DNA from: Acholoe squamosa
Taxonomy: Eukaryota > Annelida > Polychaeta > Phyllodocida > Polynoidae
Assembly: GCA_949317995.1 (NCBI GenBank)
Contig: OX439035.1
Coordinates: forward strand, 2,966,181-3,030,180
DNA length: 64,000 nt
Direction: 5' to 3'
Shown: piece by piece, positions 1 to 64,000 of the stretch
Layout of the letters: each line of letters starts with the position of its first letter
Numbering within the stretch: position 1 is the first letter of the stretch
Notes under the pieces: generated by a model
Told to the model about the DNA's origin: nothing
Seen by the model: only the letters and a program-made list of their open reading frames with translations
Database searches by the model: none
Program-made: the position numbers and the translations under genes

Positions 1-2467
1 AAGTCGAGGTATGGACGTCGGATGGGCCCCGGGTATAAGACTACTTCGGCCTATTTGAAAGCCAAAGAACAGGTAGAGCAACAAGCTAAGAGACAGCATG
101 AACAATTCATAGCTGCCCAGAAGAAAATCGAAGATGAGACAAAGGAACGGATCGGAATGCTCCGTTCTGTCGAACAGGAGGCGATTCTAAAAGAATCCGA
201 CCTCAAGTATCGGTTATCCTCTCTAGCCCATCGGTTGGAACTAAAAGAGAAGGATGAAAAAGAAAAAGATAGCAAGTTGGCTGACCTAGAACTCGAGGAA
301 GCCAATAGATGAAGAGCAATTGACAAGGCTAGAGCCGAGGAAGTTGCTAAGACCCGGAGGGGTAAGCAAATTACAATCCGAATTGCATGCCATGGAGGAA
401 AAATTGAAAAGACTTCAGCTCCGTAAAGCGGAGACAGAAGCCAAGTTGGTCTCGGAACAAGCCGAGATCCGAAGAGAGACCAGCGAGTACCAAAGGTCTC
501 AAAAGGAAAAGGGTGAGAAGTATCGTTTACTAAAAGATACTTTGAAAAGGGAAGCAATAGCGGCCCAGGAAGAAAGGAATCGAGCTGTGGCAGATAATGA
601 GAAGATCCGATCCGAGATCCTATCAGAAAATGCACAGCTAAGAGAGGAACAGAGGAACTTAACCACTGACGTGGCCACCCTAACGATAAATAAATCCGCC
701 ATGGAAAGTTATTTACAGGAACAGGAGCATGCGAATGTTCCCCCAGTGAGTAAGGACCAAAATCCAAACTCAACGTTTGTCAAACAAGGAGACCCAGTTT
801 CCTGTTCGACTCCAAAGCATCCAGCGTATAATCCATTCGTGAATGATAATGCGTCCCGGAATGTAGATCAGGGGGGAGTCTATATTAGAACCCAAGATAA
901 GAACGGCCGGACCAGCAGAGTTCGGATTAGTGAGGTCCCGATAGTCCACAACTTGGACCCAGACTTCGTACCGAGAGACTGTTCCGACACTAGTGCCGAA
1001 ACAAGTGGGTTCCACATACATGTGGATCAGACAGATAATGTTGGGTTGGGTGCAGGTAATCCTAGCAACCAACAGAACCCACCAAGCAGTGGTAGCCAAT
1101 CTGGTCAGGCTGGTCCACCGCCTAATGACGGTAGTCACGGCGGAACTACCTATTCAGGCGCACAAGGGGGTGATGGTGCCTTGGGTGCAGGCACCAATGT
1201 AGGGGGCGATGGTGCCTCGGGTACCGGCCCCAACGCAGGGGGTGGAGGCTATACGAACTACAGTGGTTCGCAGTGGACGTATAACCAACCACCACCACCA
1301 CCGCCAAACAATACAAGTTTTGGCGGCATGGGAGGCAATCGAACCTTGAATGAGACCAAGGCGATTGAATGGAGCAAACAACAATGTACTAGATTGATGT
1401 ATGCTCATAATTCAGCCCGAAGGGTAGCCGTCATTCCTAAGGAATACGACGGTACACGGCCATGGAAGGAATGGTTCGAAGATTTTATCGATGTGATGAA
1501 TTGTAATGGATGGACCTCATACGAGGCCAAGCCACATCTAGTAAGATGTTTAAAGGGTGGGCCAGGACGCATGGCCGTCAAGGAATGGCGCACCTGCTAT
1601 GGTCTCGCTGGGAGCTTTGAGCAGCTAGTCGAATCTGCTAGTGGACTATTATGCAATATGGTCAAGGAGGATCCAATGGTTCGTTTTAAGAAACGGACCC
1701 AAAAACCCAATGAAGCTTTCAGAGCATACGGTATGGAACTGCATGCTCTGTTAAGTAAAGCCAGACCCGGGACGGAGAACCAAGACTGGTATATGGACGA
1801 TTTGATTACCCAATTCGTCAAGGGTCTAAGAGACCGAGACGAGCAGATAGCTGCTAGAGATGCCTGGAAGGAGGGTATTACGCTGCACGGCATATTTAAT
1901 GGTATAGACATGGCCGTGAAGAAACGAACGATGTTAGCTGGAGACATCCCGAACACCACGGGATCGACTCCTGTATCATCCGTAGTTCAGCGAACCGAGG
2001 TAGAAAGTACCCCGGATGACTTCGAATTAATAGACATTGAGCAGGAGGACGGTACCTTTTGTTCAATGCAGGTTAGGAAAAATACTTCTGGCAGGAAGTA
2101 CATTCCCAGAAAGGTTTACAATAAACCAAAGGATGCTAAATCACCATCCAAAGTCAGGGGCGAGGCTAGAGCTGGCGGCAAAGCCTATAAGCCCCCTGAT
2201 AGCGCCAATAAGGCGAGGGGTCAATCTCCGGATATGACCAAACTAATGGAGGATATGTGTAAGAAGATTACTGATGCCCTCCAAGCCAACCAGCAGAGAC
2301 CCAGGGTGGACCGCCGAACGGCTAAGTGTTTCAGGTGTCAACGCATGGGACACTATTCATCGGAATGTACCGCTGCAAAGCCGGTAATGGCGGCCTTCTA
2401 TGAAGCCGAAGTCGAGGGCGAGGAGAGCCAGAATGCTACTGAATCTCCTGAGACAGGGGGAAACTAG
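1..2467 (+). pseudogene. Element 1 gag (5' partial, broken)
   Basis: Gag builds the particle in which retrotransposon RNA is reverse transcribed. The reading frame is open from base 1 (an ATG lies at 22, but the true start may be outside), and encodes a long charged coiled coil rich in E, K, Q and R. A TGA at 310-312 and a frame change near 355-366 move the coil into the frame that ends at the TAG 2465-2467. A Gly/Asn/Pro-rich linker (about 1020-1320) follows, then a capsid-like region with a PWKEWFEDF motif near 1460, and a CCHC zinc knuckle at 2327-2368 (C-x2-C-x4-H-x4-C). The stop directly follows a frameshift heptamer. The CTG/TTG-type upstream starts in the second frame are not real starts. 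Confidence 0.85.
2458..2467 (+). promoter_or_regulatory. -1 ribosomal frameshift site GGGAAAC followed by gag stop
   Basis: The heptamer GGGAAAC at 2458-2464 is in the correct phase (G GGA AAC, gag frame) for the X XXY YYZ rule and abuts the gag TAG at 2465-2467. A -1 slip continues into the open protease frame. The placement immediately before the stop makes a chance match unlikely. A downstream stimulatory structure was not assessed. Confidence 0.75.
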
Positions 2468-3681
2468 TGGGGGTTGTATCCATGGCATTAGGTATAACAT
2501 CAGCAGTGAACAAATGCCAAAAGGCTACCGGGGGTAATCCGGTGGAAGATTTCGAATCAAGTTCTCCTGGAGGTCGGATGACTGTGGGTGCGCAACCCTT
2601 CATCCCGGCCGGGGCGAGGGACCCTAGTGCTAATGTGTATGGTGGTGAGCATGTCGAGGCGAGTGGCCGCACTGGGGGAGAGGAAGGATGGATCAAGGAG
2701 TTGATTCGAGTGTGTGGGACACGCCTTCCCCCAAGTCATCCGTGTCTGGAATTTTTGAGAGGACTCGGATTGAATCTTGGTGATTCGGGAGACTTTCAAC
2801 AGTTTACCAGCAACCCATCCCCCTTGGGAGGGAGACGGTGGTATGTACCCATATCTGTGGAAGGCCAGGTAAGAGAATTCTTAGTGGATACTGGAGCTAG
2901 CCATTCCTGTGTGTCCAAAAGATTCTTCGACTCGGTGGCCAGCAGTCATGAGAACCTCAAAACGGGGGTAAATGCTTGCACCGCCGACGGAAGCACTATG
3001 AGGACTTTTGGTAGGACGTTTATGCCTATCCGAATAGGATGCAAAGAATTCGTTCTTTCGCCAACTATTGCAGAGGTTAGTGATGACGGAATCCTCGGAT
3101 TGGATTTTGCAAGCTTATACGGGGCCGTCTTGGACCCGAGGGATGGAATGATGAGCATCCGGAATCCGTATGGCTTGCATGTTCAGTGCGTCTTGAGACA
3201 AGTGTCTTCGGTAGCATCGGTTATACACACGGTGAAAATCCCTCCGGGAACCACTTGTGATGTCCTTTGTGGCGGATCAATGGCCCAGAAGGGTGAAGCC
3301 GGAGTCTTTGAACCCGATACGGTATACTTATCGAGCATCGGGTTGGACTCAATGGATATATTGGTGGCTAATGCAGCATGGTCTGTATTACCCATAACTA
3401 ACCAAGTTTTGGCGGCATGGGAGGCAAGGTTCAATAAACCATTAAACCCTGTTGGTAAGCATCCACTGGATGAAGAATTCAAGAAACTGATTGATAGATC
3501 AGATTTACAGAATACGGAGGACAAGGAATGCCTGGGGGACCTCTTGCGAAGGTATGAGAGTGCTTTCGGTAGAGAAGGAGGACCCGTGGGTAGATCCGAT
3601 AAGGTGTTGCACACTATAGATGTGGGCGACGAGAAGCCTTTCAAGATCCCGTATCGTAGACTTCCAGAAGTTAATATGTGA
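2467..3681 (+). pseudogene. Element 1 pol: protease and N-terminal RT segment
   Basis: This frame is entered by -1 frameshifting from gag, and the GTG at 2467 is not a real start. It encodes an aspartic protease with the catalytic LVDTGA motif (Asp about residue 141 counted from 2467) and the downstream ILGLDF motif typical of retropepsins. The connector and the start of the RT domain follow (FKIPYRR near 3640-3660). The frame dies at the TGA 3679-3681 because of a one-base frame change at about 3672-3680. RT continues in the next frame, so this is mutation rather than programmed shifting. Confidence 0.85.
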
Positions 3682-4227
3682 ACAGGAAATACAAAAACAA
3701 CTGGACCTAGGGGTAATCGTGCCCAGCTCGAGCCCTTGGTCCAGCCCCGTTTCTATGACCACTAAGAAAGACGGTACAATCTGCTTTTGCGTGGATTACC
3801 GAAAGTTAAACGGTATGACAAAGAAGAACTCGTATCCCCTTCCAAGGATGGGTGGGAACCAATGGTTTTGTACCTTGGACTTGCAATCCGGGTATTGGCA
3901 GATACCGATGCACCCGATGACATAGAGAAAACAGCTTTCTCTAGTCATATGGGGCTATTCGAGTATAATGTCTTGCCTTTTGGATTGTGTAACGCCCCGG
4001 CTACATTTGAGGCCATGATGGAATCCCTGCTGAGTGACCTTCTGTGGAAGAAGTGTTTGGTCTACCTAGACGACGTCGTATTCGGCAAGTCGTTTAAGGA
4101 ATGCCACGCGAACCTGCAGCTGGTACTTGACCGGATTCTATCCAACGGTCTAAAACTTAAACCCAAGAAATGTAATCTGTTTAAGAAAACTATTACATAT
4201 CTCGGAAGGATCATAACTCCCAGCTGA
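3672..4227 (+). pseudogene. Element 1 pol: reverse transcriptase core, frameshifted
   Basis: Two overlapping frames carry the RT. The first (to 3925) has the EIQKQLDLGVI and DYRKLN blocks and the TLDLQSGYWQI block with the first catalytic Asp. The second (from about 3915) has LPFGLCNAPATF and the active-site YLDD at about 4066-4077, ending at an in-frame TGA (4225-4227). Between SYPLPRM and WFCTLDL about nine residues usually present in Ty3/gypsy RTs are missing (near 3849), suggesting an internal deletion as well as the frame change near 3915. This RT cannot be made as a single polypeptide. Confidence 0.85.
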
Positions 4228-6014
4228 GTGAGTGCAGATCCGGAAAAATTGGAAGCAGTGGAGAATTGGGAAAGGCCCACGAGTGCTAAGGAGGTTAGAT
4301 CATTTCTAGGATTTTGTTCCTATTACCGTGATTTTATACCGAATTACTCTCGTGTAAGCTTCCCCATGCAATGCTTAGCTCACTGGACCCCGGGTAGGGC
4401 TCGGGACCCATTCCCATGGACCAGCGAGCAAGAAGAATCTTTTAATAAAATAAAAGGTTTGTTTAGGAATACACCTGTGTTGAAATATCCCACTCCCGAG
4501 GGACATTTCATATTATACACCGATGCGAGCAACGACGCCATTGGGGCAGCACTCTCTCAGGTCCAGGATGGAGTCGAGGTCCCATTGGCCTTCGCTAGCA
4601 ACACGCTAAGCAAGACCCAGCGTAATTATTGTACCACTAAACGAGAACTCCTCGCAGTAGTGGTGTATACGAAGAAGTTTAAGCACTTCCTGTGGGGAAC
4701 TGACTTTACTTTGCGGACCGACCATTCGTCTCTAAGATGGCTCCTTAATTTTAAGGATGCCGAAGGGATGATTGGGAGATGGTTAGCTCATCTATCCGAA
4801 TTCGGATTGGAGCACAAGCAAGTCGAGCACCGACCGGGTGCTAAACATATTAATGCGGATGCCTTGTCGAGGCGACCCGTCCGGAAGTGCCAGAATGCCA
4901 CTTGTGAAGGCTGCGGGGCCCACAATGCTGTGGTCGCAGGGTTAGTATTTAACTATACCAACCCCCGAATCCCCTGGGAGGAGGCTGTGTGCAGCTATCT
5001 CGATTGGTCCCCGGAGACCATCAAGAAGTTCCAACAGTCAGACCCCACCACTGCGCGCATAATGGAATACTTACGGATAGGTATTAAGCCGGCAAGGCCG
5101 ATGTTATCCCTGGAAGACAGGGAAACGAGGCGATTGATAGCTCAATGGACCAAGCTGGAGATCCAAGATGGTGTACTGTGTAGGTGGAAAACCACTTCCA
5201 CCGACGGTAGACTACTACAAATAGTGATTCCCACCTCGATGAGAAGGGATATCATGTATTATTGCCATGGCCACCAAACGAGTGGTCATTTCGGAAAGAA
5301 AAGATCAATAGAGCGTCTACAAAGACATTACTACTGGCCCGGAATGAGCAGCGACCTACTCCGGTGGATCGCGACTTGCCCGGATTGTTGTAAAAACAAG
5401 CCGGGACCCGGCCTGGGCAAGCTACCCTTGTCCCAGGAGTTGTTTGGTGTCTGTTTTGCTCGAGTAGCAATAGACATCATCAGTGGATTCAAAACGACAC
5501 CTAGAGAAAATACCTGTATGATGGTCGTAACCGACTACTATACGAAGTATACTCGGGTGTTTCCTCTTCCTAACCACAAAGCCGCTACATGTGCTGAGGC
5601 GCTTGTAAAAGGCTGGGTGCTACATCTGGGTGTCCCCCTCATGATGCACAGTGACCAAGGAAGAGAGTTCGAGTCAGAGTTATGGCAGGAAATGTGCCAT
5701 TACTTAGCAATATGCAAGACCCGAACCAACCTATACCGACCACAGTCGGATGGTCAGGTAGAAAGGTTCAATAGGACTTTGATACAAGTGCTAAAGCCCC
5801 TGGTTAATACCCACTAGGACGACTGGGATAAGCAGTGTGAGTTTGTAGTACACGCCTACAACAACACTGTTCATTCATCTACTAATTGCACTCCAAACAT
5901 GCTAGTGTTCGGCGAGGACATAATTATGCCCGCCGACTTGGTGTATGGAGTGGTTGGGATAGACCCAGAGGCGCCCTGCACTGTGTTGTTTGTGGAGTCG
6001 TTAAGGGACAGGTT
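4228..6014 (+). pseudogene. Element 1 pol: RNase H and integrase (interrupted)
   Basis: This continues the RT frame after the TGA at 4225-4227. RNase H catalytic residues are visible as D99 (YTDAS), E140, D165 and D211 (NADALS), counted from 4228. Integrase follows with an HHCC zinc module (H349, H354, C384, C387) and the DDE triad D416, D476, E512, with exactly 35 residues between the last two. A TAG at 5815-5817 breaks the frame, which otherwise stays open to 6014, where element 2 is inserted. The C-terminus resumes at 21903. The RNase H and integrase residues are intact, so decay seems recent. Confidence 0.9.
6011..6014 (+). repeat. Target site duplication GGTT, left copy
   Basis: GGTT flanks the left LTR of element 2 and is matched by GGTT at 21903-21906. 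Four-base duplications are usual for Ty3/gypsy integrases. Confidence 0.85.
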
Positions 6015-7367
6015 TGTCATACTAGTAATTGGCATGATCAAGTTGTCATATGAGAAATATCATAAGACTAGTGGTATATAGTGTAATTACCTCAAGGCTC
6101 TTATAAATAGTGTTATTTCCAGTTGTCACTGGTTTATTCAGCTTTAGGCAACATGTAAGAAATATCAATCATACAGTAGTTAGTATGTAGGTAATTTGTA
6201 CATACAGTAAATATACAGTAATTTATAAAGTATAATGTTCTGTTCCACTCCACCTGTGAGGTAATAATAATACAATGTCCAGCATAGTTCTAGGTGGGTT
6301 CCCACACCTAGCTCCTGACCTGCTGCTTAGAGGAATAATGTAATAATGAATAACTTTACCCTCTGGTGGATGTCTTGAGGAAGATACCCCCTGGCCACTA
6401 ATGATAGAAACCAATGCCTGTCTAGCATAGTTTCACCATAGTGCAGTGGTATAGCAGGTAGCAGGAGATGACTGGAGATGTTACCTCTAGAGTGGTTCTT
6501 GGTGTTCTGACTGTCTAGGAGGTGCAGCCAGGCTATTTGTAGCAAATCTTGGAAAAGCACCTCCAGACTGACTGGGGCCAGTAGCATCTGCCTAACTCTG
6601 CAATTGTTTGAGGGGAGTCTTTCATGTGTCACTGGGTGCACAAAGGACCCCCATGGACGCCGCTGTGTCCCCCTTTGTCTTGGTAGGTTCTGTAACTTCA
6701 AACCCCCATATCTCGGAAGTTTACGCAGTTACGACCGCCATTTTGCGCATGCGCTGAGTTGAATATGCCAAGTTTATAATGCCCGCTGGATAGGCGCGTA
6801 ACTCGCGCCGGTTTGTCTGTAGTGCACTCGGAGGTTGATTCAGTCTCCATGGCGTAACTTCCTTAATAATGAGAGTTCCGCCTTGATCTTGAGCTCATTC
6901 TAACCGTCTAATTATGGGCTTTCCATAAATGCTTTGATATTTGACCTAAGTTGCTCAGGAGCGACGCTAGAGCGACCGGAAGGTTATGGCGTCGTGCTTA
7001 TGTAACCCATTGTTCAGTCATTAGAGTGCTCAGACACTCATGACGGCGTCAGCGGTGCTCAGGCACCCGTGACGGCCGGTTGCATTCACTTACAACTTAT
7101 TAGTTTGTGCACTGAACCATGAGGTCGCACACTGAGACCCTCATTTTTATTATATTGTGCAGTGAACCATTAGGTCGGAGCCTTTGATGTCACAAACTCT
7201 GTGTAACTGACTTGGCTGGTGTGCAGTGGGGCATGAACGCTCTTATACAAAGTTTGAGCGCTCTTATAGCTCTTAGAACCAACCTATGTATTGATCCCTT
7301 ATACAATACATTATTTGATCAATACAATAATATGTCACAATTTATGGGATAATAAAATGGTATATCA
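6015..7367 (-). repeat. Element 2 LTR, 3' copy in element orientation
   Basis: 1353 bp, begins TGTCATACTAG and ends GGTATATCA on the plus strand. It has the same length as the copy at 20550-21902. A minus-strand AATAAA lies at 7146-7151. Two minus-strand open frames inside (about 124 and 63 codons) also occur in the other LTR, but with only about 1% divergence this says nothing about selection. Confidence 0.92.
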
Positions 7368-7374
7368 TAGAATA

Positions 7375-7387
7375 CTCCCTCTCCCCC
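7375..7387 (-). promoter_or_regulatory. Polypurine tract of element 2
   Basis: On the minus strand this reads GGGGGAGAGGGAG, 7 nt before the start of the 3' LTR. That is the expected position for the primer of plus-strand DNA synthesis. Confidence 0.65.
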
Positions 7388-7719
7388 GAGAAAATGCGAA
7401 ACTCCGTCATTTCGCCGAGGGAATGTACAATCTGCATATTTTTACCTCATTTGGAGTTATATACTGTTTTGTAAGAGGATTTGAAGTAATGGGGATCGCT
7501 TCAAATGCAATTTTTGTGGTAGAGCTTTGTCAGTATAAACAATTTTCTCCTGGGTGTAAGTACATTTCCGAGATTCTATATCTTACCATACCTGGGTGTA
7601 TTTGCTTATGTAACATCAATTTTGGGTACAATTTTCCATTTTTTTATGTACAACATACAATTTGGCAAATAGTGTGCAATTTTGGCATTCAATGTTCAAT
7701 TTAGCGTGCAAATTGAACA
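7388..7719. other. AT-rich spacer of element 2, no gene recognised
   Basis: Mostly A/T with no recognisable motif. A 137-codon plus-strand open frame spans the LTR edge (7291-7704), but its composition is that of AT-rich noncoding DNA. Confidence 0.5.
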
Positions 7720-8100
7720 TAAATGACAATTTAGTGTGCAAATTTACAATTTCGTGTGTAATTGCGTTCAATTGACAATTTTAGTATGCAAATATATAAT
7801 TTTCGCGTACATTTGACAATTTTAGTATGCAAATATATAATTTTCGCATACATTTGGCAATTTTAGTATGCAAATATACAATTTTCGCGTACATTTGGCA
7901 ATTTTAGTATGCAAATATATAATTTTCGCGTATATTTGGCAATTTTAGTATGCAAATATATAATTTCGCGTACATTTGGCAATTTTAGTATGCAAATATA
8001 CAATTTCGCGTTTAATTCACAATTTTAGTATGCCAACATATAATTTTGCGTTCAATTGATAATTTCTGTATGGACATGTATAATTTTGTGTACAGCTTGG
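7720..8100 (+). repeat. AT-rich tandem array with octamer motifs, period about 41 bp
   Basis: About seven to eight imperfect units each contain AATTTTAGTATGCAAATAT followed by a CGCGTA-type segment. Six units hold an exact ATGCAAAT, the POU/octamer recognition core. The array lies between the accessory ORF and the 3' LTR of element 2. Confidence 0.8.
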
Positions 8101-8179
8101 TTACACATAAAAATGTTGATTTTTGTAAAAAAAAACCTGATTTTAGTGTATGAATTGGGTACAGACATACAGTATAATG

Positions 8180-8405
8180 TGCAACATACAATTTAAGTGT
8201 GCAAATTGGGTACAAACTTACAATCTAGTGTGCAACATACAATTTTAGTGTGCAAATTGGGTACGAGCGTACAATCTGGTGTGCAAACATACAATTTTAG
8301 TGTGCAAATTTGGTACGAGCGTACAATCTGGTGTGCAAACATACAATTTTAGTGTGCAAATTCGTACGAGCGTACAATCTAGTTTACACTATACAATTTT
8401 TGGGA
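8180..8405 (+). repeat. Second AT-rich tandem array, period about 57 bp
   Basis: Three to four imperfect units combine TACAATTTTAGTGTGCAAAT with a GGTACGAGCGTACAATCT-type segment. It shares the CAATTTTAGT-TGCAAAT core with the array to its left, so both probably expanded from one ancestral motif. Confidence 0.7.
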
Positions 8406-9118
8406 TTTGAGACAAATTTTTCCGAGGACCGGAAAAACAAAGTACTTCATGTACAATAGGCTTATTTGTCTCTGAGTTACTCTTTGATTTTGCTATATGG
8501 GTGTATTAATTGGCAATTTCGGCAGTGGGCCGCTGCTTAATTGACTTTTCCCCTAGCCTTTTGAGTATGAGTCCCTGAAAGAGATTATTTGGTGAGTATC
8601 TTAAGTAAACATGTTTCATGTCAACAATTTTCTCAACAAAAAAATTTTTTTTTTCATTCATTTTTTCCAACAATTTTCTTGGATACCTAAAGTGTGTTAC
8701 TTTAAGTAAACCTTGGTATAGTATACAAGTGCTAGTGGGTACAAAAACTGTCTTAGTTATCTACCTGCATTCATGTATATTAATGTTAGATTTGTACAAT
8801 TTACAATTTGTAATTTGCAATTTCGCAATTTTGCGCGTATATGTGCGCATTAATCATCGATTTTGTGAGAATACCATAGATTTTCATATTATACATCAAC
8901 AAGTGGCTGTGTATATTTTCTAATTTTTTTTTCTAATACTTTGATAATTTCATTGACAGTGGAGGTGTGTCAGGAGTGAGATGTGAGTCTCCTCCCTGAT
9001 GTGCTCATGCAGTGGTGGCACTTGAGGTGTTAGGTGCCAGATTCTGGCATGTGTCTGTGTCAGTGCCTAGCTTGGTGTCAGTGGACAGTTCAGGGTGGGG
9101 GGGGGGGGTGTGTGTGTC
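8406..9118. other. AT-rich spacer upstream of accessory ORF
   Basis: No gene recognised. AT-rich to about 8955, then a change to GT-rich sequence with a G run at about 9097-9108. The 101-codon plus-strand frame at 8618-8923 looks like chance. Confidence 0.5.
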
Positions 9119-9120
9119 CA

Positions 9121-9156
9121 TTTAAGGAGTGTGTGGCTGGTATTGGAGTATCAGTT
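9121..9156 (+). promoter_or_regulatory. Candidate core promoter for the plus-strand accessory ORF
   Basis: A TATA-like TTTAAG at 9121-9126 lies 32 bp before the A of an initiator-like TCAGTT (9151-9156). The predicted leader to the ATG at 9185 is about 32 nt. Spacing fits a TATA/Inr promoter, but both motifs are short. Confidence 0.4.
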
Positions 9157-9184
9157 CCTCTCTGGAAACCTCTGTTGTAACACC

Positions 9185-9664
9185 ATGGCCCATCTTCAAG
9201 CTATCTTTGCTTTGCCTGTCTCCCAGGTGATGGAGGTGGGGGGTCCGGCTAGGGCCCTGGTGGAGGCCAACCAGGCCATACACTATGGCTACATAGTGAG
9301 GAATTTCAAAGAGATCATTGAGCATGGTGATGTGTTGGTCTGCAAGTACTCCTGCCACTATTTCTTGGGCTCAGCCTTGCGTCGGGGGGCCACTGTGGCC
9401 CTTCTGGCTAGGGCCTTGGGTAATATGGGGTTCTGGCCCATGGACTATAACTTCGGGCCGCGGGAGCGAGTGTTATGGGATTATCTGTTGGCAGCGTCCC
9501 TCATCGATCTTGCGGCATCCGGGGACCCATCTATGGCCGCCGAGTATGGACTGGGGTTGATGGAGGCCCGGCTTGTTGAGTGGGAACATGACCACGGCCA
9601 CATGTATGGATCGGACTCGGACTCCCACTCTCCCATCGATGTTGAACCCGAGGATCTGTGGTAG
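9185..9664 (+). CDS. Accessory ORF antisense to element 2, 159 aa, unknown function
   Basis: The ATG at 9185 sits in a strong Kozak context (CACCATGG); the frame is open from 9095, but only this ATG is well placed. The protein is not recognised. It starts MAHLQAIFALPVSQVMEVGG, has an alanine/leucine-rich, probably helical core, and ends in an acidic Ser/Asp-rich tail (GSDSDSHSPIDVEPEDLW). No signal peptide or membrane segment is evident. It is GC-rich against AT-rich surroundings and opposes the gag-pol-env direction, converging on env, which ends at 9814. A histone-type stem-loop begins 47 nt after the stop. With the promoter-like motifs upstream this looks like a compact intronless gene, possibly captured from a host; that is inference. 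Confidence 0.6.
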   Translation: MAHLQAIFALPVSQVMEVGGPARALVEANQAIHYGYIVRNFKEIIEHGDVLVCKYSCHYFLGSALRRGATVALLARALGNMGFWPMDYNFGPRERVLWDYLLAASLIDLAASGDPSMAAEYGLGLMEARLVEWEHDHGHMYGSDSDSHSPIDVEPEDLW

Positions 9665-9711
9665 GATCCCGACTGACTGAAACCTAGGGTGTAAAAACCC
9701 GCCATCCCAAA

Positions 9712-9727
9712 GGCCCTTTTCAGGGCC
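9712..9727 (+). terminator. Histone-type mRNA 3' stem-loop
   Basis: GGCCCTTTTCAGGGCC forms a perfect 6-bp stem with a TTTC loop. It fits the histone stem-loop pattern (GGYYYT-TTTC-ARRRCC), including the CCAAA 5' flank. It begins 47 nt after the stop at 9664, within the usual range for replication-dependent histone genes. A GAAAAG stretch about 13 nt downstream could be a weak histone downstream element. On the minus strand the loop reads GAAA, so the motif is only meaningful for plus-strand RNA. Confidence 0.75.
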
Positions 9728-9813
9728 GGCAAATTGTCCGAAAAGTTCTGAATACTGTCTCTGATATGTTGTCTCCTGGTGGTGGACTGGGGGCAGTCTA
9801 GGCTGAGGGCAGT

Positions 9814-12438
9814 CTAGGCTGTTTCCACAGTCACCGGGGAGGGCTGGTGGTTTAGAAAATTAGCAATAGTCTGCATGTTTGACCTTGCGGTCTCCTCCTG
9901 TTGTTCGTCAATAATTATATCTGTTGTATTTTCCAGTGCTGTCATGGTCACCGGGCTGGTGCCACAATCATTCTGGAGAAGCATGGAGTAGTACAGTCCT
10001 TTGTTTTTAAGGGCTGGTATGGTACTGAACCTAGTGCGCCAAGGTAGGTGTATCACCTGAGGGAGGTGATAAGCAAATTCTCCTCTCTGTGTTGTTATAA
10101 CTGCTGGTCCATTCCAGGTAAATATAGCCTTAGGTAGTGGGAAGGTTTTAACCACTATATCCTTATAGGTAGGGGCAGCTGCTGATTTAATCTCATTAAA
10201 TTCATGTGGTATTGGCCTCAAGGGTAGCGCGAAGTTTGAGTCTCCACAATATATTTTAAAATATATTGTGGGATTTGTGCGCTTGGCCACATTTTTCTTG
10301 CCACAGTGTGTCTGTGCAAATTTCTTAAGGTACTTCATTATTCTGTAGGCTGAGTAGATGGTCAGGGTAAATAATATAGCAATTATCAGGGTGTGGGTTT
10401 CCTGAATTGTGAGGAAAGGGGTGTGGGTTTCCTCTGTAGGGGTTAATTTGGTAGGATTCTTATCTGGGAGCAATTTGTGTAGGGGCAGCTCGGTGACTAG
10501 TCTGAATGATTTGGCTGTAGGCAGGTAGGCTACAGTCCCTCCTAGTCTGTACAGTTTGAGTAGTATGTATACTATAAAAATGTGAGCTGATATCCCTAGG
10601 ATGAGTCCTAAGCTTTGGAAGATTGGATGCTCTGTAACTCGACGTAGGTGTGATTCTACGTAGCGTGTTTCCATTGCCTTATCAAGGTTGGAGGCATCTT
10701 TCAATAATGTTTTGGCAAAGGGCTCCAAATTTAGTTGAGTAATATCATCCATGATTGGATTTTCCTGTAGTTTTTCTAAGGTTCTAGAAAGGTTTACTAC
10801 TGGGAAATTTGGAAGATTCTCTCTTTCATCTGGTTTGGTTTCGGAAATTTGGTTAAGTGCTGCCATGAATGGTAAATTGATTGTCTTGAGAATGTAATGA
10901 AATGATAAGGTTGAGTTGCAGGGCAACCTTGTGTTTGGAAGAGAAAATTCTCCTACACTGATTGTGCACCCACAGGGTACACCTATGATTGAGTAGGACT
11001 GGGCTTTTTGAGTTTCAGACGTTTTACCATGGCCGTTGATAAAGTAATGGGGTTCATTAGTAGTGACCAGATACTCATCTTCAGAAATGGAAATAGCATG
11101 GGTGGTAGGTGCTTGTAGTGGTGAAACTGTAAACTTGCAATGTTCCTTAATCTGTTGAGCCTGGTTAGTAAAAATGGCTACAGGGCATGTAGGCCTGTGT
11201 TTATAGATTCTACCATTTACATCTCTGCATACCTTTACTGTAGTACCTTCACATGCCTGCATATCTGCTGAGTCCAATTCGATGAATAATGATTCGTCGT
11301 AAGATACTGCTAGAAACTCAGTTGTGGTTTGCAACTTGGTGACTCCTCTGGTGGGGGTCTCCTGTGTGTCTATAGGCATGGGTGATGTAATCATTTGGTA
11401 CAGTTTGAAGGTTGAGGTGGTAGATTGAATTATAATGTCCAGATGAATATATATATGGTGAGCTGAGTAAGTGTATGAGGTCAGCTTCTGTGAATAATAG
11501 AAATCCAAGTCATTAATTGTGACTTGTGCTCCAGGGTGTGTAATCCTAAGTTTGTTATTAATGTCAATTAAGTATCTAGCAAGGTCTGAGGGTGGTACTA
11601 TATCAGGGGTTAGGATTCCTGATGATAGCATCCTCAGGGCTGCATTTGTCCTTTGCAGTGATTGAACTGTATTCATTCTTGCTGCTATGATAATTAATGC
11701 ATCATTTAATACTTGCATTTTTTCCCTTTGAGTTTTCTCGTGCCTTGAATATGAGTCAAGTGACCTGGACATGTTAGAGGCCCACAGGTTGACGGTGTCA
11801 CCTATGGTGTTGATTGTGCTGTCTAGTACCTTCTTATCTTGGATGTATGCTTTAACAAACTTATCTTGTCTGTCTGTGATCTTCTCAATGAGACTAGCTG
11901 CTTCCTGATCCTGTTTAGCAAACTTTCTTAGTATTTCATCTATGTTCTTGAGCTGTCCCATTACTTGGTTTACATCTTCTACTGTGGCTAGACCTAGCAC
12001 ACCGCGAAACAGGGGTGCTAGAAAACCCAGTATGGCCTCTCTTTTGGCCTTGTCCAATGTGTTTATGGGGTTGGATAGGAACAATTTGATGGAGGCTAAT
12101 GTTTCATTTATCTCCTTGTCTGCAATTTCCAGCAAGGTGTCAAGCTCTTTGGCTTGTTGGATAATTTGGCCAGAGGTATGATCTTGTAGAGTAGGAGTGG
12201 TCAATTGGAGTATTCTATCCCTTATGGATCCTTGGGTAACGGGTGCCCGAGGTATCTTGTAGGGGATAGCTAGCAACAGTGTTGTGGTTGTATGTCCATT
12301 GACCAATGGTTGAGGGCTAAGTTTGAATACTACTCCTATGTTTTGTCTCACCACGGGTGTATAACCTGCAGTAAGTGGTTCTATAGTATATAATAACAGC
12401 ATAGTTAGCAGTATGGGTGAAACTCTCAGTCTCCCCAT
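9814..12438 (-). CDS. Envelope-like glycoprotein of element 2
   Basis: 874 aa from the ATG at 12438; an upstream in-frame TTG adds six residues but is not needed. Residue numbers below count from that TTG. There is an N-terminal signal peptide (about 13-30). A basic KAKR (136-139) precedes a hydrophobic Gly-rich segment GFLAPLFRGVLGLA (144-157), the layout expected of a protease-primed fusion peptide in F-type env proteins of baculoviruses and errantiviruses. A helical region follows, then a Cys-bearing ectodomain with NLS and NST sequons. One membrane segment lies at about 614-635 and a second hydrophobic stretch at about 688-704, then a long C-terminal part of about 170 residues. The frame is intact. 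Assignment to the F family rests on layout only. Confidence 0.7.
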   Translation of the reverse strand: MGRLRVSPILLTMLLLYTIEPLTAGYTPVVRQNIGVVFKLSPQPLVNGHTTTTLLLAIPYKIPRAPVTQGSIRDRILQLTTPTLQDHTSGQIIQQAKELDTLLEIADKEINETLASIKLFLSNPINTLDKAKREAILGFLAPLFRGVLGLATVEDVNQVMGQLKNIDEILRKFAKQDQEAASLIEKITDRQDKFVKAYIQDKKVLDSTINTIGDTVNLWASNMSRSLDSYSRHEKTQREKMQVLNDALIIIAARMNTVQSLQRTNAALRMLSSGILTPDIVPPSDLARYLIDINNKLRITHPGAQVTINDLDFYYSQKLTSYTYSAHHIYIHLDIIIQSTTSTFKLYQMITSPMPIDTQETPTRGVTKLQTTTEFLAVSYDESLFIELDSADMQACEGTTVKVCRDVNGRIYKHRPTCPVAIFTNQAQQIKEHCKFTVSPLQAPTTHAISISEDEYLVTTNEPHYFINGHGKTSETQKAQSYSIIGVPCGCTISVGEFSLPNTRLPCNSTLSFHYILKTINLPFMAALNQISETKPDERENLPNFPVVNLSRTLEKLQENPIMDDITQLNLEPFAKTLLKDASNLDKAMETRYVESHLRRVTEHPIFQSLGLILGISAHIFIVYILLKLYRLGGTVAYLPTAKSFRLVTELPLHKLLPDKNPTKLTPTEETHTPFLTIQETHTLIIAILFTLTIYSAYRIMKYLKKFAQTHCGKKNVAKRTNPTIYFKIYCGDSNFALPLRPIPHEFNEIKSAAAPTYKDIVVKTFPLPKAIFTWNGPAVITTQRGEFAYHLPQVIHLPWRTRFSTIPALKNKGLYYSMLLQNDCGTSPVTMTALENTTDIIIDEQQEETARSNMQTIANFLNHQPSPVTVETA

Positions 12439-13268
12439 GGTGCTTGTGTAAAGCAAGTTTTGCTGTTTAAAGTCTTGTCAAATTTGTAGTGATTTGGTGC
12501 TGGTAAAGTCTAAGTGTATGGTGTAACACTTTAAATGAGGTGGTTCAAACTGTACCTTTGCAAGATTGAGCTGTCTTGGCAATATGTCCGGTGAGTCTAT
12601 AGAGATTGACCAGTAAATGGTAAGGTCAGGTTGAAGGTGAAGTAGGTGTGTTCTTTATCCTAGTGCAGTCTCTCCTAATGGAGAAGTGGGCTGGCTAATT
12701 CCCAAGTGGGGTCCTGTAGACTTGTGTTCCAGACTGCAGCTGGATGAAGACTGATGGTGGGCTATGGTCCACAGTGCTTCTTATGTAGCCTACCCTACCC
12801 ACATCCATTGTGGGCCTGGTATTGTTTCTCTGGAGTAATGTACCTAATCTCCAGTGTCTGCAACTGTGGGGTTCTATTGTGTGATCTGTGTACTGGTAAT
12901 TAGCTCCTCCTGTCATCCAGGACAGCCATTCATGACCGTCTAGACAGTTGTCTGAGGGTAGCTTATAAGGTCAATTGATCTCTATAGACTGCTGTGTTGG
13001 CATAGCGCGCTCTTTCATGTGGGGACTAGGCTTTAGACACTCCATTGTGTTACCCTTACTCTTCTTAGACTTCATGTCTGCTTTACTTGGAGGGTCCCAG
13101 TCTTTGACCCTTTCAGAGGCAATAACCTACTGAAATATTTACAAATTTGATTGGCTTTATATACATATAAGTAATTCATTATCAGTCACACATGTCTTAT
13201 GTGTGGATGAAGAGAATTTGTAATACATTTTGAAAATCTTATGTTCTTTTGGTATCTCAATCTTGTTT
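12439..13268 (-). other. Spacer between integrase and envelope-like gene of element 2
   Basis: About 830 bp without a recognisable coding domain. A 73-codon minus-strand frame (12695-12916) is not identifiable. An env-type mRNA would need a splice acceptor near here, but I cannot pick one with confidence. Confidence 0.4.
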
Positions 13269-15545
13269 CTAATTTCTTGAAACTGCACCACACCTAGATG
13301 TCTTTCTTAGTATGTGGTGTGCAGGCCTAGGCTTGATAGGGCCTATGCCTGTGGTTTCTCTTGTAAGGGTGATATCATTTTTGTTCCTTACAATTTTGTT
13401 GTAGTATTTGGCCTCATGTGGAATAAGCCTGTGTGCAAATTCATTGTTTCTGACAGCCACAACCTTTTTCAGTCTGTCTATGTGCACTGGTCTGGCCACC
13501 AATAGATTGGTGTCCAAGTTTTTGAGTTTGGCACTTGTCAAACTAGGTCTGTCTACTACAACATATGGTCCCATAAAAAGGGGCTGAAGTTTCTTACACT
13601 CTGTGTTGGTCAGGATTCTTGGTATGTTTAGGTACACCATGTCGGTGACCTTGATTTCCTGTGGTGTAAGTTTCTTATCGTATCTATCTTTTCTTTCCTT
13701 TTGTAGCTTGGCGACCCTTTCTATAGCTTTCCTCCTAGAGGTATCTTGATTTGTTATCATGTTAGCTACATGGTCTGCTACGGTGGATATGTCTTCCTGT
13801 ATTCCCAGCCCTAAGTCCATTGGGGTGGCTGGGTTTCTTCCATGGAGTAGGAAGAAAGGGGTGAATCCTGTGGTTTGGGATTCTGTGTTATTTAATGCAA
13901 AGGTTATGGGTTCAATAAATGAATCCCAATTGTTTTGGTGCTTTGAGCAGAATGCTCTGAGCGCTGTGCCGATGCTAGCATTGAATCTCTCTACAAGCCC
14001 ATTTGATTGTGGCCTGTATGGTGAGGAGAATTTATGTTTGATCTTGAGGTGTTTAGTTAACTTTGTGAACTTTGCACCTGTATAACATGTTCCATTGTCT
14101 GTTTGAAGAGTGGCTGGTGTTCCATGATGACAAATTATATTCTTGTAGAACTCTGCTGCTGTTGTTTCAGCTTTTAAGTCAGTAGTAGCCCAAGCTGTTG
14201 CATATCTGGTAGCATAATCTATGCAGACTTGTATATGTTTGTTTCCCCTGGCAGTTGTGGGAAGTGGTCCCACCGCGTCTAGGTTTAGGAACTTCATTGG
14301 TGAAGCCATGTACTCTCTCACTGTCATTGGTGTTTTGTGTGAGTGTACTTGCCTTTTTGCTGTGAGGCATGTGTGGCAGGTGGAAACATATTTTGTTGTG
14401 TCTGCTAGCATAGATTTCCAATATACCCTAGGTCGGAGTGCTGACAGCATTCTACTTGAACCAAGATGGCCGCCAGTAGGTGAGTCATGAAAATACTGTA
14501 GTGTACTTGTTACCCATTGCTGTGGTATAACAATTTGAAGTGGTACAGTATTGGTTTTTCTCCAATTTATGGGGCATATATGGACTAATGTACCATTTAC
14601 CAAGGTGTATGTCTGGCCTTGGTTGATGATTCTATTTCCTTGTGCTTTTGGTGCAGGCAAGGTCCCATCCTCAAGATATTGTATGAGGGGCAATAGTTCC
14701 TTGTCCTTCCTTTGTTCCAAGCCAAGGTTTGTACCTGAGATGGATGTGTCGGGAATCTGATCCAGTAGTTGATTTATATCTAGCACATGTTGTTTTATTC
14801 TGTCTCTTTCTTTTTCTTTTTCATCGACTATTGGCCTATCTTGTGCCTTTTGTTGGGGTGTGTCACTCTTGTTTTGGTGTGTAGGCTCCTTTGGAGGGCC
14901 TATTCTCGCCTTGATGGGAGTGGCAACCTTTTTCTTCAAAGGCACAATTTGCTTTTTGTCATTCTTCTTTGTCTCAGAGTTCTTTGACTTAGTAGATGTA
15001 GTGTCTTTTGTGACATTTTTCCTGGCAGGTGGGGTTTTGGTAGGTTTGTTTCCTGTGACCTTTTTCTCATTTAGAATAGTTTGTGATTGTGTGGGGGGTT
15101 TTGGTGTGCCCTCCTGAATCATTTCTCTAGTCTTTGAGCGTGTGGTCATAGGACACAAATGGTTTGATATTTCCTCTCCCTGCATAGGTTCAAAGAATCT
15201 GACTGATTTGGAAGTTGCTTGAGTAATAGCATATATTGTGTCTTCTGAATCTTCATCATCTGAGTCAGGTGGGGTGAAGGGTGGCTCCTTAGGAGTTGCC
15301 TTCAGCATCTGATTGAGTGATGAGAATTCGATAGGCTCGAAGTCATTATCTGGAAAGAGTTGTGAGTATTCTCTCTCACAGTGGCAAAACACATAGTGTG
15401 TAGATTGCTTCAAGATACCCCTAATGGGTGTCTCTGGCCTTTCAATGGTGTTGGGTGGATCATCCCTTTTGAATGGTACTTTCTTTGTTACTTTTGCAAA
15501 CTTGGTTCTACTGGCTGCTCTAACTCTCCTTGGTGGGGGGGGGGA
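13269..15545 (-). CDS. Element 2 integrase region of pol
   Basis: The frame is entered by a -1 shift in the C10 run and is open from there to 13269. The formal 714-codon frame from 15413 begins with a TTG that is not a real start. An N-terminal low-complexity Lys/Thr/Pro-rich region of about 200 residues precedes an HHCC module (H309, H316, C346, C349, counted from 15413) and the catalytic D379, D439, E475, with 35 residues between the last two. The C-terminal region has a GPYVV motif of the GPY/F type. All catalytic residues are present, so the integrase should be functional if the frameshift works. Confidence 0.88.
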   Translation of the reverse strand, partial: SPPPPRRVRAASRTKFAKVTKKVPFKRDDPPNTIERPETPIRGILKQSTHYVFCHCEREYSQLFPDNDFEPIEFSSLNQMLKATPKEPPFTPPDSDDEDSEDTIYAITQATSKSVRFFEPMQGEEISNHLCPMTTRSKTREMIQEGTPKPPTQSQTILNEKKVTGNKPTKTPPARKNVTKDTTSTKSKNSETKKNDKKQIVPLKKKVATPIKARIGPPKEPTHQNKSDTPQQKAQDRPIVDEKEKERDRIKQHVLDINQLLDQIPDTSISGTNLGLEQRKDKELLPLIQYLEDGTLPAPKAQGNRIINQGQTYTLVNGTLVHICPINWRKTNTVPLQIVIPQQWVTSTLQYFHDSPTGGHLGSSRMLSALRPRVYWKSMLADTTKYVSTCHTCLTAKRQVHSHKTPMTVREYMASPMKFLNLDAVGPLPTTARGNKHIQVCIDYATRYATAWATTDLKAETTAAEFYKNIICHHGTPATLQTDNGTCYTGAKFTKLTKHLKIKHKFSSPYRPQSNGLVERFNASIGTALRAFCSKHQNNWDSFIEPITFALNNTESQTTGFTPFFLLHGRNPATPMDLGLGIQEDISTVADHVANMITNQDTSRRKAIERVAKLQKERKDRYDKKLTPQEIKVTDMVYLNIPRILTNTECKKLQPLFMGPYVVVDRPSLTSAKLKNLDTNLLVARPVHIDRLKKVVAVRNNEFAHRLIPHEAKYYNKIVRNKNDITLTRETTGIGPIKPRPAHHILRKTSRCGAVSRN

Positions 15546-18024
15546 GGGTTAGTCATGGGTCCAGAGTCTGGGTATTCTCTTCTAGACATAGCATCTGGTG
15601 GCGTGTTATCATCACCTTTCACGTGTTGGATGGTGAATGAAAATTGTTGTATGTCTAGAGCCCATCTGGCCCATCTATGTGTGAGTCCTGTATTGGTTAA
15701 TAGTGGGATTAGGGCTGCATGGTCTGTGTATAATTGGAAGTGTCTAGTCTCTAGATAGTGTCTGAAGTGTAATACTCCATACACTACTCCCAGTAGTTCT
15801 CTCTCTGTGGTATTGTAATTTCTCTCATGTTTGGAGAGGGCTCTACCTGCAAAGGCTACTGGTCTGAGCACTCCTTCATTATCTCTCTGTGAGAGTACAG
15901 CTCCTAAACTCACATTGGAAGCATCAGTTGCCAAACTGAACTCTTTCTCGTAGTTTGGATATCTGAGAAGAGCATTGGTACAGAGGGCATGCTTTAAAGT
16001 TTTGAAAGCATTATCTGCATCCTCTGTCCAGACAAATGCTTTGAGATGTGTCTGTAGATCATACAATGGTCTAGCAATTTGGGCATAACCTTTGATAAAC
16101 TTTTTGAAGTATTGGCACAGGCCTGTGAAAGATCTGACATTTTTGACTGATTTTGGTGTTGGGAAGGTTTTGATTGATTCCACCTTTGTGGGAGATGGTT
16201 GCAGTCCCATGGGTGTGACTCTCATTCCCAAGAAGTCTATTCTGTCTATGAAGTATTCACATTTTGATTTCTTCAGTTTGAGTTTACCAACTCTTAGGCT
16301 GTTGAACACATCTTCCAGGTCATGGAAGTGTTGTTCGATTGATGGTGATAATACCAATATGTCATCTAGGTATGGTAGGGCACATTTGTATTTGAGTTTG
16401 TTCAGAATTAATGTGACTAGATGGCAGAATCGCGCAGGTGCGGTCGCTAAATCCATCGGCATCCTTTCATAGACATATTTTTTGTCATTTGCTATGAATG
16501 CGGTTTTATGCTGGTCCTCCTGTCTTATAGGGATTTGAAAAAATCCCTGTTGGGCATCTAGCTTACTGAATACTCTTGGTCTGAGTGACCCTATCATGTC
16601 TAGAGTGTCATCGGCTCGGGGTGTAGATAAGGCTTGATTTATCGTGTTTTGGTTCAAATAACGAAAATCTGTGACGAGCCTATGGCCTCCCGATGATTTT
16701 TGTACTAAAAAGGATCTGGAAGCCCAGGGGCCCTCAGCACATTCTCTCAGAATGCCCTGTTGTACTAGCCTTTCACACTCTTCCCCTATTGCGGCCTGTT
16801 TTTCTGGTGTTTGTGTATATGGTAGGAAATGACATGGTATTGCTTCAGGTTTTACGTGTATTGAGTGGGTATACAGGTGTGTGGCACCAATGTCTCCATC
16901 TTTTCCTACAAATATATCATCATACTTGGTCAGCAGTGATTCTAATCTATCATGCTGATCTTTGGATGTGAGCACAGATTTTGGTGGAACATTCTCTTCC
17001 AATTCTGGCTCGAGATCATGTGCCTCACTATGTATAGCAGCTATTTCAGAGAGTCTGATTGAGTTGGGTTCAGGGTCAGCATATGTGGACTCACAGTCTG
17101 AGTCTGTGTCACTGAATTGAGTTACATCCTCAGGCCGTATGGCTGAGATGGATTGATCAGTGTGTGGGGTAGTGTCTGACACCTGTTGAGGTTTTTCTAA
17201 ATCAGATTCCTTGACTTCCTGAAATAGAGCTATGATGGCACCCTTTTTGACTTTATGTGGGCGCCTGCTGGTGTTGAGTAACACTAGGGGATGTTTGTTA
17301 TTTTCCCTGGGGGTTACTGCTGCCCTTTGAACTAGATATGGGGCATTGTTATTTCTTTGGAGGTTATCTACTACTCCAGTTTTCCCTTGCAGTGATTGAG
17401 TAGATGTGACCTTACCCAATACTACAAGTTCAGAGAATGGAGGGATGGTAAAATCCCTCACTGCCCTAATGGGTTTGAGAATTTGTTCAGGATCAACATT
17501 AAATTCAATTTGAGATTTTGTAGTGCTTAAGAAATCTGTGCCGAGAACAACGGGCTGTGTGAGGTTGGGAATTACAGCAAATTGGTATTGGAATCTGACA
17601 CCTTGGATTCTAAAGTTCAGCATCGCTGAATGTCTAACATGACACACCGATCCATCTGCCAAATGGATGTTGATTTTAGATTTCCTCAGTTGGATATGGA
17701 CTCTCTTTTGGAGATCCATGAGGAATGATTGTCTGACACAGGTGATAGTAGCACCTGTATCAACCAAACATTGTACATCTGAAACATCATATAGATTTGC
17801 ATTGATACAGCCATTTTGAAGAAGTACAATAGAAAGCTTGGTACTCTCACCTGTATCCTTTGATGATGAATCTGGTGGGGTGATGTGTATCACTGATGGA
17901 CGTCTCTGTCTGTTAGATGGTAGATTGGCACTAGCAATTGTCTCTGGTTGGATCCTTCTTAATCCTGATTGATTGTTTGTTTTTGGGGTGTCACAGTGCA
18001 CTGGCCCATCGGCACTGTGACATC
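15488..18024 (-). CDS. Element 2 pol: protease, reverse transcriptase and RNase H
   Basis: The frame is -1 relative to gag and is entered near 18028. The GTG at 18001 is simply the first codon of the formal open frame. Counting from 18001: protease LVDTGA (D81); RT with FSKLDAQQGFFQI (D482) and PYLDDIL (D546, D547); RNase H D693, E735, D760, D803. The usual RT FGL before the NAPA block reads MDL here (about residues 516-518), an unusual change in a conserved turn. The frame ends in a proline-rich stretch encoded by the C10 run. Full length for a Ty3/gypsy PR-RT-RH unit, without internal stops. Confidence 0.9.
15535..15544 (-). promoter_or_regulatory. C10 slippery run linking RT/RNase H and integrase frames
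   Basis: On the minus strand a run of ten C follows CCT in the RT frame. The integrase frame is the -1 frame. It has a TAA just upstream of the run and is open after it, while the RT frame stops at 15488. The overlap where switching can occur is therefore about 15488-15548, and the C run is the only obvious slippery element in it. A sequencing indel in the homopolymer is an alternative. Confidence 0.55.
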
Positions 18025-18034
18025 CTAGTTTTCC
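18025..18034 (-). promoter_or_regulatory. Gag-pol frameshift site GGAAAAC before gag stop
   Basis: The end of gag reads G GAA AAC TAG on the minus strand, the TAG being 18027-18025. The -1 frame continues open into protease. GGAAAAC departs from the strict X XXY YYZ rule at the P-site but keeps the AAAC A-site and the position directly before the stop, as in element 1. Confidence 0.55.
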
Positions 18035-20058
18035 TGGTTCTGTGGGGTGGTTGAGATGGTTGCCACTAGGAGCTTGGAGATTTGATCCATCACATGAGGT
18101 GGTATTTGGGGGTTACTGTGTTGGTTCCCCTGGTAACCTCTTGTGTCAGGTTTGTAATCCTCCTGGCGTGAGTTGGAACCCTGGTTATATTGACCAGAGT
18201 TGCTGTATTGACCGGAGTTGTTGGATCTCTGGTTGTTGTAGGCACCATTGTTGTTGTAGGATCCACTGTTGTAGTTCCTTTGTGGACTATGGCTTCTACT
18301 GTTGGATCCTTGATTATAGGATCCAGAGTTGTAGCTCCTATGTGGACTGTGGCTCCTACCGTTGGATCCTTGACTATAGGATCCAGAGTTGTTGTCACCC
18401 TGGTTGTTGTAGGATCCATTGTTATAGTTCCTATGTGGACTATGGCTCCTACTGTTGGATCCTTGATTGTTATAGGATCTGCCAGTACTTGGGGTTCTGT
18501 CTCTTCTATCACTGTATGGAGAGTTACCATTGTTGGAGTTGGAAGAGCTGTTGTCTTTCCTACTGTTGTGACCCCCCCGGTTGTTGTTGTTGCCCCCTCT
18601 ACCTCTACCTCTATTGGATTGGTAGTTGGGGTCATAGTTATTTCCTCTATATCTACCGGTAGGGTCTCTTGATGCAACCTTAGCCTCCTGTTGCCTTACA
18701 TGGGCACTAGACATTAGGTTAACATCTTCATCTGCACTAGTGCTGATTTCCTGGACCTTTTCCTTAGTAGGCTGTGGGTTTGACTCTGCCTCCCTTACCT
18801 TCCTAGATCTTTCTTGGGTCTCAACCTCTAAGGCTAGGTCTAGGGCTTGGTCAAAAGAGTCTATTTTCTTGTTCTCAAGAGCTACAAATGCCTTGCTTAG
18901 GATTTCATCGCTTTGGCGTTGGGCATTACACACTTTTCTGAGGTGGCATGCATAGTCTAGGACAGGTTCATCTACCTTTTGTGCACGGAGTGCTGTCCTT
19001 GAGATGATATTGTCTCGAGTAGCAAAATACTCTTTTAATTTATTCACTACATTGGTCCATGTCAACATATCAGGTGTGGCACTTTCCCTGAAGGATTCAA
19101 ACCAAGCTAGTGCTTGTCCTTCAAGGTACTTGGGTAAATATGTTACCATGGTGTCACTGTCTGTTACTTTGTACTTATCTTTCAGATACTCTGGGAATTT
19201 GTGATCAATAAATAATGCTGTTGACATGAGTGGTGATGGGTGTGAAAAGGTTTTGGGTTTTGTTACCTCATGTAGCCTGATCTTTCTGTCGTCCTGTTGT
19301 TTTCTGTCTATGAGTTTGGTCATGTTGGACACCATGGAGATTATGATGTCATCTTTGGATCCAGAGGCAGATGGTGGGACAACAGGTGTGATGGCAGGTG
19401 TGGGAGGCTGTGGGGTCTGGGATGATACCATCTTCATGAGATCTGCTATCTGTTGTTGTTGTCTCTCTAGGGACTTCCGCTGGTCTTCCATGGCCTTCTG
19501 TTGGGCATCTATTGCTGCATTCCTCTCTGCCAGTTGTTGGTTGAGGATCCTCTCCCTTTCCTCCTGCTGGGACTTGTTGGTCTCTAGGGCAGTAACTGCA
19601 TCTTGGATGGCCTTCTCATAGGCCCTTATCTTCTCAGCTGTCTGATTAGGTTGGGGGCCTTCATCGGTGTCCATGATGGAGGGTGTGGGAGAAGTGTCTC
19701 TGGAGGAGTGGCTGTCAAAGGCTGGAGCTGGGGTGGAGGATCTGGATGAGGGTGTGGATCCACCCCCTGAGGTAGATCCTTCTCCCCCTGAGGTAGATAG
19801 TGTGAGTTGAGCGTCCTGTAGAGATTCCTGGGAAATGTTGGATCCCTGAGAACTGGTTGTTCCCTGAGTAGACAGGGTGGGAGGTGTGGGGTCTACTGAG
19901 TGTGGGTCTGTTGTACTGGAGGCTGATTTGCCTCCTGTGGGCCTCCTAGATCTAGGTGGGAGGGAGACCTCTTCAACAGGCCCCTGACTACGTAAGGTCT
20001 TTGTGTGTTGTTCTGCCAGCTTGACTGATAAGACCTTGATGTGTGGGGTGGACCTCAC
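18025..20058 (-). CDS. Element 2 gag
   Basis: The formal frame of 677 codons begins with a GTG at 20058; the first in-frame ATG is at 19674 (giving about 550 aa), so the true start is uncertain. The N-terminal part is Ser/Thr/Pro-rich. A Gln/Glu-rich coiled coil follows, then a capsid-like domain with LEGQALAWFESFRE, the conserved Trp block of retrotransposon gag. The C-terminus has no CCHC knuckle. It has an RG-rich patch (NRGRGRGGNNNNRGG) and tandem repeats around RSHSPHRNYN, which probably do the RNA binding. It overlaps the frameshift into pol. Confidence 0.85.
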   Translation of the reverse strand: MRSTPHIKVLSVKLAEQHTKTLRSQGPVEEVSLPPRSRRPTGGKSASSTTDPHSVDPTPPTLSTQGTTSSQGSNISQESLQDAQLTLSTSGGEGSTSGGGSTPSSRSSTPAPAFDSHSSRDTSPTPSIMDTDEGPQPNQTAEKIRAYEKAIQDAVTALETNKSQQEERERILNQQLAERNAAIDAQQKAMEDQRKSLERQQQQIADLMKMVSSQTPQPPTPAITPVVPPSASGSKDDIIISMVSNMTKLIDRKQQDDRKIRLHEVTKPKTFSHPSPLMSTALFIDHKFPEYLKDKYKVTDSDTMVTYLPKYLEGQALAWFESFRESATPDMLTWTNVVNKLKEYFATRDNIISRTALRAQKVDEPVLDYACHLRKVCNAQRQSDEILSKAFVALENKKIDSFDQALDLALEVETQERSRKVREAESNPQPTKEKVQEISTSADEDVNLMSSAHVRQQEAKVASRDPTGRYRGNNYDPNYQSNRGRGRGGNNNNRGGHNSRKDNSSSNSNNGNSPYSDRRDRTPSTGRSYNNQGSNSRSHSPHRNYNNGSYNNQGDNNSGSYSQGSNGRSHSPHRSYNSGSYNQGSNSRSHSPQRNYNSGSYNNNGAYNNQRSNNSGQYSNSGQYNQGSNSRQEDYKPDTRGYQGNQHSNPQIPPHVMDQISKLLVATISTTPQNQEN
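18250..18480 (-). repeat. Tandem repeats in gag C-terminus
   Basis: Three to four imperfect copies of a unit encoding SRSHSPHRNYNNGSYNNQG-type peptides. They are rich in Asn, Ser, Tyr and Gly. The coding frame is preserved across the repeats. Confidence 0.75.
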
Positions 20059-20398
20059 TGATGTGTGGGGAGCTCACTGACGTGTGGGAGACCTCACTGA
20101 CGTGTGGGAGACCTCACTGACGTGTGGGAGACCTCACTGACGTATGGGAGACCTCACTGACGTGTGGGAGACCTCACTGCCGTGTGGGAGACCTCACTGA
20201 CGTTTGGAGACCTCACTGACGTTTGGGAGACCTCACTGACGTGTGGGAGACCTCACTGACGTGTGGGAGACCTCACTGACGTGTGGGAGACCTCACTGAC
20301 GTGTGGGAGACCTCACTGACGTTTGGGAGACCTCACTGACGTTTGGGAGACCTCACTGACGTGTGGGAGACCTCACTGACGTTTGGGAGACCTCACTG
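20052..20398 (-). repeat. 20-bp minisatellite in element 2 leader
   Basis: About 17 near-perfect copies of ACCTCACTGACGTGTGGGAG (plus strand) lie between the PBS and gag. Most copies contain TGACGT, the CRE/ATF half-site core. Sequence variants alternate GTGTGG and GTTTGG. Confidence 0.9.
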
Positions 20399-20531
20399 GT
20401 GACCTTTGTGGACATGGTGTCAAGGTCAAGGTCACTGGGTGGGTGGAGTGGGGTTTACTGTGTGTATGATTGTTTTTAGTAATGTTGCCAGCTTTAATTT
20501 TTATGAGCCTGTGAGAAATGGGATCTTAGAA
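20399..20531. other. Leader remainder of element 2
   Basis: Unique sequence between minisatellite and PBS with a GGTCAAGGTCAC-type motif at about 20422-20434. Nothing coding is supported. Confidence 0.4.
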
Positions 20532-20546
20532 GGATGTTCTCCACCA
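20532..20546 (-). promoter_or_regulatory. Candidate primer binding site of element 2
   Basis: On the minus strand TGGTGGAGAACATCC starts 3 nt after the end of the 5' LTR. It would pair with a tRNA ending GGATGTTCTCCACCA. The first ten bases, TGGTGGAGAA, equal those of the PBS of the small LTR element at 29486. Confidence 0.6.
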
Positions 20547-20549
20547 CTT

Positions 20550-21902
20550 TGTCATACTAGTAATTGGCATGATCAAGTTGTCATATGAGAAATATCATAA
20601 GACTAGTGGTATATAGTGTAATTACCTCAAGGCTCTTATAAATAGTGTTATTTCCAGTTGTCGCTGGTTTATTCAGCTTTAGGCAACATGTAAGAAATAT
20701 CAATCATACAGTAGTTAGTATGTAGGTAATTTGTACATACAGTAAATATACAGTAATTTATAAAGTATAATGTTCTGTTCCACTCCACCTGTGAGGTAAT
20801 AATAATACAATGTCCAGCATAGTTCTAGGTGGGTTCCCACACCTAGCTCCTGACCTGCTGCTTAGAGGAATAATGTAATAATGAATAACTTTACCCTCTG
20901 GTGGATGTCTTGAGGAAGATACCCCCTGGCCACTAATGATAGAAACCAATGCCTGTCTAGCATAGTTTCACCATAGTGCAGTGGTATAGCAGGTAGCAGG
21001 AGATGACTGGAGATGTTACCTCTAGAGTGGTTCTTGGTGTTCTGACTGTCTAAGAGGTGCAGCCAGGCTATTTGTAGCAAATCTTGGAAAAGCACCTCCA
21101 GACTGACTGGGGCCAGTAGCATCTGCCTAACTCTGCAATTGTTTGAGGGGAGTCTTTCATGTGTCACTGGGTGCACAAAGGACCCCCATGGACGCCGCTG
21201 TGTCCCCCTTTGTCTTGGTCGGTTCTGTAACTTCAAACCCCCATATCTCGGAAGTTTACGCAGTTACGACCGCCATTTTGCGCATGCGCTGATTTGAATA
21301 TGCCAAGTTTATAATGCCCGCTGGATAGGCGCGTAACTCGCGCTGGTTTGTCTGTAGTGCACTCGGAGGTTGATTCAGTCTCCATGGCGTAACTTCATTA
21401 ATAATGGGAGTTCCGCCTTGATCTTGGGCTCATTCTAATTGTCCAATTATGAGCTTTCTATAAATGCTTTGATATTTGACCTAGGTTGCTCAGGAGCGAC
21501 GCTAGAGCGACCAGAAGGTTATGGCGTCGTGCTTATGTAACCCATTGTTCAGTCATTAGAGTGCTCAGACACTCATGACGGCGTCAGCGGTGCTCAGGCA
21601 CCCGTGACGGCCGGTTGCATTCACTTACAACTTATTAGTTTGTGCACTGAACCATGAGGTCGCACACTGAGACCCTCATTTTTATTATATTGTGCAGTGA
21701 ACCATTAGGTCGGAGCCTTTGATGTCACAAACTCTGTGTAACTGACTTGGCTGGTGTGCAGTGGGGCATGAACGCTCTTATACAAAGTTTGAGCGCTCTT
21801 ATAGCTCTTAGAACCAACCTATGTATTGATCCCTTATACAATACATTATTTGATCAATACAATAATATGTCACAATTTATGGGATAATAAAATGGTATAT
21901 CA
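20550..21902 (-). repeat. Element 2 LTR, 5' copy in element orientation
   Basis: 1353 bp, same ends and length as 6015-7367. Differences cluster in the middle (about 21280-21510). Transcription of element 2 would start here on the minus strand. Confidence 0.92.
21775..21803 (-). promoter_or_regulatory. Candidate TATA boxes in element 2 5' LTR
   Basis: The minus strand has TATAAGAG twice (21796-21803 and 21775-21782), about 100 bp from the 5' edge of the LTR, upstream of an AATAAA at 21681-21686. A short U3 would follow from this; not verified. Confidence 0.3.
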
Positions 21903-21906
21903 GGTT
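21903..21906 (+). repeat. Target site duplication GGTT, right copy
   Basis: Matches 6011-6014 and borders the CA end of the right LTR of element 2. Confidence 0.85.
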
Positions 21907-22507
21907 TAAACAGGCATACGAGGCCGTTCGTAAAGAACTGCTGAAAAATGCTAAATGGCAGAACGTGGGTTATGACACCAATGCGAAAAGAATTCGGTTT
22001 AATGTTGGGGACAAGGTACTAAGGTGTTACGAGCCACTCGAACGTTTGAAGCTCGTGACGCCTTGGGAGGGTCCATTTAAAATTATATGCATCATCTCCA
22101 AATCAATGGTGATGATGGAGGACTGCCTAACTGGTAGGAAATGGAAGACGAATGTCAGAAAGCTTCGGCCCTGGAAGGGACACGAAGCGGCGGAGAGGGA
22201 GTTCGGATGCCATCCACCTGAGCCTACGTCAAGTAGGCCCAGTGTGACGGTACCCGAGAAACGCCCTAGAGGCAGGCCGAGGAAGGGGCCGGAAGCAGGA
22301 GGGGTAGCTAAAAGGAAGATGACGGCCAGGAAACGGCCTAATCGTAAGAAATGGAAAAACGTCTCGCTGAGTGAAGGCATTACATATGGTAAAGGTCTCG
22401 CGCTGGCTAGGCAGGACCCGGAGAAGGCCGTACGTAGAGCCGGGAAAAATAAGATGCTAACCCAAGGCGTTAGACGCAGTCCTCGGTTGAGGTCTGCCGT
22501 TACCTAA
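21903..22507 (+). pseudogene. Element 1 integrase C-terminus (3' part of split pol)
   Basis: This resumes the integrase frame interrupted at 6014. It has the GPY/F module (TPWEGPFKI at about 22053-22080), followed by a basic tail with an AT-hook core PRGRPRK (22265-22285), a Lys/Arg-rich stretch and a final RRSPRLRS. There is no chromodomain. The AT-hook suggests minor-groove DNA binding by the integrase tail, an inference from the motif. This segment itself has no stop before TAA at about 22505. Confidence 0.85.
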
Positions 22508-23011
22508 CTCAGTACACAACGAGCTGCTGCGTGTTGTTTGCCGTAGGCAAATGACATACGTTCCACGGCTAGGGATGTCGAACGCGCATTCCCCAGGTAG
22601 CTGTATCCAGTGAGCGGCGGATGGATTAACCGGTACATTCGCTTTGTAGCGTTGTATATACCGTCAAGCTCCAGACGATAGCACTCGGGTAGCAACCTGC
22701 GTCTCGTATACCAAGCCGAATGTTAGTTCGAATCTAGTCCGCTAGGTGTTGCCACGGGCGTGGCGGGAAAGCGCGGAACTAGGTCACCGGATAGCCCATA
22801 GCGGGATCTCGCGAGACGAGAGGTTGGACGCCATTTTGTTTATAACTAGAGCGGACTCGTGGTGGTAAGACATCACTGGTTTCGCTCCAGTTATACTACA
22901 CCCTCCGGCAGCTTATAGCTGCGCTTTAGTTATTCCTTGTGTTGGACGAATCCTTCTGGAGGAGTCCAATAAAGTTGCCAATTTTTTAATTTGGAAGATC
23001 GTCCTACTGTG
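22508..23011 (+). other. Spacer between element 1 pol and ORF3
   Basis: About 500 bp of GC-balanced sequence with no protein frame I can support. An AATAAA is at 22968-22973. It may hold a splice acceptor or promoter for ORF3, but none is clear. Confidence 0.4.
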
Positions 23012-24328
23012 ATGGCACAGGGGACGATTGACGCTGCGCTTCACACTGCCAACGTCCAGTTGGAGGAAGACGAGGACCCGACGGTCTCGTCTCCGGTTGA
23101 GGAAACCATGGACTCCTCAACGGCGGTTCTCGAACGAGAACCCGAAGTGGAAGAGGCCGCCCAGACTCTCTCTGCCCTGTAGACAGAGGTCGCAGATGCC
23201 TCCTCCTCCTCCCCCGGAACCATCCCTAATCCAGCTGATCGTCGCTAGTCGGGACAACAGGTCTCGGCTTTGGACATGCCTGGCAACCAGACCCATCGGG
23301 TGGCTAGCCAGGCATCTGCTCCACCTCCACCTCCCCCAACTACAGAACAGCACCCTCCGAGTGAAGCCACTGGCAGTCCGGATGACTGGAGCACATTCTT
23401 GGGTGCCCCATCCGGACACAGTGCATGGTGGGCCGGAGAAGGATCTGTCGGCAAGCGCCCTACTTACAGTGAGTACGCGGCGAAGTTCCCTGCCATGGGA
23501 CCAGCAGGACCCGAGTCACAGGTCCTAACCTCCTTGGGACGAGCCAAAACTCGGGGTAGAGGCCGAGGTGGAGTGGAGTCCACCCGAGCCCCCCCGGGTT
23601 ACGGCCGAGGCCGTGGAGGTACAACCATTGAGGGTCCCCAGGTCCCTCCAGCAGGTGCTTCGCCTGTTACTGCGCAGGCCTCTGCACCTTTGCCAGCTAT
23701 CGTCCCTCCCGCGGCCCCTCGGGTCCCCGTTGTGGGATTGATAGCCAGTACCCTGTCAGGTCTTCAGGATCCGGTTATGTTCATCGATCATAGAGACGTT
23801 CGTACCGCCGAGATCCAGAATGATCTGATGGCCGAGTGGCAGTCATTCCATCGCCAAAAGTCTATCGACTAGAGGTGGACGATGACTGAAGCCACCTTCA
23901 ATCTGGTATACGAAATCCAGAAGAGGGAGGAGGACAAAATTAAGGAGCAGGAAATGAAGAAGGTCGACGAGGCCTTCCAGTCCTGCCGAAGGCAACAGAG
24001 GGAAGCTGAAAAGCTTAAGGAGTTCCACCGCGCTGAGAACGCCAGGTACATACACAAGTACAAGGAGGCAGACCTTAAGTTTTTCCTCTGCTTCGGTAAG
24101 CACCTGGACGAATGGGACGGCTCCGCGTCGTCCCTGTCCATTCCTTTGGGTGCCCCAACCGAGGTAGCGATCGACAGTCCCTCTGAGGGGATGGGTGCTC
24201 TGAGCTTGCTCAGTGACACGAGCACCGAAGCCCCTATGCTGATTGCCACGAGCAGCAGCAGCAGCTCGGCTCCCTCTACCAACCTGGAGCCAGCTGAGAA
24301 GATGGACACTGATCCCGAGGATCTGTAA
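23012..24328 (+). pseudogene. Element 1 ORF3, unknown protein, three in-frame TAGs
   Basis: One frame runs from the ATG at 23012 to the stop after 24325, interrupted only by TAG at 23180, 23246 and 23870. Composition is coherent across all three breaks, which supports a single former protein of about 438 codons. It has an acidic N-terminus, a Pro-rich middle (APPPPPP), an RGRGRGG box and a second GYGRGRGG, then a strongly charged helical segment (EIQKREEDKIKEQEMKK) and a Ser-rich acidic tail ending PEDL. No signal peptide or membrane segment, so it is not an envelope. Position after pol and the RG boxes suggest an RNA- or DNA-binding accessory protein, without a family match I can name. Confidence 0.65.
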
Positions 24329-25056
24329 GTGTCCATCTGCCGGTGCCAATTTGTACCCTAGGGTAACAGCATGTATAATGCCAGAGGGTTAAATCCTCGA
24401 TTTGGACCCGACGGACTGGAACTAAAACCTGCAGCCAAGATGGATGCTACCCGAAGCACCAAATGGCTCCATCTTCCCATCTTCATCAGGGCACACCATA
24501 ACAGCAAAGTGGCCTGCCACCACCCGTTTGTCGCCGGATGGAGCTGCAGAAACCAGTCGTTCCAGATTCGCCGGAAGTCCATAGGTATTGTAAGGGTGAT
24601 CCTGCTACCCTGGTAGGACACCTCTTTATTTAATATCATATTTTGTGTAATTTATTTTTCTATAAAAAATTTATTTTTGTATAAATCGAACAAATTTTTT
24701 TTCGGGTTACCTAGCCTCTCGGGTTATGTTACTTTCTATTGTATATATTACTACTGTCGTATCACTCCATGTAAATCCACTATTTTTTATAAGTCATTAA
24801 CTATAATAACTCTGTAACACTGTTACATATTTATATACCACCATAGGTCGATGGTGCATAAGGCGCCACTTCCTATTTTTGTTATTATATAGTTACTTCG
24901 GGTTATATGCGACGATGCCTACTATTATGTACATACTATTTATAATGCCCCTTTAATGTTAAATATTCTATACGAACATTATTGTTATAGACTTACCTAT
25001 GTATATATTTTGTTATGTAACCTTAACCAACCCTAGGTAAAGTCTAGGGGGGGTGG
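24329..25056 (+). other. AT-rich 3' spacer of element 1
   Basis: No convincing gene. An 81-codon frame at 24371-24616 is unrecognised and overlaps the change to AT-rich sequence. A polypurine tract (AGGGGGGGTGG) ends at 25056 directly before the LTR. Confidence 0.5.
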
Positions 25057-25408
25057 TGTAGGGGCCGGCATCGTTGTATATATATTAGTGCGGTTCATCC
25101 GAGAGACATGCTCGTGTGGTACTCGTTCCTTCTATGCCAACCAGGTGTTGCTTCGCGATACCCGTTTGGTACAAGAGGGGGCAGCACCATGCCTCGTGTC
25201 CAGCTTCTACTAAGAAGCCGGACGATCCCTCCGATTGGTCCAGTCAAGACGTATGTGCCAAGCAGAGAGTACATAAATAAAGGCCTACCCGAGCGGTAGG
25301 GGTAATCTGGGGCTTTGCCCAACCCGAACTACTCGTTTTGTGTTGGTATCTTTAGTGATAAGCGAGCTAACGAGCCACTCAACATTTAAGTCGATACGAA
25401 CCATTACA
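25057..25408 (+). repeat. Element 1 3' LTR
   Basis: 352 bp from TGTAGGGGCCGGC to CCATTACA (TG...CA), directly preceded by a purine tract. It contains ACATAAATAAAGG at 25271-25283, with AATAAA at 25276-25281. The 5' LTR is outside the window, so the boundary is inferred from the ends and the polypurine tract. Confidence 0.75.
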
Positions 25409-25830
25409 GTATGATATAACAGAAATAGGCTAATGAATCGTATAAATCATAACAGTACACAAATTTTCTCAGAGTTTGGATCTACTGGCAAAATACATTT
25501 GAAATGTGCAAAGTAAGGTGATGTCAGCAGTTTTTTATGTGACTACACCATTCCTGTGGTAATCAATTTATATTGAAGTATGCTACCCATGGGGAGGAAC
25601 TATGAACTTGAAGGCTGGCATGTTACTGGACTAGGTCTGGTTAACATGCCTTGGCCAACTAAGTTTGAATTGATGGTTCTACTATATTATGATGATGGGG
25701 AGAGTAATACAGTATGTTTAGTCTCCCTCAAACCAAGGGGAGGGGCTAGCACCTGGAGGCTAGCAGAGCATTTTGAGGGTTCAAAATTTTGGAAAACCAG
25801 GAAAAAATAGATTTTCTAATATCTATCCCA

Positions 25831-25990
25831 GATGGCGCCACCTGATCAAAGTGGTCAGCCCACTTTCAGCCACACCAATAACCCATGTTGACCCCAAAAT
25901 GATAAATTTTGACCAGATGGTGCTATGTGATCAAAGTGGGCAGCCCACTTTTAGCCACACCAAAAACCCATGTTGAACCCAAACCCACTC
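25831..25990 (+). repeat. Imperfect tandem duplication, period 85 bp
   Basis: Two copies starting GATGG at 25831 and 25916, each with TGATCAAAGTGG, CAGCCCACTTT and CCCATGTTGA blocks. Confidence 0.75.
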
Positions 25991-26154
25991 TGAGACTGAT
26001 CTGTGCCCATATTGGTTAGCCCAGTGTGGCCCCTGCACCTCACTGAGGACAGAAACTGTCAGCAGCCCATAGGTTAGCCCATTGCGGCCCACATCGGAAG
26101 CCACACCAAATAAAGTGTGGGCCACAGTAGGGCCACACCACCTTTGCTACCTGG

Positions 26155-26222
26155 GGTGGTTGTCTGGGTGGTTGTTGTGGTTGTCTGGGTGGTTGTTGTG
26201 GTTGTCGGGTTAGTTGTGGTGA
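26155..26222 (+). repeat. GGTTGT-rich simple repeat
   Basis: Two to three copies of GGTTGTCTGGGTGGTTGTTG. The minus strand would encode PPRQPQQ repeats but there is no supporting gene context. Confidence 0.8.
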
Positions 26223-26322
26223 TTTCATCTGCAAATGAAATTGCAGACTTATATCAGTAAAAGCTTGCAACCAGAAGCATCAACCATAAATCAATTGAAT
26301 CCTTATTACTTGATGCCTCATC

Positions 26323-26595
26323 AAAGGGTAGAATGTCAAGAATTTGTTTCTTTTGAATCCCTTCTTTCAAATTTATTCCAATATATCAGAATACGATTCT
26401 TGTAGGATGTGAATGGGACAAAACATGTTCCTATTCGCTACAAAGAGCCTCATCAGATTGGAATATCTCTAAAAACATGCAAGATGATGAGCAACCAATG
26501 TTCCACCCATTTTTCACCCCTTTGTTAAGAACCTTCTTCTCCATCAACTAGGCAACTTTTAGATGCTATTGAGAGCTTGATTATTAGAATCTCAA
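26323..26595 (-). repeat. Edge unit of the array lacking its exon
   Basis: Intron-type sequence jumps from the TCTCAACAAA motif straight to GAGCTAGAAAAAA, deleting the segment that holds the exon in other units. It is a decayed leftmost unit. Confidence 0.7.
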
Positions 26596-27247
26596 CAAAG
26601 AGCTAGAAAAAAAGTACCCCTGAGGAGATTTAAATCTATACTGATTATTAGTGATTTGTTTAAACTAGAAACATTGAAACAAAGGGTAGAATCTCAAAAT
26701 TTTGTTTCTTTTGAATCCCTTCTTTCAAATTTATTCGAATATATCAGAATCCTTGTAGGATGTGAATGGGACAAAACATGTTCGATTCGCTAAAAAGAGC
26801 CTCATCAGATTCGAATATCTCCGAAAACATGCAAGATGATTAGCAACCAATGTTCCACCCATTTGTGGAACCAATGTTTCACCCCTTTGTTATGAAACTT
26901 CTTCTCCATCAACTAGGCAACTTTTAGACGCTATTGAGAGCTTGAATATTAGAATCTCAACAAAAAATGGCTCCAGATGATGACTTCAAGATTAGTTGCC
27001 AAACATTTAAGTGTAATCATCACATGCGGCTATGTAAAAAAATAAAAATAAATGAAAAAGTATGCATTTTCATTCCAGGACTATGCTAAAAACTTTAACC
27101 ACAATTTAAGTACCAGAGTCCCCATGTATAGGACACAGCTAACACACCTGATTTACATCATCTGCATCCCATATGTGAGATGCATTATATATGTGAGGGG
27201 GGTTGTATACACACAGATTTACAGTAATATAAATGAAGCTCACTGAC
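26596..27247 (-). repeat. Intron sequence left of exon 1
   Basis: Homologous to the introns further right, more divergent. No exon before the one at 27248. Confidence 0.7.
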
Positions 27248-27361
27248 CATGACACTGGTCTCCAGTAAATCCATCGGGACATGTGCAGCTATACATAGTG
27301 GCGCCATCCATGCAAGTTCCTCCATTTCCACATGGGCTTGAGGCACACTTATCAATATTCG
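27248..27361 (-). CDS. EGF exon 1 (divergent, leftmost)
   Basis: Begins A-N-I-D-K-C, so the calcium-site Glu is Lys. CPDGFTG follows and the exon ends C-H instead of C-Q. All six Cys are present, with acceptor CAG and donor GTCAGT. Confidence 0.8.
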
Positions 27362-28110
27362 CTGTAATAAGCAATTACACAAAGTATTCACTATTTATGA
27401 TGTAATGCAAAAGATTGGGTTTTCTCCATCTCTACAACGGCCTTGTTTTTAACATACTCGAACTCTAATAGAGCTAGAAAAATAACAACCCTGAGGAGAT
27501 TTAATTCTATACTGATTTTTGGTGATTTGTTTAAACTAGAGACATTGAAACAAAGTGTAGAATCTCAAGAGTTTGTTTCTTTCGAATCCCTTCTTTCAAA
27601 TTTATTCCAATATATCAGAATACGATTCTTGTTGGATGTGAATGGGAAAAAACATGTTCCTATTCGCTAAAAAGAGCCTCATCAGATTGGAATATCTCAG
27701 AAAAGATGCAAGATGATTAGCAACCAATGTTCCACCCATTTTTCACCCATTTGTTATGAACCTTCTTCTCCATCAACTAGGCAACTTTTAGATGTTATTG
27801 AGAGCTTGATTATTAGAATCTCAACAAAAAATGGCTCCAGATGATGACTTCAAGATTAGTTGCCAAACATTTAAGTGTAATCAGGACATGCGGATATTTA
27901 TAAAAAAAAAAGAAATGAAAAGGTTTCCATTTTCATTCCAGGACTATACTGAAAACTTTAACCACTATTTAAGTACCATAGTCCTCATGTATAAGACACA
28001 GCTAATACACCTGATTTACATCATCTGCGCCCCATATGTGAGATGCATTCTATATGTGAGAGGGGTTCTGTACACACAGATTTACAGTAATATAAATGAA
28101 GCTCACTGAC

Positions 28111-28224
28111 CCTGACATTGGTCTCCAGTAAATTCATCGGGACATGTGCAGCTATACATAGCGACGCCATCCATGCAAGTTCCTCCATTTTCACATGGGC
28201 TTGAGGCACACTCATCAATATCCT
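28111..28224 (-). CDS. EGF exon 2 (divergent)
   Basis: E-D-I-D-E-C start with MDGVAMYSC. The conserved Gly after C5 is Glu (CPDEFTG). The acceptor reads TTATTGCAG, differing from the usual TTATTACAG. Confidence 0.8.
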
Positions 28225-28973
28225 CTGCAATAAGCAATTACAGAAAGTATTCACTATTTATGATGTAATGCAAAATATCGGGTTTTCTCAATCTCTCCAT
28301 CGGCCTTGTTTTTAACATTCTCCAACTCTAATAGAGCTAGAAAAAAAATACCCCTGAGGAGATTTAAATCTATACTGATTTTTAGTGATTTGTTTAAACT
28401 AGAAACATTGAAACAAAGGGTAGAATCTCAAAATTTTGTTTCTTTTGAATCCCTTCTTTCAAATTTATTCCAATATATCAGAATATGATGCTTGTTGGAT
28501 GTGAATGGGACTAAACATGTTCCTATTCGCAAAAAGAGCCTCATCAGATTCGAATATCTCCGAAAACATGCAAGATGATTAGCAACCAATGTTCCACCCA
28601 TTTTTCACCCCTTTGTTATGAAACTTCTTCTCCATCAACTAGGCAACTTTTAGACGCTATTGAGAGCTTGATTATTAGAATCTCAACAAAAAATGGCTCC
28701 AGATGATGACTTCAAGATTAGTTGCCAAACATTTAAGGGTTATCATCACATGCGGCTATGTAAAAAAATAAAAATAGATAAAAAAGTATGCATTTTCATT
28801 CCAGGACTATACTGGAAACTTTAACCACAATTTAAGTACCAGAGTCCCCATGTATAAAACACAGCTAACACACCTGATTTACATCATCTGCGCCCCATAT
28901 GTGAGGTGCATTCTATATGTGAGGGGGGTTGTGTACACACAGATTTACAGTAATATAAATGAAGCTCACTGAC

Positions 28974-29087
28974 CCTGACATTGGTCTCCTGGAAATCCAA
29001 TGGGACATGTGCAGCTATACATATTGGAGCCATCCATGCAGGTTCCTCCATTTTCACAAGGGCTTGAAGCACACTCATCAATATTCG
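28974..29087 (-). CDS. EGF exon 3 (type D-like)
   Basis: A-N-I-D-E-C start, GSNMYSC, CPIGFPG. The Pro removes the O-GlcNAc-type Ser/Thr. The intron to its right holds the full-length small LTR element. Confidence 0.82.
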
Positions 29088-29235
29088 CTGTAATAAGCAA
29101 TTACAGAAATTATTCACTATTTATGATGTAATGCAAAAGATTTGTTTGCTCCATCTCCACATCAGCCTTGTTTTTAATATTCTCCAACTCTAATAAAGCT
29201 AGAAGAATAACACACATGAGGAGATTTAATTCTAT

Positions 29236-29484
29236 TGTAGGGGCCAGCTCTGGCTGTAAGTCCATGGCGGTAGGCCATCTGCCCCGTTCCGGTTGCACCA
29301 GCCCTCAGGGGCTGGTCAGCTGGTATAAGCTGCCCCCCTTTTGTATTATACCGATCCAGATGTAGGTGGAAGGTAGAGAATGTCAGACGGGGAAGTAGCT
29401 CAGCGGTAGAGCTTCCGCCTGCAGGTTGGAGGGTCCCGGGTTCGATTCCCGGTTTCTCCAAGACGTTTTCCGCCGACCTCTACA
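29236..29484 (+). repeat. Small element left LTR
   Basis: 249 bp, TG...CA ends, contains the tRNA-like gene at 29389-29460. Confidence 0.8.
29389..29460 (+). tRNA. tRNA-like gene in LTR (anticodon position GCA, Cys-like)
   Basis: Cloverleaf by eye: acceptor GGGGAAG/TTTCTCC pairs fully with two G-T wobbles, D arm GCTC-AGCGGTA-GAGC, anticodon loop CTGCAGG, T arm CCGGG-TTCGATT-CCCGG. The anticodon stem TCCGC/TTGGA has one mismatch and one wobble. A box TAGCTCAGCGG and B box GGTTCGATTCC match the pol III consensus. Discriminator A is unusual for tRNA-Cys, so charging identity is uncertain. Confidence 0.75.
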
Positions 29485-29485
29485 C

Positions 29486-29499
29486 TGGTGGAGAAACCG
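29486..29499 (+). promoter_or_regulatory. Primer binding site matching the LTR-encoded tRNA
   Basis: TGGTGGAGAAACCG is the reverse complement of CGGTTTCTCCA plus CCA, that is, the 3' end of the tRNA-like gene at 29389-29460 after CCA addition. It starts 1 nt after the LTR. Confidence 0.75.
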
Positions 29500-29690
29500 A
29501 GTTGGTCTTGACCCGTGTGAGGGGGGACTACGAGGACTCGGTACCTGGGCTGGTATGACATGAATGACGATTCAATTTGCTAGTACTGGGGAGACTTGGA
29601 AAGAGGTGGCCGGTATGCGACTCAGTACTAGTCCCGGGTATCTAGTACCTATAGGGTACTGAACCCTATATTGAATCTGGTAGGGAGGAG

Positions 29691-29820
29691 TGTAGGGGCC
29701 AGCTCTGCCGTAAGACCAGCAGCCCCGTTTCTGGAGATCCCAGCCCCCAGGGGCTGGCATCCGGTGGTAGCTCCCCCCTATGTGTGTGTCATACCAATCC
29801 AGGTGTAGGTGCCTGGAACG
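29691..29820 (+). repeat. Divergent LTR head inside the small element
   Basis: TGTAGGGGCCAGCTCTG start preceded by GGGAGGAG, then similarity to the LTR up to about the AATCCAGGTGTAGGTG block. No tRNA-like gene follows. It is probably a second, related element fused by recombination. Confidence 0.6.
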
Positions 29821-29976
29821 GTATAATACAGATACGCTTCGACCCTGGCAGTGCTGTGTACTGGTAGGACAACTGGGAAGTCAGGAGTGCCTCACACTGC
29901 TTGATAAAGCCCAATCGATCTGGTTGGGAGGAATGCTTGGTGCTGGTTGGCCATGGTTGAAGCTGGTTGGGAGGAG

Positions 29977-30225
29977 TGTAGGGGCCAGCTCTGGCTGTAA
30001 GTCCATGGCGGTAGGCCATCTGCCCCGTTCCGGTTGCACCAGCCCTCAGGGGGTGGTCAGCTGGTATAAGCTGCCCCCCTTGTGTATTATACCGATCCAG
30101 ATGTAGGTGGAAGGTAGAGAATGTCAGACGGGGAAGTAGCTCAGCGGTAGAGCTTCCGCCTGCAGGTTGGAGGGTCCCGGGTTCGATTCCCGGTTTCTCC
30201 AAGACGTTTTCCCCCGACCTCTACA
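29977..30225 (+). repeat. Small element right LTR
   Basis: 249 bp, near identical to 29236-29484. The purine tract GGGAGGAG lies immediately before it. Confidence 0.8.
30130..30201 (+). tRNA. tRNA-like gene in right LTR
   Basis: Same 72-nt sequence as 29389-29460, with intact A and B boxes. Confidence 0.75.
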
Positions 30226-30826
30226 CTATACTTATTTTTGGTGATTTGTTTAAACTAGAGACATTGAAACAAAGGGTAGAATCTCAAGAATTTGTTTCTT
30301 TTGAATCCCTTCTTTCAAATTTATTCCAAAATATCAGAATACGATTCTTGTTGGATGTGAATGGGAAAAAACATGTTCCTATTCGCTAAAAAGACCCTCA
30401 TCAGATTGGAATATCTCAGAAAAGATGCAAGATGATTAGCAACCAATGTTCCACCCATTTTTCACCCCTTTGTTATGAAACTTCTTCTCCATCAACTAGG
30501 CAACTTTTAGACGCTTTTGAGAGCTTGATTATTAGAATCTCAACAAAAAATGGCTCCAGATGATGACTTCAAGGTTAGTTGCCAAACATTTAAGTGTAAT
30601 CTGCACATGCGGCTATTTAAAAAAAAGAAAAATGAAAAGGTATGCATTTTCATTCCAGGACTATACTGGAAACTTTAACCATAATTAAGTACCATAGTCC
30701 TCATGTATAAGACGCAGCTAACACACCTGATTTACATCATCTGCCTCCCATACGTGAGGTGCTTTCTATATGTGAGGGGCGTTCTGTACACACAGATTTA
30801 CTGTAATATAAATGAAGCCAACTGAC

Positions 30827-30940
30827 CCTGACATTGGTCTCCTGAAAATCCATTGGGACATGTGCAGTTATACATATTGACCTCATCCATGCAGGTTCCT
30901 CCATTTTCACAAGGGCTTGAGGCACACTCATCAATATTCG
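30827..30940 (-). CDS. EGF exon 4 (type B)
   Basis: A-N-I-D-E-C start, [19 protein letters not shown]. First exon right of the small LTR element. Confidence 0.85.
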
Positions 30941-31677
30941 CTGTAAGAAGCAATTACAGAAAGTATTCACTATTTATGATGTAATGCAAAAGATTGGGGT
31001 TTCTCCATCTCTACATCGGCCTTGTTTTTAACATACTCGAACTCTAATAGAAAAATAACAACCCTGAGGAGATTTAATTCTATACTGATTATTGATTTGT
31101 TTAAACTAGAGACATTGAAACAAAGGGTAGAATCTCAAGAATTTGTTTCTTTTGAATCCCTTCTTTCAAATTTATTCCAACATATCAGAATACGATTCTT
31201 GTTGGATGTGAATGGGAAAAAACATGTTCCTATTCGCTAAAAAGAGCCTCATCAGATTGGAATATCTCAGAAAAGATGCAAGATGATTAGCAACCAATGT
31301 TCCACCCATTTTTCACCCCTTTGTTATGAAACTTCTTCTCCATCAACTATGCAACTTTTAGACCCTTTTGAGAGCTTGATTATTAGAATCTCAACAAAAA
31401 ATGGCTCCAGATGATGACTTCAAGGTTAGTTGCCAAACATTTAAGTGTAATCTGCACATGCGGCTATTTAAAAAAAAGAAAAATGAAAAGGTATGCATTT
31501 TCATTCCAGGACTATACTGGAAACTTTAACCATAATTAAGTACCATAGTCCTCATGTATAAGACGCAGCTAACACACCTGATTTACATCATCTGCCTCCC
31601 ATACGTGAGGTGCTTTCTATATGTGAGGGGCGTTCTGTACACACAGATTTACTGTAATATAAATGAAGCCAACTGAC

Positions 31678-31791
31678 CCTGACATTGGTCTCCTGAAAAT
31701 CCATTGGGACATGTGCAGTTATACATATTGACCTCATCCATGCAGGTTCCTCCATTTTCACAAGGGCTTGAGGCACACTCATCAATATTCG
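31678..31791 (-). CDS. EGF exon 5 (type B)
   Basis: Same predicted peptide as exon 4, 851 bp away. Confidence 0.85.
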
Positions 31792-32527
31792 CTGTAAGAA
31801 GCAATTACAGAAAGTATTCACTATTTATGATGTAATGCAAAAGATTGGGGTTTCTCCATCTCTACATCGGCCTTGTTTTTAACATACTCAAACTCTAATA
31901 GAAAAATAACAACCCTGAGGAGATTTAATTCTATACTGATTATTGATTTGTTTAAACTAGAGACATTGAAACAAAGGGTAGAATCTCAAGAATTTGTTTC
32001 TTTTGAATCCCTTCTTTCAAATTTATTCCAATATATCAGAATACGATTCTTGTTGGATGTGAATGGGAAAAAACATGTTCCTATTCGCTAAAAAGAGCCT
32101 CATCAGATTGGAATATCTCAGAAAAGATGCAAGATGATTAGCAACCAATGTTCCACCCATTTTTCACCCCTTTGTTATGAAACTTCTTCTCCATCAACTA
32201 GGCAACTTTTAGACGCTTTTGAGAGCTTGATTATTAGAATCTCAACAAAAAATGGCTCCAGATGATGACTTCAAGGTTAGTTGCCAAACATTAAGTGTAA
32301 TCTGCACATGCGGCTATTTAAAAAAAAGAAAAATGAAAAGGTATGCATTTTCATTCCAGGACTATACTGGAAACTTTAACCATAATTAAGTACCATAGTC
32401 CTCATGTATAAGACGCAGCTAACACACCTGATTTACATCATCTGCCTCCCATACGTGAGGTGCTTTCTATATGTGAGGGGCGTTCTGTACACACAGATTT
32501 ACTGTAATATAAATGAAGCCAACTGAC

Positions 32528-32641
32528 CCTGACATTGGTCTCCTGAAAATCCATTGGGACATGTGCAGTTATACATATTGACCTCATCCATGCAGGTTCC
32601 TCCATTTTCACAAGGGCTTGAGGCACACTCATCAATATTCG
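32528..32641 (-). CDS. EGF exon 6 (type B)
   Basis: Same peptide as exons 4 and 5. Its intron has a one-base deletion in the CAAACATTTAAG block (near 32290). Confidence 0.85.
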
Positions 32642-33368
32642 CTGTAAGAAGCAATTACAGAAAGTATTCACTATTTATGATGTAATGCAAAAGATTGGGG
32701 TTTCTCCATCTCTACATCGGCCTTGTTTTTAACATACTCGAACTCTAATAGAAAAATAACAACCCTGAGGAGATTTAATTCTATACTGATTATTGATTTG
32801 TTTAAACTAGAGACATTGAAACAAAGGGTAGAATCTCAAGAATTTGTTTCTTTTGAATCCCTTCTTTCAAATTTATTCCAACATATCAGAATACGATTCT
32901 TGTTGGATGTGAATGGGAAAAAACATGTTCCTATTCGCTAAAAAGAGCCTCATCAGATTGGAATATCTCAGAAAAGATGCAAGATGATTAGCAACCAATG
33001 TTCCACCCATTTTTCACCCCTTTGTTATGAAACTTCTTCTGCAACTTGTAGACGCTATTGAGAGCTTGATTATTAGAATCCCAACAAAAAATGGCTCCAG
33101 ATGATGACTTCAAGGTTAGTTGCCAAATATTTAAGTGTAATCAGCACATGCGGCTATTTATAAGAAAAAGAAATGAAAAACTTTCCATTTTCATTCCAGG
33201 ACTATACTGGAAACTTTAACCACAGTTTAAGTAGCATGGTCCTCATGTATAAGACGCAGTTAACACACCTGATTTACATCATCTGCGTCCCATATGTGAG
33301 ATGCATTATATATGTGAGGGGGGTTCTGTACACACAGATTTACTGTAATATAAATGAAGCCAACTGAC

Positions 33369-33482
33369 CCTGACATTGGTCTCCTGAAAATCCATCGGGA
33401 CATGTGCAGTTATACATAGTGACGCCATCCATGCAAGTTCCTCCATTTCCACATGGGCTTGAGGCACACTCATCAATATCCT
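33369..33482 (-). CDS. EGF exon 7 (type C)
   Basis: E-D-I-D-E-C start, [25 protein letters not shown]. Confidence 0.85.
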
Positions 33483-34232
33483 CTGTAATAAGCAAATACA
33501 GAAAGTATTTACTATTTATGATGTAATGCAAAAGATTGGGTTTTCTCCATCTCCACATCGGCCTTGTTTTTAACATTCTCCAACTCTAATGAAGCTAGAA
33601 GAATAACACCCCTGAGGAGATTTAATTCTATACTGATTTTTAGTGATTTGTTTAAACTAGAGACATTGAAACAAAGGGTAGAATCTCAAGAATTTGTTTC
33701 TTTTGAATCCCTTCTTTCAAATTTATTCCAAAATATCAGAATACGATTCTTGTTGGATGTGAATGGGAAAAAACATGTTCCTATTCGCTAAAAAGAGCCT
33801 CATCAGATTGGAATATCTCAGAAAAGATGCAAGATGATTAGCAACCAATGTTCCACCCATTTTTCACCCCTTTGTTATGAAACTTCTTCTCCATCAACTA
33901 GGCAACTTTTAGACGCTATTGAGAGCTTGATTATTAGAATCTCAACAAAAAATGGCTCCAGATGATGACTTCAAGATTAGTTGCCAAACATTTAAGGGTT
34001 ATCATCACATGCGGCTATGTAAAAAAATAAAAATAGATAAAAAAGTATGCATTTTCATTCCAGGACTATACTGGAAACTTTAACCACAATTTAAGTACCA
34101 GAGTCCCCATGTATAAAACACAGCTAACACACCTGATTTACATCATCTGCGCCCCATATGTGAGGTGCATTCTATATGTGAGGGGGGTTGTGTACACACA
34201 GATTTACTGTAATATAAATTAAGCTCACTGAC

Positions 34233-34346
34233 CCTGACATTGGTCTCCTGGAAATCCCATGGGACATGTGCAGCTATACATATTGGAGCCATCTATGCAG
34301 GTTCCTCCATTTTCACAAGGGCTTGAGGCACACTCATCAATATTCG
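34233..34346 (-). CDS. EGF exon 8 (type D)
   Basis: A-N-I-D-E-C start, [18 protein letters not shown] solo LTR lies in the intron to its right. Confidence 0.85.
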
Positions 34347-34494
34347 CTGTAATAAGCAATTACAGAAATTATTCACTATTTATGATGTAATGCAAAAGAT
34401 TTGTTTTCTCCATCTCCACATCAGCCTTGTCTTTAACATTCTCCAACTCTAATAAAGCTAGAAGAATAACACACATGAGGAGATTTAATTTTAT

Positions 34495-34743
34495 TGTAGG
34501 GGCCAGCTCTGGCTGTAAGTCCATGGCGGTAGGCCATCTGCCCCGTTCCGGTTGCACCAGCCCTCAGGGGCTGGTCAGCTGGTATAAGCTGCCCCCCTTG
34601 TGTATTATACCGATCCAGATGTAGGTGGAAGGTAGAGAATGTCAGACGGGGAAGTAGCTCAGCGGTAGAGCTTCCGCCTGCAGGTTGCAGGGTCCCGGGT
34701 TCGATTCCCGGTTTCTCCAAGACGTTTTCCGCCGACCTCTACA
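34495..34743 (+). mobile_element. Solo LTR of the small element, copy 1
   Basis: 249 bp at the same intron position as 29236-30225, with flanks TTAT and CTAT, so it derives from the same insertion by LTR-LTR recombination. The tRNA-like gene is at 34648-34719, with a G-to-C change in the anticodon stem (TTGCA). Confidence 0.8.
34648..34719 (+). tRNA. tRNA-like gene in solo LTR copy 1
   Basis: A and B boxes intact. The anticodon stem is weakened by the TTGCA variant, so it is probably not a functional tRNA. Confidence 0.55.
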
Positions 34744-35344
34744 CTATACTTATTTTTGGTGATTTGTTTAAACTAGAGACATTGAAACAAAGGGTAGAAT
34801 CTCAAGAACTTGTTTCTTTTGAATCCCTTCTTTCAAATTTATTCCAATATATCAGAATACGATTCTTGTTGGATGTGAATGGGAAAAAACATGTTCCTAT
34901 TCGCTAAAAAGAGCCTCATCAGATTGGAATATCTCAGAAAAGATGCAAGATGATTAGCAACCAATGTTCCACCCATTTTTCACCCCTTTGTTATGAAACT
35001 TCTTCTCCATCAACTATGCAACTTTTAGACGCTTTTGAGAGCTTGATTATTAGAATCTCAACAAAAAATGGCTCCAGATGATGACTTCAAGGTTAGTTGC
35101 CAAACATTTAAGTGTAATCTGCACATGCGGCTATTTAAAAAAAAGAAAAATGAAAAGGTATGCATTTTCATTCCAGGACTATACTGGAAACTTTAACCAT
35201 AATTAAGTACCATAGTCCTCATGTATAAGACGCAGCTAACACACCTGATTTACATCATCTGCCTCCCATACGTGAGGTGCTTTCTATATGTGAGGGGCGT
35301 TCTGTACACACAGATTTACTGTAATATAAATGAAGCCAACTGAC

Positions 35345-35458
35345 CCTGACATTGGTCTCCTGAAAATCCATTGGGACATGTGCAGTTATACATATTGACC
35401 TCATCCATGCAGGTTCCTCCATTTTCACAAGGGCTTGAGGCACACTCATCAATATTCG
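35345..35458 (-). CDS. EGF exon 9 (type B)
   Basis: Type B peptide. Starts the short four-exon group 9-12 (3668 bp to exon 13). Confidence 0.85.
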
Positions 35459-36195
35459 CTGTAAGAAGCAATTACAGAAAGTATTCACTATTTATGATGT
35501 AATGCAAAAGATTGGGGTTTCTCCATCTCTACATCGGCCTTGTTTTTAACATACTCAAACTCTAATAGAAAAATAACAACCCTGAGGAGATTTAATTCTA
35601 TACTGATTATTGATTTGTTTAAACTAGAGACATTGAAACAAAGGGTAGAATCTCAAGAATTTGTTTCTTTTGAATCCCTTCTTTCAAATTTATTCCAATA
35701 TATCAGAATACGATTCTTGTTGGATGTGAATGGGAAAAAACATGTTCCTATTCGCTAAAAAGAGCCTCATCAGATTGGAATATCTCAGAAAAGATGCAAG
35801 ATGATTAGCAACCAATGTTCCACCCATTTTTCACCCCTTTGTTATGAAACTTCTTCTCCATCAACTAGGCAACTTTTAGACGCTTTTGAGAGCTTGATTA
35901 TTAGAATCTCAACAAAAAATGGCTCCAGATGATGACTTCAAGGTTAGTTGCCAAACATTTAAGTGTAATTTGCACATGCGGCTATTTAAAAAAAAGAAAA
36001 ATGAAAAGGTATGCATTTTCATTCCAGGACTATACTGGAAACTTTAACCATAATTAAGTACCATAGTCCTCATGTATAAGACGCAGCTAACACACCTGAT
36101 TTACATCATCTGCCTCCCATACGTGAGGTGCTTTCTATATGTGAGGGGCGTTCTGTACACACAGATTTACTGTAATATAAATGAAGCCAACTGAC

Positions 36196-36309
36196 CCTGA
36201 CATTGGTCTCCTGAAAATCCATTGGGACATGTGCAGTTATACATATTGACCTCATCCATGCAGGTTCCTCCATTTTCACAAGGGCTTGAGGCACACTCAT
36301 CAATATTCG
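36196..36309 (-). CDS. EGF exon 10 (type B)
   Basis: Type B peptide, [10 protein letters not shown] intact. Confidence 0.85.
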
Positions 36310-37036
36310 CTGTAAGAAGCAATTACAGAAAGTATTCACTATTTATGATGTAATGCAAAAGATTGGGGTTTCTCCATCTCTACATCGGCCTTGTTTTTAA
36401 CATACTCGAACTCTAATAGAAAAATAACAACCCTGAGGAGATTTAATTCTATACTGATTATTGATTTGTTTAAACTAGAGACATTGAAACAAAGGGTAGA
36501 ATCTCAAGAATTTGTTTCTTTTGAATCCCTTCTTTCAAATTTATTCCAATATATCAGAATACGATTCTTGTTGGTTGTGAATGGGAAAAAACATGTTCCT
36601 ATTCGCTAAAAAGAGCCTCATCAGATTGGAATATCTCAGAAAAGATGCAAGATGATTAGCAACCAATGTTCCACCCATTTTTCACCCCTTTGTTATGAAA
36701 CTTCTTCTGCAACTTGTAGACGCTATTGAGAGCTTGATTATTAGAATCCCAACAAAAAATGGCTCCAGATGATGACTTCAAGGTTAGTTGCCAAATATTT
36801 AAGTGTAATCAGCACATGCGGCTATTTATAAGAAAAAGAAATGAAAAACTTTCCATTTTCATTCCAGGACTATACTGGAAACTTTAACCACAGTTTAAGT
36901 AGCATGGTCCTCATGTATAAGACGCAGTTAACACACCTGATTTACATCATCTGCGTCCCATATGTGAGATGCATTATATATGTGAGGGGGGTTCTGTACA
37001 CACAGATTTACTGTAATATAAATGAAGCCAACTGAC

Positions 37037-37150
37037 CCTGACATTGGTCTCCTGAAAATCCATCGGGACATGTGCAGTTATACATAGTGACGCCATCCAT
37101 GCAAGTTCCTCCATTTCCACATGGGCTTGAGGCACACTCATCAATATCCT
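37037..37150 (-). CDS. EGF exon 11 (type C)
   Basis: Type C peptide with MDGVTMYNC. Confidence 0.85.
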
Positions 37151-37900
37151 CTGTAATAAGCAAATACAGAAAGTATTTACTATTTATGATGTAATGCAAA
37201 AGATTGGGTTTTCTCCATCTCCACATCGGCCTTGTTTTTAACATTCTCCAACTCTAATGAAGCTAGAAGAATAACACCCCTGAGGAGATTTAATTCTATA
37301 CTGATTTTTAGTGATTTGTTTAAACTAGAGACATTGAAACAAAGGGTAGAATCTCAAGAATTTGTTTCTTTTGAATCCCTTCTTTCAAATTTATTCCAAA
37401 ATATCAGAATACGATTCTTGTTGGATGTGAATGGGAAAAAACATGTTCCTATTCGCTAAAAAGAGCCTCATCAGATTGGAATATCTCAGAAAAGATGCAA
37501 GATGATTAGCAACCAATGTTCCACCCATTTTTCACCCCTTTGTTATGAAACTTCTTCTCCATCAACTAGGCAACTTTTAGACGCTATTGAGAGCTTGATT
37601 ATTAGAATCTCAACAAAAAATGGCTCCAGATGATGACTTCAAGATTAGTTGCCAAACATTTAAGGGTTATCATCACATGCGGCTATGTAAAAAAATAAAA
37701 ATAGATAAAAAAGTATGCATTTTCATTCCAGGACTATACTGGAAACTTTAACCACAATTTAAGTACCAGAGTCCCCATGTATAAAACACAGCTAACACAC
37801 CTGATTTACATCATCTGCGCCCCATATGTGAGGTGCATTCTATATGTGAGGGGGGTTGTGTACACACAGATTTACTGTAATATAAATTAAGCTCACTGAC

Positions 37901-38014
37901 CCTGACATTGGTCTCCTGGAAATCTTATGGGACATGTGCAGCTATACATATTGGAGCCATCTATGCAGGTTCCTCCATTTTCACAAGGGCTTGAGGCACA
38001 CTCATCAATATTCG
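37901..38014 (-). CDS. EGF exon 12 (type D, Gly to Arg)
   Basis: Type D with CPIRFPG: the structurally conserved Gly after C5 is Arg. All six Cys are kept. Confidence 0.82.
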
Positions 38015-38162
38015 CTGTAATAAGCAATTACAGAAATTATTCACTATTTATGATGTAATGCAAAAGATTTGTTTTCTCCATCTCCACATCAGCCTTGTCT
38101 TTAACATTCTCCAACTCTAATAAAGCTAGAAGAATAACACACATGAGGAGATTTAATTTTAT

Positions 38163-38411
38163 TGTAGGGGCCAGCTCTGGCTGTAAGTCCATGGCGGTAG
38201 GCCATCTGCCCCGTTCCGGTTGCACCAGCCCTCAGGGGCTGGTCAGCTGGTATAAGCTGCCCCCCTTGTGTATTATACCGATCCAGATGTAGGTGGAAGG
38301 TAGAGAATGTCAGACGGGGAAGTAGCTCAGCGGTAGAGCTTCCGCCTGCAGGTTGCAGGGTCCCGGGTTCGATTCCCGGTTTCTCCAAGACGTTTTCCGC
38401 CGACCTCTACA
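38163..38411 (+). mobile_element. Solo LTR of the small element, copy 2
   Basis: 249 bp, same site and flanks as copy 1. Confidence 0.8.
38316..38387 (+). tRNA. tRNA-like gene in solo LTR copy 2
   Basis: Same as in copy 1, with the TTGCA anticodon-stem variant. Confidence 0.55.
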
Positions 38412-39012
38412 CTATACTTATTTTTGGTGATTTGTTTAAACTAGAGACATTGAAACAAAGGGTAGAATCTCAAGAACTTGTTTCTTTTGAATCCCTTCTT
38501 TCAAATTTATTCCAATATATCAGAATACGATTCTTGTTGGATGTGAATGGGAAAAAACATGTTCCTATTCGCTAAAAAGAGCCTCATCAGATTGGAATAT
38601 CTCAGAAAAGATGCAAGATGATTAGCAACCAATGTTCCACCCATTTTTCACCCCTTTGTTATGAAACTTCTTCTCCATCAACTATGCAACTTTTAGACGC
38701 TTTTGAGAGCTTGATTATTAGAATCTCAACAAAAAATGGCTCCAGATGATGACTTCAAGGTTAGTTGCCAAACATTTAAGTGTAATCTGCACATGCGGCT
38801 ATTTAAAAAAAAGAAAAATGAAAAGGTATGCATTTTCATTCCAGGACTATACTGGAAACTTTAACCATAATTAAGTACCATAGTCCTCATGTATAAGACG
38901 CAGCTAACACACCTGATTTACATCATCTGCCTCCCATACGTGAGGTGCTTTCTATATGTGAGGGGCGTTCTGTACACACAGATTTACTGTAATATAAATG
39001 AAGCCAACTGAC

Positions 39013-39126
39013 CCTGACATTGGTCTCCTGAAAATCCATTGGGACATGTGCAGTTATACATATTGACCTCATCCATGCAGGTTCCTCCATTTTCACAAGG
39101 GCTTGAGGCACACTCATCAATATTCG
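39013..39126 (-). CDS. EGF exon 13 (type B)
   Basis: Type B peptide; first exon of higher-order copy 1. Confidence 0.85.
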
Positions 39127-39863
39127 CTGTAAGAAGCAATTACAGAAAGTATTCACTATTTATGATGTAATGCAAAAGATTGGGGTTTCTCCATCTCTAC
39201 ATCGGCCTTGTTTTTAACATACTCAAACTCTAATAGAAAAATAACAACCCTGAGGAGATTTAATTCTATACTGATTATTGATTTGTTTAAACTAGAGACA
39301 TTGAAACAAAGGGTAGAATCTCAAGAATTTGTTTCTTTTGAATCCCTTCTTTCAAATTTATTCCAATATATCAGAATACGATTCTTGTTGGATGTGAATG
39401 GGAAAAAACATGTTCCTATTCGCTAAAAAGAGCCTCATCAGATTGGAATATCTCAGAAAAGATGCAAGATGATTAGCAACCAATGTTCCACCCATTTTTC
39501 ACCCCTTTGTTATGAAACTTCTTCTCCATCAACTAGGCAACTTTTAGACGCTTTTGAGAGCTTGATTATTAGAATCTCAACAAAAAATGGCTCCAGATGA
39601 TGACTTCAAGGTTAGTTGCCAAACATTTAAGTGTAATTTGCACATGCGGCTATTTAAAAAAAAGAAAAATGAAAAGGTATGCATTTTCATTCCAGGACTA
39701 TACTGGAAACTTTAACCATAATTAAGTACCATAGTCCTCATGTATAAGACGCAGCTAACACACCTGATTTACATCATCTGCCTCCCATACGTGAGGTGCT
39801 TTCTATATGTGAGGGGCGTTCTGTACACACAGATTTACTGTAATATAAATGAAGCCAACTGAC

Positions 39864-39977
39864 CCTGACATTGGTCTCCTGAAAATCCATTGGGACATGT
39901 GCAGTTATACATATTGACCTCATCCATGCAGGTTCCTCCATTTTCGCAAGGGCTTGAGGCACACTCATCAATATTCG
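39864..39977 (-). CDS. EGF exon 14 (type B)
   Basis: Type B peptide with a silent TGT to TGC change at the second Cys, also seen in exon 22. Confidence 0.85.
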
Positions 39978-40704
39978 CTGTAAGAAGCAATTACAGAAAG
40001 TATTCACTATTTATGATGTAATGCAAAAGATTGGGGTTTCTCCATCTCTACATCGGCCTTGTTTTTAACATACTCGAACTCTAATAGAAAAATAACAACC
40101 CTGAGGAGATTTAATTCTATACTGATTATTGATTTGTTTAAACTAGAGACATTGAAACAAAGGGTAGAATCTCAAGAATTTGTTTCTTTTGAATCCCTTC
40201 TTTCAAATTTATTCCAATATATCAGAATACGATTCTTGTTGGTTGTGAATGGGAAAAAACATGTTCCTATTCGCTAAAAAGAGCCTCATCAGATTGGAAT
40301 ATCTCAGAAAAGATGCAAGATGATTAGCAACCAATGTTCCACCCATTTTTCACCCCTTTGTTATGAAACTTCTTCTGCAACTTGTAGACGCTATTGAGAG
40401 CTTGATTATTAGAATCCCAACAAAAAATGGCTCCAGATGATGACTTCAAGGTTAGTTGCCAAATATTTAAGTGTAATCAGCACATGTGGCTATTTATAAG
40501 AAAAAGAAATGAAAAACTTTCCATTTTCATTCCAGGACTATACTGGAAACTTTAACCACAGTTTAAGTAGCATGGTCCTCATGTATAAGAGGCAGTTAAC
40601 ACACCTGATTTACATCATCTGCGTCCCATATGTGAGATGCATTATATATGTGAGGGGGGTTCTGTACACACAGATTTACTGTAATATAAATGAAGCCAAC
40701 TGAC

Positions 40705-40818
40705 CCTGACATTGGTCTCCTGAAAATCCATCGGGACATGTGCAGTTAAACATAGTGACGCCATCCATGCAAGTTCCTCCATTTCCACATGGGCTTGAGG
40801 CACACTCATCAATATCCT
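40705..40818 (-). CDS. EGF exon 15 (type C-F)
   Basis: Type C with MFNC in place of MYNC; Phe still fits the hydroxylation consensus. Confidence 0.85.
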
Positions 40819-41564
40819 CTGTAATAAGCAAATACAGAAAGTATTTACTATTTATGATGTAATGCAAAAGATTGGGTTTTCTCCATCTCCACATCGGCCT
40901 TGTTTTTAAAATTCTCCAACTCTAATAAAGCTAGAAGAATAACACCCCTGAGGAGATTTAATTCTATACTGATTTTTAGTGATTTGTTTAAACTAGAGAC
41001 ATTGAAACAAAGGGTAGAATCTCAAGAATTTGTTTCTTTTGAATCCCTTCTTTCAAATTTATTCCAATATATCAGAATACGATTCTTGTTGGATGTGAAT
41101 GGGAAAAAACATGTTCCTATTCGCTAAAAAGAGCCTCATCAGATTGGAATATCTCAGAAAAGATGCAAGATGATTAGCAACCAATGTTCCACCCATTTTT
41201 CACCCCTTTGTTATGAAACTTCTTCTCCATCAACTAGGCAACTTTTAGACGCTTTTGAGAGCTTGATTATTAGAATCTCAACAAAAAATGGCTCCAGATG
41301 ATGACTTCAAGGTTAGTTGCCAAACATTTAAGTGTAATCTGCACATGCGGCTATTTAAAAAAAAGAAAAATGAAAAGGTATGCATTTTCATTCCAGGACT
41401 ATACTGGAAACTTTAACCATAATTAAGTACCATAGTCCTCATGTATAAGACGCAGCTAACACACCTGATTTACATCATCTGCCTCCCATACGTGAGGTGC
41501 TTTCTATATGTGAGGGGCGTTCTGTACACACAGATTTACTGTAATATAAATGAAGCCAACTGAC

Positions 41565-41678
41565 CCTGACATTGGTGTCCTGAAAATCCATTGGGACATG
41601 TGCAGTTATACATATTGACCTCATCCATGCAGGTTCCTCCATTTTCACAAGGGCTTGAGGCACACTCATCAATATTCG
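41565..41678 (-). CDS. EGF exon 16 (type B')
   Basis: Type B with SGHQC in place of SGDQC. Confidence 0.85.
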
Positions 41679-42405
41679 CTGTAAGAAGCAATTACAGAAA
41701 GTATTCACTATTTATGATGTAATGCAAAAGATTGGGGTTTCTCCATCTCTACATCGGCCTTGTTTTTAACATACTCGAACTCTAATAGAAAAATAACAAC
41801 CCTGAGGAGATTTAATTCTATACTGATTATTGATTTGTTTAAACTAGAGACATTGAAACAAAGGGTAGAATCTCAAGAATTTGTTTCTTTTGAATCCCTT
41901 CTTTCAAATTTATTCCAACATATCAGAATACGATTCTTGTTGGATGTGAATGGGAAAAAACATGTTCCTATTCGCTAAAAAGAGCCTCATCAGATTGGAA
42001 TATCTCAGAAAAGATGCAAGATGATTAGCAACCAATGTTCCACCCATTTTTCACCCCTTTGTTATGAAACTTCTTCTGCAACTTGTAGACGCTATTGAGA
42101 GCTTGATTATTAGAATCCCAACAAAAAATGGCTCCAGATGATGACTTCAAGGTTAGTTGCCAAATATTTAAGTGTAATCAGCACATGTGGCTATTTATAA
42201 GAAAAAGAAATGAAAAACTTTCCATTTTCATTCCAGGACTATACTGGAAACTTTAACCACAGTTTAAGTAGCATGGTCCTCATGTATAAGACGCAGTTAA
42301 CACACCTGATTTACATCATCTGCGTCCCATATGTGAGATGCATTATATATGTGAGGGGGGTTCTGTACACACAGATTTACTGTAATATAAATGAAGCCAA
42401 CTGAC

Positions 42406-42519
42406 CCTGACATTGGTCTCCTGAAAATCCATCGGGACATGTGCAGTTATACATAGTGACGCCATCCATGCAAGTTCCTCCATTTCCACATGGGCTTGAG
42501 GCACACTCATCAATATCCT
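42406..42519 (-). CDS. EGF exon 17 (type C)
   Basis: Type C peptide, no change. Confidence 0.85.
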
Positions 42520-43266
42520 CTGTAATAAGCAAATACAGAAAGTATTTACTATTTATGATGTAATGCAAAAGATTGGGTTTTCTCCATCTCCACATTGGCC
42601 TTGTTTTTAACATTCTCCAACTCTAATGAAGCTAGAAGAATAACACCCCTGAGGAGATTTAATTCTATACTGATTTTTAGTGATTTGTTTAAACTAGAGA
42701 CATTGAAACAAAGGGTAGAATCTCAAGAATTTGTTTCTTTTGAATCCCTTCTTTCAAATTTATTCCAAAATATCAGAATACGATTCTTGTTGGATGTGAA
42801 TGGGAAAAAACATGTTCCTATTCGCTAAAAAGAGCCTCATCAGATTGGAATATCTCAGAAAAGATGCAAGATGATTAGCAACCAATGTTCCACCCATTTT
42901 TCACCCCTTTGTTATGAAACTTCTTCTCCATCAACTAGGCAACTTTTAGACGCTTTTGAGAGCTTGATTATTAGAATCTCAACAAAAAATGGCTCCAGAT
43001 GATGACTTCAAGGTTAGTTGCCAAACATTTAAGTGTAATCTGCACATGCGGCTATTTAAAAAAAAAGAAAAATGAAAAGGTATGCATTTTCATTCCAGGA
43101 CTATACTGGAAACTTTAACCATAATTAAGTACCATAGTCCTCATGTATAAGACGCAGCTAACACACCTGATTTACATTATCTGCCTCCCATACGTGAGGT
43201 GCTTTCTATATGTGAGGGGCGTTCTGTACACACAGATTTACTGTAATATAAATGAAGCCAACTGAC

Positions 43267-43380
43267 CCTGACATTGGTGTCCTGAAAATCCATTGGGACA
43301 TGTGCAGTTATACATATTGACCTCATCCATGCAGGTTCCTCCATTTTCACAAGGGCTTGAGGCACACTCATCAATATTCG
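43267..43380 (-). CDS. EGF exon 18 (type B')
   Basis: SGHQC variant. The intron to its left has an extra A in the A-run near 43060. Confidence 0.85.
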
Positions 43381-44107
43381 CTGTAAGAAGCAATTACAGA
43401 AAGTATTCACTATTTATGATGTAATGCAAAAGATTGGGGTTTCTCCATCTCTACATCGGCCTTGTTTTTAACATACTCGAACTCTAATAGAAAAATAACA
43501 ACCCTGAGGAGATTTAATTCTATACTGATTATTGATTTGTTTAAACTAGAGACATTGAAACAAAGGGTAGAATCTCAAGAATTTGTTTCTTTTGAATCCC
43601 TTCTTTCAAATTTATTCCAATATATCAGAATACGATTCTTGTTGGATGTGAATGGGAAAAAACATGTTCCTATTCGCTAAAAAGAGCCTCATCAGATTGG
43701 AATATCTCAGAAAAGATGCAAGATGATTAGCAACCAATGTTCCACCCATTTTTCACCCCTTTGTTATGAAACTTCTTCTGCAACTTGTAGACGCTATTGA
43801 GAGCTTGATTATTAGAATCCCAACAAAAAATGGCTCCAGATGATGACTTCAAGGTTAGTTGCCAAATATTTAAGTGTAATCAGCACATGCGGCTATTTAT
43901 AAGAAAAAGAAATGAAAAACTTTCCATTTTCATTCCAGGACTATACTGGAAACTTTAACCACAGTTTAAGTAGCATGGTCCTCATGTATAAGACGCAGTT
44001 AACACACCTGATTTACATCATCTGCGTCCCATATGTGAGATGCATTATATATGTGAGGGGGGTTCTGTACACACAGATTTACTGTAATATAAATGAAGCC
44101 AACTGAC

Positions 44108-44221
44108 CCTGACATTGGTCTCCTGAAAATCCATCGGGACATGTGCAGTTATACATAGTGACGCCATCCATGCAAGTTCCTCCATTTCCACATGGGCTTG
44201 AGGCACACTCATCAATATCCT
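44108..44221 (-). CDS. EGF exon 19 (type C)
   Basis: Type C peptide. Confidence 0.85.
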
Positions 44222-44971
44222 CTGTAATAAGCAAATACAGAAAGTATTTACTATTTATGATGTAATGCAAAAGATTGGGTTTTCTCCATCTCCACATCGG
44301 CCTTGTTTTTAACATTCTCCAACTCTAATGAAGCTAGAAGAATAACACCCCTGAGGAGATTTAATTCTATACTGATTTTTAGTGATTTGTTTAAACTAGA
44401 GACATTGAAACAAAGGGTAGAATCTCAAGAATTTGTTTCTTTTGAATCCCTTCTTTCAAATTTATTCCAAAATATCAGAATACGATTCTTGTTGGATGTG
44501 AATGGGAAAAAACATGTTCCTATTCGCTAAAAAGAGCCTCATCAGATTGGAATATCTCAGAAAAGATGCAAGATGATTAGCAACCAATGTTCCACCCATT
44601 TTTCACCCCTTTGTTATGAAACTTCTTCTCCATCAACTAGGCAACTTTTAGACGCTATTGAGAGCTTGATTATTAGAATCTCAACAAAAAATGGCTCCAG
44701 ATGATGACTTCAAGATTAGTTGCCAAACATTTAAGGGTTATCATCACATGCGGCTATGTAAAAAAATAAAAATAGATAAAAAAGTATGCATTTTCATTCC
44801 AGGACTATACTGGAAACTTTAACCACAATTTAAGTACCAGAGTCCCCATGTATAAAACACAGCTAACACACCTGATTTACATCATCTGCGCCCCATATGT
44901 GAGGTGCATTCTATATGTGAGGGGGGTTGTGTACACACAGATTTACTGTAATATAAATTAAGCTCACTGAC

Positions 44972-45085
44972 CCTGACATTGGTCTCCTGGAAATCCCATG
45001 GGACATGTGCAGCTATACATATTGGAGCCATCTATGCAGGTTCCTCCATTTTCACAAGGGCTTGAGGCACACTCATCAATATTCG
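44972..45085 (-). CDS. EGF exon 20 (type D)
   Basis: [10 protein letters not shown] and CPMGFPG, as exon 8. Ends higher-order copy 1. Confidence 0.85.
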
Positions 45086-45233
45086 CTGTAATAAGCAATT
45101 ACAGAAATTATTCACTATTTATGATGTAATGCAAAAGATTTGTTTTCTCCATCTCCACATCAGCCTTGTCTTTAACATTCTCCAACTCTAATAAAGCTAG
45201 AAGAATAACACACATGAGGAGATTTAATTTTAT

Positions 45234-45482
45234 TGTAGGGGCCAGCTCTGGCTGTAAGTCCATGGCGGTAGGCCATCTGCCCCGTTCCGGTTGCACCAGC
45301 CCTCAGGGGCTGGTCAGCTGGTATAAGCTGCCCCCCTTGTGTATTATACCGATCCAGATGTAGGTGGAAGGTAGAGAATGTCAGACGGGGAAGTAGCTCA
45401 GCGGTAGAGCTTCCGCCTGCAGGTTGCAGGGTCCCGGGTTCGATTCCCGGTTTCTCCAAGACGTTTTCCGCCGACCTCTACA
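45234..45482 (+). mobile_element. Solo LTR of the small element, copy 3
   Basis: 249 bp, same intron site. Confidence 0.8.
45387..45458 (+). tRNA. tRNA-like gene in solo LTR copy 3
   Basis: Same variant as copies 1 and 2. Confidence 0.55.
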
Positions 45483-46083
45483 CTATACTTATTTTTGGTG
45501 ATTTGTTTAAACTAGAGACATTGAAACAAAGGGTAGAATCTCAAGAACTTGTTTCTTTTGAATCCCTTCTTTCAAATTTATTCCAATATATCAGAATACG
45601 ATTCTTGTTGGATGTGAATGGGAAAAAACATGTTCCTATTCGCTAAAAAGAGCCTCATCAGATTGGAATATCTCAGAAAAGATGCAAGATGATTAGCAAC
45701 CAATGTTCCACCCATTTTTCACCCCTTTGTTATGAAACTTCTTCTCCATCAACTATGCAACTTTTAGACGCTTTTGAGAGCTTGATTATTAGAATCTCAA
45801 CAAAAAATGGCTCCAGATGATGACTTCAAGGTTAGTTGCCAAACATTTAAGTGTAATCTGCACATGCGGCTATTTAAAAAAAAGAAAAATGAAAAGGTAT
45901 GCATTTTCATTCCAGGACTATACTGGAAACTTTAACCATAATTAAGTACCATAGTCCTCATGTATAAGACGCAGCTAACACACCTGATTTACATCATCTG
46001 CCTCCCATACGTGAGGTGCTTTCTATATGTGAGGGGCGTTCTGTACACACAGATTTACTGTAATATAAATGAAGCCAACTGAC

Positions 46084-46197
46084 CCTGACATTGGTCTCCT
46101 GAAAATCCATTGGGACATGTGCAGTTATACATATTGACCTCATCCATGCAGGTTCCTCCATTTTCACAAGGGCTTGAGGCACACTCATCAATATTCG
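46084..46197 (-). CDS. EGF exon 21 (type B)
   Basis: Counterpart of exon 13. Confidence 0.85.
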
Positions 46198-46934
46198 CTG
46201 TAAGAAGCAATTACAGAAAGTATTCACTATTTATGATGTAATGCAAAAGATTGGGGTTTCTCCATCTCTACATCGGCCTTGTTTTTAACATACTCAAACT
46301 CTAATAGAAAAATAACAACCCTGAGGAGATTTAATTCTATACTGATTATTGATTTGTTTAAACTAGAGACATTGAAACAAAGGGTAGAATCTCAAGAATT
46401 TGTTTCTTTTGAATCCCTTCTTTCAAATTTATTCCAATATATCAGAATACGATTCTTGTTGGATGTGAATGGGAAAAAACATGTTCCTATTCGCTAAAAA
46501 GAGCCTCATCAGATTGGAATATCTCAGAAAAGATGCAAGATGATTAGCAACCAATGTTCCACCCATTTTTCACCCCTTTGTTATGAAACTTCTTCTCCAT
46601 CAACTAGGCAACTTTTAGACGCTTTTGAGAGCTTGATTATTAGAATCTCAACAAAAAATGGCTCCAGATGATGACTTCAAGGTTAGTTGCCAAACATTTA
46701 AGTGTAATTTGCACATGCGGCTATTTAAAAAAAAGAAAAATGAAAAGGTATGCATTTTCATTCCAGGACTATACTGGAAACTTTAACCATAATTAAGTAC
46801 CATAGTCCTCATGTATAAGACGCAGCTAACACACCTGATTTACATCATCTGCCTCCCATACGTGAGGTGCTTTCTATATGTGAGGGGCGTTCTGTACACA
46901 CAGATTTACTGTAATATAAATGAAGCCAACTGAC

Positions 46935-47048
46935 CCTGACATTGGTCTCCTGAAAATCCATTGGGACATGTGCAGTTATACATATTGACCTCATCCATGC
47001 AGGTTCCTCCATTTTCGCAAGGGCTTGAGGCACACTCATCAATATTCG
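46935..47048 (-). CDS. EGF exon 22 (type B)
   Basis: Counterpart of exon 14, sharing its silent TGC codon. Confidence 0.85.
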
Positions 47049-47775
47049 CTGTAAGAAGCAATTACAGAAAGTATTCACTATTTATGATGTAATGCAAAAG
47101 ATTGGGGTTTCTCCATCTCTACATCGGCCTTGTTTTTAACATACTCGAACTCTAATAGAAAAATAACAACCCTGAGGAGATTTAATTCTATACTGATTAT
47201 TGATTTGTTTAAACTAGAGACATTGAAACAAAGGGTAGAATCTCAAGAATTTGTTTCTTTTGAATCCCTTCTTTCAAATTTATTCCAATATATCAGAATA
47301 CGATTCTTGTTGGTTGTGAATGGGAAAAAACATGTTCCTATTCGCTAAAAAGAGCCTCATCAGATTGGAATATCTCAGAAAAGATGCAAGATGATTAGCA
47401 ACCAATGTTCCACCCATTTTTCACCCCTTTGTTATGAAACTTCTTCTGCAACTTGTAGACGCTATTGAGAGCTTGATTATTAGAATCCCAACAAAAAATG
47501 GCTCCAGATGATGACTTCAAGGTTAGTTGCCAAATATTTAAGTGTAATCAGCACATGTGGCTATTTATAAGAAAAAGAAATGAAAAACTTTCCATTTTCA
47601 TTCCAGGACTATACTGGAAACTTTAACCACAGTTTAAGTAGCATGGTCCTCATGTATAAGAGGCAGTTAACACACCTGATTTACATCATCTGCGTCCCAT
47701 ATGTGAGATGCATTATATATGTGAGGGGGGTTCTGTACACACAGATTTACTGTAATATAAATGAAGCCAACTGAC

Positions 47776-47889
47776 CCTGACATTGGTCTCCTGAAAATCC
47801 ATCGGGACATGTGCAGTTAAACATAGTGACGCCATCCATGCAAGTTCCTCCATTTCCACATGGGCTTGAGGCACACTCATCAATATCCT
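47776..47889 (-). CDS. EGF exon 23 (type C-F)
   Basis: Counterpart of exon 15 with MFNC. Confidence 0.85.
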
Positions 47890-48635
47890 CTGTAATAAGC
47901 AAATACAGAAAGTATTTACTATTTATGATGTAATGCAAAAGATTGGGTTTTCTCCATCTCCACATCGGCCTTGTTTTTAAAATTCTCCAACTCTAATAAA
48001 GCTAGAAGAATAACACCCCTGAGGAGATTTAATTCTATACTGATTTTTAGTGATTTGTTTAAACTAGAGACATTGAAACAAAGGGTAGAATCTCAAGAAT
48101 TTGTTTCTTTTGAATCCCTTCTTTCAAATTTATTCCAATATATCAGAATACGATTCTTGTTGGATGTGAATGGGAAAAAACATGTTCCTATTCGCTAAAA
48201 AGAGCCTCATCAGATTGGAATATCTCAGAAAAGATGCAAGATGATTAGCAACCAATGTTCCACCCATTTTTCACCCCTTTGTTATGAAACTTCTTCTCCA
48301 TCAACTAGGCAACTTTTAGACGCTTTTGAGAGCTTGATTATTAGAATCTCAACAAAAAATGGCTCCAGATGATGACTTCAAGGTTAGTTGCCAAACATTT
48401 AAGTGTAATCTGCACATGCGGCTATTTAAAAAAAAGAAAAATGAAAAGGTATGCATTTTCATTCCAGGACTATACTGGAAACTTTAACCATAATTAAGTA
48501 CCATAGTCCTCATGTATAAGACGCAGCTAACACACCTGATTTACATCATCTGCCTCCCATACGTGAGGTGCTTTCTATATGTGAGGGGCGTTCTGTACAC
48601 ACAGATTTACTGTAATATAAATGAAGCCAACTGAC

Positions 48636-48749
48636 CCTGACATTGGTGTCCTGAAAATCCATTGGGACATGTGCAGTTATACATATTGACCTCATCCATG
48701 CAGGTTCCTCCATTTTCACAAGGGCTTGAGGCACACTCATCAATATTCG
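48636..48749 (-). CDS. EGF exon 24 (type B')
   Basis: Counterpart of exon 16 with SGHQC. Confidence 0.85.
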
Positions 48750-49476
48750 CTGTAAGAAGCAATTACAGAAAGTATTCACTATTTATGATGTAATGCAAAA
48801 GATTGGGGTTTCTCCATCTCTACATCGGCCTTGTTTTTAACATACTCGAACTCTAATAGAAAAATAACAACCCTGAGGAGATTTAATTCTATACTGATTA
48901 TTGATTTGTTTAAACTAGAGACATTGAAACAAAGGGTAGAATCTCAAGAATTTGTTTCTTTTGAATCCCTTCTTTCAAATTTATTCCAACATATCAGAAT
49001 ACGATTCTTGTTGGATGTGAATGGGAAAAAACATGTTCCTATTCGCTAAAAAGAGCCTCATCAGATTGGAATATCTCAGAAAAGATGCAAGATGATTAGC
49101 AACCAATGTTCCACCCATTTTTCACCCCTTTGTTATGAAACTTCTTCTGCAACTTGTAGACGCTATTGAGAGCTTGATTATTAGAATCCCAACAAAAAAT
49201 GGCTCCAGATGATGACTTCAAGGTTAGTTGCCAAATATTTAAGTGTAATCAGCACATGCGGCTATTTATAAGAAAAAGAAATGAAAAACTTTCCATTTTC
49301 ATTCCAGGACTATACTGGAAACTTTAACCACAGTTTAAGTAGCATGGTCCTCATGTATAAGACGCAGTTAACACACCTGATTTACATCATCTGCGTCCCA
49401 TATGTGAGATGCATTATATATGTGAGGGGGGTTCTGTACACACAGATTTACTGTAATATAAATGAAGCCAACTGAC

Positions 49477-49590
49477 CCTGACATTGGTCTCCTGAAAATC
49501 CATCGGGACATGTGCAGTTATACATAGTGACGCCATCCATGCAAGTTCCTCCATTTCCACATGGGCTTGAGGCACACTCATCAATATCCT
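49477..49590 (-). CDS. EGF exon 25 (type C)
   Basis: Counterpart of exon 17. Confidence 0.85.
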
Positions 49591-50337
49591 CTGTAATAAG
49601 CAAATACAGAAAGTATTTACTATTTATGATGTAATGCAAAAGATTGGGTTTTCTCCATCTCCACATTGGCCTTGTTTTTAACATTCTCCAACTCTAATGA
49701 AGCTAGAAGAATAACACCCCTGAGGAGATTTAATTCTATACTGATTTTTAGTGATTTGTTTAAACTAGAGACATTGAAACAAAGGGTAGAATCTCAAGAA
49801 TTTGTTTCTTTTGAATCCCTTCTTTCAAATTTATTCCAAAATATCAGAATACGATTCTTGTTGGATGTGAATGGGAAAAAACATGTTCCTATTCGCTAAA
49901 AAGAGCCTCATCAGATTGGAATATCTCAGAAAAGATGCAAGATGATTAGCAACCAATGTTCCACCCATTTTTCACCCCTTTGTTATGAAACTTCTTCTCC
50001 ATCAACTAGGCAACTTTTAGACGCTTTTGAGAGCTTGATTATTAGAATCTCAACAAAAAATGGCTCCAGATGATGACTTCAAGGTTAGTTGCCAAACATT
50101 TAAGTGTAATCTGCACATGCGGCTATTTAAAAAAAAAGAAAAATGAAAAGGTATGCATTTTCATTCCAGGACTATACTGGAAACTTTAACCATAATTAAG
50201 TACCATAGTCCTCATGTATAAGACGCAGCTAACACACCTGATTTACATTATCTGCCTCCCATACGTGAGGTGCTTTCTATATGTGAGGGGCGTTCTGTAC
50301 ACACAGATTTACTGTAATATAAATGAAGCCAACTGAC

Positions 50338-50451
50338 CCTGACATTGGTGTCCTGAAAATCCATTGGGACATGTGCAGTTATACATATTGACCTCATCCA
50401 TGCAGGTTCCTCCATTTTCACAAGGGCTTGAGGCACACTCATCAATATTCG
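50338..50451 (-). CDS. EGF exon 26 (type B')
   Basis: Counterpart of exon 18, including the longer intron A-run. Confidence 0.85.
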
Positions 50452-51178
50452 CTGTAAGAAGCAATTACAGAAAGTATTCACTATTTATGATGTAATGCAA
50501 AAGATTGGGGTTTCTCCATCTCTACATCGGCCTTGTTTTTAACATACTCGAACTCTAATAGAAAAATAACAACCCTGAGGAGATTTAATTCTATACTGAT
50601 TATTGATTTGTTTAAACTAGAGACATTGAAACAAAGGGTAGAATCTCAAGAATTTGTTTCTTTTGAATCCCTTCTTTCAAATTTATTCCAATATATCAGA
50701 ATACGATTCTTGTTGGATGTGAATGGGAAAAAACATGTTCCTATTCGCTAAAAAGAGCCTCATCAGATTGGAATATCTCAGAAAAGATGCAAGATGATTA
50801 GCAACCAATGTTCCACCCATTTTTCACCCCTTTGTTATGAAACTTCTTCTGCAACTTGTAGACGCTATTGAGAGCTTGATTATTAGAATCCCAACAAAAA
50901 ATGGCTCCAGATGATGACTTCAAGGTTAGTTGCCAAATATTTAAGTGTAATCAGCACATGCGGCTATTTATAAGAAAAAGAAATGAAAAACTTTCCATTT
51001 TCATTCCAGGACTATACTGGAAACTTTAACCACAGTTTAAGTAGCATGGTCCTCATGTATAAGACGCAGTTAACACACCTGATTTACATCATCTGCGTCC
51101 CATATGTGAGATGCATTATATATGTGAGGGGGGTTCTGTACACACAGATTTACTGTAATATAAATGAAGCCAACTGAC

Positions 51179-51292
51179 CCTGACATTGGTCTCCTGAAAA
51201 TCCATCGGGACATGTGCAGTTATACATAGTGACGCCATCCATGCAAGTTCCTCCATTTCCACATGGGCTTGAGGCACACTCATCAATATCCT
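51179..51292 (-). CDS. EGF exon 27 (type C)
   Basis: Counterpart of exon 19. Confidence 0.85.
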
Positions 51293-52042
51293 CTGTAATA
51301 AGCAAATACAGAAAGTATTTACTATTTATGATGTAATGCAAAAGATTGGGTTTTCTCCATCTCCACATCGGCCTTGTTTTTAACATTCTCCAACTCTAAT
51401 GAAGCTAGAAGAATAACACCCCTGAGGAGATTTAATTCTATACTGATTTTTAGTGATTTGTTTAAACTAGAGACATTGAAACAAAGGGTAGAATCTCAAG
51501 AATTTGTTTCTTTTGAATCCCTTCTTTCAAATTTATTCCAAAATATCAGAATACGATTCTTGTTGGATGTGAATGGGAAAAAACATGTTCCTATTCGCTA
51601 AAAAGAGCCTCATCAGATTGGAATATCTCAGAAAAGATGCAAGATGATTAGCAACCAATGTTCCACCCATTTTTCACCCCTTTGTTATGAAACTTCTTCT
51701 CCATCAACTAGGCAACTTTTAGACGCTATTGAGAGCTTGATTATTAGAATCTCAACAAAAAATGGCTCCAGATGATGACTTCAAGATTAGTTGCCAAACA
51801 TTTAAGGGTTATCATCACATGCGGCTATGTAAAAAAATAAAAATAGATAAAAAAGTATGCATTTTCATTCCAGGACTATACTGGAAACTTTAACCACAAT
51901 TTAAGTACCAGAGTCCCCATGTATAAAACACAGCTAACACACCTGATTTACATCATCTGCGCCCCATATGTGAGGTGCATTCTATATGTGAGGGGGGTTG
52001 TGTACACACAGATTTACTGTAATATAAATTAAGCTCACTGAC

Positions 52043-52156
52043 CCTGACATTGGTCTCCTGGAAATCCCATGGGACATGTGCAGCTATACATATTGGAGCC
52101 ATCCATGCAGGTTCCTCCATTTTCACAAGGGCTTGAGGCACACTCATCAATATTCG
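52043..52156 (-). CDS. EGF exon 28 (type D)
   Basis: [10 protein letters not shown]: Met as in exon 3, where exons 8, 12 and 20 have Ile. CPMGFPG. Confidence 0.85.
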
Positions 52157-52304
52157 CTGTAATAAGCAATTACAGAAATTATTCACTATTTATGATGTAA
52201 TGCAAAAGATTTGTTTTCTCCATCTCCACATCAGCCTTGTCTTTAACATTCTCCAACTCTAATAAAGCTAGAAGAATAACACACATGAGGAGATTTAATT
52301 TTAT

Positions 52305-52553
52305 TGTAGGGGCCAGCTCTGGCTGTAAGTCCATGGCGGTAGGCCATCTGCCCCGTTCCGGTTGCACCAGCCCTCAGGGGCTGGTCAGCTGGTATAAGCT
52401 GCCCCCCTTGTGTATTATACCGATCCAGATGTAGGTGGAAGGTAGAGAATGTCAGACGGGGAAGTAGCTCAGCGGTAGAGCTTCCGCCTGCAGGTTGCAG
52501 GGTCCCGGGTTCGATTCCCGGTTTCTCCAAGACGTTTTCCGCCGACCTCTACA
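52305..52553 (+). mobile_element. Solo LTR of the small element, copy 4
   Basis: 249 bp, same intron site. Confidence 0.8.
52458..52529 (+). tRNA. tRNA-like gene in solo LTR copy 4
   Basis: Same variant as in other solo LTRs. Confidence 0.55.
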
Positions 52554-53154
52554 CTATACTTATTTTTGGTGATTTGTTTAAACTAGAGACATTGAAACAA
52601 AGGGTAGAATCTTAAGAACTTGTTTCTTTTGAATCCCTTCTTTCAAATTTATTCCAATATATCAGAATACGATTCTTGTTGGATGTGAATGGGAAAAAAC
52701 ATGTTCCTATTCGCTAAAAAGAGCCTCATCAGATTGGAATATCTCAGAAAAGATGCAAGATGATTAGCAACCAATGTTCCACCCATTTTTCACCCCTTTG
52801 TTATGAAACTTCTTCTCCATCAACTATGCAACTTTTAGACGCTTTTGAGAGCTTGATTATTAGAATCTCAACAAAAAATGGCTCCAGATGATGACTTCAA
52901 GGTTAGTTGCCAAACATTTAAGTGTAATCTGCACATGCGGCTATTTAAAAAAAAGAAAAATGAAAAGGTATGCATTTTCATTCCAGGACTATACTGGAAA
53001 CTTTAACCATAATTAAGTACCATAGTCCTCATGTATAAGACGCAGCTAACACACCTGATTTACATCATCTGCCTCCCATACGTGAGGTGCTTTCTATATG
53101 TGAGGGGCGTTCTGTACACACAGATTTACTGTAATATAAATGAAGCCAACTGAC

Positions 53155-53268
53155 CCTGACATTGGTCTCCTGAAAATCCATTGGGACATGTGCAGTTATA
53201 CATATTGACCTCATCCATGCAGGTTCCTCCATTTTCACAAGGGCTTGAGGCACACTCATCAATATTCG
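53155..53268 (-). CDS. EGF exon 29 (type B)
   Basis: Counterpart of exons 13 and 21. Confidence 0.85.
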
Positions 53269-54005
53269 CTGTAAGAAGCAATTACAGAAAGTATTCACTA
53301 TTTATGATGTAATGCAAAAGATTGGGGTTTCTCCATCTCTACATCGGCCTTGTTTTTAACATACTCAAACTCTAATAGAAAAATAACAACCCTGAGGAGA
53401 TTTAATTCTATACTGATTATTGATTTGTTTAAACTAGAGACATTGAAACAAAGGGTAGAATCTCAAGAATTTGTTTCTTTTGAATCCCTTCTTTCAAATT
53501 TATTCCAATATATCAGAATACGATTCTTGTTGGATGTGAATGGGAAAAAACATGTTCCTATTCGCTAAAAAGAGCCTCATCAGATTGGAATATCTCAGAA
53601 AAGATGCAAGATGATTAGCAACCAATGTTCCACCCATTTTTCACCCCTTTGTTATGAAACTTCTTCTCCATCAACTAGGCAACTTTTAGACGCTTTTGAG
53701 AGCTTGATTATTAGAATCTCAACAAAAAATGGCTCCAGATGATGACTTCAAGGTTAGTTGCCAAACATTTAAGTGAAATTTGAACATGCGGCTATTTAAA
53801 AAAAAGAAAAATGAAAAGGTATGCATTTTCATTCCAGGACTATACTGGAAACTTTAACCATAATTAAGTACCATAGTCCTCATGTATAAGACGCAGCTAA
53901 CACACCTGATTTACATCATCTGCCTCCCATACGTGAGGTGCTTTCTATATGTGAGGGGCGTTCTGTACACACAGATTTACTGTAATATAAATGAAGCCAA
54001 CTGAC

Positions 54006-54119
54006 CCTGACATTGGTCTCCTGAAAATCCATTGGGACATGTGCAGTTATACATATTGACCTCATCCATGCAGGTTCCTCCATTTTCACAAGGGCTTGAG
54101 GCACACTCATCAATATTCG
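54006..54119 (-). CDS. EGF exon 30 (type B)
   Basis: Lacks the silent TGC of exons 14 and 22. Its intron carries AAATTTGAACATG changes shared only with exon 38's. Confidence 0.85.
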
Positions 54120-54846
54120 CTGTAAGAAGCAATTACAGAAAGTATTCACTATTTATGATGTAATGCAAAAGATTGGGGTTTCTCCATCTCTACATCGGCC
54201 TTGTTTTTAACATACTCGAACTCTAATAGAAAAATAACAACCCTGAGGAGATTTAATTCTATACTGATTATTGATTTGTTTAAACTAGAGACATTGAAAC
54301 AAAGGGTAGAATCTCAAGAATTTGTTTCTTTTGAATCCCTTCTTTCAAATTTATTCCAATATATCAGAATACGATTCTTGTTGGTTGTGAATGGGAAAAA
54401 ACATGTTCCTATTCGCTAAAAAGAGCCTCATCAGATTGGAATATCTCAGAAAAGATGCAAGATGATTAGCAACCAATGTTCCACCCATTTTTCACCCCTT
54501 TGTTATGAAACTTCTTCTGCAACTTGTAGACGCTATTGAGAGCTTGATTATTAGAATCCCAACAAAAAATGGCTCCAGATGATGACTTCAAGGTTAGTTG
54601 CCAAATATTTAAGTGTAATCAGCACATGTGGCTATTTATAAGAAAAAGAAATGAAAAACTTTCCATTTTCATTCCAGGACTATACTGGAAACTTTAACCA
54701 CAGTTTAAGTAGCATGGTCCTCATGTATAAGAGGCAGTTAACACACCTGATTTACATCATCTGCGTCCCATATGTGAGATGCATTATATATGTGAGGGGG
54801 GTTCTGTACACACAGATTTACTGTAATATAAATGAAGCCAACTGAC

Positions 54847-54960
54847 CCTGACATTGGTCTCCTGAAAATCCATCGGGACATGTGCAGTTAAACATAGTGA
54901 CGCCATCCATGCAAGTTCCTCCATTTCCACATGGGCTTGAGGCACACTCATCAATATCCT
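54847..54960 (-). CDS. EGF exon 31 (type C-F)
   Basis: MFNC variant; the 212-bp insertion lies just to its right. Confidence 0.85.
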
Positions 54961-55051
54961 CTGTAATAAGCAAATACAGAAAGTATTTACTATTTATGAT
55001 GTAATGCAAAAGATTGGGTTTTCTCCATCTCCACATCGGCCTTGTTTTTAA

Positions 55052-55263
55052 CATACTCGAACTCTAATAGAAAAATAACAACCCTGAGGAGATTTAATTC
55101 TATACTGATTATTGATTTGTTTAAACTAGAGACATTGAAACAATGGGCTTGAGGCACACTCATCAATATCCTCTGTAATAAGCAAATACAGAAAGTATTT
55201 ACTATTTATGATGTAATGCAAAAGATTGGGTTTTCTCCATCTCCACATCGGCCTTGTTTTTAA
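55052..55263 (-). repeat. 212-bp insertion from unequal recombination
   Basis: Intron sequence typical of B units runs into the middle of a C exon at GAAACAATGGGCTTGAGG (about 55137-55154), then repeats the intron segment right of the exon. The ends are approximate because flanks are repeats. Confidence 0.75.
55144..55172 (-). pseudogene. Truncated EGF exon
   Basis: Only the first about 29 bp of a C-type exon remain (coding [10 protein letters not shown]), with its CAG acceptor. There is no donor at the proper place. If spliced in, it would break the EGF fold. Confidence 0.75.
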
Positions 55264-55918
55264 AATTCTCCAACTCTAATAAAGCTAGAAGAATAACACC
55301 CCTGAGGAGATTTAATTCTATACTGATTTTTAGTGATTTGTTTAAACTAGAGACATTGAAACAAAGGGTAGAATCTCAAGAATTTGTTTCTTTTGAATCC
55401 CTTCTTTCAAATTTATTCCAATATATCAGAATACGATTCTTGTTGGATGTGAATGGGAAAAAACATGTTCCTATTCGCTAAAAAGAGCCTCATCAGATTG
55501 GAATATCTCAGAAAACATGCAAGATGATTAGCAACCAATGTTCCACCCATTTTTCACCCCTTTGTTATGAAACTTCTTCTCCATCAACTAGGCAACTTTT
55601 AGACGCTTTTGAGAGCTTGATTATTAGAATCTCAACAAAAAATGGCTCCAGATGATGACTTCAAGGTTAGTTGCCAAACATTTAAGTGTAATCTGCACAT
55701 GCGGCTATTTAAAAAAAAGAAAAATGAAAAGGTATGCATTTTCATTCCAGGACTATAATGGAAACTTTAACCATAATTAAGTACCATAGTCCTCATGTAT
55801 AAGACGCAGCTAACACACCTGATTTACATCATCTGCCTCCCATACGTGAGGTGCTTTCTATATGTGAGGGGCGTTCTGTACACACAGATTTACTGTAATA
55901 TAAATGAAGCCAACTGAC

Positions 55919-56032
55919 CCTGACATTGGTGTCCTGAAAATCCATTGGGACATGTGCAGTTATACATATTGACCTCATCCATGCAGGTTCCTCCATTTTC
56001 ACAAGGGCTTGAGGCACACTCATCAATATTCG
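55919..56032 (-). CDS. EGF exon 32 (type B')
   Basis: SGHQC variant. Confidence 0.85.
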
Positions 56033-56759
56033 CTGTAAGAAGCAATTACAGAAAGTATTCACTATTTATGATGTAATGCAAAAGATTGGGGTTTCTCCAT
56101 CTCTACATCGGCCTTGTTTTTAACATACTCGAACTCTAATAGAAAAATAACAACCCTGAGGAGATTTAATTCTATACTGATTATTGATTTGTTTAAACTA
56201 GAGACATTGAAACAAAGGGTAGAATCTCAAGAATTTGTTTCTTTTGAATCCCTTCTTTCAAATTTATTCCAACATATCAGAATACGATTCTTGTTGGATG
56301 TGAATGGGAAAAAACATGTTCCTATTCGCTAAAAAGAGCCTCATCAGATTGGAATATCTCAGAAAAGATGCAAGATGATTAGCAACCAATGTTCCACCCA
56401 TTTTTCACCCCTTTGTTATGAAACTTCTTCTGCAACTTGTAGACGCTATTGAGAGCTTGATTATTAGAATCCCAACAAAAAATGGCTCCAGATGATGACT
56501 TCAAGGTTAGTTGCCAAATATTTAAGTGTAATCAGCACATGCGGCTATTTATAAGAAAAAGAAATGAAAAACTTTCCATTTTCATTCCAGGACTATACTG
56601 GAAACTTTAACCACAGTTTAAGTAGCATGGTCCTCATGTATAAGACGCAGTTAACACACCTGATTTACATCATCTGCGTCCCATATGTGAGATGCATTAT
56701 ATATGTGAGGGGGGTTCTGTACACACAGATTTACTGTAATATAAATGAAGCCAACTGAC

Positions 56760-56873
56760 CCTGACATTGGTCTCCTGAAAATCCATCGGGACATGTGCAG
56801 TTATACATAGTGACGCCATCCATGCAAGTTCCTCCATTTCCACATGGGCTTGAGGCACACTCATCAATATCCT
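56760..56873 (-). CDS. EGF exon 33 (type C)
   Basis: Type C peptide. Confidence 0.85.
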
Positions 56874-57620
56874 CTGTAATAAGCAAATACAGAAAGTATT
56901 TACTATTTATGATGTAATGCAAAAGATTGGGTTTTCTCCATCTCCACATTGGCCTTGTTTTTAACATTCTCCAACTCTAATGAAGCTAGAAGAATAACAC
57001 CCCTGAGGAGATTTAATTCTATACTGATTTTTAGTGATTTGTTTAAACTAGAGACATTGAAACAAAGGGTAGAATCTCAAGAATTTGTTTCTTTTGAATC
57101 CCTTCTTTCAAATTTATTCCAAAATATCAGAATACGATTCTTGTTGGATGTGAATGGGAAAAAACATGTTCCTATTCGCTAAAAAGAGCCTCATCAGATT
57201 GGAATATCTCAGAAAAGATGCAAGATGATTAGCAACCAATGTTCCACCCATTTTTCACCCCTTTGTTATGAAACTTCTTCTCCATCAACTAGGCAACTTT
57301 TAGACGCTTTTGAGAGCTTGATTATTAGAATCTCAACAAAAAATGGCTCCAGATGATGACTTCAAGGTTAGTTGCCAAACATTTAAGTGTAATCTGCACA
57401 TGCGGCTATTTAAAAAAAAAGAAAAATGAAAAGGTATGCATTTTCATTCCAGGACTATACTGGAAACTTTAACCATAATTAAGTACCATAGTCCTCATGT
57501 ATAAGACGCAGCTAACACACCTGATTTACATTATCTGCCTCCCATACGTGAGGTGCTTTCTATATGTGAGGGGCGTTCTGTACACACAGATTTACTGTAA
57601 TATAAATGAAGCCAACTGAC

Positions 57621-57734
57621 CCTGACATTGGTGTCCTGAAAATCCATTGGGACATGTGCAGTTATACATATTGACCTCATCCATGCAGGTTCCTCCATTT
57701 TCACAAGGGCTTGAGGCACACTCATCAATATTCG
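57621..57734 (-). CDS. EGF exon 34 (type B')
   Basis: SGHQC variant. Confidence 0.85.
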
Positions 57735-58461
57735 CTGTAAGAAGCAATTACAGAAAGTATTCACTATTTATGATGTAATGCAAAAGATTGGGGTTTCTCC
57801 ATCTCTACATCGGCCTTGTTTTTAACATACTCGAACTCTAATAGAAAAATAACAACCCTGAGGAGATTTAATTCTATACTGGTTATTGATTTGTTTAAAC
57901 TAGAGACATTGAAACAAAGGGTAGAATCTCAAGAATTTGTTTCTTTTGAATCCCTTCTTTCAAATTTATTCCAACATATCAGAATACGATTCTTGTTGGA
58001 TGTGAATGGGAAAAAACATGTTCCTATTCGCTAAAAAGAGCCTCATCAGATTGGAATATCTCAGAAAAGATGCAAGATGATTAGCAACCAATGTTCCACC
58101 CATTTTTCACCCCTTTGTTATGAAACTTCTTCTGCAACTTGTAGACGCTATTGAGAGCTTGATTATTAGAATCCCAACAAAAAATGGCTCCAGATGATGA
58201 CTTCAAGGTTAGTTGCCAAATATTTAAGTGTAATCAGCACATGCGGCTATTTATAAGAAAAAGAAATGAAAAACTTTCCATTTTCATTCCAGGACTATAC
58301 TGGAAACTTTAACCACAGTTTAAGTAGCATGGTCCTCATGTATAAGACGCAGTTAACACACCTGATTTACATCATCTGCGTCCCATATGTGAGATGCATT
58401 ATATATGTGAGGGGGGTTCTGTACACACAGATTTACTGTAATATAAATGAAGCCAACTGAC

Positions 58462-58575
58462 CCTGACATTGGTCTCCTGAAAATCCATCGGGACATGTGC
58501 AGTTATACATAGTGACGCCATCCATGCAAGTTCCTCCATTTCCACATGGGCTTGAGGCACACTCATCAATATCCT
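58462..58575 (-). CDS. EGF exon 35 (type C)
   Basis: Type C peptide. Confidence 0.85.
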
Positions 58576-59325
58576 CTGTAATAAGCAAATACAGAAAGTA
58601 TTTACTATTTATGATGTAATGCAAAAGATTGGGTTTTCTCCATCTCCACATCGGCCTTGTTTTTAACATTCTCCAACTCTAATGAAGCTAGAAGAATAAC
58701 ACCCCTGAGGAGATTTAATTCTATACTGATTTTTAGTGATTTGTTTAAACTAGAGACATTGAAACAAAGGGTAGAATCTCAAGAATTTGTTTCTTTTGAA
58801 TCCCTTCTTTCAAATTTATTCCAAAATATCAGAATACGATTCTTGTTGGATGTGAATGGGAAAAAACATGTTCCTATTCGCTAAAAAGAGCCTCATCAGA
58901 TTGGAATATCTCAGAAAAGATGCAAGATGATTAGCAACCAATGTTCCACCCATTTTTCACCCCTTTGTTATGAAACTTCTTCTCCATCAACTAGGCAACT
59001 TTTAGACGCTATTGAGAGCTTGATTATTAGAATCTCAACAAAAAATGGCTCCAGATGATGACTTCAAGATTAGTTGCCAAACATTTAAGGGTTATCATCA
59101 CATGCGGCTATGTAAAAAAATAAAAATAGATAAAAAAGTATGCATTTTCATTCCAGGACTATACTGGAAACTTTAACCACAATTTAAGTACCAGAGTCCC
59201 CATGTATAAAACACAGCTAACACACCTGATTTACATCATCTGCGCCCCATATGTGAGGTGCATTCTATATGTGAGGGGGGTTGTGTACACACAGATTTAC
59301 TGTAATATAAATTAAGCTCACTGAC

Positions 59326-59439
59326 CCTGACATTGGTCTCCTGGAAATCCCATGGGACATGTGCAGCTATACATATTGGAGCCATCCATGCAGGTTCCTC
59401 CATTTTCACAAGGGCTTGAGGCACACTCATCAATATTCG
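59326..59439 (-). CDS. EGF exon 36 (type D)
   Basis: [10 protein letters not shown] as exon 28. Confidence 0.85.
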
Positions 59440-59587
59440 CTGTAATAAGCAATTACAGAAATTATTCACTATTTATGATGTAATGCAAAAGATTTGTTTT
59501 CTCCATCTCCACATCAGTCTTGTCTTTAACATTCTCCAACTCTAATAAAGCTAGAAGAATAACACACATGAGGAGATTTAATTTTAT

Positions 59588-59836
59588 TGTAGGGGCCAGC
59601 TCTGGCTGTAAGTCCATGGCGGTAGGCCATCTGCCCCGTTCCGGTTGCACCAGCCCTCAGGGGCTGGTCAGCTGGTATAAGCTGCCCCCCTTGTGTATTA
59701 TACCGATCCAGATGTAGGTGGAAGGTAGAGAATGTCAGACGGGGAAGTAGCTCAGCGGTAGAGCTTCCGCCTGCAGGTTGCAGGGTCCCGGGTTCGATTC
59801 CCGGTTTCTCCAAGACGTTTTCCGCCGACCTCTACA
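59588..59836 (+). mobile_element. Solo LTR of the small element, copy 5
   Basis: 249 bp, same intron site. Confidence 0.8.
59741..59812 (+). tRNA. tRNA-like gene in solo LTR copy 5
   Basis: Same variant as in other solo LTRs. Confidence 0.55.
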
Positions 59837-60437
59837 CTATACTTATTTTTGGTGATTTGTTTAAACTAGAGACATTGAAACAAAGGGTAGAATCTTAAGA
59901 ACTTGTTTCTTTTGAATCCCTTCTTTCAAATTTATTCCAATATATCAGAATACGATTCTTGTTGGATGTGAATGGGAAAAAACATGTTCCTATTCGCTAA
60001 AAAGAGCCTCATCAGATTGGAATATCTCAGAAAAGATGCAAGATGATTAGCAACCAATGTTCCACCCATTTTTCACCCCTTTGTTATGAAACTTCTTCTC
60101 CATCAACTATGCAACTTTTAGACGCTTTTGAGAGCTTGATTATTAGAATCTCAACAAAAAATGGCTCCAGATGATGACTTCAAGGTTAGTTGCCAAACAT
60201 TTAAGTGTAATCTGCACATGCGGCTATTTAAAAAAAAGAAAAATGAAAAGGTATGCATTTTCATTCCAGGACTATACTGGAAACTTTAACCATAATTAAG
60301 TACCATAGTCCTCATGTATAAGACGCAGCTAACACACCTGATTTACATCATCTGCCTCCCATACGTGAGGTGCTTTCTATATGTGAGGGGCGTTCTGTAC
60401 ACACAGATTTACTGTAATATAAATGAAGCCAACTGAC

Positions 60438-60551
60438 CCTGACATTGGTCTCCTGAAAATCCATTGGGACATGTGCAGTTATACATATTGACCTCATCCA
60501 TGCAGGTTCCTCCATTTTCACAAGGGCTTGAGGCACACTCATCAATATTCG
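60438..60551 (-). CDS. EGF exon 37 (type B)
   Basis: Counterpart of exon 29. Confidence 0.85.
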
Positions 60552-61288
60552 CTGTAAGAAGCAATTACAGAAAGTATTCACTATTTATGATGTAATGCAA
60601 AAGATTGGGGTTTCTCCATCTCTACATCGGCCTTGTTTTTAACATACTCAAACTCTAATAGAAAAATAACAACCCTGAGGAGATTTAATTCTATACTGAT
60701 TATTGATTTGTTTAAACTAGAGACATTGAAACAAAGGGTAGAATCTCAAGAATTTGTTTCTTTTGAATCCCTTCTTTCAAATTTATTCCAATATATCAGA
60801 ATACGATTCTTGTTGGATGTGAATGGGAAAAAACATGTTCCTATTCGCTAAAAAGAGCCTCATCAGATTGGAATATCTCAGAAAAGATGCAAGATGATTA
60901 GCAACCAATGTTCCACCCATTTTTCACCCCTTTGTTATGAAACTTCTTCTCCATCAACTAGGCAACTTTTAGACGCTTTTGAGAGCTTGATTATTAGAAT
61001 CTCAACAAAAAATGGCTCCAGATGATGACTTCAAGGTTAGTTGCCAAACATTTAAGTGAAATTTGAACATGCGGCTATTTAAAAAAAAGAAAAATGAAAA
61101 GGTATGCATTTTCATTCCAGGACTATACTGGAAACTTTAACCATAATTAAGTACCATAGTCCTCATGTATAAGACGCAGCTAACACACCTGATTTACATC
61201 ATCTGCCTCCCATACGTGAGGTGCTTTCTATATGTGAGGGGCGTTCTGTACACACAGATTTACTGTAATATAAATGAAGCCAACTGAC

Positions 61289-61402
61289 CCTGACATTGGT
61301 CTCCTGAAAATCCATTGGGACATGTGCAGTTATACATATTGACCTCATCCATGCAGGTTCCTCCATTTTCACAAGGGCTTGAGGCACACTCATCAATATT
61401 CG
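61289..61402 (-). CDS. EGF exon 38 (type B)
   Basis: Counterpart of exon 30, sharing its intron variants. Confidence 0.85.
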
Positions 61403-62129
61403 CTGTAAGAAGCAATTACAGAAAGTATTCACTATTTATGATGTAATGCAAAAGATTGGGGTTTCTCCATCTCTACATCGGCCTTGTTTTTAACATACTC
61501 GAACTCTAATAGAAAAATAACAACCCTGAGGAGATTTAATTCTATACTGATTATTGATTTGTTTAAACTAGAGACATTGAAACAAAGGGTAGAATCTCAA
61601 GAATTTGTTTCTTTTGAATCCCTTCTTTCAAATTTATTCCAATATATCAGAATACGATTCTTGTTGGTTGTGAATGGGAAAAAACATGTTCCTATTCGCT
61701 AAAAAGAGCCTCATCAGATTGGAATATCTCAGAAAAGATGCAAGATGATTAGCAACCAATGTTCCACCCATTTTTCACCCCTTTGTTATGAAACTTCTTC
61801 TGCAACTTGTAGACGCTATTGAGAGCTTGATTATTAGAATCCCAACAAAAAATGGCTCCAGATGATGACTTCAAGGTTAGTTGCCAAATATTTAAGTGTA
61901 ATCAGCACATGTGGCTATTTATAAGAAAAAGAAATGAAAAACTTTCCATTTTCATTCCAGGACTATACTGGAAACTTTAACCACAGTTTAAGTAGCATGG
62001 TCCTCATGTATAAGAGGCAGTTAACACACCTGATTTACATCATCTGCGTCCCATATGTGAGATGCATTATATATGTGAGGGGGGTTCTGTACACACAGAT
62101 TTACTGTAATATAAATGAAGCCAACTGAC

Positions 62130-62243
62130 CCTGACATTGGTCTCCTGAAAATCCATCGGGACATGTGCAGTTAAACATAGTGACGCCATCCATGCAAGTT
62201 CCTCCATTTCCACATGGGCTTGAGGCACACTCATCAATATCCT
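62130..62243 (-). CDS. EGF exon 39 (type C-F)
   Basis: MFNC variant. The 212-bp insertion seen in copy 3 is absent here. Confidence 0.85.
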
Positions 62244-62989
62244 CTGTAATAAGCAAATACAGAAAGTATTTACTATTTATGATGTAATGCAAAAGATTGG
62301 GTTTTCTCCATCTCCACATCGGCCTTGTTTTTAAAATTCTCCAACTCTAATAAAGCTAGAAGAATAACACCCCTGAGGAGATTTAATTCTATACTGATTT
62401 TTAGTGATTTGTTTAAACTAGAGACATTGAAACAAAGGGTAGAATCTCAAGAATTTGTTTCTTTTGAATCCCTTCTTTCAAATTTATTCCAATATATCAG
62501 AATACGATTCTTGTTGGATGTGAATGGGAAAAAACATGTTCCTATTCGCTAAAAAGAGCCTCATCAGATTGGAATATCTCAGAAAACATGCAAGATGATT
62601 AGCAACCAATGTTCCACCCATTTTTCACCCCTTTGTTATGAAACTTCTTCTCCATCAACTAGGCAACTTTTAGACGCTTTTGAGAGCTTGATTATTAGAA
62701 TCTCAACAAAAAATGGCTCCAGATGATGACTTCAAGGTTAGTTGCCAAACATTTAAGTGTAATCTGCACATGCGGCTATTTAAAAAAAAGAAAAATGAAA
62801 AGGTATGCATTTTCATTCCAGGACTATACTGGAAACTTTAACCATAATTAAGTACCATAGTCCTCATGTATAAGACGCAGCTAACACACCTGATTTACAT
62901 CATCTGCCTCCCATACGTGAGGTGCTTTCTATATGTGAGGGGCGTTCTGTACACACAGATTTACTGTAATATAAATGAAGCCAACTGAC

Positions 62990-63103
62990 CCTGACATTGG
63001 TGTCCTGAAAATCCATTGGGACATGTGCAGTTATACATATTGACCTCATCCATGCAGGTTCCTCCATTTTCACAAGGGCTTGAGGCACACTCATCAATAT
63101 TCG
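62990..63103 (-). CDS. EGF exon 40 (type B')
   Basis: SGHQC variant; the last complete exon before the array break. Confidence 0.85.
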
Positions 63104-63757
63104 CTGTAAGAAGCAATTACAGAAAGTATTCACTATTTATGATGTAATGCAAAAGATTGGGGTTTCTCCATCTCTACATCGGCCTTGTTTTTAACATACT
63201 CGAACTCTAATAGAAAAATAACAACCCTGAGGAGATTTAATTCTATACTGATTATTGATTTGTTTAAACTAGAGACATTGAAACAAAGGGTAGAATCTCA
63301 AGAATTTGTTTCTTTTGAATCCCTTCTTTCAAATTTATTCCAACATATCAGAATACGATTCTTGTTGGATGTGAATGGGAAAAAACATGTTCCTATTCGC
63401 TAAAAAGAGCCTCATCAGATTGGAATATCTCAGAAAAGATGCAAGATGATTAGCAACCAATGTTCCACCCATTTTTCACCCCTTTGTTATGAAACTTCTT
63501 CTGCAACTTGTAGACGCTATTGAGAGCTTGATTATTAGAATCCCAACAAAAAATGGCTCCAGATGATGACTTCAAGGTTAGTTGCCAAATATTTAAGTGT
63601 AATCAGCACATGCGGCTATTTATAAGAAAAAGAAATGAAAAACTTTCCATTTTCATTCCAGGACTATACTGGAAACTTTAACCACAGTTTAAGTAGCATG
63701 GTCCTCATGTATAAGACGCAGTTAACACACCTGATTTACATCATCTGCGTCCCATAT

Positions 63758-64000
63758 AAGTAGTATATACATGCAAACTGAGCGCAATGGATTAGCTACT
63801 AACTAGGTCATGACCTACTGGTAGACCGGAAGTGACCTAGTTTCAGCCAATCAGAGGGCTGGATTTGACAGGAAGTGACGTCATAAGGTCATGACCTAGT
63901 TTTTTCGACCAATCAGAGAGCTGGATTTCATTTGACCTAGTGACCTGACCTAGTTGCATAAATTAAAAGAATTGTGCAATACCTAGAGCTGACCTACTTA
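63758..64000. other. Non-array sequence with palindromic motifs
   Basis: AGGTCATGACCT occurs at 63805-63816 and 63886-63897, TGACGTCA at 63876-63883, and CCAATCAGAG followed by GCTGGATTT twice (63847 and 63909). It could be a regulatory region or a piece of a dispersed repeat. No coding frame. Confidence 0.5.

What the first reader, a model, noticed from the sequence alone, without database searches (positions are those of the whole stretch)
9121..9735. Histone-like mini-gene on the opposite strand of a retrotransposon
A TATA/Inr-like promoter, a Kozak ATG, a 159-codon intronless ORF and, 47 nt after the stop, the stem-loop GGCCCTTTTCAGGGCC with its CCAAA flank reproduce the architecture of a replication-dependent histone gene. 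The protein is not a histone. An RNA ended this way would be non-polyadenylated and S-phase linked, and antisense to the env-to-LTR part of the element. I know of no LTR element with such a unit.
Basis: partly seen in the sequence, partly recalled or inferred. Interest (0 to 1): 0.88.

Follow-up and report, generated by a model that had tools for sequence, protein, structure and literature searches.

The report
Retroelement gene with histone-type 3' end
A virus-like jumping element found in many copies in one genome carries, on its opposite strand, a small protein gene that ends in the signals typical of histone genes, which suggests that a mobile element has borrowed the cell's S-phase histone mRNA machinery for a protein that is not a histone.

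Summary
An env-bearing Ty3/gypsy-type element (minus strand, 6015-21902) carries between env and its 3' LTR a plus-strand 159-codon ORF (9185-9664), with TATA/Inr-like promoter elements and a histone stem-loop 47 nt after the stop. Exactly 13 nt after the stem stands AAAAGTT, the element found 13-14 nt after the stem in this genome's H1 genes. Stem-loop, 13-nt spacer and AAAAGTT together occur 1,313 times genome-wide, 0 times reversed. The ORF is under purifying selection (pN/pS 0.22; omega=1 rejected), and only this frame is open. The host has an SLBP-like gene. No relative of the protein was found outside this genome. One copy of another subfamily differs by 15-20% in promoter and ORF but 1-3% in env, stepping at the stop codon. 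A 1.27-kb piece with the unit and the env tail sits in subtelomeric loci beside herpesvirus-like genes. I read it as an antisense accessory gene using the host SLBP/U7 histone 3'-end pathway. RNA ends, S-phase timing and protein function are untested.

The parts
6015..7367 (-). 3' LTR of the element (TG..CA; 4-bp target duplication AACC)
   Evidence: 1355-bp match 6013-7367 / 20548-21902 at 98.9%; ends and duplication read
20550..21902 (-). 5' LTR of the element
18025..20058 (-). gag-like ORF
   Evidence: Ty3_capsid and Retrotrans_gag matches below Pfam cut-off
15488..18001 (-). protease, reverse transcriptase, RNase H ORF
   Evidence: Pfam RVT_1, RT_RNaseH, gag-asp_proteas
13269..15413 (-). 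integrase ORF
   Evidence: Pfam Integrase_H2C2, rve
9814..12456 (-). env-like ORF, 880 aa
   Evidence: relatives P0001-P0007, two of the seven with precomputed PF12259; no Pfam match of its own above cut-off
9119..9127 (+). TATA-like CATTTAAGG; the same place reads CATAAAAGG in the g3 copy and TATAAAAGG in the subtelomeric copies
   Evidence: CATTTAAG in 46 of 48 element copies, TATAAAAG in 22 of 22 subtelomeric loci
9149..9158 (+). Initiator-like TATCAGTTCC
   Evidence: TCAGTT in 44 of 48 element copies and 22 of 22 subtelomeric loci
9185..9664 (+). antisense ORF, 159 aa, no known family
9707..9727 (+). histone-type stem-loop with CCAAA 5' flank
9741..9747 (+). histone-downstream-element-like AAAAGTT, 13 nt after the stem
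   Evidence: same heptamer and spacing as in host H1 genes; genome count
8838..10107 (+). stretch (with a gap at about 8968-9031) also present in subtelomeric loci with herpesvirus-like genes

Best explanation
It is a real antisense accessory gene of a high-copy, env-bearing Ty3/gypsy-type element. RNA polymerase II starts at an internal TATA/Inr-like promoter on the plus strand, and the intronless transcript codes for the 159-aa protein. Its end is made as in replication-dependent histone mRNAs: SLBP binds the stem-loop, U7 snRNP pairs with AAAAGUU, and cleavage a few nt after the stem gives a short mRNA without poly(A). This should couple the protein to S phase and gives a compact end just short of the convergent env gene. 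The protein is most likely an S-phase accessory or regulatory factor of the element with a lineage-specific role, because promoter and ORF look exchanged as a cassette between otherwise near-identical elements. Shown: the sequence elements, their match to host H1 genes, their presence across copies, purifying selection on the ORF, and the cassette pattern in the one g3 copy read. Inferred: transcription, 3' processing, S-phase timing, protein role.
For: ORF open in its frame in 45 of 45 distinct full-length element sequences, while each of the five other frames has stops in 45 of 45; pN/pS 0.22 (the two copies with premature stops were left out). omega=1 rejected for the element copies (lnL -1781.2 free, -1819.1 fixed) and for all 57 distinct sequences (-2435.3, -2481.4) (fast tree search, omega value not printed). 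Exact stem-loop in 42 of 46 full-length copies, three of the other four with a G-U closing pair. Stem-loop, 13-nt spacer and AAAAGTT in the arrangement of host H1 genes. 1,313 perfect triads in the genome, 0 in the reversed control. SLBP RNA-binding domain encoded in the genome, two pieces. TATA/Inr-like elements retained. No canonical poly(A) signal for 530 nt after the stop. The subtelomeric form passes Rfam's Histone3 cut-off, 34.3 against 34.
Against: The window copy is below Rfam's gathering score, and its 3' flank GGCAA is unlike the host ACC(C)A. The six H1 genes were selected by a pattern holding AAAAGTT; three of eight Rfam-found non-element loci have a variant instead. Lower variation of stem-loop+HDE than of the other 3' sites is only suggestive (p 0.09 within element copies; p 0.085 between window and subtelomeric copy), so much of the 1,313 count may be shared descent. 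The U7 candidate scores 16.6 against a cut-off of 34, and the reversed control of its pattern gave nine matches against six. One of the two SLBP pieces has a stop in its aligned range. No RNA data. Protein role unknown; fold prediction failed (pLDDT 47.5).
Confidence: 0.72

Rival explanations
1. The ORF is a real antisense gene, but the stem-loop is a relic or coincidence: the mRNA is polyadenylated further downstream or unstable, and nothing is tied to S phase.
For: Rfam score below cut-off; constraint on the stem-loop beyond its flanks is not significant; three full-length copies have a G-U closing pair and one has lost the 3' part.
Confidence: 0.16
2. The unit acts mainly as an antisense RNA against the sense genomic and env mRNA (self-limitation through double-stranded RNA), and the protein is secondary.
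For: The whole unit is complementary to the sense 3' untranslated region. Antisense RNAs without coding capacity are reported for other elements (PMC7264820, passages seen).
Against: Strong selection on the protein sequence: variation at codon positions 1, 2, 3 is 0.026, 0.013, 0.064 per site and copy, pN/pS 0.22.
Confidence: 0.06
3. The unit was a gene of a herpesvirus-like virus, and the retroelement captured it.
For: The same unit stands near a herpesvirus major-capsid-like ORF in subtelomeric loci.
Against: The shared stretch includes the tail of env (window 9814-10107, about 93% identical in three of the four subtelomeric loci aligned; the fourth, L019, aligned poorly there), which makes sense only as part of the retroelement; the subtelomeric ORF is closest to the g3 copy (dS 0.21, against 0.53 to the window).
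Confidence: 0.05

Closest known systems
Antisense additional ORFs (aORF-3R) of plant LTR retrotransposons: Grande gene23, RIRE2, Retand, PvRetro13 (PMC7264820; abstract and passages seen)
   Same: Conserved antisense ORF between the last sense gene and the 3' LTR, no recognisable relatives, own promoter in Grande.
   Different: Here the element has an env gene, the genome is not a plant's (inference), and the ORF ends in a histone-type stem-loop plus downstream element. The word 'polyadenylation' does not occur in that review, and the passages shown describe no histone-type end.
Replication-dependent histone genes (host H1 genes L090, L092-L096)
   Same: Uninterrupted ORF; stem-loop 41-73 nt after the stop followed by AAAAGTT at 13-14 nt.
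   Different: The product is not a histone; 3' flank GGCAA instead of ACC(C)A; three of the six H1 genes have a second stem-loop in front; the unit is carried by a mobile element.
HTLV-1 HBZ (recalled; the antisense promoter in the HTLV 3' LTR is mentioned in PMC7264820)
   Same: Antisense accessory gene of an env-bearing retroelement near the 3' end.
   Different: The promoter here is in the internal region, not in the LTR; no bZIP or other Pfam match; histone-type end, whereas HBZ RNA has poly(A) (recalled).
Extra ORFs shared between different retroelement types in bdelloid rotifers (PMC5408684; start of abstract and passages seen)
   Same: One kind of accessory ORF found on different kinds of mobile elements, including telomeric ones.
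   Different: Those have enzymatic origins; no histone-type end appears in the passages that I saw.

Membership tests
Replication-dependent histone gene | Codes for a histone | tested here: not met
   No Pfam family for the protein
Replication-dependent histone gene | 3' stem-loop of the histone type | tested here: met
   Consensus exact; Rfam 23.5 bits, below the cut-off of 34; the subtelomeric form scores 34.3, above it
Replication-dependent histone gene | Histone downstream element for U7 at fixed distance | tested here: met
   AAAAGTT at 13 nt, as in host H1 genes; pairing with U7 itself not established
Replication-dependent histone gene | mRNA without poly(A), S-phase regulated | not testable with these tools
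   No RNA data
Antisense additional ORF (aORF-3R) of LTR retrotransposons | Antisense ORF between last sense gene and 3' LTR, kept in most copies | tested here: met
   Position; 148 of the 150 best-scoring copies without stops at 90-100% identity (150 of 1672 candidates scored, a list that favours intact copies)
Antisense additional ORF (aORF-3R) of LTR retrotransposons | Transcribed from an antisense promoter | not testable with these tools
   TATA/Inr-like elements conserved, no RNA data
HBZ-type antisense gene | bZIP protein from a 3' LTR promoter | tested here: not met
   No Pfam match; predicted start at about 9153, the LTR begins at 7367
Env-bearing Ty3/gypsy-type LTR element | LTRs, gag, pol with RT-RH then integrase, env, short target duplication | tested here: met
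   gag matches are below Pfam cut-off and env is assigned through its relatives

The most novel reading that the evidence does not exclude
A mobile element has put its antisense accessory gene under the host's SLBP/U7 histone 3'-end pathway, so that a non-histone protein is made in S phase from a poly(A)-less mRNA, with about 1,300 such ends now in one genome, far more than the handful of host histone ends that my searches listed (core histone genes were not searched). Promoter and ORF travel as an exchangeable cassette between element lineages, as would be expected of a lineage-specific immunity or counter-defence gene, and a copy was also taken up by a herpesvirus-like element at chromosome ends.
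Probability: 0.35. Interest if true: 0.92.

Novelty: new variant of a known kind. Interest (0 to 1): 0.8.

Why it matters
Metazoan histone mRNAs are described as the unique class that lacks poly(A) and ends in a stem-loop (abstract of PMC12775136, seen only in a search listing). A selected, non-histone, retroelement-borne gene with the set of signals, at over a thousand places, would show that mobile DNA can take over this pathway. It would open testable questions about S-phase coupling of retroelement genes and competition for SLBP and U7. My searches of an open-access full-text library for histone stem-loops together with retrotransposons, transposable elements or viruses found no such case (no paper; 20 of 21, 12 of 59 and 10 of 16 papers listed, none on this subject by title and start of abstract). 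That library lacks most subscription journals.

Tried and rejected
Chance stem-loop: rejected by the host-type downstream element and the reversed-pattern control. Histone relic: no histone similarity. Outside relatives of the protein: none among 817 candidates scored with one sequence or 6752 with a seven-row alignment from a database of 5.8 billion proteins, none in viral contigs, none convincing in PDB sequences (best E 0.69). Fold: single-sequence AlphaFold2 at pLDDT 47.5 is not usable, so no fold search was run. Relation to two other non-histone stem-loop genes (L045, L046): none detectable. Herpesvirus-to-retroelement transfer: disfavoured by the env tail. Stronger constraint on the stem-loop than on its flanks: right direction, not significant (one search gave a distorted first version for the 3' region because a truncated copy and copies with indels were in it).

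Full report
Element. The window lies in an unnamed 1.48-Gb genome (G000:C1:2966181-3030180). I take it to be an animal's (inference from SLBP, linker histones and TTAGGG arrays; no call names it). A minus-strand LTR element fills 6015-21902: LTR match of 1355 bp at 98.9%, 1353 bp between TG and CA, target duplication AACC, purine tract before the 3' LTR. It carries gag, PR-RT-RH, integrase and an 880-aa env-like ORF. It is inserted in another, plus-strand gypsy-type element. Between the env stop (9814) and the 3' LTR (7367) lies 2.4 kb that holds the plus-strand unit of the finding.

The unit. TATA-like 9119-9127, Inr-like 9149-9158, start codon 9185, stop codon ending at 9664, CCAAA plus stem-loop 9707-9727, AAAAGTT 9741-9747. 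The stem-loop consensus has 0.03 expected matches per window. Rfam Histone3 gives 23.5 bits, below its cut-off of 34. No AATAAA/ATTAAA follows on the plus strand before 10195.

Copies. A search with the protein gave 1672 first-look candidates; 150 were scored, all full-length or nearly so at 90-100% identity, the window's own copy included; 148 of 150 had no stop (the list favours intact copies). I read 48 copies (the eight, among them the window's own, and forty chosen down the list, including both with stops). 46 had the full ORF. Of these, 42 had the exact stem-loop; three had the closing pair changed to G-U; one lost the 3' part. 40 of 46 have exact stem-loop, 13 nt and AAAAGTT. CATTTAAG is present in 46 of 48 and TCAGTT in 44 of 48. 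Genome-wide, GCCCTTTTYAGGGCC-N13-AAAAGTT occurs 657+656 times with 0 reversed controls. Only the first places are listed there; the count includes subtelomeric copies and at least one unrelated locus (C2:63260605, the same place as L091).

Selection. Among 46 full-length element copies pN/pS is 0.22. On the 45 distinct ones, each of the other five frames contains stops in 45 of 45. A codon model with omega=1 is 37.9 log units worse for the element copies and 46.2 for all 57 distinct sequences. Codon positions 1, 2, 3 vary 0.026, 0.013, 0.064 per site and copy. The two copies with premature stops were dropped before these counts. Recombination, which I infer below, could disturb the codon model.

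Host comparison. Eight places match a stem-loop with ACC flank followed by AAAAGTT; the pattern let the distance vary from 5 to 18 nt. Six stand behind linker-histone genes (PF00538 in 6 of 6), two have no such gene. The distance is 13 nt in five H1 genes and 14 in one; in the element it is 13. Because that pattern demanded the heptamer, the independent test is the Rfam search (75 of 291,945 candidates scored): of its eight non-element loci above cut-off that I read, five have AAAAGTT at 12-14 nt (two H1 genes, L013, L014, L015) and three have variants (L010, L011, L016). An SLBP RNA-binding domain is encoded on C9 in two pieces, both over the cut-off, one with a stop in its aligned range. A U7 candidate, L099, has AACUUUU, AAUUUGUCUAG and a 3' hairpin but scores only 16.6 bits, and the reversed pattern gave nine matches against six, so it is tentative. 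Core histone genes were not searched.

Cassette. One copy of a further subfamily (g3, L098) differs from the window by 15% in the promoter part and 18-20% in the ORF (dS 0.48), while the 95 nt after the stop are 96% identical and env 97-99%. The step falls at the stop codon. Selection on the protein cannot explain the synonymous difference, so I read this as recombination that exchanged promoter and ORF. The upstream break lies beyond what I could read. Only this one g3 copy was read. One search lists 114 further rows at 75-83% identity to the subtelomeric protein; most show one stop in the aligned range. In L098 that stop is the ORF's own end at codon 158; the others were not checked.

Subtelomeric form. 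Thirty-four Histone3 matches of 34.3 bits, above the cut-off, lie within about 340 kb of an end of C1-C18 or on C21, C36 and C38, whose lengths I did not see. The 22 of them that I read all carry a 153- or 161-aa version of the ORF, 65-70% identical to the window's, with TATAAAAG, TCAGTT, stem-loop and AAAAGTT at 13 nt. In one search the 34 rows of 94-100% identity have one stop in one row. The shared stretch corresponds to window 8838-10107 and includes the env tail. Near it, on C1 and C8, stand large ORFs with matches to herpesvirus major capsid protein (E 4.8e-7, above Pfam's cut-off), UL52 primase (5.8e-4, just below), phage-type integrase (1e-4, below) and Bcl-2 (1.4e-12, above), and TTAGGG arrays. 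The simplest history is that a g3-like element gave a piece to this DNA, which then spread over chromosome ends. From g3 to the subtelomeric form dS is 0.21 and dN 0.10, so selection there is weak or unresolved.

What it is. Shown: a selected antisense protein gene with promoter-like elements and the cis-signals of host histone 3' ends. Inferred: processing by SLBP/U7, no poly(A), S-phase timing, and a regulatory or counter-defence role of the protein. Against: sub-threshold Rfam score of the window copy, unusual 3' flank, no significant extra constraint on the stem-loop, weak U7 candidate, no RNA evidence.

Novelty. Antisense accessory ORFs before the 3' LTR are known in plants (PMC7264820: abstract and passages), and extra ORFs shared between retroelement types in rotifers (PMC5408684: passages). 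I found no report of a histone-type 3' end on a mobile element in the searches.

Noticed in passing
L039-L044; G000 subtelomeres: Endogenous herpesvirus-like DNA near many chromosome ends: ORFs with Pfam matches to herpes major capsid protein (above cut-off) and UL52 primase (just below), an integrase-like ORF, a Bcl-2 ORF, and internal TTAGGG arrays; two units in inverted orientation on C3.
   Followed up: partly
L045:5146-5601 (-) and L046:4587-4910 (+): Two further uninterrupted non-histone ORFs (152 and 108 aa, acidic C-terminal parts) with TATA-like element, histone stem-loop and CACAAAAGTG / CACAAAAGTT downstream; no Pfam family above cut-off.
   Followed up: partly
L091 (also L048), L097 (also L049), L047, L016: Histone-type stem-loops with ACC flank and no histone-like ORF just upstream.
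   Followed up: no
L098 against window 9103-10465: Identity steps from about 80% to about 98% at the stop codon of the antisense ORF: promoter and ORF look like an exchanged cassette.
   Followed up: partly
L099 (G000:C3:80684230-80684430): Candidate U7 snRNA with AACUUUU in the 5' part, AAUUUGUCUAG and a hairpin; Rfam score below cut-off, pattern not above its control.
   Followed up: partly
window 29389-64000: Long tandem array, period about 850 bp, with seven tRNA-Cys genes in it.
   Followed up: no
window 20051-20398, 7764-8094, 8140-8400: Tandem repeats of 20, 41 and 51 bp, in the element's 5' leader reaching just into the listed gag ORF, and in the part between env and 3' LTR.
   Followed up: no
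window 320-5817 and 21965-22507: A plus-strand gypsy-type element interrupted by the insertion of the element described here.
   Followed up: no
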